DNA from: Stropharia rugosoannulata
Taxonomy: Eukaryota; Basidiomycota; Agaricomycetes; Agaricales; Strophariaceae
NCBI GenBank assembly: GCA_028532985.1
Contig: JANCIK010000007.1
Location: 1,612,001-1,676,000, forward strand
DNA length: 64,000 nucleotides
Direction: 5' to 3'
Each line of letters starts with the position of its first letter. Within the stretch, counting starts at the first letter, position 1. Below are positions 1 through 64,000 of this stretch, piece by piece. The notes under the pieces are model-generated. The model was not told the DNA's origin, made no database searches, and was given only the letters and a program-made list of their open reading frames with translations. The translations under genes were made by a program, and so were the position numbers.

Positions 1-986
1 GTGTCTTTTTGAGACATCAATATGTCTTTTGGTGAATTTTATGTCTTTTTTTATACTTTTAAAGGTCTTCTAGAGACTTCAGGGAAATATGTAATTCTTC
101 CAATGTCTTTTTAGGTCTTTTCATGTCTTTTAAAGTCTTTCAATTTTTCTAAGTATTTAAATGTATTGATGTAATTGTATAAATCTTTTTATGTCTCTGA
201 AAGATATTAAAAATGTCTCATAAAGTGTATTAAAAAGCTACAAAAAGACTCAAAAAGACATTTAAAGACATAAGAATCTGGGAAAAAATTGACATATGAA
301 TAGCTATTGTCAACTAATACTTGTAATCTAAATTGTAGGTCTTATATAAAATACATCTGAACATGACTAAATTCAATGACCTGTGATGTAATAAATTAAT
401 ATAGTCTAGAGCATTACCATCATATTTGACCTGCAGTGAGTCTATATACATAGGCACATGGTGTAGGGGGCAGTATACTGGTTTTAAGTCATGCATGAAG
501 CTGTTGGTTTAATTCCTGGCAAATGCAAATTATTTCCACAACATAAGTTTCCCTTCCCATTGCACCCAAGTTAATGCAATAGTTTATTTGCCATTGTATG
601 TCTATGTAATGTGCTGACTAATATAATTACTTCATGACAAATCTTAAGTACATTTAAATATACCTAATTACCTATCTACAAATACACTTACAAATACAAT
701 CTAATCTATGTAGTAGTGATTTGGCTAAAATGAAGTTATGTTTTTAATGTTTTTATAAAGCAAAAATGTAACATTAAAAGATATTTAGAGACATCTGGAG
801 ACATTATGGACACATAAAAAGATATTAAAGAGACTCCTAGAGACATAAAAAAGTCTTTAAAAGTTTGATACCTGGAGACTTTGCTTTAAAAGTCTCCTAG
901 AGACCCAGGTCTCCTGGGGTCTTTTTGAGTCTTTTTAAGTCCTTTTAAAAAATTAAAAGACTTTTTTCAAAAAAGTGTTTTTCCTG
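1..986. repeat. MITE-like repeat, left copy (cut by window edge)
   Basis: This is nearly identical, in reverse complement, to 29944-30975. The right-hand copy shows that the unit has its own short inverted termini, CAGGAAAAACACTT and AAGTGGTTTTCCTG. The outer ~60 bp of this left copy lie before base 1. Both ends are packed with variants of AAAGACAT / ATGTCTTT, like the subterminal repeats that many cut-and-paste transposases bind. No protein is encoded; the only frame shared by both copies (314-496, minus) is short and looks incidental. A non-autonomous DNA transposon is the best reading; no clear target-site duplication can be defined. Confidence 0.7.
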
Positions 987-2215
987 GTGAATCTGCTGTG
1001 GCTGAAGAATAACTTGTGCTTACTAGGCAGTCATCAGTTTATTGCAGCCTAGGGATCTGTTCCCTTTATCATGTTTGTGGTGGATGGCACCTCCAAGGCC
1101 TTTCTTGATAAGTTGCTTAGCAACATTACTGATAAATAATATCAGGACAAATATAGCAAACATAGTGAGGATGCTACGTGGAACAGCCTCAATAGTGGAT
1201 GGTAGCACACTCCCACTCATCAAATTCTCCTTCTTTGTGCCTCACAAAATCAACATGCACCTTGGTGTCCTTTCTGATCAATCATTTGCAGAGAAATTCA
1301 CATGCCTCCTGGGTATAGAAAGCCTACCTTGGCTCAGAGAGCCTGTATAATTTCAGTTTCTGCATCTCAAAACAGAGTTTGTTAAACTTACTTGGGCCCC
1401 TTATTGAACTTAGCTTATCCTTTTCCACATCCAAGATCTGGTCTCTACTCTAGATTCGCACAACAATTGCAACAAAAGTCAGAGATTAATTTGACCTTTG
1501 ACCTGATATGGGTGCAGCAGGGCTAGTGTACAGGCAGAGACACTTTTCCTTTGCAGCCTTCTCTGCTACATAGAGATGTTCCATACCACCTGTAGCTGAC
1601 AGCATGCCAGTCAACAACATATGCAGGGCCAGATACGACCAGCTGTTTAGCTACATTGCCAGCAGGATGAATGACTTTATTTTAATTGAGCTAATGAGCA
1701 TTCAACAAGCATTTGAATCTTCAGTACAGGAACATACCAGTGCCAATGTATATACTAACAGGAGGATCAAAAGCACTTGTAGAACTCTGGAATGGTGTAG
1801 CAGTTGAATAGGTAGTGATAGAACCTGAACCTTCACACACACAGGTCATTGAGGGAGTCAAGGCTCAGTAAGAATTTTTGCCTTGGCAACAGGAATAAGA
1901 ACAGGAACAAGCAGAATCAGTAGTAGCTCACACCTTTTCACTGCAGGGTTCTGATGGTTTGGTTAACAGATTCACAATCGAGTCCTGGTATATTCCACTT
2001 GATCTAAATAGCTCTTGACTACCTGGGGTTGGGTCTGCAAGTGAAAGTATTAAGTGCTCAGTTGTACTACTGACTATTCTTGGGGTATCATTGATTGAGC
2101 ATTGTCATGTCAAAGTCAACACTCAAATTGAACTTTAAGTTACTAATATCAGACACAACATCTTTTAGGGGATTGCAGTTCTAGGGCATGGCAGCCAAAT
2201 CAGTCAACTCCAATG
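987..2215. other. Unassigned sequence downstream of the decayed Ty3 pol
   Basis: About 1.2 kb lies between the left repeat and the 3' end of the decayed pol. Short open frames exist on both strands (for example 1042-1350 plus and 1604-1807 plus), but none shows a motif I recognise or the exon pattern seen elsewhere. It may hold the eroded integrase C-terminus and 3' end of the Ty3 element; I could not find an LTR. Confidence 0.35.
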
Positions 2216-4754
2216 TCATGCAAACAAGAGCAGTTTGCTGTTCAACTGGATCTGCAGCAGATGCAAGACTTGGCAATTGCAACAGCACCCTACAGTGGCC
2301 AGCATGTTGTGTTCTCTGCATCTGGGTGTGGTATGAAATGGGGAGTCTACAATTTCTTTGAGGATCCACTGGCACTGTCTACACCAGAGTCCTTTGGTAG
2401 GTGGTATCAGACCTAAACAACTGGGAGTCAACAATGGGGGAGGTTGTCCATGGCTGATGCATACTTGAGCACCACTGATGTAATCTGTTGAAACATGCTG
2501 CCATGGCCCAGCAGGCACCTCCAAAGGCTGCAGGGGACTGTATGGCTTTTGATGTCGAGGTTTTGTCCGCTGGCATGTCAAACACCCATCAACATAGCAG
2601 TTCATGAATTCAGACATCCGTGGCCAATAGTAGTTGCGAGTTAACATAGCCAAGGTGTTTGCACGGCCAGGGTGCCCAGCAGGGATTGCATTGTGATACA
2701 GCGCCAGTAGCTGCTGCTTTATGTCATTGTCATCAGGAACATAGACCAAGCCATTGAAGTGTATGATGCCTGAGTCAACATAGAACTTGCACAGATGATT
2801 TTGAACTGAGGCAGGGGCTGTATTAAGACTCCATAACACAGCAAGCTTTGGATTGGCTCGAGAACGAGCACAGACCTGCTCCAGGATCTCTGCATCGGAC
2901 AAGATTGTCTGGCCCACCCTTTCCACCACCTCTGATGCAGCACAGCACACCAAGTCAAGCACCACCCCCTGCTTAGCCACCCGCACCTCCTCTGCTGCAT
3001 CCTCCACCACTGGCACATCCCCTTGCAACTCCAACTTCTCCCCGGGCAGGACACAAATATTGCTATTATCCCGAGCTGCCTGTGGAATCTCATGGTCTGC
3101 ACGACAAGACAGACCATCAGGGCCTGCACTCAAGTGGCCAGGATGATGGATAATCACAAAGTTGAAGCAATTAAGAAACAAACTCCATCGTGCCTGTTGC
3201 CGATTGAGGTCCTTGGCTGTCATGAAGTACTCAAGGTTACGGTGGTCCAAGAAAATATCGACAGTATGAGGACTCCCTTCCAGGTAGGGCTGCCAGACTT
3301 CGAGAGCATGCACAATCGAGAGCAACTCCTTGTCGTAAATATCATAGTTGCATTCTGCAGGCTGCATAGCCTTTGAGAAGTAAGCCACAGGGCACCAGTC
3401 ACCAGAAGCATCTGCCTGCGATAAAATAGCACCCACTGCAAAGTCAGATGCATCTGTCTCTACTCGAAATAGGGCGTGCATATCAGGCATCATCAGAACA
3501 GGGGCCTGTACAAAGGCCTCCTTCAGATGCACAAATGCCCTGTCCTCCTCCACTCCCCAATGCCATGCTACATCCTTCCACTTCAGCTGCTCCAGGGGCT
3601 TTGAGAGCTCTGTGTAGTTGGCCACAAATTTACAGTAGAAGTTGCAAAATCCAAGGAAGCTCTGCACCTGCTTGAGATTGCAGGGAGTAGGCCAATCTGT
3701 CACCCTGGAAACTTTAACAGGATCCATAGCAATACAGCCTGGTGAGATTTTCAACCCCAGGTAGTCGACTTCAGTAGTGCAAAATTGACACTTCTCTGGC
3801 TTCAGGAACAAGTCAGCCTCTTGTAGGTGACGGAGCACTTCACGGACATGTTCATCATGCTGGGATGCATCCTCGGAAAAAATGATCATGTCATCCAAGT
3901 ATAACACCACATTCACATCAACCAGGTCATGAAATAGTGTGTTAACCATACGCTGAAATGCGGCCGGGGCATTGCAAAGGCCGAATTGCATTACCAGGAA
4001 CTCAAACTGCCCATATTGAGTGCAAAAAGATGTTTTCCACTCATTGCCCTGCCGAATGCATACATTGTAGTAGCCCCAGCACATATCCAATGTCATGAAT
4101 ACTTTAGAAGACTTGAGGCAATCCAACAGCTCTGAGGTCAGGGGAATGGGGTAGGCATCGGGGCGTGTAACTGCATTAAGTGCCCAAAAGTCAACAACAA
4201 GACACAATGAACCATCCTTTTTCTTCACAAAAAAGACAGGGGCACTGCATGGCACACTTGACAGACAGATATAGCCTTTTGCGAGGCTCTTGTCGATGAA
4301 CTCCTTGAGGGTAACCAGTTCTGTAGCCGATAGCTGGTACAGCTTGCCAGGTTGAGAGAGGGTTGCACCTGGAAGAAGGCCAATAGCAAGGTCATGCTGT
4401 GTGTGGGCAGGTAACTGCTCAGACTTCTTCTTGCTAAAAACATCCAGAAATTCGTGAAATTCAACCGGAACCATCTCCTCCACTGTCTGTTCGACTGGGG
4501 CTGCCACCTTCCAAGCCTCTTCTGCCAGGACTTGCAATATAGACCAACCTGCTGCTGCCTGTACACCCTGCCTGGGCATGCTATGGCAACCACCTCTGCT
4601 CACATCCTCGCCCCACTGCTGCTCGAAGAATACACCAGAATCCCCAGGCACAGATGTACCAGCCTCCTGGGTGACATACTGTAGGGCATCATGCACCACC
4701 GCATGTGCAACCCGCACAGCCTCCTCCCGTGCCTGACAAAGAAAGCATGTTCAA
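2216..4754 (-). pseudogene. Ty3/Gypsy pol fragment: RT, RNase H, integrase N-terminus
   Basis: A long open frame (833 codons from 4717, open back to a stop near 4754) encodes reverse transcriptase with YLDD at about residue 272. RNase H follows (VETDASDFAVGAI; later DHRNLEYF), then an integrase zinc-binding region (H...GHPGR... then CxxC in GCLTCQRTK) and the start of the core (GPWQHVSTDYI). The rest of the integrase core is missing or frame-shifted, and there is no protease or gag upstream. RT motifs are also eroded: VVDFWALN stands where VDYRALN is usual, and LDMCWGYYNV where LDLRWGYYNV is usual. It resembles chromovirus-type pol but no chromodomain is visible. It is unrelated in detail to the other Ty3 family in this window. 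Confidence 0.85.
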
Positions 4755-5021
4755 CGAGTGCAAGAACACTTCAAGCCAGCAAAAGACTCACTAGCTACAC
4801 GCACTCGAGCAGCTGATGCATTAGTCTTGCAGCCCACAAATGATCGACATGCAAGAGCTGCCCAACACACAGATGCATTGGAGCAAAACTCAGCACATAG
4901 CACAGCAGCAGCCTGGAAGATCTCATTGCCTAGCACTGCTACAGAGGCAGCACATCGTAGCTCACGTTGTTGCCATTGAAGAAAGTGTTTAGGTGCACCA
5001 GTAGCTGTCCCTTTTATATAT
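4755..5021 (-). other. Unassigned sequence between Ty3 pol and palindrome
   Basis: An open frame on the minus strand (4751-5119) runs from the palindrome arm into this stretch and reads an Ala/Cys-rich peptide of no recognised family. It could be a leftover of the Ty3 leader or gag, but nothing in it supports that directly. I see no LTR terminus. Confidence 0.25.
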
Positions 5022-6550
5022 GACAATATGGTAGTTGCCCAGACATATTCAAATATCCACAGGGGCAGTTTCCCAAGGCCTTGGGCAACTGCCCCTTGGC
5101 CTTTCTGCACAGCATACAAATGTATGCAAATGCTTCATTGGCCCAAGGCATCTCTGCCATCAGCTGGCATCTGTGGCATCTCAGCTGAGTTTGAAATTTT
5201 GAGAGGGCAGTCATGGCCGAAGTTTTGACCTAAAAAGTGAACAAGGTCAAAAATGCTTGTGCTTACCATTCCCTACACAGCCACATGTCTAAAAATGAAA
5301 TTTTGTGATAAGATAGAGGCAGATTAGGGCGTCCTAAATATACCATTATCATCCTTATCAGGCAAGATTTGATGGAGAAATAATCAAAATGATCCTGCCA
5401 AATACAGGTAAATATTCCTCTTGATGCAGATAGATTAGCCTTTATCTTGGTCATTTCTGGGCTGATAAGCATGATTTTGGATGCTATGGACTCCGAAAAA
5501 TGAATAGAATAAGGCTGGCTGACATTTCAAAAGGTGAGACATTTTTACTGGTACCAAAATGCATAAAAACAGTAACTTTATCAAAATCTGGGTTTATTCA
5601 GTTGTTGATAAAACATCTAGGCCTCACAAAATGTTGAAACAATGTGGAATAACTTTTGATAATGTATGAGAGGTAGCCTGTAAATTTTCAGCCCAAAACA
5701 CACAGAATAGCACATGTGGCACCAAAAACACTATTGATATGGAGGAGAACATAGGTGATGATGCCATTCTGACCTCAAAACTGGACCAAATCTGACGTTT
5801 AAACACTTTATAGTTAGATATTAGCTGGGATTATTAGTTTACCAAGTATGGTTTGATTCTGTTGAGTTCTGATAGCTGTATAGCAGGTGCGCTTAAAATG
5901 CATGTTTGTACCGTATTTTGCGTGTGGTTTTATTAATACGAAGCGTGTAGAGAATCTAAAGACACACCTGGGTTGCGTTTATAAGCACGCACAAGCTCCA
6001 AAAAACAGCTAAGAAATCCATTCAGTATTGCCTGAGATAAACTTCAAAAACTCCGAGGTAATTACTCCTATGGTAAATCACCATACTAGATACCACCCAT
6101 CTACTATATCACTATCATATCTATGAACAAGTATTGTCAGAGGAGTAATATATGATAGTTAATGATGGGGAAAGTATATTCCAGGTGTCAGGTCAAGGGT
6201 TATGTGGAACAATGATAGTTGTGGCATGTGAGTGAGTATATGTAGAAGCATAGGTACAAGTATTTTGCTAGCATCAATTATACACTATACCAACACATGT
6301 TCAAGACCCAGAATCAGTCCTTAGTAAGTTATTTGACATACTCTAAGCCCATACATAGCCATAATGATTACTGCTAAGCATCAAGTACTAGGTGCATATT
6401 AGTATATGATAATATTGAAGCATATGCAAATACTACCTCATATGCAACTAGCATAAGCCACCCACAATACCCAGAATATAAATACAGGAATGTGATTGTC
6501 TCATTATTCTGGCATGTTCTAAGACTGTTCATAGTCTTCATACTTACTGC
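5022..6550. repeat. Left arm of a 3.1 kb palindrome
   Basis: This arm is the reverse complement of 6587-8110. The two are nearly identical over the inner ~1.4 kb and more divergent near the base (about 5060-5135 versus 8005-8080). At least two inner mismatches distinguish the arms (AGCTAAG versus AGCTAGG near 6010 in arm orientation; CATGGCCG versus CATGGTCG near 5215), so they are not a literal mirror copy. The arm carries no credible gene; the small frame at 5624-5806 simply recurs in the other arm. Confidence 0.9.
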
Positions 6551-6586
6551 CCCCCCTACTAGCATCTACCAATCTGGTACTTGGTG

Positions 6587-8110
6587 CAGTAAGTATGAAG
6601 ACTATGAACAGTCTTAGAACATGCCAGAATAATGAGACAATCACATTCCTGTATTTATATTCTGGGTATTGTGGGTGGCTTATGCTAGTTGCATATGAGG
6701 TAGTATTTGCATATGCTTCAATATTATCATATACTAATATGCACCTAGTACTTGATGCTTAGCAGTAATCATTATGGCTATGTATGGGCTTAGAGTATGT
6801 CAAATAACTTACTAAGGACTGATTCTGGGTCTTGAACATGTGTTGGTATAGTGTATAATTGATGCTAGCAAAATACTTGTACCTATGCTTCTACATATAC
6901 TCACTCACATGCCACAACTATCATTGTTCCACATAACCCTTGACCTGACACCTGGAATATACTTTCCCCATCATTAACTATCATATATTACTCCTCTGAC
7001 AATACTTGTTCATAGATATGATAGTGATATAGTAGATGGGTGGTATCTAGTATGGTGATTTACCATAGGAGTAATTACCTCGGAGTTTTTGAAGTTTATC
7101 TCAGGCAATACTGAATGGATTTCCTAGCTGTTTTTTGGAGCTTGTGCGTGCTTATAAACGCAACCCAGGTGTGTCTTTAGATTCTCTACACGCTTCGTAT
7201 TAATAAAACCACACGCAAAATACGGTACAAACATGCATTTTAAGCGCACCTGCTATACAGCTATCAGAACTCAACAGAATCAAACCATACTTGGTAAACT
7301 AATAATCCCAGCTAATATCTAACTATAAAGTGTTTAAACGTCAGATTTGGTCCAGTTTTGAGGTCAGAATGGCATCATCACCTATGTTCTCCTCCATATC
7401 AATAGTGTTTTTGGTGCCACATGTGCTATTCTGTGTGTTTTGGGCTGAAAATTTACAGGCTACCTCTCATACATTATCAAAAGTTATTCCACATTGTTTC
7501 AACATTTTGTGAGGCCTAGATGTTTTATCAACAACTGAATAAACCCAGATTTTGATAAAGTTACTGTTTTTATGCATTTTGGTACCAGTAAAAATGTCTC
7601 ACCTTTTGAAATGTCAGCCAGCCTTATTCTATTCATTTTTCGGAGTCCATAGCATCCAAAATCATGCTTATCAGCCCAGAAATGACCAAGATAAAGGCTA
7701 ATCTATCTGCATCAAGAGGAATATTTACCTGTATTTGGCAGGATCATTTTGATTATTTCTCCATCAAATCTTGCCTGATAAGGATGATAATGGTATATTT
7801 AGGACGCCCTAATCTGCCTCTATCTTATCACAAAATTTCATTTTTAGACATGTGGCTGTGTAGGGAATGGTAAGCACAAGCATTTTTGACCTTGTTCACT
7901 TTTTAGGTCAAAACTTCGACCATGACTGCCCTCTCAAAATTTCAAACTCAGCTGAGATGCCACAGATGCCAGCTGATGGCAGAGATGCCCTGGGCCAATT
8001 ACCCATTGTGTGTATGCTTTAGTCTTCAAGAATTCTTGCTGGGAAACTGCCCCAGGCCTTGGGCAACTGCTGCTGTGGATATTTGAATATACCTGGGCAA
8101 CTACCATTGT
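6587..8110. repeat. Right arm of the 3.1 kb palindrome
   Basis: Reverse complement of 5022-6550, separated from it by a 36-bp loop (6551-6586) that begins with a run of C. Together the arms could fold into a hairpin stem of about 1.5 kb. This may be a foldback-type element or a recent inverted duplication. No transposase is encoded, and no flanking duplication could be fixed because the base of the stem is diverged. Confidence 0.9.
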
Positions 8111-8788
8111 TTCATGTTTAAAAGTAACCACCAGGGTTGACTTCCAAGTGCTAACCAGTAGAGTTCCAAGCAAACTAGTACCCACGATGAACCACTTGGA
8201 CAATGTCAACAGAACCATCGAAAGACATAGGATAGAAGTAGCCATTCTCACAAGAACCAGAGAAGGGCTGTGGCAGGAGTTGAACTGTCACCCCAATTTC
8301 CAATGATACATCCGAACAGCTCAACACACCCTCCAAACAACCAGCCACAAATGGAGGAACCTTTCTGTATGCTACTCATGCAGATTCCTACACTGACCAT
8401 ACCCAGATCCTGCTACCAGGGGTGAATCGTCGGGAGAAGAAGATGTTCCCATTGGAGACATGAGACGCCCATCCATTGAGACACCTCGCCCAGACACTAC
8501 TAATGCTCACCCCCAAACCTATTCCACGCACTCCCATCGCCTCAAGAGAACCCACTGGAGGACTTCCCCCCCCCATCTCCTACACCCAGACTAATCCGAC
8601 TCTCACCATGCCCGGAAGAAATAGAGAATAGGTTTCCCTATGAGATCCTGACCCAAGTTCCACCATTGCACACACCTAATCTCCTAGTCAACCTACAACC
8701 GACGCCTTACACAGGGACTGCCAAAAGACTACTTATGTTGCAGGTAGGAAGAGCATTACTCCCTGGACAGTACAGATGCTCTACCCGA
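8111..8788 (+). pseudogene. Gag-like ORF of an LTR element, N-terminal part (interrupted)
   Basis: Plus-strand coding remnants are visible here: a stretch beginning near 8111 that ends at 8306, then, after frame changes, a Pro/Ser-rich and hydrophobic stretch from about 8565 that runs open to 8788 and ends in GQYRCSTR. It stops where the solo LTR begins. The same gene appears to resume at 17985 with tandem zinc knuckles. The N-terminal half is degenerate, so the assignment as gag rests mainly on the downstream half and on the PPT plus LTR that follow it. Confidence 0.5.
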
Positions 8789-9769
8789 TGTGAGGGGCTG
8801 GGACTGGCCCCTCGTGAAAACAAGAAAAACTATAAGGTTAGAACATAGATACACAAGAAGTGACATATCTGCCATAACGATCGGAAACTCGCCATAACGA
8901 TCGGAAACTACTATCGGAAACGGAAAGAACAAGAAGAAGCACGAAATATGAAGACTGAGATATGAAGATGCAAGTTTATTCGAAGATATGAAATATGTAC
9001 ATGATGAAACAAGAAGACAAGCACAAGGAAGACTCAAGATGTTATTACAACTCAATGGCAGATCAAGAAAGATAACAGCATCAGAGCAATATTGGACTTC
9101 TGATGCCGACAACATCAGATCAATATTAACAATCTGATGTAACTATGGACCCACAAGGGAGTCAATCACATGGAAATACTCATACATACAACCTGGGACA
9201 AAAATGGTGGCCATTCGACGATATGCAGGGTTTCCGACGACATGCAGGCGTGTGGTAGCAGAGAGCAGAAGAATCTCGACACAAACACAAGGGACATAGG
9301 TGTGGAGAGAGGGTTGGAGGAGATGTATGTTTAGGGGTGGACATGGAGATGATCCGGCCACAGGAAGATTTCTTGTGCTTGGGCTTGGTTTCCGAAGATA
9401 AGGAAATTTGTGGCCAAGATATGAAGCATGCTGTAGTGCAGCATGGTTTCCGACGAGATAAAGACTGCATGGGCGGTCTGATCTTCATGGATGTATATGG
9501 AACGATCTGGGCATGGCAACCAGACGGGTATTTAAGGAGTAGAATATCTCTGTACTTCCCCAGCTTCCTTCAGGGTTAAATTCTACCTACACACATCATA
9601 CCAGTTCGCATCGGAAACCTTTGTTTAAACCTCGTACACTGGAAGCTCCTTGTTTTAAAACAAGTAAAACCTTTTCAATGTGCTATCGTTGTACACACGT
9701 TGCCTTCGCACATTGTGAACTATAGAGACAGGCTTTTCAGACCAGTCCTACCCAACTTTGCACCTCACA
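8789..9769 (+). mobile_element. Solo LTR of the Ty3 family, plus orientation
   Basis: The 981-bp unit starts TGTGAGGGG and ends CACCTCACA and matches the LTRs at 42060-43024 and 52620-53584. It is less similar to the neighbouring LTR at 9819 than the two LTRs of that element are to each other. No PBS or PPT adjoins it. It faces the minus-oriented LTR at 9819 across only 49 bp (9770-9818), giving an inverted pair. No target-site duplication was recognised. Confidence 0.85.
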
Positions 9770-9818
9770 CCGTTCCGATGAGGACCTCGGTGGTTGTGCT
9801 GGGAGTGATTGTCGTTGG

Positions 9819-10783
9819 TGTGAGGTGCGAAGTTGGGTAGGACTGGTCTGAAAAGCCTGTCTCTATAGTTCACAATGTGCAAAGGCAACGTGTGTACAAC
9901 GATAGCACGTTGAAAAGGTTTTACTTGTTTTAAAACAAGGAGCTTCCAGTGTACGAGGTTTAAACAAAGGTTTCCGATGCGAACTGGTATGATGTGTGTA
10001 GGTAGAATTTAACCCTGAAGGAAGCTGGGGAAGTACAGAGATATTCTACTCCTTAAATACCCGTCTGGTTGCCATGCCCAGATCGTTCCATATACATCCA
10101 TGAAGATCAGACCGCCCATGCAGTCTTTATCTCGTCGGAAACCATGCTGCACTACAGCATGCTTCATATCTTGGCCACAAATTTCCTTATCTTCGGAAAC
10201 CAAGCCCAAGCACAAGAAATCTTCCTGTGGCCGGATCATCTCCATGTCCACCCCTAAACATACATCTCCTCCAACCCTCTCTCCACACCTATGTCCCTTG
10301 TGTTTGTGTCGAGATTCTTCTGCTCTCTGCTACCACACGCCTGCATGTCGTCGGAAACCCTTGCATATCGTCGGAATCCGTCACCATTTTTGTCCCAGGT
10401 TGTATGTATGAGTATTTCCATGTGATTGACTCCCTTGTGGGTCCATAGTTACATCAGATTGTTAATATTGATCTGATGTTGTCGGCATCAGAAGTCCAAT
10501 ATTGCTCTGATGCTGTTGTCTTTCTTGATCTGCCATTGAGTTGTAATAACATCTTGAGTCTTCCTTGTGCTTGTCTTCTTGTTTCATCATGTACATATTT
10601 CATATCTTCGAATAAACTTGCATCTTCATATCTCAGTCTTCATATTTCGTGCTTCTTCTTGTTCTTTCAGTTTCCGATAGTAGTTTCCGATCGTTATGGC
10701 GGATATGTTGCTTCTTGTGTATCTATGTTGTAAACCTTATGGTTATTCTTGTTTTCACGAGGGGCCAGCCCCAGCCCCTCACA
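9819..10783 (-). repeat. 3' LTR of the minus-strand Ty3 element
   Basis: 965 bp, TGTGAGGTGC...CCCCTCACA as read on the plus strand. It holds six exact copies of TTTCCGA/TCGGAAA. The short frames inside it (for example 10009-10251) recur unchanged in the LTR at 17020-17984, showing near or complete identity of the pair. Confidence 0.92.
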
Positions 10784-10799
10784 TCTCCCCCCAACTTTT
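10784..10799 (-). promoter_or_regulatory. Polypurine tract next to the 3' LTR
   Basis: On the minus strand AAAAGTTGGGGGGAGA directly precedes the 3' LTR. The same 16 bases precede the 3' LTR of the other copy (52604-52619). It would serve as primer for plus-strand DNA synthesis. Confidence 0.85.
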
Positions 10800-10830
10800 A
10801 AAATACCACCCTCCTGGGTGGTCGGAAACC

Positions 10831-10838
10831 TATAAATT
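10831..10838 (+). promoter_or_regulatory. TATA-like box of antisense gene A
   Basis: TATAAATT lies about 32 bp before the ATG of gene A on the plus strand, outside the LTR. The same box at the same spacing occurs in the other copy (52565-52572, minus). This suggests that antisense gene A has its own promoter; it is a prediction from position and sequence only. Confidence 0.45.
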
Positions 10839-10869
10839 TCAGCCAAAAGCATTGTCGCCATTAAGCACC

Positions 10870-11613
10870 ATGGACCCTGCAGCAGAAAGAATATTTCGCT
10901 TGCTCTGTTTTGCTCCAGGAAACCGAAGCCATGCATTCGTGGTACCAACGACCATGCATGAATTTGCGTTGTCCATCCGTCACCAACATGAAATCCTGTG
11001 CCTTGCCATCTACAAGGACATCCGCACCCGCAGTGTATGAGAACTGAACATAATCGACCATGTGCAAGTGGAAGCATATGTCCATGATCACCTTGATCAC
11101 ATGGTAAGCCCTCGAACCGTTTCACAGCTAGCCCTGCTAATGATAGCGCAGCGCTTATTGCTATGCTCTCACGTCAACATGCAGCCATCAAACGAGCATG
11201 AAATTGAGCGCATGATTCCGCCTGAATGCCGCTACCTAAGCGCAAGTGCCAGGCATTTACTGGAGATGTTTCCGATGGAGGATCACGAAGGGTTCGAGTA
11301 TTGGTCGACCATACTGCGGTTCATGGTGCTATATGCTGAGGACACCGCTGATGCAACCAAAGAAAACCAAGTCGACTTCAAAGAATTTAATGAACTGGAC
11401 AGCAACAGTCGGTGGTGGATACAGTTTTCAAACCGTGTCAAAGCCGAAGACCCCCTTGAAGAGCACCTGCCCGCATTCAGGCCAGCCGCAACACCTGAAG
11501 ACACATCGGATATCGAAGAAATCCCAGCGGCGATCTTTCATCTTCAAACAGCCGTGCCCTCCCAGCGTCCACATGCCAGATTCCGAACATCGGTGCAAGA
11601 GATGGATATATAA
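10870..11613 (+). pseudogene. Antisense gene A, interrupted copy
   Basis: The frame starts MDPAAERIF and corresponds codon for codon to the intact 247-residue gene A at 51790-52533. It is broken by a TGA at 11038-11040 (RSV-stop-ELN) where the other copy has CGA (Arg). Most other differences are Arg to His or Gln, again CpG-type transitions. The remainder is open to 11613. I recognise no domain; the predicted protein is charged and probably mainly helical. It lies antisense to the gag-pol transcript and next to the 3' LTR. Confidence 0.75.
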
Positions 11614-11651
11614 AGCGTAGAGCACTAGTAGATAGTTCCGTAGCACCCACA

Positions 11652-12140
11652 ATGCAAGCACCTTTGCGTCTATATCTTCAATCCTTAGTGCTTGAGTTGC
11701 CCACCGATCTAAACGATTTCCGATTGCGATTTCCGATCCCATATGTCTTCAAACATTGCCTTGATCCCTTTGTCGACGCCCTAGAATACGAATACACACG
11801 AATACTCCAGCTTGACACACCCAACCTGCAACCTGTCATAAACAATCTCCGGTCCTTCTTGTTCCTAGGACAGACCATAGCAGTACGCAGCTTCTTCAGA
11901 TGACGTGCTGCCCTAACACAAGCACAGTATATTGCATGGCATGGTTGTCAGCATGTAGCCATACATCGGTCGCCTGTCGAGCAAATCACCATGGTCGAAT
12001 TGAGGGTGTTAATGCGTATGCAATACATGACAATGGCATTTGGATACACCGGGCACGAGATTCCCGAAATCAAGGAGCACATGGACGACATTTTCTTCCA
12101 GTATCAACAGGCATGTGTGTGCAGAGTAGGCGACCCATAA
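11652..12140 (+). CDS. Antisense gene B, two exons, unknown function
   Basis: Exon 1 is 11652-11882 (77 codons), intron 11883-11927 (45 nt, GT..AG) and exon 2 11928-12140 (70 codons plus stop). Both exons are multiples of three, and splicing gives an uninterrupted 147-residue protein starting MQAPLRLYLQ and ending CVCRVGDP. The intact copy at 51263-51751 has the same structure and length. Here the donor is GTACGC instead of GTAAGT, so splicing may be weaker. No known domain was recognised. Retention of two open exons in two diverged copies argues that the gene is or was functional. It runs antisense to gag-pol, 38 bp after gene A. Confidence 0.7.
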
Positions 12141-12283
12141 CCAACAACCGGCGGTTGGAAATTAGCTAGATAATCTCCAGACAAGTGACATGTATCCATG
12201 TGTCCAGATCGTCCAATGCCAAGCAACCCAGCGCCTGAAATCCGCATAAAAGGAAAGGCAACTGGTCTGTCCAAACACCAGAA

Positions 12284-12355
12284 ATGAGCACCACCACTCG
12301 ATTCACTACATTATTGACCACAGCTGTGAAGAATCCAGCGGACATCATGCAGGTC
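12284..12355 (+). pseudogene. Antisense gene C, 5' stub
   Basis: The first 24 codons (start MSTTTRFTT) match gene C at 50931-51119. The gene is then cut by the 3.35 kb deletion, whose junction falls at 12349-12355; beyond it the sequence is pol read in reverse. Confidence 0.75.
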
Positions 12356-14836
12356 CTCAAGTACCACGTAAGATCATTACTGATGTTAGGCCACCAAAAA
12401 CGCTTCGTGAGCCTATTCCACACAGTGAAATAAGACTTATGTCCTAAGTTATCGTGTACTTCTTGAAGTATCCGAAGCCTATCTTCTTGTTGTACCACTT
12501 GTTTATGTTCACCATCATCGGACCTTTTCCATAGCTTTCCGTCCAGTATGAAGAATTGCCTTACTTTCTTGAGGAAGCGGTCGTACTCCTTTCTTGTGCA
12601 AATCCATACAGGTCTTTCAGGGTCGCCTAGAAATTCTTTGACCTTTTTTAATTCCTCATCCATGTCAGCCCCTCTGTCGGAAACCGGTAACTTAAGCATT
12701 GTAGTAATTTCTGCACGGTGAGGTATCGATTTAGCTGCAATAAGTACCATAGCCTTGTAAGACAATGACGATCCTGGTATTTTCTTCTGTACCATGGACA
12801 TGTGAGTGAATTTCCGATCGTCATTTTTGTTTAAGACCCAGATTCCGAAACCGCATGCCCTGTCGATCCAGTCTTCTACTTCTTCTTCGGAATTTTCTTG
12901 AGGATCTAATTCTGATCGTCTCCTTCTGGACAGACCGTCTGGTGAATGTGATTTTCCAGGGATGTGTTCTAGCTTGAAGTCAAACAAAAGTATGGCGGCT
13001 ATCCAGCGATTTATCGTAGCATTAGGTTGTATATCGGGGTTGTTTAACATTCCCTTGAGGTAACTCGCATCAGTCCTGACTATCAAGTTTTCCACTCCAA
13101 CCAGGTATATCCGATACGCTCTAAGGCTGCGAAATAGGCCATATAACTCGATCTTGGCTTGTGAGTATCTTGATTCTCTTTCGTTCCAAGTTATAGAACC
13201 AAACCGCGCAGGATGTTCCTTTCCGTCTTCTTTAACCTGAGATAAAATAAAACCCACGGCTATGTTGCTTGAGTCCACCTCCATTATTATCTGTCCTTCG
13301 GATTCATAGTCCAATGCCGTTAATGCTGGAGACTGAATTAAGAGACGCTTTAAACTGTCCATTGCTTCTTGTTCTCTTTGTCCCCATGTGAATTCAACGT
13401 CCTTCTTTGTTAGTTCAGTTAACGGTCTTGAATGCATTGCATAATCTTTAATAAAGATACGCATTACACCCAATGTTCCCAAGAATGAACGAACTTCTGT
13501 CAAGTTTTCACAAGGTTTCCAATCCCTGATAACTCTGACTTTTGACTCATCAACCGTCCTTCCTTGGATGCTGCACATATGGCCAACAACATTAATTCTT
13601 GGCACAGCCAAAAAGGATTTCGAGGCATTGAAGGTTCCTCCAGCATGCTGTATTCTTTGAATAATGCGATGTACATTGTTCAAGTGTTCCCAGACAAATC
13701 TTCTGATACCAGGGTTTTCGGAAATCGTTTCATAGACCCCATTCTCATCTTGATAATAAGATCGTGGTCCTTTGACCGGTACATCGTCCACAAAGGTGCC
13801 GTAAATTCAGGAATCTCAGGCTCCAAGATAAATGACACATCTCCCTGTTGTACTTGAACCGAATTTGTAAATCCTTGTGGTAGACGGGTCAATCTCAGGT
13901 TTCCGATAGGCGAAGAGAACGTAGTATAATCTCTTGAATCTTGATGAAGAACCCGATGGTCAAATCCTACGAACAAATCAAACATGGCATAGATAGTTCT
14001 TCCACCGAAAGATTCTGCATAAAGTTCTACAACTGGCGGTAGAGCAGAGTCTTTTATGGTCACTGCATTCAACCTTCTCAGGTCATGCACTACCCGTATT
14101 GCTCCACTTTTCTTTGGCACATATAGGATCCTGGACCGATAAGGTGAACTAGAAGGTTCATATACTTTGCTTGCGACTTTATCTTGAAAAATTCTCATGA
14201 CTTCTTTAGCGATGCCTGGAGGTATCGGTATCGGTTTTTCCGCCCATGGTTCATGCAGTACAACGGGTATCTTTAGTGGTTCAAAATAGTCTTCTCTGAA
14301 GGCACCTTTCTCCATCTCATTCCAGGCAAATCCCATCTCATGTTCTTTAATGATCCATTGAACTAGACGAGCTTCATCCGGTGTCAAGAAGCCATCTTCA
14401 TTTATGTTCCAGGCGTCCATTTGTTCTTTAGTATAGCGTATTCCTGGTTCAATATGGTCCACTTTAAAAGGTAACAGTTTCATATTAGCCAGAGGATCCG
14501 ATGGAATTCTTCTAATAACATGATATTCTTCGGGAAGCATAGTTGACACAGGAAATGTCCGTCTCGCCACAGGTTTATATTTTTTCCTGGCTTTTATTAT
14601 TAGTGCTCTTTGTTGAAAAGAGTAAGCATAAGTCTTCTGTAAACATTGGCCGATAAATCTGGCGAAACTTCAAAATTAAAATTAGTAGGGTATATTTCGT
14701 GGTATGATGATCCTCTTTCATCATCTATTCTTGCCGCAAATAAGGGAGTTATAAATCGTCCAAATGATAGTGCTGAAGGAATATCCTTCTCTTGCTGTTC
14801 ATGTCGTTTCTTGTGCACTATATTTAACATGAACAT
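12356..14836 (-). pseudogene. Ty3 pol: reverse transcriptase and RNase H, truncated
   Basis: Minus-strand frames 14600-14836, 13680-14570 and 12166-13791 together carry the linker, RT and RNase H of this family, with motifs such as YVPKKSGAIRVVHDLRRLN and LPQGFTNS. A one-base loss in the catalytic loop (plus-strand position ~13790) breaks the frame at the FVDD motif, so RT is inactive here. RNase H (MEVDSSNIAVGFI) and the H2C2 start remain; the integrase core is deleted. The frame also shifts near 14600, where the other copy is open. It is otherwise nearly identical to 45097-47694. Confidence 0.85.
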
Positions 14837-14879
14837 CTTTCCCGACCGTTTTAATTCAGTCGGGATTCTGGAAAATCCG

Positions 14880-15296
14880 CTAACTCTTTTTCGAAACCTT
14901 GTTCCTGGGCTGAGTTGGAATAGTAACCACCTTTTGCGTGTTGGGGCAAGTCAAAGTAATTTCCTGGTCGCCATTTGTATAATCCCTAGTAGTGCACCCA
15001 GTGTACACAAAGAACGGTCGTCCTATCAGAACTTGAAAAGGGGCTTTATCCACGACATGTACTTGAAAATAGAGTTCAAGGCTTCCAATAGTGATTTTAA
15101 GGTTTTCGCACATTCCATCTGTTTGTGATAATTCCGTGTTGGCAGACTCCATATATATTTTCCTTTCTGGGTTTATATTGTGGGACAGTTTTCTCCATAT
15201 GCGCTTGTCCATTGCCATGATTTCCGATCCTTGGTCCAAGACACATTCTGCCGTGAATTCACCGTTTAGCAACGCGGGTATCACCCTGAGTTTCAT
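14880..15296 (-). CDS. Ty3 aspartic protease region
   Basis: This is a retropepsin-like segment of 138 codons with the catalytic-type motif VLDQGSEIMAM near residue 20 and a second half ending VLIGRPFFVYTG. DQGS in place of the usual DTG/DSG is seen, to my knowledge, in other basidiomycete Ty3 elements. It is in a different frame from the gag ORF just upstream (15309), whereas in the other copy gag C-terminus and protease share one frame (44246-45196). A frameshift here or there is therefore likely. Role: maturation of the Gag-Pol polyprotein. Confidence 0.7.
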   Translation of the reverse strand: MKLRVIPALLNGEFTAECVLDQGSEIMAMDKRIWRKLSHNINPERKIYMESANTELSQTDGMCENLKITIGSLELYFQVHVVDKAPFQVLIGRPFFVYTGCTTRDYTNGDQEITLTCPNTQKVVTIPTQPRNKVSKKS

Positions 15297-15308
15297 AAGG
15301 AGAAGCCG

Positions 15309-16610
15309 TCAAAGGACTCTATCTGATGGCCCATTTTCTGAAGCAAATTGTAGCACATAAGACCCTTCATTTTCTTCGCCATGGACATAGCTAACCGTCG
15401 GAATTCTCTTTGGTGTAGTTGTTTCCTTGAAATATTTCCGAAGTTCTCCAGAAATAGCCAACAACTCTCTTTGAGAAATAGTAATTTCTGCATCCAAAGA
15501 TTTTGATATGACTTTCTTAAGAAGATCCAGATTTTCCGCTCCTGAGGTGAATCGGTACTGGGGTCCTTTAGCCAGTTCAAATCTTACATGTGCTTCTGGT
15601 ATTGTCTTTTCCGATTTCCTTTCGGCAATCACGACTTCAGGAACTTTTTCATAAGCAGATGAGTTTTTGCCTGGTCCAGGTTTGTCTTGGGGCGAAGACC
15701 TTGTCTTCAGATAAACCTCACCGATTTCTTCGTCGACTTCTTCGAGTTTACTGGAAGAATTAAACAAGGTTTCAGCCGTAGTACAGGAAAACATCATCGT
15801 GGTAGCTGGCGACAGGTGAGGGGGTACATCTCGAGCATGTTGCAGTTTGAGGATGTTTTCAATCCTTTCTTTTATTGTTCCAGTTCCATTGATCCAGTCG
15901 CTGTTAGCCATTGTGAATCTACCATTCGGTCCTTGTTTGATGATTCCCTTGTTTATAAATTCATCCGGCAAGTTGCAAGACCTCATAATATGATTAATGT
16001 CTCCGCAAAACAAGCAACCAGGGGCGTAGCGCGGAGTGGAATGATACATAGGTCTTTCTTGCGTCGGAAAAGATGTATTAGGTTGGCCTTGCATAAACAT
16101 CTTTATTGATCCTAATTCCGATGTCATTTTCCTTAGCATGAGCTCAAGAGCAGTTTCTTCGGTTTTCGTCCATTCACGAGGTGTGTCTTCAAGGCCATAC
16201 CTATCAGAATAAGCATTATCTTGAAGAACATATCGAGCTGCTCGATTAACTTGAAGATAATCATGAACCAGGCCCGGTTTCTGCTTCGGGTCTTCAGCCG
16301 TTAATTGAGTAAGAACCTTCGCCCTGAATTCTTTTGGAAGACCTAGAACATAGTTTCTGTTGATGTCGTCTCTTGATGATAATTGCTCCTTCTCCAGATA
16401 AGTAGCTATAATCATGAATTCACAATGATATTCTGCTAAAAGTTCTTGATTATCCATGGGTTTGCTCGAAAACTTCTGTATTAATTTATGCAGATCGTTG
16501 ACTGAGTATTTGTAGAGCGAATCCAACCCAGGGAAATATTCCAGTAATATTTGTTTATTCTCCTTCCAGGATTTGTTTTCATCTAGAATATTCTTCCATG
16601 TTTCGTGGTA
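15309..16610 (-). CDS. Ty3 gag with CCHC zinc knuckle
   Basis: The frame is open from just after a TGA at 16611-16613 to 15309; the longest ATG-initiated part is 405 codons (16526). It carries a CX2CX4HX4C knuckle (CLFCGDINHIMRSC, about residue 173 of that part), typical of nucleocapsid. Unlike the other copy it has no frameshift after HARDVP. The N-terminal part of gag lies before the TGA, which both copies share. Confidence 0.8.
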   Translation of the reverse strand, partial: YHETWKNILDENKSWKENKQILLEYFPGLDSLYKYSVNDLHKLIQKFSSKPMDNQELLAEYHCEFMIIATYLEKEQLSSRDDINRNYVLGLPKEFRAKVLTQLTAEDPKQKPGLVHDYLQVNRAARYVLQDNAYSDRYGLEDTPREWTKTEETALELMLRKMTSELGSIKMFMQGQPNTSFPTQERPMYHSTPRYAPGCLFCGDINHIMRSCNLPDEFINKGIIKQGPNGRFTMANSDWINGTGTIKERIENILKLQHARDVPPHLSPATTMMFSCTTAETLFNSSSKLEEVDEEIGEVYLKTRSSPQDKPGPGKNSSAYEKVPEVVIAERKSEKTIPEAHVRFELAKGPQYRFTSGAENLDLLKKVISKSLDAEITISQRELLAISGELRKYFKETTTPKRIPTVSYVHGEENEGSYVLQFASENGPSDRVL

Positions 16611-16829
16611 TCAGTAATCCACATACCACAGGGTTTTTGTAATCCGTGTGATATCCGATGTGTCTCCCCTGTCTTTGCATAATTCCTCGATGTCCTCTAG
16701 GTATCGATGTAAAGGAGTAGTGGGTCCTGTAAACAATGGAGCATCTTTTGAGTTGCGATTTGGGTAAGGTTTGACTTTGGGGGCCATGGTTTGAACTTCA
16801 AAAGGGTTTGCTTCAATTCCGTGATCCAT
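16611..16829 (-). pseudogene. Ty3 gag N-terminal segment ending in a TGA shared by both copies
   Basis: The segment from MDHGIEANPF to KTLWYVDY ends in TGA, and the same reading frame continues as YHETWKNIL in the main gag frame. The frame is open further upstream through a basic patch (KRRRKRP). The identical arrangement at 43215-43433 means that the stop was present in the common source copy. It could be an inherited nonsense mutation or a leaky stop. Confidence 0.6.
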
Positions 16830-16999
16830 TTCCGATATATGGCTGAGTACTGAAGATATTTGGCTTCCTGACAGTGTTGGTCTTTTCCTTCTTCTCTTGA
16901 TGGGCGCTTCAGGAGGTTGTAGGGGTATAGCAAATTCTGCAGCAAGTTGACGAGTTATCCGACAGTCTGGAACAGACGGATCTATTGTGAACTGTAGAC

Positions 17000-17019
17000 C
17001 CTTGCGGTGGGCTCCACAT
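17000..17019 (-). promoter_or_regulatory. Primer binding site next to the 5' LTR
   Basis: On the minus strand TGGAGCCCACCGCAAGG begins 2 nt after the LTR terminus, where a tRNA 3' end ending CCA would pair. The same sequence follows the 5' LTR of the other copy at 43027. I could not assign the tRNA. Confidence 0.6.
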
Positions 17020-17984
17020 TGTGAGGTGCGAAGTTGGGTAGGACTGGTCTGAAAAGCCTGTCTCTATAGTTCACAATGTGCAAAGGCAACGTGTGTACAA
17101 CGATAGCACGTTGAAAAGGTTTTACTTGTTTTAAAACAAGGAGCTTCCAGTGTACGAGGTTTAAACAAAGGTTTCCGATGCGAACTGGTATGATGTGTGT
17201 AGGTAGAATTTAACCCTGAAGGAAGCTGGGGAAGTACAGAGATATTCTACTCCTTAAATACCCGTCTGGTTGCCATGCCCAGATCGTTCCATATACATCC
17301 ATGAAGATCAGACCGCCCATGCAGTCTTTATCTCGTCGGAAACCATGCTGCACTACAGCATGCTTCATATCTTGGCCACAAATTTCCTTATCTTCGGAAA
17401 CCAAGCCCAAGCACAAGAAATCTTCCTGTGGCCGGATCATCTCCATGTCCACCCCTAAACATACATCTCCTCCAACCCTCTCTCCACACCTATGTCCCTT
17501 GTGTTTGTGTCGAGATTCTTCTGCTCTCTGCTACCACACGCCTGCATGTCGTCGGAAACCCTTGCATATCGTCGGAATCCGTCACCATTTTTGTCCCAGG
17601 TTGTATGTATGAGTATTTCCATGTGATTGACTCCCTTGTGGGTCCATAGTTACATCAGATTGTTAATATTGATCTGATGTTGTCGGCATCAGAAGTCCAA
17701 TATTGCTCTGATGCTGTTGTCTTTCTTGATCTGCCATTGAGTTGTAATAACATCTTGAGTCTTCCTTGTGCTTGTCTTCTTGTTTCATCATGTACATATT
17801 TCATATCTTCGAATAAACTTGCATCTTCATATCTCAGTCTTCATATTTCGTGCTTCTTCTTGTTCTTTCAGTTTCCGATAGTAGTTTCCGATCGTTATGG
17901 CGGATATGTTGCTTCTTGTGTATCTATGTTGTAAACCTTATGGTTATTCTTGTTTTCACGAGGGGCCAGCCCCAGCCCCTCACA
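17020..17984 (-). repeat. 5' LTR of the minus-strand Ty3 element
   Basis: 965 bp, matching 9819-10783 with no difference seen by eye, but differing by several percent from the LTRs of the full-length copy at 42060-53584. Confidence 0.92.
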
Positions 17985-18405
17985 ACGGGGACAGACAATG
18001 TGCATCAATTGCAGATCCTACGGGCATCTCACTTGTCTCTGCAGACAACAGTGCGGGAGCTGCAACCAAATCGGCCACCTTGTCATTACCTGTACTGTTC
18101 CCCCCGAAGAATGGAGGGCCCTATCTCGAACTCTACTACCACACAAACAAGTTCACCAATGATACCCTCCCACTGAAAGACCCATTGAAATAGTACCCTC
18201 GAGACCCACAACTCCCTTCTTCACACCAGTGGAAGACATCAGCGATCTTATTGCCCAACTTGAACACCTGCCAAACAGTGACTCATTGTCACTGACAAAC
18301 CCTGAAGACACCAACAACCACGGATCCCCGACTCTCTACAACATCCTTGCAAGTGGAATAGCAGCCTTTGATCAATGCAGTGCATCGATCCTAGTAAGGG
18401 GGTAA
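17985..18405 (+). pseudogene. Gag-like ORF, C-terminal part with two zinc knuckles
   Basis: After the LTR, the frame reads two CX2CX4HX4C knuckles in tandem (CINCRSYGHLTCLC and CGSCNQIGHLVITC). It meets a TGA at 18160-18162 and then continues in the same frame through an acidic C-terminus to a stop at 18403-18405. That stop overlaps a purine run and is followed at once by an LTR. This matches a gag-only LTR element. The internal TGA sits in a HQ-stop-YPP context where CGA is a plausible ancestor. The N-terminal half is at 8111-8788, separated by the nested Ty3 material. Confidence 0.65.
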
Positions 18406-18958
18406 TGTTATGAACACCCCTTTTCCTTCTTCAATGTTACAAATACCTTTTTCTCTCTTACACCATCTCGTCCTTACCTTATCGTGATAAGATCCTTCTT
18501 ATCTTATCACATTGTTTCTGCCCCCCTTTACTTAAGTGAATGATCTTGCATTTGTATTTCTACCTACAGACCTTCTCACCAGAGAGAGTTTCCCCTCTCG
18601 CACCTGTGGAACCCCGTCCCACACCTGTGGCAGAGGAACCCGAGCTTTAGTTACTTCGTGCTTCGTTCCCTTGCCCCTTTGGACTCCGTGTAGTCCTGTA
18701 ACTATTTATATCATAGGATGACAGGTATATAAGATGTAGTAGATACCGAGCTAACTCTCCAGTTAGTTCTTTAAGAATCTTACCTCTTTTACCTTTACCC
18801 GACTTAGGGCTCATAAGTCGGCTAACTCTCTCTTCACAACTCTGTCTTGTTGCTTGGCAAGACATTTGTCAAGAGATCATCTTGGACCTTTGATTATACA
18901 ATCAAGAGATTAGATCAATTGTCCAGGACTTATAGACTCTGTCTTCGAAGTCCTAACA
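18406..18958 (+). repeat. 3' LTR of the gag-only element
   Basis: The 553-bp unit begins TGTTATG and ends CCTAACA, with a TATATAAG box near 18725. A polypurine-type run, GTAAGGGGGTAA (18394-18405), directly precedes it. The matching 5' LTR is not in the window; the element's left end was lost at the palindrome. I found no duplication on its right side. Confidence 0.65.
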
Positions 18959-21183
18959 CCTGCCCAGGTCTGCCCTGGCATATGATGATGCCAACAAAGG
19001 GCTAGTGCATTTGCTGCCCCATCTGTTCTATGGAATGCAATTGACATTATCTCAGCACGTAAATCACTAGGATTGACTACACTTTGTCTTGTCTGACTCC
19101 CAAACGACATACTATGGCCACCCAACGGCTGACCCCATCTTGTGCTCAGAAGGTTGACAGCTGGAGATATGCACCAGTGCATATGCTGTTGTGAAAGAGG
19201 TCTTCTATATCCGAACATAGTTAGCCACAGTGTTGAATGCACCTGAAGTAGCATGCCAACCTCTATGATGCATTATAGCCTTCAAAATATCTCAGGCTAG
19301 TGCATATATGAGCCTTAAATGTTTATTTAACTTGCTCTCCACTCACTCATTGCCTTTAGTGTTTGTCAAAGTGTCAAAGATTATTTGTGTCAATTTGTGA
19401 CCATGTAAATGTTTCCAGCATGCAGATGCTACCAGACACTACCATAGATGGCAAGGGAGTATGGCAGCTCTACAAAAAAACATTGAAGAAAGATTGTAAG
19501 TAGAAGGGCACTAAGAAGTTCTCTGTGTGCAGCGTTTGAGACCCAGCCAATTTTTCAGCACACAATGGTAAATCAAGAAATATATCTGTGTTCTTCTTTC
19601 TCATATAGTCCATGAAGCCAGTCCTTGTAGAGAGTATGTCAGTAAATGCAATAATATATGGTATTATAGAGTTCTTGAGGGAGTGCATTGATCATATTGA
19701 TATGAGGATGGTGGTCAGGCAATGATGCACTTATAATTGATGTAGCTGTTTGCAGCTAGAGTATCTATAAACACTGTGAGTAGAAGAAGCCAGCTGGGGA
19801 CATGGCTCACATGCCCGTGTAGGGACTTGCAGCCTTCAAAGGGCATTAGTGGCATGTTGAAATGACTGCCTTGAATTTGTTCTTTAATATGAATTTATAT
19901 GCAAAGACTTTCATACATCACCATGATATGCACTTTCTGTCTTGATCTGGAAGAAGAGACTCAAGGTTCAGCCATTGTTGTGATATAACAACAACCCTGT
20001 GGATTGTATGAGCCCATATGTAAGCTGTATTGTTAAAAAGCAACATACCAAAGTGGGTTCATACAACATAACTGCTTGCCTCGGACAAGGGTGGTGGCCT
20101 ATGGTCATAATTTGGTATAATTAGCCTCAGTCAACAGCTTCCATGCTTGGCTCAAAGCTGGGACACAGATGTGTGATTCATGCTGTTTTTCTGTGATACA
20201 AGGGTAACATTTGTGTGCATAAGGCATTATGCAATTATAGCCACTGGAGATATGAGAAAAAGTTGCCACATTGTGAATGAAGAGTGTACAAGTGACTATG
20301 AAGGCTATGTATCAGATACAAAAAAAGACAAAGAATATGTAGCAGTGAAGGATGGGCTTACAGTAAAGAGATGTCCCACTAACAAGGTCCCACTGCAGAC
20401 TCGTTACCTTGAGCATTGCTGGCAGTGGAAGAAGGGCTGAGCTCACTGTGTCCTGCAGCTCGAACACTGCACTGGATGACAACTATGGACAAGCACAAGA
20501 AGATGCATACTGAATTGAAGTGCTGCAGCAAGGGGCTTACAAAGTACAGCCAGGGTCGTCATTCAGAGGTATGTCTGTCCTTCATGCAAACATTCAGCAC
20601 AGCCAACAAAATCATAGGCAAGGACTTGCTACCTTGATGGATTTGGCAGCTTGTGTGAGCACCAAGTGAGCACACAAAGATATTGGCACTATGAGTAACT
20701 GGACTGGACTGCATGAGATTTACTGCCTGACATACCCACTGCATAGGTAGTACTGCATCTCCTAGGCTCAGGAGTCAGCCATGTTGGTTTGCCATCATAA
20801 TTCCTAGCAGACATGAGAGCTGCCATGCTCACTTGTGTGCTGTGAGTGCTGTACACACAGGTGAGTAACTAAACTAAACTGTGTTGATACCATGAACTAA
20901 CTTACCTTCCTGGCAGGGGTACAATCTCTTCATTCATCATTCATCAGCATCTGGCCATGTACAGGTATGTCATTCCTGAGCCTCAGTGATGCAGTGCAGC
21001 CCAGGAAACAAGTGAAGTTACGACAGTGGGACATGTAGAAATAAGTCCTTGATCTATGCTGTGCTTGCCTTGATTTGGGACGCAGTACTTCTCATGCATT
21101 GCCTTGTCATGCTCTGGGCACTAGAAGGTACGCATTAGTGCACAAGAGATTGAGTTCCAATGGCAGAAGGATGTATAAAGGTA
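18959..21183. other. Unassigned 2.2 kb between LTR and TIR transposon
   Basis: Several short frames are present, such as 18910-19254 minus and 20180-20440 plus. They lack motifs, intron structure or repeats elsewhere in the window. Base composition looks like the nearby TIR element. Possibly the remains of an older element; no gene can be supported. Confidence 0.3.
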
Positions 21184-21189
21184 AGCATT
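21184..21189. repeat. Target-site duplication, left
   Basis: AGCATT directly before the left terminus of the 21190-26645 element; the same six bases follow its right terminus at 26646-26651. Confidence 0.8.
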
Positions 21190-21285
21190 TATGGTGAGTT
21201 ATTTGCACATTTACTCCCACGTCCCCCCCCCCCCCCCACTCCCACGGATGTTCCCCCCCTCCCACTCGGGTGCAACATTACATTT
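21190..21285 (+). repeat. Left terminal inverted repeat
   Basis: From TATGGTGAG to GCAACATTACATT; pairs with 26554-26645. It contains a pure C run (about 15 bases) that is shorter on the other side, plus a few transitions. Confidence 0.85.
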
Positions 21286-21871
21286 TCCTGTTTCTCACAC
21301 TTGAGAGGTCTATCTCCGACTAGATACTATTCTATGTATGATAGGACATTATTTCCCAATGACTTAATGATGAAGATACAATTATAAAAGGTTCTATTTG
21401 TAGGCTATTAAGACGGAACATGATTTAATCTAAAGGATTGTAATTAAAAGGAGTGTATGGTTTTGGATATACTATGATCTATTGAAGCAAATATGAGCCA
21501 TCTAAATGGGAATCAGGATAGGTCGGTAATTAACATCCCATGGATTTAACAAATGTCGACAGTCCCTAATGTCTTCAATGCCACTCCAAAAGTTAGCATT
21601 GCTGTCAGGCTCTACATAGTACTCTGGAACAGGCAAAACTGCCTTTGCAGAGATACACGTAGAGCACTGAGGAGTATGCAAGGGAGTGTCATCAGACACA
21701 GTAATGACATCAATGTCTTCACTGCACTCTACACAATGTAATGAGCAGCCTATATGTAGTTTTAAATGTACAAGACTCACTGCAACATTCTGCCTTCACG
21801 TTGGTGAGTTTACTTGGCACCTTCACCTTTCCTGCTCTGTCTGTTATAATAATGTATTATATTCTGTAAAA
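21286..21871 (-). other. Left subterminal part of the TIR transposon
   Basis: A minus-strand frame at 21502-21780 (Cys-rich: CSLHCVECSED, then TPQCSTCISAK) could be a further 3' exon of the Cys-rich gene, but I could not fix the splice sites. The remainder is A/T-rich and without features. Confidence 0.35.
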
Positions 21872-23165
21872 CTAGACAATTAATAATGTACTCATTTGTG
21901 TCTGCTTCCGAGGTGGCTTGTCATCCTTACTACTACTGGCTTCATCACCTGCTGACATTTTGATTCGAGGCAAACACACTTTGTGACTGCACGAGTGCAT
22001 ATAATGGGAACACTTAATACAGACACTGCAAAGTCTGACATAGCTATAAAAGCAATAAGTAGATATTTTGGATTGAAGACAAACTTGCATACCACTTGAT
22101 TCGTCATCTGTGAGTTCCATTACAGGGTCTTCATCCTCCGCTTCATTCACATCTGACAATGGTACAATCTCCAAAGTTCTCCAGGTGTTGTGTACAGCAT
22201 CCGGAATTGATTTCTGTAGTGCTAATAAATTGTCAGATACAAGTAATGGAAAGGCAGAGCGAAAAACATACTAATAATGATGCGACCCTCTGCTTTACCC
22301 TCCTTCTTTCCAGAATGACAAAACCAAAGATCCACACCAGTAGGCTTCTCTATATTTACAAGGAGAAGTTTGCAACCCTCTTGACAAACTAATGACCAGA
22401 TCGGCTTTGCTGTGCGATGTGTTGCCTTTCTGTGACGCTCAGCAAGATAATTGAATGGGTTGGGGAAAAGACCAGCAAGAAAGTCGGTGCACTCTTCATA
22501 TGTCCACTTATCATTAAATGTAACACTTCCTCACTTTGCACAACCCATGCTTTCTAGTCCAGAAAATGCAGATGGTGAAAGAAGCTTTGATGATGGAAGG
22601 GTTTTGTCGGGCCATATACCATCAAGAAGAACTGCTACCCATGCCACTGTATGATCACCAGGAGCCATAGTTGATGTTATCTGCAACATTTGAGGTCAGC
22701 CCAAAAGAAACAACAAAATCATGTTAGTGTACTCACTGCCGTCTTAGTATTTGATGTACTTCGTCCAGCAACTGGGCGAAACCCTTTTCTAGACTCACTT
22801 AATGCATCCTGCATTAGCTCTGTGCATGATTTAGAAGTTGACAATTTCTGGACATTAGAATTTGCAGTGGAGACCGTCTTGGTAAAAATTGACAAGACAC
22901 TATCCTGAGATGGCTGTGTGCCTTCACAAGATACAGAACGAGATGACTTCAAAGCATCACCAGCAAATGCAGACACCGACTGGGACACTGTGGGAGCATC
23001 TGCTAGAGCCTTGGAGTCCTTCAAATGAGTAGGATGTTTGCTTGGGCCATGGTGGCACTCGACACAGAGAAGAAGCTCCCCAGCCGCATGGTTCTCAGGT
23101 TGCAGAAAGGATTCACAGTCACAAGGCTCACCATTGGATAATCCACGGCAAAATGTCGGTGACAT
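21872..23165 (-). pseudogene. Cys-rich multi-exon gene inside the TIR transposon
   Basis: Start ATG at 23165. Exon 1 is 22737-23165, intron 22681-22736 (56 nt, GTGAGT..CAG), exon 2 22272-22680, intron 22222-22271 (50 nt) and exon 3 22093-22221; a last exon reaches about 21872. The N-terminus has a Cys/His cluster (FCRGLSNGEPCDCESF, then CVECHHGPSKHP), probably a zinc-binding module. A Ser/Thr-rich stretch follows, and in exon 2 a W/F-rich domain (WTYEECTDFLAGLFPNPF). The last exon adds CIKCSHYMHSCSHKVC. Exon 2 has an in-frame TGA (MGCAK-stop-GSVTF). I recall similar proteins of unknown function in mushroom-forming fungi. It may be an accessory protein of the transposon. Confidence 0.6.
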
Positions 23166-23390
23166 TGTCAGCAGTGCTGTCAGAGTAAGGCCAGTTAAAT
23201 AAAAGAATGAAAAAGAGCATAGATTTGTCTTGCCAGCTATGACTACAGACAGATTATATAGCTGGTATGGTTATGGTACATTTTGCCAACCTTTTGCAAA
23301 ATACAGATCTAATCACATTAATTAAATTTCAACACCAAACACGAGCCAATGTCCATTATACATAATCTACAAGAAATCAGATTTGTAAAA

Positions 23391-25207
23391 CTATTGAAGG
23401 GTGCTCAATGCTTGTGCCCAAAGAACCGCCCTGTGGTACCACAGGGAGTCTTGTAACTCAACTTCTATTACCTTCTGTGATTGCACACCTATCTTTAGCA
23501 CTTCCAGTACTGGATATACACCATTATCCTATTCATCCTTTAGTACTCCAAACCCAGCTGGTATCACTTGTGCCTTGATCACATTTTCAAGGACAGAGAA
23601 GAAGAGAGTCTCTGTTTTCCCAGTGTCAAATGGGCTATGCCCTTGTGCAACATTGATGCCTTCATGACAACTTTCAGTAATTTGTCCTGCATAGATTTTC
23701 GATGCAAGATCCTCAATTATTACATCTTCATCAGCTGCCATGTGATGACTTGCTCGATCAGTCCCGTAATATTCATTGAGTGTGTCTGGATGGAGTCCGT
23801 TGCATTCATCTCAGTAAATTCCAAATCAAGCTTGACCAATTAACTGAAGATCCTAAATATAGAAACTCATTAATTTAAATCAAGTGCTGACATCAAAATG
23901 CAATACATTGGGACTGCCACCTGCTCCGCATACTGGATGGCTGTTCCATGTTCTCTTGAAATCATCACAATCTTTATTCATGTTGGGAAGAAAGAGGGTC
24001 TGAAGAAGCCAGAGATGTGTTGCATTGCCAATATCAAGGTGATGTTGACGTTCCAAATGTGTAAAGAAAGCCTGCCATTGCTGTGCAAAGTGTGTGCCAA
24101 CCTCAATCCATATACGTTCGATGCATGTATTACGTGTTGATCTGTAATCAGAGATGAAAAGAATGCAGGTCTAGTTAAGTATGATACTCTTACGATCCCC
24201 ACATAAAACTGGCTCTGTTTGGACCTCGTCATAACACCATATAAACAGCACATGCCATGTTTTCACCTCTGCGATCATTGCATAGACTGGATGGCAATCC
24301 AAATTCATCAATAGCTATCAGAAATAGATCAAGAACAGTCAAAGCACGGTTATTTGTGCTTGTACATAAAGCAACAACCTAGTAATATGTTAATCCAAAC
24401 ATGTGTAGTAGACATAAAAAAAACACTGACTGTACAGCTATACCCATCAACAAATCCATGGATAACAAATCCCCATCAAATGAGTTTGTGATGGCTGTCA
24501 AGGTGCCATAAAGCATGTGGTTGCTTGACAGTATATTTGCGCCTCCAGATTGGCTTCCGAAGACAAAGTGAATGGCCCAGTCCATCGATATGCTTAAGAG
24601 ATGCCACCACACGATGTTGTTTTACACAAAGGCTGTGTTTACGCAGAAATCCAATGACATAACAAAGACCAGCATTTGGCTTCTTATCTTTGAATTTTTG
24701 AATCAACCCATCAAGATCTTCATTGCTGAAGTTACTGTACTGCTTTGCAATACCATGTTGCTTCATGTACATCTGCAATGTGTTCTATGAATGCCGAGTA
24801 GTGATGCAAGGTCAGAAAGTTTGATCTCACGTTGATTTGATACCGCCTCAGATAAAAAATTGATATTAATTGACTTGGACAGTCGTCCTCTACATGCTGT
24901 ATGTGTTGTGGACGAGAGTATTGGGAGAGCAACATCCTGTTCATCACTAGAGACTGTCAATACCTATGCTAAACATTAAAATAGTATAATACCTCTGCTC
25001 ATTTATATGACCTCATTTACAAAGGCTTACAACAAGGTCTCCAAGTAGCTTTGCAGATGAGTGTAGCCAGTCCACAGGAAGAGGTAAGTTATTGTTGATA
25101 ACTTCTGATTCAAGTGCAATCAATAATGGTATAGCATCTGAACTAACAGAATCAATGTAAAATGCAACTTGAATACTGTCAATATCTTCCTGGTGTAGTA
25201 AGTGCAT
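23391..25207 (-). pseudogene. Integrase-core (DDE) transposase, inactivated
   Basis: Frame segments on the minus strand assemble into one conserved protein. They run from an N-terminal helical region (ATG at 25207) and a helix-turn-helix-like stretch (ASLLGIHR) to the core: VASLKHIDGLGH, then WRRKYTVKQPHALWHLDSHHKLI, WGFVIHGFVDGYS, NDRRGEN and IERIWIEVG. The C-terminal domain reads LPAGFGVLKDE-like to LWYHRAVLWAQAL. Candidate catalytic residues D (HLDSHH), D (NDRRGEN) and E (IERIW) are present. Two introns are visible, near 24370-24420 and 24145-24196. Defects: a one-base shift at HR-LQMYM (~24783), TGA after HHKLI, TGA before RGPNRASF, and TAG after LKDE. The family is, to my knowledge, the Pfam integrase-core group rva_4. 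Confidence 0.8.
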
Positions 25208-25636
25208 TGCTTGTGCATATATACTTGAAATACTATTATGGGTGGCTAGAACCTGTGTTGGTCATGTATTTAATAAAGATAAGACTATCGGGAGCAAATG
25301 GAAGTGATTTGGAAGTTCCATTTGGAATAAATCAAGTCAGTGCAGTATAATGTGCCAATTTTATATACTTGTGTGGATAATCATTGGTCAGTAATCAGAA
25401 TAGGGAATGGATTCAAGAAACCAAGGTTTATCCATATATTTATTATATTTCTAGAGATAAAAGCTTGCATGCCTCTACAACGACACACCAGAGCATTACT
25501 GGAAACATGCCTGAGTGTACAACACATCCAAGGCTATGGGATGAGAAACATGGGTCCTGCTACATTCTTGTATGTATGCACTGCTTTACCTTTGTCTAAT
25601 TCTTACTAAGTAAAAAAATCATAGCTGAATAACACA

Positions 25637-26376
25637 ATGTACTTTCTTGAAATGCAAGCATTAGCACGCAGTTCCGAGTTTTTTGAAACATATGAGGATC
25701 CAGAGTTCAAGAAGGATTCAGGACTTAAAGAGAGTAATCCAATCATACTTACAGTTGGAGATAATGAAGAGTTTGAAATATTTGTGCTATGGGCATATTC
25801 AGTGTAAGTTATTCATGTAATAATTTTAGTACACTGATGAACTCAAAATAATAAAGCCAAGTCAGCCTACCTCCAAAGTTGGTTCTTTCCAAGATTATTC
25901 CACGGATCCTACATATTTCACAATACCTGATGGCACTGTCATTCATGGAGTTTGCTATCATGCAAATTGAGAGCAACTTCTTCTGATTCTCTGCTATTCA
26001 GCTTGTTGAGATTTGCCAAACATTCAATACACAAAGATTTGCGGAAAAAGCATTTAATCGACTTATGGACAAGCCAGTTACTTTAATAGCCATGCAGGAT
26101 GTGCCTAGAATCGGTGCAAATGCCTTGCTAATTATAGCAAAGGCAAAGGACAGCATAAATTGCCACACTCAAAGCCTTGCATGTAAGCCACCATGCCTTG
26201 TTCATGATGATATTTGTGGGTCACATCTGGTATGCGAAGAACATTGGCGAGCTGTTTGGTGGAACATTATCAGCCGGAATCTATTGGATGCAGACAATCC
26301 TGTGACTAGCTGGAAGGAAGTAATTAGCCGATTTGAGAAGGCAGAGTTTGGAAGCATGGGAGTTAATTGTCTCTGA
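25637..26376 (+). pseudogene. BTB/POZ-like protein inside the TIR transposon
   Basis: Plus-strand exon from an ATG at 25637 (MYFLEMQALARSSEFFETYE) to a donor near 25803. It follows the fungal BTB pattern, in which a hydrophobic/aromatic start, FF, and then NPIILTVGDNEEFEIFVLWAY mark the fold. A later exon (about 25980-26376) has RLMDKPVTLI and GANALLIIAKAKDSI, typical of the region after the BTB domain. It ends with a C/W-rich tail (CEEHWRAVWWNII). The middle (25804-25980) is eroded and frame-shifted. BTB proteins usually act as dimerising adaptors. It is divergent from the integrase gene and may be captured host DNA or an accessory gene. Confidence 0.55.
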
Positions 26377-26553
26377 AGTACATTGGACAAGATAAGGACA
26401 GGCAAAGCTTATTTACATATAACTGATATTATAGACAATGCTGCAACTGCCTTTGCTGCAACAATTCAGGAGATTAATTTCAAGATAGATGATAGTAATA
26501 CATATATATAGTAGACTATGCAATTTATATGTGCCCTTATCACTGTGAAGCTC

Positions 26554-26645
26554 AAATGTAATGTTGCGCCCGAGTGGGAGGGGGAGAAACATCTGTGGGA
26601 GTGGGGGGGGGGACGTGGGAATAAATGTGCAAATAACTCACCATA
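26554..26645 (-). repeat. Right terminal inverted repeat
   Basis: Reverse complement of 21190-21285 apart from the C-run length and several transitions; the element ends ...CTCACCATA. Confidence 0.85.
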
Positions 26646-26651
26646 AGCATT
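26646..26651. repeat. Target-site duplication, right
   Basis: AGCATT, identical to 21184-21189. Confidence 0.8.
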
Positions 26652-26960
26652 CAATAAATACCAAGTAAATCATACTTACCTCTCTATATGCAGCCCATGT
26701 CTTTAGTGCACCAAGTACATAGCACCTCACCCTGCCCATACTTGTTCCAGGCAGTGCATGTTCTGTGCATTTTGATCATTTTTTTCTTTCCTTATGTCTG
26801 TCCCATTGCATACTTCATCTGTGCCAGCTTGAGCTTGGTTGCTTCTGTAGGTATTCAATTAGGAGATTAAGTTGTACAATTTTGCAAACAGACCAACTCC
26901 AAAAACATAAAATATAAGATACAAAACAAATAATAAGATAGAGAGGTAGCATTTTCAATA

Positions 26961-29447
26961 TTAGTCCATGTCAGCAGCTGAATCCTGATATGCAGAGAAT
27001 GATACAACCTTATTACCACAAGTTTTCAGAGTTCTCTTTTCTACATATTGTTGCTTGGACTGTTTCCCATTATCAGAAGATACACTCTTTGACCTAGAAC
27101 GCTTGAGGCTTGAATAGGTCACATATAGAGGAACATCATCTTCTGGATGGTTTTCCTCACGATATGTTTTTGCTTGAGTAAGGATTGAGGTGAATGTGGT
27201 GGAAGTAAGCAGCTCTGAAGAAGCTGGCAGCAGATCTGTCAAGAGACAAGATGCAAGGTGGGGATAGATTTTTAGGGCAAGCATCTTCATAAACTGTGCA
27301 ATAGGGGCCCAGTAGTTGTTGAAAAAGGAATCAGGACTTGAGATCAGATTCATTATATCAATTGGCCTATTGTCCAGCATGAAACAGTGTTCTTTCTCAT
27401 GCCACCATGATGCAACACAATGAGGTTCCAGAAGTGGCCACACATCAACTGGATGAAGAGGTCTTGCAGTAAACTGACAGATATGGACTAGGACTAGGAA
27501 TAATGACTCCAAGTCATGCGAAAGTTGGTGGACAATAGGCGCATCTGGCTTCACAATAAATTCAAATGACATAAAGGGAAGTGTTCCCTATGAAACAACT
27601 TTGCATTAGCATATATGTAATAAAAGTGACAATCGATGACATACTGAAGTCCTTGAAGAAGATATGTCTTTTGCCTGGGAATAGTCATAGTCAACCAAGG
27701 CACCATCTGATCCTACATTTACTGGAGGCCCCTCATTACACATTGCACTGTTCCACAACTCAGCACCAACAGGAATTAGCTTAGTCCAACTTGCTTCAGA
27801 GATATTCATTGCTGGAGCAAGGATGTTGGGAAGAAACTGAACAATGACATGGTTGTTAATTGATACATCTCCATGTATCAATCCGCACTTTTTGTCAAGA
27901 AAATCCAGTTCTATCAAATATTGGTTAAAATACTGTGAACATGAGAGTAAATTGGGTCTACTTATGCTTTACTATATCAAGAAACACTTGAATACACTCA
28001 AGTCATGAGCAATATGAAGTGATGGGATCGCTTATGGGTCCTGAAACAATGTGGTGTCGAATACAATTAGACAAGGCCCAGAAAAGTGGACCTTGGTGTT
28101 CTGCAGTAGTGTTGACTTGAGAATCCCCAGCCACAAAGCATGGGCCAAGGACTTTAAACCACACATCAAGTTCTTTGTCATCCTGAATTGTCTTGCTAAT
28201 ATTGGTGATATGGTCAATTTCTGAGCTATTATGTGTTTCCACAATCCATGAGTGTTTCAGAACATGAAAGCATCCTTGGTCATTCTTGACAATATAAACA
28301 CGAGTCCCTCTGCTGAAGAGATATGGCAACACATAGATTTCAGTGACAATAGTGAATTTCTGACTGCTTATAGTAACAGAAATGGGATATCCTGTGAATC
28401 TGTTAAATGTCACCATAGGGTCTATGCCTAGAGTGCTGTCACTTGTGAAGGTCAATGCATAGACTACTTTAGCAAGAAAGATTCCCTGGAAACTAGATAG
28501 TGGTGCTGGCTCTGTGGCAGTAACACTGCTTTGGTCAATAAGTACAACAATGAAAGTCATATTGTTAAGCATTTTCCCTGACATAGAGAGTGCCAGAATA
28601 AAGTGTTGGTGAAGTTGTGAGTCAAATATATTTGAAGCTTTTCCCATCAAGTTTGTCAAAATCTCTGCAGGCATGTGTCTTGTGTTCGTTCCAAGGCTTG
28701 AACAATTGACCATTTGAGGCACATGCTTTTAGGGACTTGATAGTGGTATGTGCAATCAACAAGAACTATATCCGGTTTCTGAATTATAAGGCCATTGTCA
28801 AGGGGCTTGTTACATCCTTCATCATCAAATGACCGATCTCTGCAAACATAGTTGGGGTTTCTAGGTGATTTTGGAATAGCATTAGTAGAGTCAGCAGGGC
28901 CACTTGGTTTGGGACCTTTAATAAGACCATGAATAATTCCCAATGAGTTTCCCAAGTGGTTTAGCCAGTCCTTTGTGCAACTTTCTTTAGACAGATCTGG
29001 AAGTGAACACAAAGTTGCCGGCTCCTTAGAACTTGTTGCTTCCTTCTAGATCTCCTTGTTATGTATTAACACAGTCTGATTGAATGGAACTAGAAGCCTG
29101 GAGTCAGCAAGAAGCCAGTTGTCCAAAAAGCTTGCATCCTTCTTGATGACAACTTTCTTGGGGTTAGTATTTGCATGTGTTATTGTTGCCATCTGGGTAT
29201 ACACCTTCTGTAGCATATTAGGGGGCATAGAAGTCTTAGCAGATGTTGTAGCTGCAGTCTGGGATAACGCTGAAGTTAAGTTTTGAGTGCCAGAGATCCT
29301 GCTTGAATATGCAGAGTTTTTAGGAAGTAGGCCTTGGGACTTGATATAAGTACTGAATACATCAGAGTGAGTAGTTAATGACCATAATTTGGGAGAAGGA
29401 AGCATTGGAGGAATTGCAAAAGGATCTCTTGGCACTGTAGGCAGCAA
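26961..29447 (-). pseudogene. FunK1-type protein kinase, broken copy
   Basis: Minus-strand exons run from about 29447 to 26961. The N-terminal half has the family's KPDIVLVD segment and a region ending STLGIDPMVTF. The kinase core has the catalytic loop GLIHGDVSINN (HGD where HRD is usual) and ALVDYDYSQ in the place of DFG. After a 57-nt intron (27588-27644) the frame reads GTLPFMSFEF and HDLESLFLVLVHIC, hallmarks of FunK1. Defects: TAG at 29046-29048, a one-base shift near 28690, and TGA at 28003-28005 (YCS-stop-LECIQVF). The C-terminus is Ser/Lys-rich (KRSRSKS). FunK1 kinases are expanded in Agaricomycetes. The gene lies between the TIR transposon and the right MITE-like repeat. Confidence 0.75.
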
Positions 29448-29943
29448 TTCTGGGGCTGGTAAAGGACCTGATCTGTTTTATGACAGCTTGCTACTGGAAC
29501 CCAGTGCTTTATAAGTGCTTTGGTAAGGCATATTCTAATATCCAGTATAAGACAATAAGCACTGAGATAAACCGAGATGCCTTGAGCAAAAGTCAAAATC
29601 TGCAGAAGATGTAGAGAAAGGATAAGACAATGTAGAGTCAAGAGGGTGCTGGCTAGTCATTTTGGTTCTTAGAAGCTTTATGCAGGAGATTGGTAGGGTT
29701 CAAGACTACCGATATCCTGACTCTTTGCTTCAGTATTTGTTCTGAAAAAGCTTCTCAGCCTTGAAGGAAGCCCAAGAGCAGGCAAGCAAACACTGCAGGC
29801 AAACACAGAAATTATGCAGTGGAAGTTCCAACTTCTTGGCCAGCCTCTCTGTTCAGCTCTGGCATGTTTTGAGCTGCTCGAGTCAGCAGCTCACCTTCCT
29901 CTGCATACACTTGTGCACCTGCAATATCCAATGCCCAATGCAT
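29448..29943. other. Unassigned sequence upstream of the FunK1 pseudogene
   Basis: About 500 bp that could hold the 5' end or promoter of the kinase gene. No motif or repeat was recognised. Confidence 0.3.
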
Positions 29944-30975
29944 CAGGAAAAACACTTTTAATTTTTTAAAAGGACTTAAAAAGACTCAAAAAGACCCCAG
30001 GAGACCTGGGTCTCTAGGAGACTTTTAAAGCAAAGTCTCCAGGTATCAAACTTTTAAAGACTTTTTTATGTCTCTAGGAGTCTCTTTAATATCTTTTTAT
30101 GTGTCCATAATGTCTCCAGATGTCTCTAAATATCTTTTAATGTTACATTTTTGCTTTATAAAAACATTAAAAACATAACTTCATTTTAGCCAAATCACTA
30201 CTACATAGATTAGATTGTATTTGTAAGTGTATTTGTAGATAGGTAATTAGGTATATTTAAATGTACTTAAGATTTGTCATGAAGTAATTATATTAGTCAG
30301 CACATTACATAGACATACAATGGCAAATAAACTATTGCATTAACTTGGGTGCAATGGGAAGGGAAACTTATGTTGTGGAAATAATTTGCATTTGCCAGGA
30401 ATTAAACCAACAGCTTCATGCATGACTTAAAACCAGTATACTGCCCCCTACACCATGTGCCTATGTATATAGACTCACTGCAGGTCAAATATGATGGTAA
30501 TGCTCTAGACTATATTAATTTATTACATCACAGGTCATTGAATTTAGTCATGTTCAGATGTATTTTATATAAGACCTACAATTTAGATTACAAGTATTAG
30601 TTGACAATAGCTATTCATATGTCAATTTTTTCCCAGATTCTTATGTCTTTAAATGTCTTTTTGAGTCTTTTTGTAGCTTTTTAATACACTTTATGAGACA
30701 TTTTTAATATCTTTCAGAGACATAAAAAGATTTATACAATTACATCAATACATTTAAATACTTAAAAAAATTGAAAGACTTTAAAAGACATAAAAAGACC
30801 TAAAAAGACATCGGAAGAATTACATATTTCCCTAAAGTCTTTAGGAGACCTTTAAAAGTATGAAAAAGACATAAAATTCACCAAAAGACATATTGGTGTC
30901 TCAAAAAGACACTAAATTTCCCAAGAGACACATAGATGTCTCAAAAAGTCTCTTTTCAAAAAAGTGGTTTTCCTG
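29944..30975. repeat. MITE-like repeat, right copy (complete)
   Basis: The 1032-bp unit is bounded by CAGGAAAAACACTTTT and AAAAGTGGTTTTCCTG-like ends. It is the inverse of 1-986, with few differences apart from some in the outer A/T-rich part. Subterminal zones carry dozens of AGACAT/AAAGAC motifs. Flanks GCAT and ATGT give no convincing duplication. Confidence 0.75.
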
Positions 30976-31621
30976 ATGTTTTTGGCTACGGGTGTAAACA
31001 GTCAGAAGTACTATTAGTGGGATAGCTGTGCGCGGGAAAACACAGAGGGACTAGAGTGGAGCCTGACTCATAGTCTATAGCTATCAGCGTGCTTTATGAC
31101 TATGAGTGCCTGTGTGCACTGTATTGCGAGAGGGATCGGTCAGCGAACTGCACAGCCTAAAGTGCATAGTCTGGTCATCCGTGCGAGCGATCGAAGCGGC
31201 GTAGAACGGTTAAGCACCAGCGAAGTGCGGTGTGAGTACAGCTGAGCGAGTATCAAGGGCGGTGTGAAGGGCTGTGCGTGCATCTCATGTGCGCACATCG
31301 CAAAGGCAGAATTTGCCTAAGTCCACACATCATGTGACCGTGGCAGCGCGCATCAAAAAGATGCACAAAAGCCCGAGGGAACGAACAACATGCACGCAGT
31401 GAATGCCAAGGGGCTGGAACACTAAAGGGCAGCCTGGATGCGATGCACGGACCTTTGGCCGTGCATTGCTAGTATTTACTTTACCTTATCATTAGTACAC
31501 ATGCGTGCATCGCATATAAACCTGTATCCTTGTCTATAGTAATTAAGCAATTGTCTACCCACTAGATCTGTGTGCTGGGTTCTGTCCCAGGCCGTCAGCG
31601 GGCTGTGTTTAGCTTTTGTTA
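30976..31621. other. Unique part of a shared terminal repeat
   Basis: GC-richer sequence with many GTGCGC/GCGCAC words and a TATA-like box, CATATAAACC, near 31510. It continues into the shared repeat 31622-32177. Together (30976-32177) they could be an LTR (TG...TCTCA) whose other copy runs off the window end at 64000. No coding frame was seen. Confidence 0.35.
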
Positions 31622-32177
31622 GGGTTTTAACTGTGAAGTGTTTGTGAATCATAGGAGTTTTGGATAGCTTCTGGCCACCGGGTCATTTGGAGAGCTCAGT
31701 GAGGAGTCAGTACAACCATGTACGGAAACTTGCACTGTAGTGTTTAGACTGTGAGACTGCACTGCCGGGTGAAAGACTTTGGAGAGTCTTGGATTGTTGG
31801 ACTTTGGAGAGTCCGCGCATCGCACGAGGTCACCGGACCCGGAAGTGCGCGCAGCGAAGCCATTTGCTAAAACAACTTATTTCATTTATCATTTTGCCTA
31901 GCACACGCCACTAGCAACCGGGCTCTATCCGAGATTTACTAGAATTAAACCCCTCCTTACAAACGAACTTGCAGGCACTACTGGCTATTACAAAGACTAG
32001 AGGACACGAGGTGCGCACATCACATGCCCAGACCAGGAACCAGAGCAGAGCAAAGATTATACTAGCTGTTTAGTTGAGGGCGTTCGCTCGATCTAAAGGA
32101 TAGGATCTCGCTCCGCTGGGTGTGTGTGTGTGTTGTGTTTTGCAATTTCGAGTCTAGCTACACAGTAGACCTCTCAC
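31622..32177. repeat. Repeat shared with 63440-64000 (inverted)
   Basis: The reverse complement of 63440-64000. Both copies end at the same base (GTAGACCTCTCA), and each abuts a different truncated retroelement (LINE here, Copia at 63440). It contains two GACTTTGGAGAGTC repeats near 31780 and a (GT)n run near 32120. The sharp common end suggests a true element terminus, for instance an LTR edge. Confidence 0.65.
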
Positions 32178-32182
32178 CGGGA

Positions 32183-35100
32183 CAGGTGGACGCATGTGCT
32201 TCGGCCATCGCTGATGCCTTCTCCACTGCATGGGATAAGCATGCCGTCGAGGCCTGTATTGTTGCTCACTCCAAACCCTGGTGGGATTGGGGGTGCCAAG
32301 ATGCCCTCAATTTGTACAAAGCTGACCACTCTGCTACAAACTGGAGAAAGTTCCGCGCCAATACCAGGTGTGCTAAACATATTTTCTTTGATGAGTGCAT
32401 CAAGGAAATCTCTGAATCTAAGAAACAGCCGTGGGATCTCATGAATTGGATCCAACAGCATAAAAATCCCCCTTGTGAGTCCATCCTCTACAATGGCTCT
32501 CCATGTCACGACCTCCCGGATCTCTGGGACGCACTCCACAATACATACAACGCAGCCTCTGACCGTGTTTGTGATGTTTCTATTCTTGAAGAAATGGACC
32601 AGGTCCCTGTCAGGGAATGGGTCAACTTCTCTCAGCTAGAACTGACTGATGCTCTTGTGTCTTGTTCTAACAACTCATCCCCTGGGCCTGACCATGTTAC
32701 ATGGCAGCACTTAAAAAGGATCGTTCGCAACGACTCTTGTTGTAGTGTGATTCTAGTGTTGGCTAACGGGTGCATTCGTGCTTCCCATTGGCCTAAACAC
32801 TTCAAGGAATCAGTTTCTGTGGTTATTCCCAAACCCAACAAACCCTCCTACACAACACAAAAGGACTTCAGGCCAATCGTTCTCCTGAACACCCTTGGTA
32901 AACTTCTTGAAAAGCTTCTTGCCAATTGCTTCCAGTTTGATATGATCAAACTTGACCTTGTCCACCTGAACCAGTTTGGCAGCATCTGCCAGTGTTCTAC
33001 GGAAGATGCTGGAGTCTACCTTACCCATCTTGTTCGCGCAGGATGGGCCAGGGGGCTCAAGACTAGTGTGGTGGCCTTCGACATCGCACAGTTTTTTCCG
33101 TCGCTCAACCATAACTTTTTGTTGGCGACCCTTGCAAGGCTTGGCTTTCCTCACATCGTGATGAAATTCTTTGCCTCCTACCTTGTTGACAGAGTTACAT
33201 CGTACCTCTGGAACAATTATTCTTCTGGCCCTAAACAGGCAGACGTGGGGTGTGGCCAAGGCTCCACCCTATCCCCTGTTTTGTCCTCTATCTACATATC
33301 TCCTATTATGAAGATATATGACCTATGTGCTGTGAATGTTGACACTACGCTCCTTTCCTTCGTTGATGATGGTACCCTAGTCACTCAATCGGGTAATCTA
33401 GGTACCAACAACGTTATTCTCAAGGCCGGCTATGCCTACCTTGTCGATTTATTTACTGCTGCTGGACTTCGCATGGAACATAACAAGTCCGAGTGTTTTC
33501 ACTTCTCTCGTTCGAGAGACGGCTTCAACCCTCCTCTGGACACTGGGTTTGCCCCGTTCACTGGAAATACCCCACTTACCCCTAAGCCCATTTGGCGCTA
33601 TCTGGGATTCTTCTTTGATCATGAGCTTAGGTTCCATGAACACGTCTGCTTTTATGCCACCAAGGCACTGACCACAGTGAAAGCCATGGGCATGCTTGGG
33701 AATTCTGCAAGAGGCCTATCTCCTAAACAGAGACGCCTCCTTTACCGGTCATGCATCCTACCCATTGCGACGTATGGCTATAAACTTTGGTATTACAAAT
33801 CTGCCCCAATGGAGGGCATCTTGAAAAACCTCACTAGCATGCAGCGGAGAGCAGCTGTATGGATCACAGGTGCTTTTCGCACTTCACCCACTGGCGGTGT
33901 TCAGGCTATTGCTGGCCTCATGCCAATCCACCTCCACCTTCGTAAACTGAGACTCCGGTCTGTTTACTGTGTGGCAACCTTGTCGGACACCCATCCTACA
34001 AGATCCCTGTTATCGGATCCATATGCCAAGAGTAGTGATCCCCACTACCATGCTTTATTTCATATCCCTGAATGCATTCACAAGAAGCTCAGGGGCAGTA
34101 TCCCCGACATTCAAATCGACCTTCCTTTCATGACTGAGACTTTCTCTCCGTGCACAGATGAGGCTCAGCCAGGAAAGCGGCTCTTGGATTTATTTCCTAA
34201 CCGCATACATTTCCGTCCTAGATCTGAGTATGTCCCTGTTGAACATAAGGACGTCTCTGATTTTGACGGCGACCTTGTTGCATACCACGAGTGGATTCGC
34301 CTCCACATCAAAAATGTGCGTCATAAACATTACAACTCCATCCGCAAGAAAGCAGAGGAGATCCGAGATGCAATCTTGATTGGCACGGACACCACTGTTC
34401 CTGCCAGCAAGCTTCACCAAGCCCTCGCGGGTGCAGTGCTATATCAAAACGGCGCATGTATTGATGATGTCAAGTACGTCGCCGGTAAGGTCCTCGCCCC
34501 TGATGCGGAGCTCGTGGCCATTTGTTACGCTATCGTCCGTGCATTACAACGAGACAATTGCACTAACATTCATCTGTTCACGGACTCTCTCTCTGCTGCT
34601 AAGAGAGCCCTGGACCCATCCATTCACTCTGGCCAAGGTCATTCCTTGGCTGTTTGTCACGTCCTAGGCGAATGGTTCTCTAAGGACCCCTTGCACACCA
34701 TTACATTTGTCGATGTCCCATCCAAATCAGAGTGGGGCATTCATCATGAAGCTCACCTTTTATTAAAGGCTCAACCCCGGGTACTCGGCAGGTATCAGGA
34801 CTCTTCTTTGGACAGCTGTCGCAAAGCAGTAGCGGACCAACAACTACGGGCCTGGCGTCAACTATTCTTTCGAGATACAGATCATGCAGGACATAACTTC
34901 CTCCAGCTCGACTCTATCGACAGAGAACATTGCATCAAGCCATCCTATGCCAAGGGCGGATCGTGGCTCTCATCCTGTGGGCACTCCATTTCTCTCACAT
35001 CGTGCATGACCCGGTGCCTACTAGGGCATGCGCCCATCGGTGCTTATTTTAAGCGCTTTAATATCAATGAAAAGTACTCCTGTGACTGTGGGGTCCTACT

Positions 35101-35242
35101 CCAGACCAGGCAGCACCTGTTCGAGTGCCCTCTGCTCAAACACTCTTACGACAGCGTTCCGACTTACCTCCCTATGCTTATCAAATTCTTGCAAGACAAT
35201 CCATCTGTCTTTGCCAACTCTCCTCCTGCTGGGGTTGGATAA
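32183..35242 (+). pseudogene. LINE ORF2 fragment: reverse transcriptase and RNase H
   Basis: The frame is open from the shared repeat to 35242. It has a LINE reverse transcriptase with AFDIAQFFPSLNH and the catalytic FVDDG (about 33360). A thumb region follows, then an RNase H domain with DAELVAICYAIVRAL and LFTDSLSAA (about 34570). The C-terminus has a Cys/His motif (YSCDCGVLLQTRQHLFEC) like the terminal zinc knuckle of I/Tad-type LINEs. The APE endonuclease is missing because of 5' truncation; the in-frame start at 32120 lies in unrelated sequence. It is almost identical to the ORF at 53585-57321 up to about 34230, and more diverged after that. Confidence 0.85.
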
Positions 35243-35697
35243 CAGCTTTGGAGGCCTTGCAGTGATTGTGATGATTGCCAGTTTTGGTCAGCTTCGGCAT
35301 TAATGGTGTGCACCCCATCAGCCTGTTCCCCGTCCTTAAATGGTGCATGATGAGTGAGTGTTGGGGCTTTCCAGGTCTCATCACCAGAAGGGGTTCAGAC
35401 AAAGCCTTTAGGTGCAGTGCATGGTGAACCATACTGAGTGCTTCGGCCATCACAGAGCAAAGGCCTCCTCTAGCTTTTCTGACATGACACGCCCTTCTGC
35501 ATGTCTCGTCCTTTTCTGATGCATTACCTGCTTAGCCTTGTTCCACGCGTTGTGTCTCACCCGGGGAGTATGTTTCCCTCTCTACTGTAGGTAGTATTCT
35601 GTGATGTATTTCGCAGCACGGACTGTGTTCGGACACTGCATAATAAATTGGTGCAAGCCATGATTCCAAAATAAATAAAAATAAAAATAAAAATAAA
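32183..35697 (+). mobile_element. LINE, 5'-truncated, with AAATA tail
   Basis: The LINE begins within ORF2 (after its endonuclease domain) and runs through the 3' UTR to a tail of AAATA repeats (35670-35697). The tail abuts a fragment of a Copia LTR. The 3' UTR (35243-35670) is shared with the copies at 58982-59410 and 41509-41883. No duplication could be matched because its left side abuts the shared repeat. Confidence 0.85.
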
Positions 35698-35894
35698 AGC
35701 AGACTGCTTACAGGCGCAGAGAGCGAACCTAACTCACACAGAGATGATGGTGGTAAGAGATGAAGAGGCATCTACACTAGTACATGCCTTATATACTACC
35801 ATAAGTGAGATTAACTATATATGGAGCATACTAAATATAGTATGCGATATCTAATCTACTGCTGATGGTCAGTCCAATCCTATGTAATCTAACA
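35696..35894 (-). repeat. Copia LTR, nearly complete, minus orientation
   Basis: Matches 60569-60772; only the first ~7 bases (TGTTGAA side) are lost to the LINE. It ends GTAATCTAACA on the plus strand and has a TATATA box. It is joined directly to an internal Copia sequence in the opposite orientation, so it came from insertion of one Copia element into another. Confidence 0.75.
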
Positions 35895-36967
35895 CACTGC
35901 TGCAGAACAACAGATGGGAAATTGTCGACTTGCCACCTGGTGCAAAGGCTATTGGTTCTGGTTGGGTTTTCAATGTCAAACGTCATGCAGATGGCACTGT
36001 GGAGTGCTACAAGACTTGTATCATTGCAAAGGGCTACAGTCAGCGTGCTACAGTCAATTACACCGAAGTCTTTGCTCCTACCTTCTGTCCAGCAACCTTG
36101 CACATGATACTGGTTATTGCAGAGGACCTTGAGCTATGCTCTGTGGACATTTCGTCTGCATTCACCAATGGTGACTTGGATGAGGACATCTACATGCTGC
36201 AGCCTGAGGGATTCCATGAAGGTGCACCAAACAAGGTCTGCAAGTTGTGCAAGTCACTTTACAGTGTCAAGCAGTCAGCTAGGCAATGGAACACAAAGTT
36301 ACACTCTGTTCTCACTGATATGGGTTTCAAGCATGTGGAAGCAGACAGGTCAGTGTACATCTACTCAGATGGCACAGTTTGCATTTTCGTGCCTATCTAT
36401 ATTGACGACATCATGGTTGTATCCAAATCAACTTCATCCATTGACCGTTCTGTGAAGCAACTCAGTGAATGCTTCAAATGCAGGGATCTCAGTGCAATGG
36501 AGTTTCTACTAGGTGTTGGCATTACCAGGGATTGCAGCAAACACAAGATTTCGCTTCACCAGTGCCAGTTCATTCTGGACATGCTCGAACGTTACAGTAT
36601 GCAAGATGCAATTCCTGTTACCACTCCTATGTCAGCTGGCACCGTCCTCACTTGTGCAATGGCACCTAGCAGTTCTGACAACATTGAGTTCATGGGAAGC
36701 ATTCCCTACCTCAGCGCCATTGGTTCCCTTCAGTATCTTGCCACAATGACACGTCCTGACATTGCACACACTGTGTCCTATCTTGCACTCTTTAACAGCA
36801 ATCCTGGACCGCAGCATTGGACAGCAGTCAAGCACTTGTTCAAGTATCTGAAAGGAACACTTGAGTACAAGTTCGTTTACTCTGGTTTGCTTGGTACAGA
36901 TCTGTTGACAACTCACTGTGATGCTGCACACAGCGACTGCAAGGACACTGGGCGCTCTACAGGTGGA
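35895..36967 (+). pseudogene. Copia pol fragment: reverse transcriptase to start of RNase H
   Basis: The frame reads from LLQNNRWEIVDLPPG through RT (AFTNGDLDEDIYM; YIDDIMVVSKS) to CDAAHSDCKDTGRSTGG, where it stops at a 15-bp remnant of the Copia LTR (36970-36985). It is closely related to the pol at 60815-63430, with several replacements (many of them Arg to Cys or Ser) and a missing part around AIAAAEDLE. It lacks the RNase H C-terminus. Confidence 0.8.
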
Positions 36968-36985
36968 TCAGTCTGCTTTCAACAC

Positions 36986-37991
36986 ATTTGGAGCAGAATG
37001 CTGATCTTGTTGAGTTGAGCATGTTGGTGTTTTCATCAATTGCAGAATGCGATGCAATGACTCCAACTTGGGTGTGGTACTGTCAGACTCGTCTTTCGAC
37101 ACCCTATCCGATGGTACTTGACTCAACTTGCTAGGACGAGCAGTTGGACTGGAATGCACATGCAATTTCCCAGAATGCGAATTGGGCAAAGTTGAGCACT
37201 TTGGTAAACTCAATGATTTCGCACCAGTGGTCGGTTTCTGCAAGTTGGGAGTAAGTGCATCTTGTTCTTCGTCAGACGACAAGTCAGATAGTGCTGGTCC
37301 CACCGAAGGAGGTGCAGTTGGTGCGTCCGAGTCATCAGTGTACAAGTCAGGCAAATAGGCAGCAGTTGAATCCCCCCCAGAATCTGGCACATCTGAGAAG
37401 TGTGAAGGTGCTCCCTTTGGAAACAGGTTGATTGGTGAAGTGACCTTCAAACCAGGCAAACTGCGTTCGTCAAAGATAGCATGTTCAGAGATCACATACT
37501 TCTTAGTGGACAGATTGTAGTACTGCCAGCCTTTGTAGCCTGTAGGATAACCAACGAAGATGCACTTCTCAACATGTGGTTGCAGTGACTTGCATTTGTC
37601 TCTCTGCACAAAGATGTACGCAGCACAACCAAAAACACGGAGATGGCTCATATTGGGTTTCTTGCCATGCCATGCAGTGTAGGGCACAGAGTCAGTCAGA
37701 GATGACATAGGTAGCCTGTTCCACACGTGAATGTAAGCAAAAACTGCAAGTTGCCAAAACGAGAGTGGGAGCTTTGCCTCTACCAGCATTGCAGTGACAT
37801 GCTCAGCAATAGTGCGATTGGTGCATTCAGCAACACCATTCTGCTGAGGCTGATTGCATGTGCTATGGCACCTGTGAATGCCGCATTGCTCCATAAATCG
37901 TATGAACTCATTTGACATGTATTCACCAGCCTTGTCATCCTGCATTGCCTTGATTTTCGCATTCAGCTGATTCTCTGCATATGCCTTGTAC
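36986..37991 (-). pseudogene. Copia pol fragment: integrase C-terminus and linker
   Basis: Minus-strand frame from the integrase (AGEYMSNEFIRF, CNQPQQNGVAECTNRTI) through the conserved SYVPYTAWHGKKP-like region and CIFVGYPTGYKGW, then a Ser/Pro-rich linker. It ends at a remnant of a Copia LTR at 36970. Its 5' side is interrupted by the foldback element at 37992 and resumes at 39066. It resembles 60058-60568 and 62640-63430. Confidence 0.8.
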
Positions 37992-39059
37992 TATGGCTGT
38001 CCATGTGAGGAAATATTCCGCAAGAATGTTTTGAGAAATCTTGTGCCCGCGGAAAAACTCGCCATGTGCACGAGAGTTATAACACACTGCACGGAAAAGT
38101 TAAAGCATGCGCGAAAGTTTTCGAGCTTGCACGGAAAAACTTAGCATGCGCGAAAAATAGTTCAAGGTGAAATATGACCTGTGCGGATTTTCTAAAGTCA
38201 TTTCTGTGTGCACGGAAATACTTGTACGGTGCGCGGAAAAGTTTGCAAAGTTGCGTGAAAGTTTTGAGAATTAAGGTTTACTAGTGTGCTGTGCTGCCGT
38301 GCTTAGATAATTGATGTGAATGGCAGAACGCCAGCATGCTGAATGAGAGAATTCACACGGGTTTCCATCCATGAAATGTTGCCTGCTGTCTGGCCTACTA
38401 CTGAAGTAGAACACTCTCAAAATGCACAAAATAGTTAAGTAAGTCAATGATATAGTTGGGAATACATTTTAATGCTTGGGTAGAACTGATAAGACCTGGG
38501 TATTGTTTGAATGCCTAAATTCCGATGTAACCACCTCATATCTAAGTATTATTGGGCAAAAACACAACATCTCAGAACAAAAATACCTGTCTAAAGTCAT
38601 TATTGGTGTTTTAAATTGTATAAATGACACAATACAGCTGATTTTCATGCATAGTGACGGAAGTGCAGGCGGAAGTTCATGGATGGAAACCCGTGTGAAT
38701 TCTCTCATTCAGCATGCCGGCGTTCTGCCGTTCACATCAATTATCTAAGCACGGCAGCACGGCACACTAGTAAACCTTAATTCTCAAAACTTTCACGCAA
38801 CTTTGCAAACTTTTACGCGCACCGTACAAGTATTTCCGCGCACACAGAAATGACTTTAGAAAATCCGCGCAGGTCATATTTCACCTTGAACTATTTTTCG
38901 TGCATGCTGAGTTTTTCCGTGCAAGCTCGAAAACTTTCGCACATGCTTTAACTTTTCCGCGCAGTGTGTTATAACTCTCGCGCACATGGCGAGTTTTTCC
39001 GCGGGCACAAGATTTCTCAAAACATTCTCGCGGAATATTTCCTCACATGGACAGCCATA
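37992..39059. mobile_element. 1.07 kb foldback/MITE element with 6-bp duplication
   Basis: Inverted arms of about 383 bp (37992-38374 and 38677-39059) enclose ~300 bp of unique DNA. Termini are TATGGCTGTCC..GGACAGCCATA, and TTGTAC is duplicated on both sides (37986-37991 and 39060-39065). The insertion splits a Copia integrase frame. The arms are full of GCGCGGAAA words, and most differences between arms are C/T or G/A at CG dinucleotides. No protein is encoded. TATGG termini and 6-bp duplications match the element at 21190-26645. Confidence 0.88.
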
Positions 39060-39065
39060 TTGTAC

Positions 39066-40142
39066 ACCTTGAATGCATTGAATGCGTCCGACTTGCGCTT
39101 CAGGAACATGACAGCATGCAGGTGAGTGCAGTCGTCAATGAATGTGATCCAGTAGTGATGTCCCTCAGGCGTAGGCACTGAGAGCAGACCATGCAAGTCA
39201 GAATGCACCAATTCAAGTGGTTTCGTCGATTTGCGAGTTGAGCTCGGAAATATGCCAGACGTCATCTTGCCAGCTAAGCATGGTTCGCAAATCGGATCTG
39301 GCTGCTCTTTTGACATTACAAGCATGCCAGTGACCAGACCCTTGGAAAGCAGCTTGTTGATGTGTGCATGGCTGTGATGTCCGCAACAACAATGCCAGAG
39401 CTCTGCATTGAGGGGTAGAGTGGACGACAACGAAGCAGAGCATGCAGATTCGCAAATGGGACGTGTGAGACCATCCAGAATGGCAGAGTGCGATGAGACA
39501 TGCAAGCAGGTTGTTGCACAACTTGGGGACATGCAGAACATGTTTGATGACTACTGCATTTGCTTTCTTGCCATTGATGACTGGGTGGAACACCACATTG
39601 CCAACACCCGCAGAGTAGACAATAGAATCATCTGCAAGACAAATTGGGACACAGTGAGGTTTGTACTCCACAATCCAGTCTCGGTGAGGTGTCATATGGC
39701 TAGTTGCACCTGTATCTGTGAGCCAGTTGAAATCATTGCCTTGTGCGTCACCTGTAGCAAGTGCAGATGCAAAACCTGCATACTCGATGATTTGCAACGT
39801 CTCCTCTGCTGGGTGCGAAGCAGAGTGTGCCATTTGAACAACAGCTGCCAGAGTCGACCACATGCTAACTGGGTCATGCAGAATGTGAGTCAAGTGTGAT
39901 TTCAGCTTGTTCTGAACATGACTGTGGATGTAGCCAGCAGCAGCAGTCAACTTGCTTGTCCACATGTTGTGTGCCTTGATCTCAGCCATAGACAGCGTGA
40001 GAGAGAGCACAGGACGCTTGCATTCACCAGTAACCAGATGCCATAGCTCCTGAGAGCATAACCATGCTTTCATGTTGCAAGACCAGAGTTGGTAGTTGGC
40101 AGTGCTCAGTTTGTCAAACTGAGGTGTTGCAAAGAAACTCAT
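39066..40142 (-). pseudogene. Copia gag, protease and integrase N-terminus
   Basis: Frames 39213-40142 and 39017-39541 (minus) give gag (start MSFFATPQFDKLSTANY), a retropepsin motif (DTGATSHM), the pre-integrase zinc region (LWHCCCGHHSHAHI...CEPCLAGK) and the integrase start (LVHSDLHG, FIDDCTHLHAV). A frameshift separates the two near 39540. The integrase is then split by the 37992-39059 insertion. A tail of leader sequence (40143-40326) matches 58230-58413. It belongs to the same family as the Copia copies at 57.7-60.6 kb and 60.6-63.4 kb. Confidence 0.8.
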
Positions 40143-40326
40143 AGTTGCAGGTGAAGCGAAGTGGTGATAGATGTGATGTGGTATGAGGTGATAGCTAAGA
40201 ATGGCGCAAACAATATGACAAAGTTGTGAGACAAGCTGGGCTGAAATGCACGAGCAGCTGGCAGAACACTTGAGGTATCACAATTAGGCCGAGTTGAGCA
40301 CTTGCAGTAAAACATCGATTGCACGA

Positions 40327-40596
40327 TGTTAGAAACAGCTCGTCACTGTTGCTGAGATAGGGGCCTGGACAGGGGGTGTACGGCACACTGCTGGTGTTGC
40401 AGGTGCAAGGGGTCGTCCAAACAGAATCGACTAACCGGCCATCCTGGTGTGGGAATGGACACAAAGCGCCTGGGCTCAGGCGTGCAAGGGAAGAATGTGT
40501 GTATTCTGGTCAAGATCTAATTTAGGATACATCGTGATGGTAAGCTTTGTATGTACATGTTAGCACCGGAAGTCCATGAACACGTGATATTCAACA
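40327..40596 (-). repeat. LTR of a gag-only Copia element
   Basis: The 270-bp unit reads TGTTGAATATCACG...GTTTCTAACA on the minus strand and is preceded there by the purine run CCACGGGTGGGAG (a PPT). It therefore fits a 3' LTR of the gag remnant at 40756-41508. It cuts the neighbouring Copia leader at 40326. Confidence 0.55.
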
Positions 40597-40755
40597 CTCC
40601 CACCCGTGGAAATGGACCATGAAGAGAATGATAAAACAGGGAAAAGGAAAAGAAAGGGAGAGGATAACACATCAAGCAGACTAAAACAACACTAACTTGG
40701 ACCAATGCTAGGGGCTGCCAAGCTCCCACCGAATCTGGTAAGTCCTGCAAGAAGG
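40597..40755 (-). other. 3' untranslated part of the gag-only Copia remnant
   Basis: Lies between the gag stop and the LTR and contains the PPT next to 40597. No coding content was recognised. Confidence 0.45.
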
Positions 40756-41508
40756 CTAAATGGCGAGTAAAGGACAGCCCGATGATTGAGCATAATGTGC
40801 ATGATGGTGAAACTTGTCATCGTCTGAGCTTGATTCTTGCTCCTGGGAATCGTTGTAGGCACATCGGACTGCCTGCTTACGAGCACCTTGAAGAACAAGA
40901 TCCTTGATGGCTGTAGGCATGTCGCAAACACAAAGACGGGAGATGTGACCATCACGTCCACAACAATGGCAGCTGTTACCGTTGTCCTTGTTGCACCAGG
41001 TGAACTTGCCTTCCTGAAAACCGTCAGTTGCAGGTTCTTGACGCGGTTTGGAACCCTCGGCTCCAGATCCCCCACCAAATCTCCCACCAGATTGGGTAGC
41101 TAGTGCAACGTTGGTTGGTTCAGCTTTGACATACTCCGAAACACTGCTAGCTGAGCCAAGAAGGATGGTTTTGATGGTGTCAAGGGTAGGTTCGTCCCTT
41201 TGAGAGAGAATGGAGGTGCGGACAGGGTGATAGGAGGAGTGGAGATGACGAAGGATGTGGTCACCAATTGCAGTGTCAGAGACAGTCTCGCCAAGGTTCT
41301 TGAGTGAGTCGAAGGCAGCATTGACAGCATGGATGTAGAACTCCATGGGGCGGGCAATATCATGCTGAATGGCATCAATGGCATCCTGGGCTGCAATGCA
41401 GCGGCCTATGGTAGATTGGGTAAAGTGCTTCTTGAGTGCAGACCAGGCCTCAGTAGTGGATTTGATCCCCTGGATGCAATAGTGTTGATCTGGCTCCATA
41501 GCTCCGCG
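40756..41508 (-). pseudogene. Copia-type gag remnant with zinc knuckle
   Basis: Minus-strand frame with the UBN2-like gag pattern (TTEAWSALKKHF; later FYIHAVNAAFDSLKNLGE and ILRHLHSSYHPV), then a Gly-rich stretch. A knuckle-like CHCCGRDGHISRLC follows, and the tail is acidic. It ends at 40756 without protease or RT, so the element was gag-only or lost its pol. The N-terminus is cut where the 3' UTR of a LINE adjoins (about 41509), without any A-rich tail between them. Confidence 0.7.
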
Positions 41509-42059
41509 CTGCGAAATACATCTCAGAATACTACCTACAGTAGATAGGGAAACATACTCCCTGGGTGAAATGCAACACATGGAACAAGGCTAAGCAGGTA
41601 ACGCATCAGACAAGGTCTAGACACATAAAAGGACATGTCATGACAGAAGAGCTAGAGGAGGCTCCTTACTCTGTGATGGCCGAAGCACCCAGTATGGTTC
41701 ACCATGCACCGCACCTAAAGGCTTTGTCCGAACCCCTTCTGGTGATGAGACCTGGAAAGCCCCAACAGTCACTCATCATGCACCATTTAAGGACGGGGGA
41801 CAGGCTGGTGGGGTGCATGCCATTACCGCCAAAGCTGACCAAAACTGGCAATCATCACATTCACTGCAAGGCCTCCAAAGCTGTTATCCAACCCCAGCAG
41901 GGGGAGAGTTAGCAAAGACAGATGGATTGTCTTGCAAGAATTTGATAAGCATAGGGAGGTAAGTCGGAACACCATCGTAAGAGTGCTTGAGTAGAGGACA
42001 CTCAAACAGATGTTGCCTGGTCTGGAGTAGGACCCCACAGTCACAGGAGTACTTTTCGT
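41509..42059 (-). pseudogene. LINE 3' end, separated from its 5' part by the Ty3 insertion
   Basis: Minus strand: the last 58 codons of ORF2 (42059-41884, with CDCGVLLQTRQHLFEC) followed by the 3' UTR shared with the other LINE copies. The UTR stops short of the usual tail. It is the downstream part of the LINE at 53585-57674, because both break points carry TCGT next to the Ty3 LTRs. Confidence 0.85.
42056..42059. repeat. Target-site duplication of the Ty3 element, left
   Basis: TCGT, repeated at 53585-53588. Confidence 0.75.
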
Positions 42060-43024
42060 TGTGAGGGGCTGGGGCTGGCCCCTCGTGAAAACATGAAAAA
42101 CCATAAGGTTCAGAACATAGATACACAAGAAGCGACATATCCGCCATAACGATCGGAAACTACTATCGGAAACTGAAGGAACAAGAAGAAGCACGAAATA
42201 TGAAGTCTAAGATATGAAGATGCAAGTTTATTCGAAGATATGAAATATGTACATGATGAAACAAGAAGACAAGCACAAGGAAGACTCAAGATGTTATTAC
42301 AACTCAATGGCAGATCAAGAAAGATAACAGCATCAGAGCAATATTGGACTTCTGATGCCGACAACATCAGATCAATATTAACAATCTGATGTAACTATGG
42401 ACCCACAAGGGAGTCAATCACATGGAAATACTCGTACATACGACATGGGACAAATATGGCAACGGATTCCGACGATATGCAGGGGTTTCCGACGACATGC
42501 AAGCGTGTGGTAGCAGAAAGCAGAAGTATCTCGATACAAACACAAGGGACATAGGTGTGGAAAGAGGGTCGGAGGAGATGTGTGTTTAGGGGAGAACATG
42601 GAGTTGATCCGGTCGCAGGAAGATCTCTTGTGCTTGGGCTTGGTTTCCGAAGATAAGGATATTTGTGGCCAAGATATGAAGCATGCTGTAGTGCAGCATG
42701 GTTTCCGACGAGATAAAGTCAGCACGGGCGGTCGGATCTTCGTGGATGGATATGGTACGATCTGGGCATGGCAACCAGACGGGTATTTAAGGAGTAGAAT
42801 ATCTCTGTACTTCTCCAGCTTCCTTCAGGGTTAAATTCTACCTACACACACCATACCAGTTCACATCGGAAACCGTTGTTTAAACCTCGTATACTGGAAG
42901 CTCCTTGTTTTAAAACAAGTAAAACCTTTTCAACGTGCTATCGTTGTACACACGTTGCCTTCGCACATTGTGAACTTTAGAGACAGGCTTTTCAGACCAG
43001 TCCAACCCAACTTCGCACCTCACA
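42060..43024 (+). repeat. 5' LTR
   Basis: 965 bp, TGTGAGGGGC...GCACCTCACA, with a TATTTAAGG box near 42784. Six exact TCGGAAA/TTTCCGA heptamers lie near 42153, 42166, 42486, 42643, 42702 and 42865. Confidence 0.93.
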
Positions 43025-43045
43025 ATGTGGAGCCCACCGCAAGGG
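43025..43045 (+). promoter_or_regulatory. Primer binding site
   Basis: TGGAGCCCACCGCAAGG starts 2 nt after the LTR; identical in the other copy. A tRNA ending GGGCTCCA would pair with it. Confidence 0.6.
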
Positions 43046-43433
43046 TCTACAGTTCACAATAGATCCGTCTGTTCCAGACTGTCGGATAACTCGTCAACTT
43101 GCTGCAGAATTTGCTATACCCCTACAACCTCCTGAAGCGCCCATCAAGAGAAGAAGGAAAAGACCAACACTGTCAGGAAGCCAAATATCTTCAGTACTCA
43201 GCCATATATCGGAAATGGATCACGGAATTGAAGCAAACCCTTTTGAAGTTCAAACCATGGCCCCCAAAGTCAAACCTTACCCAAATCGCAACTCAAAAGA
43301 TGCTCCATTGTTTACAGGACCCACTACTCCTTTACATCGATACCTAGAGGACATCGAGGAATTATGCAAAGACAGGGGAGACACATCGGATATCACACGG
43401 ATTACAAAAACCCTGTGGTATGTGGATTACTGA
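43046..43433 (+). pseudogene. Ty3 gag N-terminal segment ending in TGA
   Basis: The frame is open from the leader through a basic patch (KRRRKRP) and MDHGIEANPF to KTLWYVDY, then TGA at 43431-43433. The same frame goes on as the main gag. The other copy has exactly the same stop. I cannot fix the true start codon; the frame shows no stop up to the PBS. Confidence 0.6.
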
Positions 43434-44249
43434 TACCACGAAACATGGAAGAATATTCTAGATGAAAACAAATCCTGGAAGGAGAATAAACAAATATTAC
43501 TGGAATATTTCCCTGGGTTGGATTCGCTCTACAAATACTCAGTCAACGATCTGCATAAATTAATACAGAAGTTTTCGAGCAAACCCATGGATAATCAAGA
43601 ACTTTTAGCAGAATATCATTGTGAATTCATGATTATAGCTACTTATCTGGAGAAGGAGCAATTATCATCAAGAGACGACATCAACAGAAACTATGTTCTA
43701 GGTCTTCCAAAAGAATTCAGGGCGAAGGTTCTTACTCAATTAACGGCTGAAGACCCGAAGCAGAAACCGGGCCTGGTTCATGATTATCTTCAAGTTAATC
43801 GAGCAGCTCGATATGTTCTTCAAGATAATGCTTATTCTGATAGGTATGGCCTTGAAGACACACCTCGTGAACGGACGAAAACCGAAGAAACTGCTCTTGA
43901 GCTCATGCTAAGGAAAATGACATCGGAATTAGGATCAATAAAGATGTTTATGCAAGGCCAACCTAATACATCTTTTCCGACGCAAGAAAGACCTATGTAT
44001 CATTCCACTCCGCGCTACGCCCCTGGTTGCTTGTTTTGCGGAGACATTAATCATATTATGAGGTCTTGCAACTTGCCGGATGAATTTATAAACAAGGGAA
44101 TCATCAAACAAGGACCGAATGGTAGATTCACAATGGCTAACAGCGACTGGATCAATGGAACTGGAACAATAAAAGAAAGGATTGAAAACATCCTCAAACT
44201 GCAACATGCTCGAGATGTACCCCTCACCTGTCGCCAGCTACCACGATGA
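43434..44249 (+). CDS. Ty3 gag main segment with CCHC knuckle
   Basis: Capsid-like region followed by CLFCGDINHIMRSC. It ends early, after HARDVP, through a one-base loss in a C run (TACCCCTC here, TACCCCCTC in the other copy). The rest of gag continues in the overlapping frame from 44246. Confidence 0.8.
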   Translation, partial: YHETWKNILDENKSWKENKQILLEYFPGLDSLYKYSVNDLHKLIQKFSSKPMDNQELLAEYHCEFMIIATYLEKEQLSSRDDINRNYVLGLPKEFRAKVLTQLTAEDPKQKPGLVHDYLQVNRAARYVLQDNAYSDRYGLEDTPRERTKTEETALELMLRKMTSELGSIKMFMQGQPNTSFPTQERPMYHSTPRYAPGCLFCGDINHIMRSCNLPDEFINKGIIKQGPNGRFTMANSDWINGTGTIKERIENILKLQHARDVPLTCRQLPR

Positions 44250-45196
44250 TGTTTTCCTGTACTACGGCTGAAACCTTGTTTAATTCTTCCAGTAAACTCG
44301 AAGAAGTCGACGAAGAAATCGGTGAGGTTTATCTGAAGACAAGGTCTTCGCCCCAAGACAAACCTGGACCAGGCAAAAACTCATCTGCTTATGAAAAAGT
44401 TCCTGAAGTCGTGATTGCCGAAAGGAAATCGGAAAAGACAATACCAGAAGCACATGTAAGATTTGAACTGGCTAAAGGACCCCAGTACCGATTCACCTCA
44501 GGAGCGGAAAATCTGGATCTTCTTAAGAAAGTCATATCAAAATCTTTGGATGCAGAAATTACTATTTCTCAAAGAGAGTTGTTGGCTATTTCTGGAGAAC
44601 TTCGGAAATATTTCAAGGAAACAACTACACCAAAGAGAATTCCGACGGTTAGCTATGTCCATGGCGAAGAAAATGAAGGGTCTTATGTGCTACAATTTGC
44701 TTCAGAAAATGGGCCATCAGATAGAGTCCTTTTGACGGCTTCTCCCCTTATGAAACTCAGGGTGATACCCGCGTTGCTAAACGGTGAATTCACGGCGGAA
44801 TGTGTCTTGGACCAAGGATCGGAAATCATGGCAATGGACAAGCGCATATGGAGAAAACTGTCCCACAATATAAACCCAGAAAGGAAAATATATATGGAGT
44901 CTGCCAACACGGAATTATCACAAACAGATGGAATGTGCGAAAACCTTAAAATCACTATTGGAAGCCTTGAACTCTATTTTCAAGTACATGTCGTGGATAA
45001 AGCCCCTTTTCAAGTTCTGATAGGACGACCGTTCTTTGTGTACACTGGGTGCACTACTAGGGATTATACAAATGGCGACCAGGAAATTACTTTGACTTGC
45101 CCCAACACGCAAAAGGTGGTTACTATTCCAACTCAGCCCAGGAACAAGGTTTCCGAAAAAGAGTTAGCGGATTTTCCAGAATCCCGACTGAATTAA
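44246..45196 (+). CDS. Ty3 gag C-terminus and aspartic protease
   Basis: 316 codons: an acidic/charged gag tail, then the retropepsin-like domain with VLDQGSEIMAM (about residue 189) and VLIGRPFFVYTG. Here gag tail and protease share one frame, unlike the other copy, which has a break after SDRVL. It overlaps the start of the RT frame by about 100 bp. Confidence 0.75.
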   Translation: MMFSCTTAETLFNSSSKLEEVDEEIGEVYLKTRSSPQDKPGPGKNSSAYEKVPEVVIAERKSEKTIPEAHVRFELAKGPQYRFTSGAENLDLLKKVISKSLDAEITISQRELLAISGELRKYFKETTTPKRIPTVSYVHGEENEGSYVLQFASENGPSDRVLLTASPLMKLRVIPALLNGEFTAECVLDQGSEIMAMDKRIWRKLSHNINPERKIYMESANTELSQTDGMCENLKITIGSLELYFQVHVVDKAPFQVLIGRPFFVYTGCTTRDYTNGDQEITLTCPNTQKVVTIPTQPRNKVSEKELADFPESRLN

Positions 45197-47652
45197 AACG
45201 GTCGGGAAAGATGTTCATGTTAAATATAGTGCACAAGAAACGACATGAACAGCAAGAGAAGGATATTCCTTCAGCACTATCATTTGGACGATTTATAACT
45301 CCCTTATTTGCGGCAAGAATAGATGATGAAAGAGGATCATCATACCACGAAATATACCCTACTAATTTTAATTTTGAAGTTTCGGCCAGATTTATCGGCC
45401 AATGTTTACAGAAGACTTATGCTTACTCTTTTCAACAAAGAGCACTAATAATAAAAGCCAGGAAAAAATATAAACCTGTGGCGAGACGGACATTTCCTGT
45501 GTCAACTATGCTTCCCGAAGAATATCATGTTATTAGAAGAATTCCATCGGATCCTCTGGCTAATATGAAACTGTTACCTTTTAAAGTGGACCATATTGAA
45601 CCAGGAATACGCTATACTAAAGAACAAATGGACGCCTGGAACATAAATGAAGATGGCTTCTTGACACCGGATGAAGCTCGTCTAGTTCAATGGATCATTA
45701 AAGAACATGAGATGGGATTTGCCTGGAATGAGATGGAGAAAGGTGCCTTCAGAGAAGACTATTTTGAACCACTAAAGATACCCGTTGTACTGCATGAACC
45801 ATGGGCGGAAAAACCGATACCGATACCTCCAGGCATCGCTAAAGAAGTCATGAGAATTTTTCAAGATAAAGTCGCAAGCAAAGTATATGAACCTTCTAGT
45901 TCACCTTATCGGTCCAGGATCCTATATGTGCCAAAGAAAAGTGGAGCAATACGGGTAGTGCATGACCTGAGAAGGTTGAATGCAGTGACCATAAAAGACT
46001 CTGCTCTACCGCCAGTTGTAGAACTTTATGCAGAATCTTTCGGTGGAAGAACTATCTATGCCATGTTTGATTTGTTCGTAGGATTTGACCATCGGGTTCT
46101 TCATCAAGATTCAAGAGATTATACTACGTTCTCTTCGCCTATCGGAAACCTGAGATTGACCCGTCTACCACAAGGATTTACAAATTCGGTTCAAGTACAA
46201 CAGGGAGATGTGTCATTTATCTTGGAGCCTGAGATTCCTGAATTTACGGCACCTTTTGTGGACGATGTACCGGTCAAAGGACCACGATCTTATTATCAAG
46301 ATGAGAATGGGGTCTATGAAACGATTTCCGAAAACCCTGGTATCAGAAGATTTGTCTGGGAACACTTGAACAATGTACATCGCATTATTCAAAGAATACA
46401 GCATGCTGGAGGAACCTTCAATGCCTCGAAATCCTTTTTGGCTGTGCCAAGAATTAATGTTGTTGGCCATATGTGCAGCATCCAAGGAAGGACGGTTGAT
46501 GAGTCAAAAGTCAGAGTTATCAGGGATTGGAAACCTTGTGAAAACTTGACAGAAGTTCGTTCATTCTTGGGAACATTGGGTGTAATGCGTATCTTTATTA
46601 AAGATTATGCAATGCATTCAAGACCGTTAACTGAACTAACAAAGAAGGACGTTGAATTCACATGGGGACAAAGAGAACAAGAAGCAATGGACAGTTTAAA
46701 GCGTCTCTTAATTCAGTCTCCAGCATTAACGGCATTGGACTATGAATCCGAAGGACAGATAATAATGGAGGTGGACTCAAGCAACATAGCCGTGGGTTTT
46801 ATTTTATCTCAGGTTAAAGAAGACGGAAAGGAACATCCTGCGCGGTTTGGTTCTATAACTTGGAACGAAAGAGAATCAAGATACTCACAAGCCAAGATCG
46901 AGTTATATGGCCTATTTCGCAGCCTTAGAGCGTATCGGATATACCTGGTTGGAGTGGAAAACTTGATAGTCAGGACTGATGCGAGTTACCTCAAGGGAAT
47001 GTTAAACAACCCCGATATACAACCTAATGCTACGATAAATCGCTGGATAGCCGCCATACTTTTGTTTGACTTCAAGCTAGAACACGTCCCTGGAAAATCA
47101 CATTCACCAGACGGTCTGTCAAGAAGGAGACGATCAGAATTAGATCCTCAAGAAGATTCCGAAGAAGAAGTAGAAGACTGGATCGACAGGGCATGCGGCT
47201 TCGGAATCTGGGTCTTAAACAAAAATGACGATCGGAAATTCACTCACATGTCCATGGTACAGAAGAAAATACCAGGATCGTCATTGTCTTACAAGGCTAT
47301 GGTACTTATTGCAGCTAAATCGGTACCTCACCGTTCGGAAATTACTACAACGCTTAAGTTACCGGTTTCCGACAGAGGGGCTGACATGGATGAGGAATTA
47401 AAGAAGGTCAAAGAATTTCTAGGCGACCCCGAAAGACCCGCATGGATTCGCACAAGAAAGGAGTATGACCGCTTCCTCAAGAAAGTAAGGCAATTCTTCA
47501 TACTGGACGGAAAGCTATGGAAAAGGTCCGATGATGGTGAACATAAACAAGTGGTACAACAAGAAGATAGGCTTCGGATACTTCAAGAAGTACATGATAA
47601 CTTAGGACATAAGTCTTATTTCACTGTGTGGAATAGGCACACTAAGAGTTAA
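45097..47652 (+). CDS. Ty3 pol: reverse transcriptase and RNase H
   Basis: 851 codons. RT motifs: YVPKKSGAIRVVHDLRRLNA, MFDLFVGFDHR (first catalytic Asp), LPQGFTNS and FVDDVPVKG (about residue 388, second and third Asp). RNase H: MEVDSSNIAVGFIL (about 555) and VRTDASYLKGML. Then an H...H zinc-binding start (HDNLGHKS). The frame ends in TAA (RHTKS-stop-WRPN) where the other copy reads RLTKRFWWPN, so pol is interrupted just before the integrase CxxC. The N-terminal ~40 codons overlap protease in another frame, and the true frame begins near TELKRSGK. Confidence 0.85.
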   Translation: MPQHAKGGYYSNSAQEQGFRKRVSGFSRIPTELKRSGKMFMLNIVHKKRHEQQEKDIPSALSFGRFITPLFAARIDDERGSSYHEIYPTNFNFEVSARFIGQCLQKTYAYSFQQRALIIKARKKYKPVARRTFPVSTMLPEEYHVIRRIPSDPLANMKLLPFKVDHIEPGIRYTKEQMDAWNINEDGFLTPDEARLVQWIIKEHEMGFAWNEMEKGAFREDYFEPLKIPVVLHEPWAEKPIPIPPGIAKEVMRIFQDKVASKVYEPSSSPYRSRILYVPKKSGAIRVVHDLRRLNAVTIKDSALPPVVELYAESFGGRTIYAMFDLFVGFDHRVLHQDSRDYTTFSSPIGNLRLTRLPQGFTNSVQVQQGDVSFILEPEIPEFTAPFVDDVPVKGPRSYYQDENGVYETISENPGIRRFVWEHLNNVHRIIQRIQHAGGTFNASKSFLAVPRINVVGHMCSIQGRTVDESKVRVIRDWKPCENLTEVRSFLGTLGVMRIFIKDYAMHSRPLTELTKKDVEFTWGQREQEAMDSLKRLLIQSPALTALDYESEGQIIMEVDSSNIAVGFILSQVKEDGKEHPARFGSITWNERESRYSQAKIELYGLFRSLRAYRIYLVGVENLIVRTDASYLKGMLNNPDIQPNATINRWIAAILLFDFKLEHVPGKSHSPDGLSRRRRSELDPQEDSEEEVEDWIDRACGFGIWVLNKNDDRKFTHMSMVQKKIPGSSLSYKAMVLIAAKSVPHRSEITTTLKLPVSDRGADMDEELKKVKEFLGDPERPAWIRTRKEYDRFLKKVRQFFILDGKLWKRSDDGEHKQVVQQEDRLRILQEVHDNLGHKSYFTVWNRHTKS

Positions 47653-48303
47653 TGGAGGCCTAACATCAGTAATGATCTTACGTGGTACTTGAAGACCTGC
47701 GATATATGTCAGCGACAGTCTAGGGTAAAGAACCTCATTCCGCCAACGGTAGCTCGTCCATTGTCGCTTTTTGTCAAGGTTCACGCGGATACTTTCTTTA
47801 TGCCCAAAGGAAAAGGGGGAAAACATCTCTGTCTTCATCTACGATGTTCACTTTCGGGAATGCCTGAAGCTCTGGCTGTAGCGTCGGAAAATCATACGGT
47901 TATAGGAGAATTTCTGTTGGATGTTATGTCGCGATGGGGAGCTATGGCTATTATCGTGACAGACAATGGTACACCTTGGGTTAAAGCCGTGAACTACTTG
48001 GCGGAAAAATATGGAATCTACCACATCAGAATTTCGGGATATAATTCGCAGGCAAACGGCTTGATTGAAAAACGACATCTCGATGTTAGGGAAGCAATAG
48101 TCAAGACTTGTGAAGGCGACTTATCAATATGGCCATTAATTCTCCGATTTGTTTTATGGGCTGAACGTGTTACGGTACAAAAATCAACAGGTTATACTCC
48201 CTACTATATCGCACACGGAGTGGAACCATTATTTCCATTTGACATTACAGAAGCGACTTTCATGTTTCCCGATCAAGTTGATATGATTTCGAAGAAGAGC
48301 TAA
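47653..48303 (+). pseudogene. Ty3 integrase core
   Basis: After the TAA the same frame continues with CDICQRQ (second half of the HHCC zinc motif). The core carries the DDE-type triad: VHADTFF, VTDNGTPW and ANGLIEKRH. It ends at 48301-48303 because of a one-base shift; the frame EEELIARRAIM continues it. Catalytic residues are all present. It is absent from the deletion derivative at 9819-17984. Confidence 0.8.
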
Positions 48304-48746
48304 TAGCACGAAGAGCTATAATGCTGCAGAAGCGACCGGAAGATCTTGAAAGGGTCAAGGACAAAGTGGAGCAAGCACGGCTGAGGCAAGCTCGTTATTT
48401 TGAGCAATACAATAAGCATCGCATCGTGTTACAGGATTTCGCACCAGGTACTTTGGTCCTAGTCAGAAATTCACCAGTTGAAAAATCACTTGATCGGAAA
48501 ACAAAACCGCGATACTTTGGGCCTCTAATGGTGTTACGACGAACGAAAGGGGGGTCTTACATCTGCGCTGAACTCAGTGGAGCCGTATCCTACAAGAGAT
48601 TCGCCGCATATCGCCTAATACCTTATATATCAAGAGAACCGCTTGAAATACCATGGGAACTATTGTCTCAACCCAAGGATCTAATTGAAGGCATGGTACG
48701 CGAAGAGGTACCTGAGGACTCGCAAGTGGCGCCTGATGATGAATAA
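48304..48746 (+). pseudogene. Ty3 integrase C-terminus
   Basis: Basic, coiled region (RPEDLERVKDKVEQARLRQ) and a GPLMVLRRTKGGSYICAEL module typical of Ty3 integrase tails (GPxxV/GPY-like). It ends at 48746. No chromodomain was recognised. Gag-pol coding stops here; the next 3.9 kb to the LTR have no sense-strand gene. Confidence 0.75.
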
Positions 48747-49005
48747 CAAGTTTCCGACAACGCTTACACAACCTATATTTCTTAATGGAGCTTCAACAGT
48801 TTCAAGTTCATTTCTTCTCATTTGTTAAATAAACTCTTTTTCTTTTAGGTTATGTTTCTGTTTTTACAAGATTATGAAATTATTGCTTTCAAACTAAAAT
48901 GTGCATGACCAAGACAATTTATTGACTACAAGATACTATGACAATATGGTTTCCGGCGAAGGGCGAAAGGAAATACGACAAGAAGAAATACATATAAATC
49001 CTTTT
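48747..49005. other. Region between the convergent ends of pol and antisense gene D
   Basis: A/T-rich, with AATAAA-like words on both strands (AAATAAAC near 48828). It could hold 3' ends of both transcripts. No coding content. Confidence 0.35.
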
Positions 49006-50001
49006 TTACCTCCTGCGGAATCTTTTTACTTCCCCGGACATTCTACGGATCTCCTCGATACGCTCCATTGATAATTCCACCAGATCGCGAAGCCGATTTT
49101 CCATGTCAGAATAATGTCGCAGGTTTCTTTCGCAAAGGTCGTCCAGCTCTTCAAGCCCATCTGTTGGGTTGGCAGTCGTTTGCCATTCGCGGAAATCTCG
49201 CACCAACTGTGTATATGGTGCATACGAGGGTAAACCCTCAACAGGACCGCTAGAACTTGCGTTGGGACTAGAACGCGTAATACCTGTGCAACGAGGTTAC
49301 CGAAACCTGTTAAAGATAGGGAATTGTAATTACTCACCTGAAGTTCCCTCGCCAACATCTTTTTGCTTTGCGACGATGGACTCCGTGTACTCGAAAACAG
49401 GCGTTGCCTCATAGTATGGAAGAGGGCCATCATCCTCAATTCGCATAGGGCTCGAAGGCGCGTTGTAGGGGGCTACTGCATTGGCCGTGTCGTCTGCTTC
49501 AAGTTCGTCCACTTCTTCGACCTCGTTGTCCTGGCTGCTGTCGCTGTCGCCGTCGCTATCTTCTTCGGGCTCTGGGTGGACGGTACGGGACCGTCGGTCG
49601 TATGAGAAGTCGCTGCCAGCTAAGGCACGAGTCAGGAAGTCGCCCGGGTGTTGTTTCTAAATTACGGATGAAGTTATCAGCATGAAAGCGACAGAATACA
49701 ATTAACAGACACTTACACATTCGGCAGTATTATTGCTGCAATTCTTTTTGTCAACCTTGCAATTGGTACATGCCCTGCTCCAGCGAGGTGTGTAGCGCAA
49801 AGTACACATATAGCCGGGGTGACTTTGGCACCAAGAACACCGCTAGGTCAATGCTTTAGTATGGCTGTAACTCAGTATGGCATATTTACTCACCTGGTCG
49901 TACTCATACCACCCTTCTGCAAGTCCAAGAATTTGTGGAGCGGACCAGCGCATATCGACTTCATACGTAGAGGCGGGACGAGCGGTGCGACGAGGAGGCA
50001 T
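49006..50001 (-). CDS. Antisense gene D: spliced, Cys-rich zinc-finger-like protein
   Basis: ATG at 50001. Exons: 49894-50001, 49717-49842, 49338-49656 and 49006-49283. Introns are 51, 60 and 54 nt with GTGAGT or GTAAGT donors and CTAG, TTAG or ACAG acceptors. Splicing gives one open frame of 276 residues. Exon 2 is exactly 42 codons and encodes seven Cys (pattern CxxC, x7 C, x11 CxxC, x6 C, x6 C), including ACTNCKVDKKNC, which recalls fungal binuclear zinc clusters. Exon 3 is acidic (EPEEDSDGDSDSS). Exon 4 has a helical, probably coiled-coil end (LRDLVELSMERIEEI). It may be a DNA-binding regulator; that is inference. Absent from the deletion copy. Confidence 0.75.
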
Positions 50002-50608
50002 GTCTTAAGCAGGTGATGAATGTGGGGGGGGAAGAATGGTGAAAGTATGAGTGGAATGGGCAGGCTTTTTATATTCTTCTGGGACAGTGGTTCAGCACGC
50101 TTTCGGAAATCGGCTAGCTTTGAATGGGTCCGGCATCAGGCGTGGATGGCACTATGAAGAAACCGATAGAATGCTGTGGATTCTTCTCTATGACTCGGTC
50201 CTATATGTTGGACAATTGGCCTGCCTTTACTGGAACCGCGATAACTTCGACGCGAATCTTGTTCGGATTTTCTATTTTTAGGTCGGAAATCACCGTGGCT
50301 CATGTTCTGGAAAGCGGCGTTGCCTAATCAAGTATGACGGCGTGATGGCGTCGGGTTTATGGTGACGTGCCGTGCTGCTTTAGGGAATGGCGATACCTCT
50401 TTTGTCTGGTTGTTGCTGCGGCATTGCTCTGGGCCGCGCGAATTTTCAACTGGCGTTTTCGGCTGTAATGGCGCATGTGTAAGCTGGGCGGCTTGTTCAG
50501 TTTTACTGCATCTTCCATTTTCATTCGGCATTTTTCGCATCGTATGGCAGTGTCAAATTTGTGTGCGGAAATCTATCATAAGGAGTTTACATCTATGGGC
50601 AGTTGTAT
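50002..50608. other. Intergenic region between antisense genes D and C
   Basis: About 600 bp with several TCGGAAA-type words (for example near 50103 and 50282). On the minus strand this would hold the promoter of D and the 3' end of C. Plus-strand frames here (50051-50281, 50359-50670) have no supporting features. Confidence 0.4.
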
Positions 50609-51119
50609 CTACGGCTGATTGGCTTGTTTCTCAATCCAGTCCCTCCATCTCTCTACTCCATCTATGGTGAAGTCAGTTTCGCACAAGTAGCAGTGGCGGA
50701 AACCTTGCGACTGCTTCTCAGCTGCTTTGAGTAGGCTCAATGCCTTATCCTGCTCGCTGTCTACAAGAACGGCCCCGTATTCGCTCATGACCCGGCGAAG
50801 CAAGAGTAGTGTCCACGATGACTGGGGTCGGAATTGTTTCGTGGATATATAATCTTCGAAATGGTCATTCTGTGCAGAATAGGGATTGTCAATTGGGTTT
50901 GATTTCAACGGGACAAGTGGGTCAACTTACAATGTAATGGCACAGGGCGGCAAGTGTCCGATGTGTTTCCATCGCGTCTGTTGCGGAACGAGATAGCATT
51001 TGATCGGATATCAATTGGTCTATGGTAGGCCGAATGGCATGCTCTAGGACCTGCATGATGTCCGCTGGATTCTTCACAGCTGTGGTCAATAATGTGGTGA
51101 ATCGCGTGGCGGTGCTCAT
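50609..51119 (-). CDS. Antisense gene C, two exons, unknown function
   Basis: Exon 1 is 50931-51119 (63 codons), intron 50870-50930 (61 nt, GTAAGT..CACAG) and exon 2 50609-50869 (86 codons plus stop). Phase 0 splicing gives 149 residues with no internal stop. The protein begins MSTATRFTTLL, is mostly helical by eye, and has a CYLCETDF pair of Cys near the C-terminus. No known family was recognised. The first 24 codons survive in the copy at 12284-12355. Confidence 0.7.
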
Positions 51120-51262
51120 TTCTGGTGTTTGGGCAGACTAGTTGCCTTCCCTTTTATACAGATTTCAGGCGCTGGGCTACTTGGCATTGGACGATCTGGA
51201 CGCATGGATACATGTCACTTGTCTGGAGATTATCTAGCTAATTTCCGACAGCCGGTTGTTGG

Positions 51263-51751
51263 TTATGGGTCGCCTACTCCGCACACACATGCCTGTTGAT
51301 ACTGGAAGAAAACGTCGTCCATGCGCTCCTTGATTTCGGGAATCTCGTGCCCGGTGTATCCAAATGTCATCGTCATGTATCGCATACGCATTAACACCCT
51401 CAATTCGGCCATGGTGATTTGCTCGTTGGGCGATTGATGTATGCCTACATGTTGACGACCATGCCATGCTATATACTATGATAGTGTTAGGGCGGCACGT
51501 CCCCTGAAGACGTTACTTACTGCTATGGTTTGTCCTAGGAACAAGAAGGACCGGAGATCGGTTATGACAGGCTGCAAGTTGATGGTGTCAAGCTGGAGTA
51601 TTCGTGTGTATTCATATTCTAGGGCTTCGACGAATGGATCAAGGCAATGTTTGAAGACATATGGGATCGGAAATCGCGATCGGAAATCGTTTAGATCGGT
51701 GGGCAACTCAAGCACTAAAGATTGAAGATATAGACGTAAAGGCGCTTGCAT
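51263..51751 (-). CDS. Antisense gene B, two exons, unknown function
   Basis: Exon 1 is 51521-51751 (77 codons), intron 51476-51520 (45 nt, GTAAGT..ATAG) and exon 2 51263-51475 (70 codons plus stop), giving 147 residues. Starts MQAPLRLYLQ, with an aromatic/helical core (FKHCLDPFVEALEYEYTRIL) and the end ACVCGVGDP. The second copy (11652-12140, plus) keeps exon lengths, intron length and frame, with mostly conservative changes. That supports real splicing and past selection. Function unknown. Confidence 0.75.
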
Positions 51752-51789
51752 TGCGGGTGCTACGGAATAATCTACTAGAGCTCTACACT

Positions 51790-52533
51790 TTATATATCCA
51801 TCTCTCGCACCGATGTTCGGAATCTAGCATGTGGACGCTGGGAGGGAACGGCCGTTTGAAGATGAAAGATCGCCGCTGGAATTTCTTCGATGTCTGATGT
51901 GTCTTCAGGTGTTGCGGCTGGCCTGAATGCTGGCAGGTGTTCTTCAAGGGGGTCTTCGGCTTTGACGCGGTTTGAAAACTGTAACCACCACCGACTGTTG
52001 CTGTCCAGGTCATTAAATTCTTTGAAGTCGACTTGGTTTTCTTTGGTGGCATCGGCAGTGTCCTCAGCATATAGCGCCATGAACCGCAGTATGGTCGACC
52101 AATACTCAAACCCTTCATGTTCCTCCATCGGAAACATCTCCAGTAAATGCCTGGCACTGGCGCTTAGGTAGCGGCATTCAGGTGGAATCATACGCTCGAT
52201 TTCACGCTCATTTGACGGCCGCATGTTGACGCGCGAGCATAGCAATAAACGCTGCGCTATCATTAGCAGGGCTAGTTGTGAAGCGGTTCGAGGGCTTACC
52301 ATGTGATCAAAATGATCATGAACGTACGCTTCCACTTGCGCATGGTCGATTATGTTCAGTTCTCGTACGCTGCGAGTGCGGATGTCCTTGTAGATGGCGA
52401 GGCATAGGATTTCATGTTGGTGACGGATGGTCAACGCAAATTCACGCATGGTTGTTGGTACAACGAATGCATGGCTTCGGTTTCCTGGAGCAAAACAGAG
52501 CGAGCGAAATATTCTTTCTGCTGCGGGGTCCAT
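51790..52533 (-). CDS. Antisense gene A, unknown function
   Basis: A single open frame of 247 residues from ATG 52533 (MDPAAERIFRSL). The longer open frame upstream runs into the LTR and is unlikely to be used, given the TATA-like box at 52565-52572. The protein is charged, rich in Arg/Glu, probably helical, with an acidic C-terminal third (TPEDTSDIEEIPA). It ends 38 bp before gene B. The copy at 10870-11613 matches it except for a TGA and a set of CpG-type changes. No domain was recognised. Confidence 0.75.
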   Translation of the reverse strand: MDPAAERIFRSLCFAPGNRSHAFVVPTTMREFALTIRHQHEILCLAIYKDIRTRSVRELNIIDHAQVEAYVHDHFDHMVSPRTASQLALLMIAQRLLLCSRVNMRPSNEREIERMIPPECRYLSASARHLLEMFPMEEHEGFEYWSTILRFMALYAEDTADATKENQVDFKEFNDLDSNSRWWLQFSNRVKAEDPLEEHLPAFRPAATPEDTSDIEEIPAAIFHLQTAVPSQRPHARFRTSVREMDI

Positions 52534-52564
52534 GGTGCTTGATGGCGACGACGCTTTTGGCTGA

Positions 52565-52572
52565 AATTTATA
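52565..52572 (-). promoter_or_regulatory. TATA-like box of antisense gene A
   Basis: TATAAATT on the minus strand, about 32 bp before the ATG and inside the internal region; a TTTCCGA heptamer lies next to it (52576-52582). The same layout occurs in the other copy. Confidence 0.45.
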
Positions 52573-52603
52573 GGTTTCCGACCACCCAGGAGGGTGGTGT
52601 TTT

Positions 52604-52619
52604 AAAAGTTGGGGGGAGA
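52604..52619 (+). promoter_or_regulatory. Polypurine tract
   Basis: AAAAGTTGGGGGGAGA directly before the 3' LTR; identical in the other copy. Confidence 0.88.
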
Positions 52620-53584
52620 TGTGAGGGGCTGGGGCTGGCCCCTCGTGAAAACATGAAAAACCATAAGGTTCAGAACATAGATACACAAGAAGCGACATAT
52701 CCGCCATAACGATCGGAAACTACTATCGGAAACTGAAGGAACAAGAAGAAGCACGAAATATGAAGTCTAAGATATGAAGATGCAAGTTTATTCGAAGATA
52801 TGAAATATGTACATGATGAAACAAGAAGACAAGCACAAGGAAGACTCAAGATGTTATTACAACTCAATGGCAGATCAAGAAAGATAACAGCATCAGAGCA
52901 ATATTGGACTTCTGATGCCGACAACATCAGATCAATATTAACAATCTGATGTAACTATGGACCCACAAGGGAGTCAATCACATGGAAATACTCGTACATA
53001 CGACATGGGACAAATATGGCAACGGATTCCGACGATATGCAGGGGTTTCCGACGACATGCAAGCGTGTGGTAGCAGAAAGCAGAAGTATCTCGATACAAA
53101 CACAAGGGACATAGGTGTGGAAAGAGGGTCGGAGGAGATGTGTGTTTAGGGGAGAACATGGAGTTGATCCGGTCGCAGGAAGATCTCTTGTGCTTGGGCT
53201 TGGTTTCCGAAGATAAGGATATTTGTGGCCAAGATATGAAGCATGCTGTAGTGCAGCATGGTTTCCGACGAGATAAAGTCAGCACGGGCGGTCGGATCTT
53301 CGTGGATGGATATGGTACGATCTGGGCATGGCAACCAGACGGGTATTTAAGGAGTAGAATATCTCTGTACTTCTCCAGCTTCCTTCAGGGTTAAATTCTA
53401 CCTACACACACCATACCAGTTCACATCGGAAACCGTTGTTTAAACCTCGTATACTGGAAGCTCCTTGTTTTAAAACAAGTAAAACCTTTTCAACGTGCTA
53501 TCGTTGTACACACGTTGCCTTCGCACATTGTGAACTTTAGAGACAGGCTTTTCAGACCAGTCCAACCCAACTTCGCACCTCACA
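52620..53584 (+). repeat. 3' LTR
   Basis: 965 bp; no difference from 42060-43024 seen by eye. Confidence 0.93.
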
Positions 53585-53588
53585 TCGT
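53585..53588. repeat. Target-site duplication of the Ty3 element, right
   Basis: TCGT, as at 42056-42059. Confidence 0.75.
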
Positions 53589-56500
53589 CAATATTGAAGT
53601 GCTTAAAATAAGCACCAATGGGCGCATGCCCTAGTAGGCACCAGGTCATGCACAATGTGAGAGAAATAGAGTCCCCACAAGATGAAAGCCATGATCCACC
53701 CTTGGCATATGATGGCTTGATATGATGCTCTCCATCGATAGAATCAAGCTGGAGGAAGTGTCCTGTGTAATCTGTGTCTCGAAAGAACAGTTGACGCCAG
53801 GCCTGTAATTGTTGGTCAGCTACTGCTTTGCTGCAGCTATCCAGAGAAGAATCCTGGTATCTGCCAAGTACCCGGGGTTGGGCCTTTAATAAAAGGTGAG
53901 CTTCATGATGAATACCCCATTCAGACTTGGATGGGACGTCGACGAATGTAATGGAGTGCGAGGGGTCTTTGGAGAACCACTTGCCTAAGGCGCGACAAAC
54001 GGCCAAGGAGTGTCCTTGGCCGGAGTGAATAGAGGGATCCAGGGCTCTCTTGGCAGTGGAGAGAGAGTCCGTGAATAAATGAATGTTGGTACAGTTGTCA
54101 CGTTGCAGTGCACGGACAATAGCATAACAAATAGCTGCTAGCTCCGCATCAGGAGCAAGGACCTTACCGGCAACGTATTTGACATCATCAATACATGTAC
54201 TGTTTTGATATAGCACAGCACCTGCGAGGGCTTGGTGCAGCTTGCTGGCCGGTGCTGAGGCATCTGTGCCAATCAAGATTGCATCATGTATCTCCTCTGC
54301 TTTCTTGCGGATGGAGTTGTAATGCTTATGTTGCGCATTTTTGATGTGGAGACAAATCCACTCATGGTATGCAACAAGGTCGCTGTCGAAATCCGAGACG
54401 TCCTTGTGTTCAACAGGGACATACTCAGATCTGGGATGGAAATGAATGCGGTTAGGAAATAAATCCAAGAGCCGCTTTCCTGGCTGAGCCTCATCTGTGC
54501 ACGGAGAGAAAGTCTCAGTCATGAAAGGAAGGTCGATTTGAATGTCGGGGATACTGCCCCTGAGCTTCTTGTGAATGCATTCAGGGATATGAAATAAAGC
54601 ATGGTAGTGGGGATCACTACTCTTGGCATATGGATCCGATAACAGGGATCTTGTAGGATGGGTGTCCGACAAGGTTGCCACACAGTAAACAGACCGGAGT
54701 CTCAGTTTACGAAGGTGGAGGTGGATTGGCATGAGGCCAGCAATAGCCTGAACACCGCCAGTGGGTGAAGTGCGAAAAGCACCTGTGATCCATACAGCTG
54801 CTCTCCGCTGCATGCTAGTGAGGTTTTTCAAGATGCCCTCCATTGGGGCAGATTTGTAATACCAAAGTTTATAGCCATACGTCGCAATGGGTAGGATGCA
54901 TGACCGGTAAAGGAGGCGTCTCTGTTTAGGAGATAGGCCTCTTGCAGAATTCCCAAGCATGCCCATGGCTTTCACTGTGGTCAGTGCCTTGGTGGCATAA
55001 AAGCAGACGTGTTCATGGAACCTAAGCTCATGATCAAAGAAGAATCCCAGATAGCGCCAAATGGGCTTAGGGGTAAGTGGGGTATTTCCAGTGAACGGGG
55101 CAAACCCAGTGTCCAGAGGAGGGTTGAAGCCGTCTCTCGAACGAGAGAAGTGAAAACACTCGGACTTGTTATGTTCCATGCGAAGTCCAGCAGCAGTAAA
55201 TAAATCGACAAGGTAGGCATAGCCGGCCTTGAGAATAACGTTGTTGGTACCTAGATTACCCGATTGAGTGACTAGGGTACCATCATCAACGAAGGAAAGG
55301 AGCGTAGTGTCAACATTCACAGCACATAGGTCATATATCTTCATAATAGGAGATATGTAGATAGAGGACAAAACAGGGGATAGGGTGGAGCCTTGGCCAC
55401 ACCCCACGTCTGCCTGTTTAGGGCCAGAAGAATAATTGTTCCAGAGGTACGATGTAACTCTGTCAACAAGGTAGGAGGCAAAGAATTTCATCACGATGTG
55501 AGGAAAGCCAAGCCTTGCAAGGGTCGCCAACAAAAAGTTATGGTTGAGCGACGGAAAAAACTGTGCGATGTCGAAGGCCACCACACTAGTCTTGAGCCCC
55601 CTGGCCCATCCTGCGCGAACAAGATGGGTAAGGTAGACTCCAGCATCTTCCGTAGAACACTGGCAGATGCTGCCAAACTGGTTCAGGTGGACAAGGTCAA
55701 GTTTGATCATATCAAACTGGAAGCAATTGGCAAGAAGCTTTTCAAGAAGTTTACCAAGGGTGTTCAGGAGAACGATTGGCCTGAAGTCCTTTTGTGTTGT
55801 GTAGGAGGGTTTGTTGGGTTTGGGAATAACCACAGAAACTGATTCCTTGAAGTGTTTAGGCCAATGGGAAGCACGAATGCACCCGTTAGCCAACACTAGA
55901 ATCACACTACAACAAGAGTCGTTGCGAACGATCCTTTTTAAGTGCTGCCATGTAACATGGTCAGGCCCAGGGGATGAGTTGTTAGAACAAGACACAAGAG
56001 CATCAGTCAGTTCTAGCTGAGAGAAGTTGACCCATTCCCTGACAGGGACCTGGTCCATTTCTTCAAGAATAGAAACATCACAAACACGGTCAGAGGCTGC
56101 GTTGTATGTATTGTGGAGTGCGTCCCAGAGATCCGGGAGGTCGTGACATGGAGAGCCATTGTAGAGGATGGACTCACAAGGGGGATTTTTATGCTGTTGG
56201 ATCCAATTCATGAGATCCCACGGCTGTTTCTTAGATTCAGAGATTTCCTTGATGCACTCATCAAAGAAAATATGTTTAGCACACCTGGTATTGGCGCGGA
56301 ACTTTCTCCAGTTTGTAGCAGAGTGGTCAGCTTTGTACAAATTGAGGGCATCTTGGCACCCCCAATCCCACCAGGGTTTGGAGTGAGCAACAATACAGGC
56401 CTCGACGGCATGCTTATCCCATGCAGTGGAGAAGGCATCAGCGATGGCCGAAGCACACACATCCACCTGAGCCGGAGTGTCAATAGTGCAGGAGAGTGCG

Positions 56501-57321
56501 CTTATTGATTCAATAATGTCTGTGAGGAAGGCCTCTTCGGCCTCCGATCCCGGTTTAATAGATTTTCTGAGAGGATCAGAAATGGTAAGTGAGAGGGGCA
56601 GTGACACCGCTAAGGGGCAGTGATCAGAGGCCAGTTTGAGATCCTCAACACGCTCAACAAGACATGTGAGTGAGTCCGAGGTGGGGATAAACATCAGGTC
56701 GATGACCGATGGGGTGAGCCTCATGTTGCATGAGACGTAAGTAGGTCCTGGGTTGCTTCTGCAACCCAGGCTGAGTGTAAAGGTGGCTGCCATGTCAAGC
56801 AGCCGGTCAGCAGCACTTCGGTGATGAGGGACATTAGGGTCCCATTCATGAGAGTGACAGTTAAAGTCCCCGCCCATGTAACACAGGTTGATGGGGAGAT
56901 TGAGGTCATCAAGGAGACGAACAGCAGAGTGGCACTCATCATTATACACATTGAGCAAATTAAAGGATGTGCCCTGATGAAATAGGGACACAAGAAGTAG
57001 GTCACGGTGATTGATCAAGTCAGACCTCATCGTGGGACGCAGTGTGGACAACCGACTAGCAATATAGGCCATGACCCGAGATGGGCCTTCACTGTCAGGT
57101 GGGCATACCATTGGCACCCAATTAGGGTTGCGTGGTGTGCTGGTAATGTCATCGCCGTCTGGGTTGGATGTTGATGGAGTGGATCTTACAGTCTGCCATG
57201 CAGGCTCTTGTATAAATATTAAATCATACTTGTTATGGCATAGATTCAGAAGTACATCAATAAGCAAATAATTTTTTGCTACATTGAAAGATAGAACCCT
57301 AAGACTCTCCGGCCCTCTCAT
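53585..57321 (-). pseudogene. LINE ORF2: APE endonuclease, reverse transcriptase, RNase H
   Basis: ATG at 57321. N-terminal APE-type endonuclease: SFNVAKN, FIQEP (Glu, about residue 38), GGDFNCHSHEW (about 149) and SDHCPL (about 242). RT has FDIAQFFPSL and FVDDG. RNase H has DAELAAICYAIVRAL and LFTDSLS. The frame is uninterrupted until the Ty3 LTR at 53584 breaks it near FNID; its 3' end is at 41509-42059. The start overlaps the ORF1 stop (ATGA). Domain order and the terminal zinc motif fit the Tad/I-like LINEs of fungi. Before the Ty3 insertion ORF2 was probably intact. Confidence 0.88.
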
Positions 57322-57674
57322 TGAGCTGGACAGGGGGAGTTAGAATGGTTACGCTGGGTCGCATTTGGGGTGTGTACCTGGGCATATTTAGCCGTGATCC
57401 ATTCAGGATCATAGCAGTGGCGCCAGAAGGGACAATGCCTTCTGTCAGTGGCACTGTGGTCCCCCTTACAGTTGGGGCACCTTGGCGCATGTGGGCAATC
57501 ATCGCCTTTTGGGGTGGGTGCGACAGGAGGGTTAGCTTTAGGGTTCCCTTTGCAGAGACTGCAGAGCTGACAGTGCAATGCCGCATCGTGCAAGCCGCAG
57601 GGTGGCCCCACCTATAGCAGCGAGTGCAAAGTGAGACACTGATGCAAGCCCTGGCTGCCATGATATGGCAAGCA
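57318..57674 (-). pseudogene. LINE ORF1 C-terminus with zinc knuckles (5'-truncated)
   Basis: Cys/His motifs typical of LINE ORF1: CTRCYRWGHPA in one frame, then LHCQLCSLC and CPNCKGDHSATDRRHC in the next, so a frameshift is present near 57590. The frame with the last knuckle ends in TGA at 57318-57320, overlapping the ORF2 ATG. The 5' part is lost at about 57675, where a Copia LTR end adjoins. Confidence 0.7.
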
Positions 57675-57675
57675 C

Positions 57676-57696
57676 GTAAGCAGTCTGCTTTCAACA
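57676..57696 (+). repeat. 3' tip of a Copia 5' LTR
   Basis: The last 21 bp of the Copia LTR (GTAAGCAGTCTGCTTTCAACA-type end) match the reverse complement of the start of 60569-60772. The rest of the LTR was removed where the LINE adjoins. Confidence 0.75.
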
Positions 57697-57709
57697 GGTT
57701 ATGAGCCCT
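57697..57709 (+). promoter_or_regulatory. Copia primer binding site, internal initiator tRNA-Met type
   Basis: GGTTATGAGCCCT directly follows the LTR end. It is complementary to GGGCTCATAACC, the anticodon arm of eukaryotic initiator tRNA-Met. Copia and Ty5 elements are known to prime from this internal site rather than from the tRNA 3' end. Confidence 0.7.
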
Positions 57710-58413
57710 GTGCTCTGAGCATCCTACTCATCACTCCTCTACTGTCCTTTCTCCACTGAGTGGCTTGGTATTCAACCTAGCACTCATCGTCATTCGTTTT
57801 GCCTCGTTTTTTCGTGAGCACGACTGCCATGTCACGACCGTCGTTCTGGTACCACCTGCGTTCCACCAGCTTGCACGGTTATTGAGCAATCTGCTTCTTT
57901 TGGTTTTAGGTCAATAGCAGTCTCTGGTGTTCACCAGAGACTTTGCTCCCTGGGCTTCCCTGATCTTCGGAACACGTGGTTCTTTCGAGGACTGCACCGT
58001 TACACGTTCCTCTCGTCACTTGCCCACTCACAGGTCGTCACGCTCAGCCGTTCACTCACAATTCACTGTTCTTCACCAGAGTGCTCAACTCCGTCCAATT
58101 GACACTCTCAAACAGATTTGCTCACTGCACTAGCACACTGTCACTGTCGTTCGCACAACTCGATCACACACGTTCCGCCGTGTTGAACTACCCTCTTGCA
58201 CAGTCTCGTGTCAATCGGTTCAGTGCTGCTCGTGCAATCGATGTTTTACTGCAAGTGCTCAACTTGGCCTCATTGTGATACCTCAAGTGTTCTGCCAGCT
58301 GCTCGTGCATTTCAGCCCAGCTCGTCTCACAACTTTGTCATATCGTTTGCGCCATTCTCAGCTATCACCTCATACCACTTCACGTCGTTTACCACTTTGC
58401 TTCACCTGCAACC
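57710..58413 (+). other. Copia 5' leader
   Basis: About 700 bp of untranslated leader, rich in CACTC/TTCACC words. Its last ~180 bp match the leader at 40143-40326 (minus). Frames at 57927-58417 are not supported by any motif. Confidence 0.55.
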
Positions 58414-58449
58414 ATGAGTTTCTTCGGAACACCTCAGTTTGACAAACTG

Positions 58450-58464
58450 AGCACTGCCAACTAC
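58450..58464. repeat. Target-site duplication of the LINE fragment, left
   Basis: AGCACTGCCAACTAC; same 15 bp at 59436-59450. Confidence 0.85.
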
Positions 58465-59435
58465 ATCTAAGTTGGAATGGGGCATTCATCATGAAGCTCA
58501 CCTTTTATTAAAGGCCCAACCCCGGGTACTTGGAAGGTACCAGGATTCTTCTTTGGACAGCTGCTGCAAAGCGGTAGCTGACCAACAATTACGGGCCTGG
58601 CATCAACTGTTCTTTCGAGACACAGATCATGCAGGACATAACTTCCTTCAGCTCGACTCGATCGACGGAGGACATTGCATCAAGCCATCGTATGCCAAGG
58701 GCGGATCTTGGCTCTCATCTTGTGGGGACTCCATTTCTCTCACATCGTGCATGACCCGGTGCCTACTAGGGCATGCGCCCATCGGTGCTTATTTTAAGCG
58801 CTTTAATATCAATGAAAAGTACTCCTGTGACTGTGGGGTCCTCCTCCAGACCAGGCAGCACCTGTTCGAGTGCCCTCTGCTCAAACACTCTTACGACAGC
58901 GTTCCGACTTACCTCCCTACGCTTATCAAATTCTTGCAAGACAATCCATCTGTCTTTGCCAACTCTCCTCCTGCTGGGGTTGGATAACAGCTTTGGAGGC
59001 CTTGCAGTGATTGTGATGATTGCCAGCTTTGGTCAGCTTCGGCGTTAATGGCATGCACCCCACCAGCCTGATCCCCGTCCTTAAATGGTGCATGATGAGT
59101 GACTGTTGGGGCTTTCCAGGTCTCATCACCAGAAGGGTTTCGGACAAAGCCTTTAGGTGCGGTGCATGGTGAACCATACTGGGCACTTCGGCCATCACAG
59201 AGTAAGGAGCCTCCTCTAGCTTTTCTGGCATGATGTGCTCTTTTGCATGTCTCGTCCTTGTCTGATGCGTTACCTGCTTAGCCTTGTTCCATGCGTTGTG
59301 TCTCACCCGGGGAGTATGTTTCCCTCTCTACTGTAGGTAGTATTCTGTGATGTATTTCGCAGTGCGGACTGTGTTCAGACACCGCATAATAAATTGGTGC
59401 AAGCCATGAGCTCAAAAAAAAACAAAAAAAAAAAA
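58465..59435 (+). mobile_element. LINE fragment, 5'-truncated, with A-rich tail
   Basis: The last ~170 codons of ORF2 (58472-58987), the 3' UTR and an A-rich tail ending at 59435, flanked by a perfect 15-bp duplication. It is the typical product of target-primed reverse transcription with early abortion. Its sequence is close to 34730-35660, but its tail is mainly A rather than AAATA. Confidence 0.88.
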
Positions 59436-59450
59436 AGCACTGCCAACTAC
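59436..59450. repeat. Target-site duplication of the LINE fragment, right
   Basis: AGCACTGCCAACTAC, as at 58450-58464. Confidence 0.85.
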
Positions 59451-59990
59451 CACCTCTGGTCTTGCAACATGAAAGCATGGTTATGCTCTCAGGAGCTATG
59501 GCGTTTGGTTACAGGTGAATGCAAGCGTCCTGTGCTCTCTCTCACGCCGTCTATGGCTGAGATCGAGGCACACAACATATGGACAAGCAAGTTGACTGCT
59601 GCTGCTGGCTACATCCACAGTCACATTCAGAATGAGCTCAAATCACACTTGGCTCACATTCTGCATGACCCAGTTAGTATGTGATCGACTCTGGCAGCTG
59701 TTGGTCAAATGGCACACTCTGCTTCGCCCCCAGCAGAGGAGACGTCGCAAATCATCGAGTATGCAGGTTTTGCGTCTGCACTTGCTACAGGTGACGCACA
59801 AGGCAATGATTTCGACTGGCTCGCAGATACAGGTGCAACTAGCCATATGACGCCTCATCGAGACTGGATTGTGGAGTACAAACCTCACTGTGTCCCAATT
59901 CGTCTTGCAGATGATTCTATTGTCTACTCTGAGGGTGTTCGCAATGTGGTGTTCCACCCAGTCATCAATGGCAAGAAGAGAAGTGCATTT

Positions 59991-60568
59991 TCATTGGTGA
60001 TAATATCCTACAGGCTACAAAGGCTAGCAGTTCTACAATCTGTCCACTAAGAAGTATGTGATCTCTGAACATGCTATCTTTGACGAACGCAGTTTGCCTG
60101 GTTTGAAGGTCACTTCACCAATCAACCTGTTTCCAAAGGGAGCACCTTCACACTTCTCAGATGTGCCAGATTCTGGGGGGGATTCAACTGCTGTCTATTT
60201 GCCTGACTTGTACACTGATGACTCGGACGCACCAACTGCACCTCCTTCGGTGGGACCAGCACTATCTGACTTGTCGTCTGACGAAGAACAAGATGCACTT
60301 ACTCCCAACTTGCAGAAACCGACCACTGGTGCGAAATCATTGAGTTTACCAAAGTGCTCAACTTTGCCCAATTCGCATTCTGGGAAATTGCATGTGCATT
60401 CCAGTCCAACTGCTCGTCCTAGCAAGTTGAGTCAAGTACCATCAGATAGGGTGTCGAAAGACGAGTCTGACAGTACCACACCCAAGTTGGAGTCATTGCA
60501 TTGCATTCCGCAATTGTCGAAAACACCAACATGCTCAACTCGACGAGATCAGCATTCTTCTCCAAATG
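59991..60568 (+). pseudogene. Copia integrase-RT linker fragment
   Basis: Resumes after a deletion at GAAGTGCATTTTC and reads the FVGYPTGYKGW region (out of frame) and KKYVISEHAIFDERSLPGLKV, then the Ser/Pro linker. It is cut at 60568 by a minus-oriented Copia LTR. The cut point equals the one at 36986, seen in the opposite orientation. Confidence 0.75.
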
Positions 60569-60772
60569 TGTTGAAAGCAGACTGCTTACAGGCGCAGAGA
60601 GCGAACCTAACTCACACAGAGATGATGGTGGTAAGAGATTAATAGGCATCTACACTAGTACATGCCTTATATACTACCATAAGCGAGATTAACTATATAT
60701 GGAGCGTACTAAATATAGTACGCGATATCTAATCTACTGCTGATGGTCAGTCCAATCCTATGTAATCTAACA
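60569..60772 (-). repeat. 3' LTR of the minus-strand Copia element
   Basis: The 204-bp unit reads TGTTAGATTACATAGG...CTTTCAACA on the minus strand, with a TATATAAGG box. A purine run (CACGGGGGAG, 60773-60782) directly precedes it on the minus strand. Nearly identical to 35696-35894. Confidence 0.85.
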
Positions 60773-60814
60773 CTCCCCCGTGACCAAGGCAGTCTCTATA
60801 CTACAGTATATACA

Positions 60815-63439
60815 CTATGGTCGGATTCCCATGTGAGAGCAACAGTAATCTACTTTCGCTGCTGAGAGCGGTTTGGTGAGAATGTCAGCCACCTGTTGTG
60901 TTGTGGGTATAAACGAAGGTGTAATGACTCTGTTCTGTACAGTGTTGCATAGCCAGTAGAAACGAAGGTCGAGATGCTTCATGCATCTGTGGTGCTCTGG
61001 GTTCTTCAATACACTGATAGCAGACTGATTGTCAATGTGCAGTGTGGAGGGAACTGGAATCGTGAAGCCAAACTCGCGCAGAATGTTGTGCATCCAGGAG
61101 ATCTCCTTACCAGCCTCAACCGCAGCCACAAACTCAGCTTCAGTGGTAGAGAGCATCACAATACTCTGCAATTTGCTAGACCAGCTAATTGCACCACCAG
61201 CCATGTAAACGACATATCCACCTGTAGAGCGTCCAGTGTCCTTGCAGTCGCTGTATGCAGCATCACAGTAAGTTGTGAAAATATCTGTACCAAGTGAACC
61301 AGAGTAAACCAACTTGTACTCAAGTGTTCCTTTCAGATACTTGAACAAGTGCTTGACTGCTGTCCAATGCTGCGGTCCAGGATTGCTGTTAAAGCGAGCG
61401 AGATAGGACACAGTGTGTGCGATGTCAGGATGTGTCATTGTGGCGAGGTACTGGAGAGAACCAATGGCGCTGAGGTAGGGAACATTTCGCATGAACTTGA
61501 TGTTGTCAGAGCTGCTAGGTGCCATTGCACGAGTTAGCACAGTGCCAGCTGACATAGGAGTGGTAACAGGAATTGCATCTTGCATACTGTAATGTTTGAG
61601 CATGTCCAGAATGAACTGGCACTGGTGAAGCGAAATCTTGCATTTGCTGCGATCCCTGGTTATGCCAACACCTAGTAGAAACTCCGTCGCACCAAGATCC
61701 CTGCATTTGAAGCGTGCACTGAGTTGCTTCACAGCACAGTCAATGGATGAAGTCGATTTGGATACAACCATGATGTCATCAATATAGATGGGCACGAAAA
61801 TGTGAACTGTGCCATCTGAGTAGATGTACACTGACCTGTCTGCTTCCACATGCTTGAAACCCATATCAGTGAGAACAGAGTGTAACTTTGTGTTCCATTG
61901 CCTAGCTGACTGCTTGAGACCATGAAGCAATTTGCGCAACTTGCAGACCTTGTTTGGTGTACCTTCATGAAATCCCTCAGGCTGCAGCATGTAGATGTCC
62001 TCATCCAAGTCACCATTGGTGAATGCAGACGAGATGTCCACAGAACGTAGCTCAAGGTCCTCTGCAGCTGCAATAGCCAGTATCATGCGCAAGGTTGCTG
62101 GACGGAAGGTGGGAGCAAAGACTTCGGTGTAATCAATTCCAGGACGCTGACTATAGCCCTTTGCGACGATACGAGCCTTGTAACGCTCCACAGTGCCATC
62201 TGCATGACATTTGACCTTGAAGACCCAACCTGAACCAATAGCCTTTGCACCAGGTGGCAAGTCAATGATTTCCCAAGTGTTGTTCTGCAACAGTGTGTTG
62301 TACTCTGCGTTTGCTGCATCTCGCCATGTGTCTGTGTCGTCGCCCTTGAGTGCCTGCTTGTAGTTCTTGGGATCCGAGACAGTAGCAGCACCAGCAAACT
62401 GAACCTCTTCCAAGCCTTCGTCAACAGTGTAACTGTCGAGTTCGTCATTATCGAGGTCATCAGTCTCAGAAGGCGGCATAGAAGGCGGGAGGGGCACAGC
62501 AGCAGGTTTGACTTTCCACCATTCGCCAGGAGGTCGAGATTCATGTGTAGTGTGTCTCAGAGGCTCAGCAACAGCCTTGGGTTCCACAGGAAAGGGAGGT
62601 GCAACAGTACGAGGCGGTTGGGGCACGTTTGCAGCAGAATGCTGATCTCGTCGAGTTGAGCATGTTGGTGTTTTCAACGATTGCGGAATGTGATGCAATG
62701 ACTCCAACTTGGGTGTGGTACTGTCAGACTCGTCTTTCGACGCCCTATCCGATGGTACTTGACTCGACTTGCTAGGACCAGTAGGTGGACCGGAATGCAC
62801 ATGCGATTTCCCAGAATGCGAATTGGGCTGAGTTGAGCACTTTGGTAAACTCGATGATTTTGCACCAGTGGTCGGTTTCTGCGAGTTGGGGGTAGGTGCA
62901 TCGTGTTCGTCGTCAGACGACAAGTCAGATATTGCTGGTCCCGCCGAAGGGGGTGCAGTTGGTGCATCCGAGTCATCAGTGTCCAAGTCAGGCAAATAAG
63001 CAGCAGTTGAATCCCCCCCAGAATCTGGCACATCTGAGAAGTGTGAAGGCGTGCCTTTTGGGAACAGGTTGATTGGTGAAGTGACCTTCAAACCAGGAAA
63101 ACTGCGTTCATCAAAGATAGCACGTTCAGAGATCACATACTTCTTAGTGGACGGATTGTAGAACTGCCAGCCTTTGTAGCCTGTAGGATAACCGACGAAA
63201 ATGCACTTCTCAACGTGTGGTTGCAGTGACTTGCGTTTGTCTTTCTGCACAAAGACGTACGCAGCACAACCAAAAACACGGAGATGGCTCATATCGGGTT
63301 TCTTGCCATGCCATTCAGTGTAGGGCACAGAGTCAGTCAGAGACGACGTAGGGAGCCTATTCCACACGTGAATGTAAGCCATGACTGCAAGTCGCCAGAA
63401 CGAGAGTGGCAGCTTTGCTTCTACAAGCATTGCAGTGAC
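60815..63439 (-). CDS. Copia pol: integrase C-terminus, reverse transcriptase, RNase H (5'-truncated)
   Basis: 871 codons from MLVEAKLPLSF (63430), open further upstream to the break at 63440. Integrase C-terminal region: VWNRLPTSSL, FGCAAYVF, FVGYPTGYKGW. A long acidic/Ser-Pro linker follows, then RT with GSGWVFKVK, AFTNGDLDEDIYM and YIDDIMVVSKS, and RNase H with YCDAAYSDCKDTGRSTGGYVV, STTEAEFVAA, IDNQSA and KHLDLRFYWL. It ends HMGIRP at 60815, about 40 bp before the PPT. No stop interrupts it. The 5' half of the element (LTR, gag, protease, integrase core) is replaced by the shared repeat at 63440. Confidence 0.88.
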   Translation of the reverse strand, partial: VTAMLVEAKLPLSFWRLAVMAYIHVWNRLPTSSLTDSVPYTEWHGKKPDMSHLRVFGCAAYVFVQKDKRKSLQPHVEKCIFVGYPTGYKGWQFYNPSTKKYVISERAIFDERSFPGLKVTSPINLFPKGTPSHFSDVPDSGGDSTAAYLPDLDTDDSDAPTAPPSAGPAISDLSSDDEHDAPTPNSQKPTTGAKSSSLPKCSTQPNSHSGKSHVHSGPPTGPSKSSQVPSDRASKDESDSTTPKLESLHHIPQSLKTPTCSTRRDQHSAANVPQPPRTVAPPFPVEPKAVAEPLRHTTHESRPPGEWWKVKPAAVPLPPSMPPSETDDLDNDELDSYTVDEGLEEVQFAGAATVSDPKNYKQALKGDDTDTWRDAANAEYNTLLQNNTWEIIDLPPGAKAIGSGWVFKVKCHADGTVERYKARIVAKGYSQRPGIDYTEVFAPTFRPATLRMILAIAAAEDLELRSVDISSAFTNGDLDEDIYMLQPEGFHEGTPNKVCKLRKLLHGLKQSARQWNTKLHSVLTDMGFKHVEADRSVYIYSDGTVHIFVPIYIDDIMVVSKSTSSIDCAVKQLSARFKCRDLGATEFLLGVGITRDRSKCKISLHQCQFILDMLKHYSMQDAIPVTTPMSAGTVLTRAMAPSSSDNIKFMRNVPYLSAIGSLQYLATMTHPDIAHTVSYLARFNSNPGPQHWTAVKHLFKYLKGTLEYKLVYSGSLGTDIFTTYCDAAYSDCKDTGRSTGGYVVYMAGGAISWSSKLQSIVMLSTTEAEFVAAVEAGKEISWMHNILREFGFTIPVPSTLHIDNQSAISVLKNPEHHRCMKHLDLRFYWLCNTVQNRVITPSFIPTTQQVADILTKPLSAAKVDYCCSHMGIRP

Positions 63440-64000
63440 GTTGAGAGGTCTACTGCGTAGCTAGACTCGAAATCGCGAAACACAACACACACACACACAC
63501 CCAGCGGAGCGAGATCCTATCCCCTAGATCGAGCGAATGCTCTCAACTAAATGGCTAGTATAATCTGTGCTCTGCTCTGGTTCCTGTTCTGGGCATGCGA
63601 TGTGCGCACCTCGTGTCTTCTAGTCTTTGTAATAGCAAGTAGTGCCTGCAAGTTCGTTTGTAAGGAGGGGTTTAATTCTAGTAAATCTCGGATAGAGCCC
63701 GGTTGCTAGTGGTGTGCGCAAAGCAAAATGATAAATGAAATAAGTTGTTTTTAGCAAACAGCTTCGCTGCGCGCACTTCCGGGTCCGGTGACCTCGTACA
63801 ATGTGCGGACTCTCCAAAGTCCAATAACACAAGACTCTCCAAAGTCTTTCACCCGGCGGTGCAGTCTCACAGTCTAAACACTACAGTGCAAGTTTCTGTA
63901 CATGGTTGTACTGACTCCTCACTGAGCTCTCCAAATGACCCGGTGGTCAGAAGCTATCCAAAACTCCTATGATGCACAAAACACTTCACAGTTAAAACCC
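63440..64000. repeat. Repeat shared with 31622-32177 (inverted), runs off the window
   Basis: Starts TGAGAGGTCTACTG and continues through a (CA)n run to the window end. Reverse complement of 31622-32177 with scattered substitutions. Its edge coincides exactly with truncation of the Copia pol at VTAMLVEA. Possibly an LTR (TG start). Confidence 0.65.

Follow-up and report, generated by a model that had tools for sequence, protein, structure and literature searches.

Antisense genes in LTR retrotransposons

Boty-like elements of Botrytis cinerea carrying an antisense gene, brtn, were reportedly described by Zhao et al. in 2011. That LTR retrotransposons can carry antisense genes is established, but what these genes do is not (PMC7264820). 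In Boty, a fungal Ty3/Gypsy element, brtn occupies the stretch that separates pol from the 3′ LTR (PMC7264820, PMC8365987). In plant Ty3 elements, the aORF-3R of Grande (gene23), RIRE2, and Retand (TRP28) are also antisense, between pol and the 3′ LTR, and present in most copies; the gene23 product is a nuclear protein, and the gene has its own promoter (PMC7264820). The pol–LTR region of Retand is long (2,933–6,566 bp), and in the main text of that paper “intron” is absent and “splic” occurs twice (PMC11963269).

The locus analyzed here shares with Boty a fungal Ty3/Gypsy setting and the slot between pol and the 3′ LTR for antisense genes; by its description, Boty is set apart by a single named gene (brtn), against four here. 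With the plant aORF-3R it shares the slot, the antisense orientation, the long pol–LTR region, and the presence in most copies (22 further copies align over the end of pol, the cassette, and the LTR). On the other hand, it has four genes, five introns, a candidate TATA box for each gene, a family-specific dispersed motif, and no TRP28 match. The first-pass annotation knew of no such gene set in a fungal Ty3 element. Antisense genes as such are already known there (brtn of Boty); in the literature searched, what stands as unmatched is a spliced antisense set of four together with a candidate cognate motif.

VANDALs are DNA transposons, and HBZ of HTLV-1 is spliced and encodes a bZIP protein. 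HBZ is an antisense gene with a nuclear protein product (PMC11963269). In Arabidopsis, the anti-silencing protein VANC21 of VANDAL21 goes with a word, YAGTATTAY, that is enriched within the family but scarce among the remaining transposable elements; the VANDAL motif sits for the most part outside coding sequence, often in tandem repeats, and is arrayed in one orientation (PMC5735166). A–D resemble HBZ in being antisense and differ from it in number (four genes vs. one) and in having no Pfam bZIP match. With the VANC system, the present family shares a short word, TCGGAAA, enriched in the family and rare in related ones, but that word extends into coding sequence and is read in either orientation, and any anti-silencing role is here a proposal by analogy.

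The element and its antisense cassette

Features of the window (the whole stretch of 64,000 nt analyzed) are collected in Table 1. The two LTRs are identical to each other, and a polypurine stretch, ttggggggaga, directly precedes the 3′ one. The pol of this copy is interrupted by a stop (47650–47652) and a frame change (near 48282–48303). In Pfam, RT_RNaseH_2 (8e-19) and RT_RNaseH (6e-18) are above cut-off, whereas RVT_1 (2.6e-5) and Integrase_H2C2 (0.11 and 0.0025, flanking the stop) are below; the gag region has no Pfam gag match. Among 5.8 billion proteins, pol has at least 1848 relatives at E ≤ 1e-10 (7996 candidates scored); PF17919, PF17917, and PF17921 occur in many of the 120 relatives listed, and PF00078 and PF00665 in some. 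From the LTRs and the order of RT–RNase H, then integrase, in one pol, the element is classed as a Ty3/Gypsy LTR retrotransposon. Searches of viral contigs with pol, A, and D, and of prokaryote genome contigs with the pol relative P0001, returned nothing.

Table 1. Positions of the element, its cassette, and related features in the 64,000-nt window
Feature	Position	Strand	Remarks
Second family copy	9819–17984	−	deleted, inverted
Ty3 element bearing the cassette	42060–53584
5′ LTR	42060–43024	+	965 bp, TGTGA...TCACA
gag region	43434–44246	+	CCHC-like stretch CLFCGDINHIMRSC; gag label assigned by eye from the ORF list
pol (RT, RNase H, integrase, pol end)	45064–48746	+
Gene D	50001–49006	−	276 aa; introns 49893–49843 (51 nt), 49716–49657 (60 nt), 49337–49284 (54 nt)
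D TATAAA	50068–50073	−	72 nt before start codon; 23/23 copies
Gene C	51119–50609	−	149 aa; intron 50930–50870 (61 nt)
C TATAAA	51153–51158	−	39 nt before start codon; 20/23 copies
Gene B	51751–51263	−	147 aa; intron 51520–51476 (45 nt)
TCGGAAA pair in B exon 1	51667–51686		same 13-bp spacing as the LTR pair
B TATAAA, in TATATAAAG	51789–51794	−	43 nt before start codon; overlaps A stop codon
Gene A	52533–51790	−	247 aa; no intron
A TATAAA	52567–52572	−	39 nt before start codon, TCGGAAACC directly upstream; 23/23 copies
3′ LTR	52620–53584	+	6 TCGGAAA sites inside
TCGGAAA pair in LTR	52713–52732	+	starts 13 bp apart

The four genes that the first-pass annotation had placed antisense to gag-pol, between pol and the 3′ LTR, are present on the minus strand as claimed, and the same place and order are kept in 22 further copies of this genome. 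Its five candidate introns of 45–61 nt in B, C, and D hold up as well: in the 23 aligned copies (the window copy plus 22, with intron ends set by alignment positions alone), GT...AG is found in 115 of 115 cases. Left unspliced, each of the five introns carries an in-frame stop. The C intron, the only one in the window that is not a multiple of three, is the place where the phase of the variable positions changes in the way expected of a spliced gene. In D, intron lengths vary by 1–2 nt between subfamilies (50/51/52, 59/60/61, and 52/53/54); nevertheless, full-length spliced D is obtained from 18 of 28 sequences. The interiors of the D introns diverge by 23–28% among intact copies, yet GT...AG is kept. 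The argument that antisense placement allows introns to be retained also appears sound to us: introns survive reverse transcription because the plus-strand genomic RNA does not present minus-strand introns as introns.

The genome search with A gives 34 matching rows, corresponding to ~27 places; for C and D the rows are exon pieces, 55 and 99 in number. The two copies described earlier thus represent a family of ~27 genomic copies, about 20 of them intact. The second copy in the window (9819–17984; given as 10784–12355 in the first-pass annotation) is real and does keep A, B, and the 5′ part of C, as had been stated: A (10870–11610, plus strand) with one TGA, B intact when spliced, and ~32 codons of C, after which a deletion leads into the integrase region. 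The genome searches with A, C, and D scored the best first-look candidates, and every row they gave belongs either to one of the retrieved family copies or to this second copy. Sense host genes captured once, the alternative raised at first pass, are thus not seen among the rows from this genome. A host gene cluster caught in a single event and passively carried would explain the eukaryotic gene structure, with its introns and TATA boxes; with no rows outside the family copies in this genome, A and D without relatives in the protein collection, and selection continuing, such an origin is very improbable.

Purifying selection, on which the first reading had been made to depend, is found across the copies of this genome, with pooled pN/pS (computed for A–D only) of 0.134 in A, 0.232 in B, 0.258 in C, and 0.239 in D. 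The excess of third-position changes has chi-square p values of 6e-13 (A), 2e-3 (B), 1.4e-3 (C), and 2e-16 (D), and codon positions 1 and 2 are constrained in A–D as in pol. Mean diversity is slightly higher in A–C (0.034–0.056) and far higher in D (0.12–0.22) than in pol (0.026–0.043); segments of D are exchanged between subfamilies. Very probably, A–D all encode proteins from the antisense strand and are kept by selection, and B, C, and D are spliced. Chance open frames with chance splice sites, to which only the absence of Pfam matches would point, are refuted by the signal at codon positions and by the splice sites, kept in 115 of 115 cases, and we give them virtually no credence. Antisense transcription could be the function itself, with a minus-strand RNA pairing with the genomic RNA and the dsRNA tuning copy number, the proteins being secondary, as suggested for antisense additional ORFs generally (PMC7264820); such a role needs neither protein-level constraint in all four genes nor splicing that keeps the frame, and it seems improbable.

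The cassette has exactly four TATAAA on its minus strand, one ahead of each gene (39–72 nt from the start codon); the looser TATAWA occurs seven times on the minus and four times on the plus strand. The B box is TATATAA in 23 of 23 copies and TATAAA in 22 of 23.

A and D have no match at E ≤ 1 among the 5.8 billion proteins (174 and 1085 word-sharing candidates), and A–D reach no Pfam family at its cut-off, PF04195 (TRP28) and bZIP included. By hhalign, A–D and the protein of the 62% family are mutually unrelated (best probability 3.9%). An AlphaFold model of A from 15 sequences (89–99% identical) is all-helical with a mean pLDDT of 39, and it was left unused.

Protein D and the TCGGAAA word

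Fungal Zn2Cys6 regulators prefer CGG targets, and their usual pattern has x6 where D has x7. In D, the cysteines follow the pattern C38-x2-C-x7-C-x11-C-x2-C-x6-C-x6-C78, with an acidic middle and a basic C-terminal tail. Cysteines 38, 41, 49, 61, 64, and 71, and also 78 and 235, are invariant in five subfamily types; 81 of the first 100 residues are invariant over these types and just 18 of the middle 100, with all eight cysteines kept. Six conserved cysteines thus form two CX2C..C halves, the first with x7 spacing. D resembles the fungal Zn2Cys6 proteins in its CX2C...CX2CX6C pairs with basic residues and in the CGG of its candidate target, and differs from them in the x7 spacing and in falling short of Pfam Zn_clus (PF00172; E 4.8, 7.8 bits vs. 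a cut-off of 21; not accepted). The PDB sequence search with D gave nothing credible (best E 0.18). The likeliest identity of D is a DNA-binding protein of Zn2Cys6-like type that acts in the nucleus.

TCGGAAA is found at 33 sites across the element, against 2.1 expected (20 on the plus and 13 on the minus strand). The gag-pol coding sequence holds 12 of them, spread over the three frames; synonymous-codon shuffles give 1.54, and none of 2000 reaches 12. From LTR to RT, the window family has 14 sites and seven loci of other families have 0–2. The eight cassette sites are identical in 90% (mean) of the 22 other copies, compared with 57% for CpG 7-mers and 64% for all 7-mers, and the six LTR sites in 89%, compared with 65% and 79%; the five sites in the pol part are barely more conserved (0.818 vs. 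0.804 for all 7-mers and 0.748 for CpG 7-mers). A genome search with the paired motif gives 131 matches and its reversed control 26; among the 100 matches listed, 76 have starts 13 bp apart and 56 are in A-bearing copies. This search counts for little, because these are mostly pairs shared by descent and counted again. That D, and not a host factor or one of A–C, binds TCGGAAA may be put at about an even chance.

We propose, with the balance evenly poised for the proposal as a whole, that the cassette is an accessory antisense module in which D binds the element's own motif and drives transcription or resists silencing. The cassette would be an integral part of the Ty3 family, and we infer that each antisense gene has its own core promoter and gives a separate minus-strand mRNA, three of which would be spliced. 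The sense genomic RNA, with no splice sites there, would retain the introns, which would pass through each reverse transcription. D would recognize TCGGAAA, a CGG-type word accumulated across LTRs, cassette, and coding regions; its binding would mark the element's own copies and would either switch on transcription of LTR and cassette or hold silencing off. A, B, and C, by inference rather than homology, may be accessory partners of D.

In another reading, A–D are real and selected, D acts otherwise (with Gag, the integration complex, or chromatin, for example), and the family exploits a host transcription factor that has TCGGAAA as its site. D, which fails the Pfam zinc-cluster test, is tied to the word by its cysteine pattern and the CGG alone, and a candidate LTR TATA (TATTTAAGGA at 53344) with TCGGAAA motifs upstream fits an ordinary host-driven promoter. 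A host factor hardly accounts, however, for motifs throughout the gag-pol coding sequence, and we regard it as unlikely, though well above the other rivals in weight. With some 20 intact copies, introns by which the coding strand is fixed, a TATA box per gene, segments of D swapped between lineages, and a scattered candidate target, this family makes self-recognition through an element-encoded DNA-binding protein directly testable. It suggests that retroelements can hold spliced multi-gene modules, provided that the modules run antisense to the genomic RNA.

CGG words in other Ty3 families of the genome

Two related family groups with pol–LTR regions of ~6 kb carry different CGG words, CAGCGGA and ATACCGG/AAGCGGG; in two compact families examined, there are none. 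Such differing words in the long-slot groups, and their absence from the two compact families, are also hardly accounted for by a host factor. Several Ty3 families of this mushroom-type fungus might each possess a private control system, with a putative long antisense cassette in the pol–LTR slot, encoding a family-specific CGG-reading protein, and a matching dispersed word; we hold this only tentatively, at rather less than even odds. If true, retrotransposons would here have their own counterpart of VANC anti-silencing, in the form of spliced antisense genes traded between lineages by recombination. Three distributions count against the accessory-module proposal: at the 51% locus, 16 of 19 CAGCGGA are in the LTR; at the 52% locus, 8 of 11 ATACCGG are in the LTR, four of them at 26-bp steps; and in L042, CAGCGGA is strongly one-stranded (32 plus, 7 minus). 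One 52% element was read over the 430 bases adjoining its 3′ LTR, where no clear antisense gene was seen.

Two leads were set aside. ATATAGA in L039 occurs 9 times against 0.8 in a whole-locus word scan, yet it is unremarkable over the part from LTR to RT. A fungal kinase gene (26964–28728, minus strand), considered as a possible slot gene of another family, was rejected: apart from its own locus, it matches a single 91% copy and one more distant sequence.

Four antisense genes in a Ty3 family

The window corresponds to C7:1612001-1676000 of the searched genome (47.97 Mb in 20 contigs). The pol of its Ty3 element, identified chiefly through RNase H domains (Pfam), is disrupted in this copy. 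Among the matches listed, the nearest pol relative is at 87%, and the named relatives come from fungi that form mushrooms (Leucocoprinus, Pleurotus djamor, Candolleomyces, Rhodofomes), so an agaricomycete host is probable. The bases flanking the element are tcgtt and tcgtc; thus, a 5-bp target duplication, if any, is imperfect (4/5).

The minus-strand cassette of four genes proposed in the first-pass annotation is recovered: with the five predicted introns removed, A, B, C, and D encode 247, 147, 149, and 276 amino acids. Gene A is intronless and the introns lie in B, C, and D; in the window copy, each, if retained, gives an in-frame stop. A Pfam search of all four proteins gave no family at the cut-off.

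Searching the whole genome with A returned 34 rows, some of them fragments, which map to about 27 places; 27 rows are free of internal stops. Twenty-seven loci were fetched for cassette comparison, among them the window copy itself (L010). The alignment contains the window and 22 loci (23 copies), with exclusion of L010 (same copy), L011, L017 (internal deletion), and L031 and L035 (apparently two parts of one split copy). With intron positions set by the window copy alone, all 115 introns (5 × 23) start with GT and finish with AG, so that the standard ends claimed at first hold across the aligned copies. In intact copies, the interiors of the three D introns show mean pairwise differences of 0.28, 0.23, and 0.24, and their lengths shift by 1–2 bases from subfamily to subfamily.

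Separate copy-by-copy splicing of 28 sequences (the 27 loci and the window's deleted copy), which favors open solutions and has a loose threshold, scored 20 A, 23 B, 21 C, and 19 D as intact. Ends are altered in A of L017, L022, and L028, in B of L030, and in D of L034; after removal of these five genes, 17 A, 22 B, 21 C, and 18 D are intact (L010 counted). Damaged copies contain frameshifts, internal stops, and, once, a lost A start codon.

The purifying selection looked for in the genes is present. Pooled across every pair of copies, pN/pS is 0.134 for A, 0.232 for B, 0.258 for C, and 0.239 for D (intact copies only, with a slight bias possible), and it does not exceed 0.78 in any pair having at least five synonymous differences. 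Without the intact-copy filter, columns in which at least two of the 23 copies differ fall at codon positions 1/2/3 as 19/13/69 in A, 14/11/31 in B, 23/7/29 in C, and 101/73/201 in D; a chi-square on these counts is a guide only, because the copies share descent. A–D are four antisense protein genes under selection, three with introns, in a multicopy Ty3 family. All four are probably expressed, and B, C, and D probably spliced. In the open-access library searched, which lacks most subscription papers and preprints, no Ty3 element with several spliced antisense genes was found described (compared: PMC7264820, PMC11963269, PMC5408684, PMC8365987, PMC5735166, PMC10398659).

Features of the window and of the 62% element
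Feature	Position	Strand	Remarks
Ty3 element	42060-53584		LTRs 965 bp, identical to each other, ends TGTGA...TCACA
TATAAA of A	39 nt 5′ of start codon	minus	kept in 23/23 copies
TATAAA of B	43 nt 5′ of start codon	minus	kept in 22/23; TATATAA in 23/23
TATAAA of C	39 nt 5′ of start codon	minus	kept in 20/23
TATAAA of D	72 nt 5′ of start codon	minus	kept in 23/23
LINE-type ORF, 1289 aa	53473-57339	minus	frame extends into 3′ LTR; labeled by eye
Copy of part of LINE-type ORF	32177-34893		inverted, 96%
Fungal protein kinase exons (Pkinase_fungal)	26964-28728	minus	91% copy on contig C14
LTR pieces, 50/51%-type Ty3 family	30979-32176 and 63442-64000		about 93.5% to L041 (51% locus)
Large palindrome	5129-8007		arms 1434 nt, 99% complementary, spacer 11 nt
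Frame of 195 aa, 62% element (L043, contig C12)	pol–LTR gap	antisense	predicted 49-nt intron; near-identical region in L036

TATA boxes, the TCGGAAA word, and gene D

Each gene has a conserved TATA box. The minus strand of the cassette (3.9 kb) contains exactly four TATAAA, and the looser TATAWA occurs seven times on the minus and four times on the plus strand. The box of B overlaps the stop codon of A. Because one conserved TATAAA precedes each gene, the pattern argues for four separate transcription units. Not all fungal core promoters have a TATA box. One TCGGAAA site (52575) immediately precedes the A box, and another (50103) lies 30 nt 5′ of the D box.

TCGGAAA is the most frequent 7-mer of the element (33 on both strands vs. 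2.1 expected from dinucleotides), specific to the family and found throughout the element. The density of CGGAAA is 3.1–6.2 per kb in the element versus 0.44 per kb in the part of the window outside the family (34.3 kb), and 3.6 per kb (517 in 142 kb) in the compared part of 22 copies, with 1.3 per kb in the flanks. Gag-pol coding sequence has 12 TCGGAAA, in all three frames and on both strands, against 1.54 in synonymous-codon shuffles (0/2000 reach 12); A–D coding sequence has three against 0.35 (6/2000 reach three). Averaged over sites, the fraction of the 22 other copies that carry the identical sequence is 0.903 in the cassette (eight sites; CpG 7-mers 0.573, all 7-mers 0.643), 0.886 in the LTR (six sites; 0.654, 0.788), and 0.818 in pol (five sites; 0.748, 0.804); TCGGAAA is thus clearly better conserved than the control 7-mers in the cassette and moderately so in the LTR, with scarcely a difference in pol. 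Between C and D, a non-coding block (50160-50340) varies by ~0.015–0.04 versus 0.05–0.1 around it; the TCGGAAA at 50283 inside it is kept in 22/22 other copies.

We infer that D would bind TCGGAAA; such binding may activate transcription, counter silencing, or guide integration. Over five subfamily types, 81 of its first 100 residues, 18 of the middle 100, and 47 of the last 76 are invariant, as are all eight cysteines. L032 and L033 show 0.000 difference in A and the compared LTR part and 1.5% in pol, versus 37% in D exons 3–4. L014 differs from the window copy by no more than 2% in A, B, and C but by 35% in D exons 3–4, where it matches L026 (3.4% apart). These mismatches indicate that segments of D are exchanged between lineages; template switching would be the simplest mechanism.

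Other Ty3 families and neighboring repeats

Pol searches gave related families at about 62, 54, 52, and 50–51% identity. The gap from the end-of-pol domain (which we take to be GPY-type) to the 3′ LTR was derived from coordinates, with 67 of 150 domain rows entered by hand, and covers L038 (54% element) and the families at 52% and 50%, with L037, L039, and L041's own class outside. It is about 3.94 kb in the TCGGAAA family (window copy) and 334–338 bp in six of eight copies of the 54% family. Of nine copies of the 52% family, five have a gap of 6.21–6.38 kb and one a gap of 7.1 kb (LTR not found for three); in the 50/51% group, with the LTR found for 10/50, it is 6.02–6.14 kb in six and 5.4–8.5 kb in four. 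Missing LTRs in these two groups mean little, because candidates were scored only in part (best 40 of 58 and best 40 of 325, respectively).

The word scan covered LTR to RT in one or two loci per family. TCGGAAA is the top word of the window element (14, p 2e-8). CAGCGGA is the top word in L042 (39, corrected p 4e-42) and in L041 (19, corrected p 8e-14; 16/19 in the LTR), and in the 52% locus L040 the top words are ATACCGG (11, p 5e-7; 8/11 in the LTR) and AAGCGGG (9, p 3e-4; mostly internal, 7/9). No word with p < 0.1 occurs over this region in L036, L037 (LTR missing), L038, or L039 (LTR placed by guess).

The antisense frame of the 62% element, between pol and an LTR whose start was placed by eye at about L043:1023, is a weaker second case. 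Its predicted protein shows no relation to A–D on comparison, and the LTR to RT scan gave no enriched word for this element. The frame has matches in L043 and L036 only, which differ there by three single-base gaps. On C12 (319000-335500), two copies of the end of this element, each with part of the flank, lie within ~11 kb at >99% identity, like a duplication. In the window, the Ty3 element apparently lies close to the 3′ end of the LINE-type sequence.
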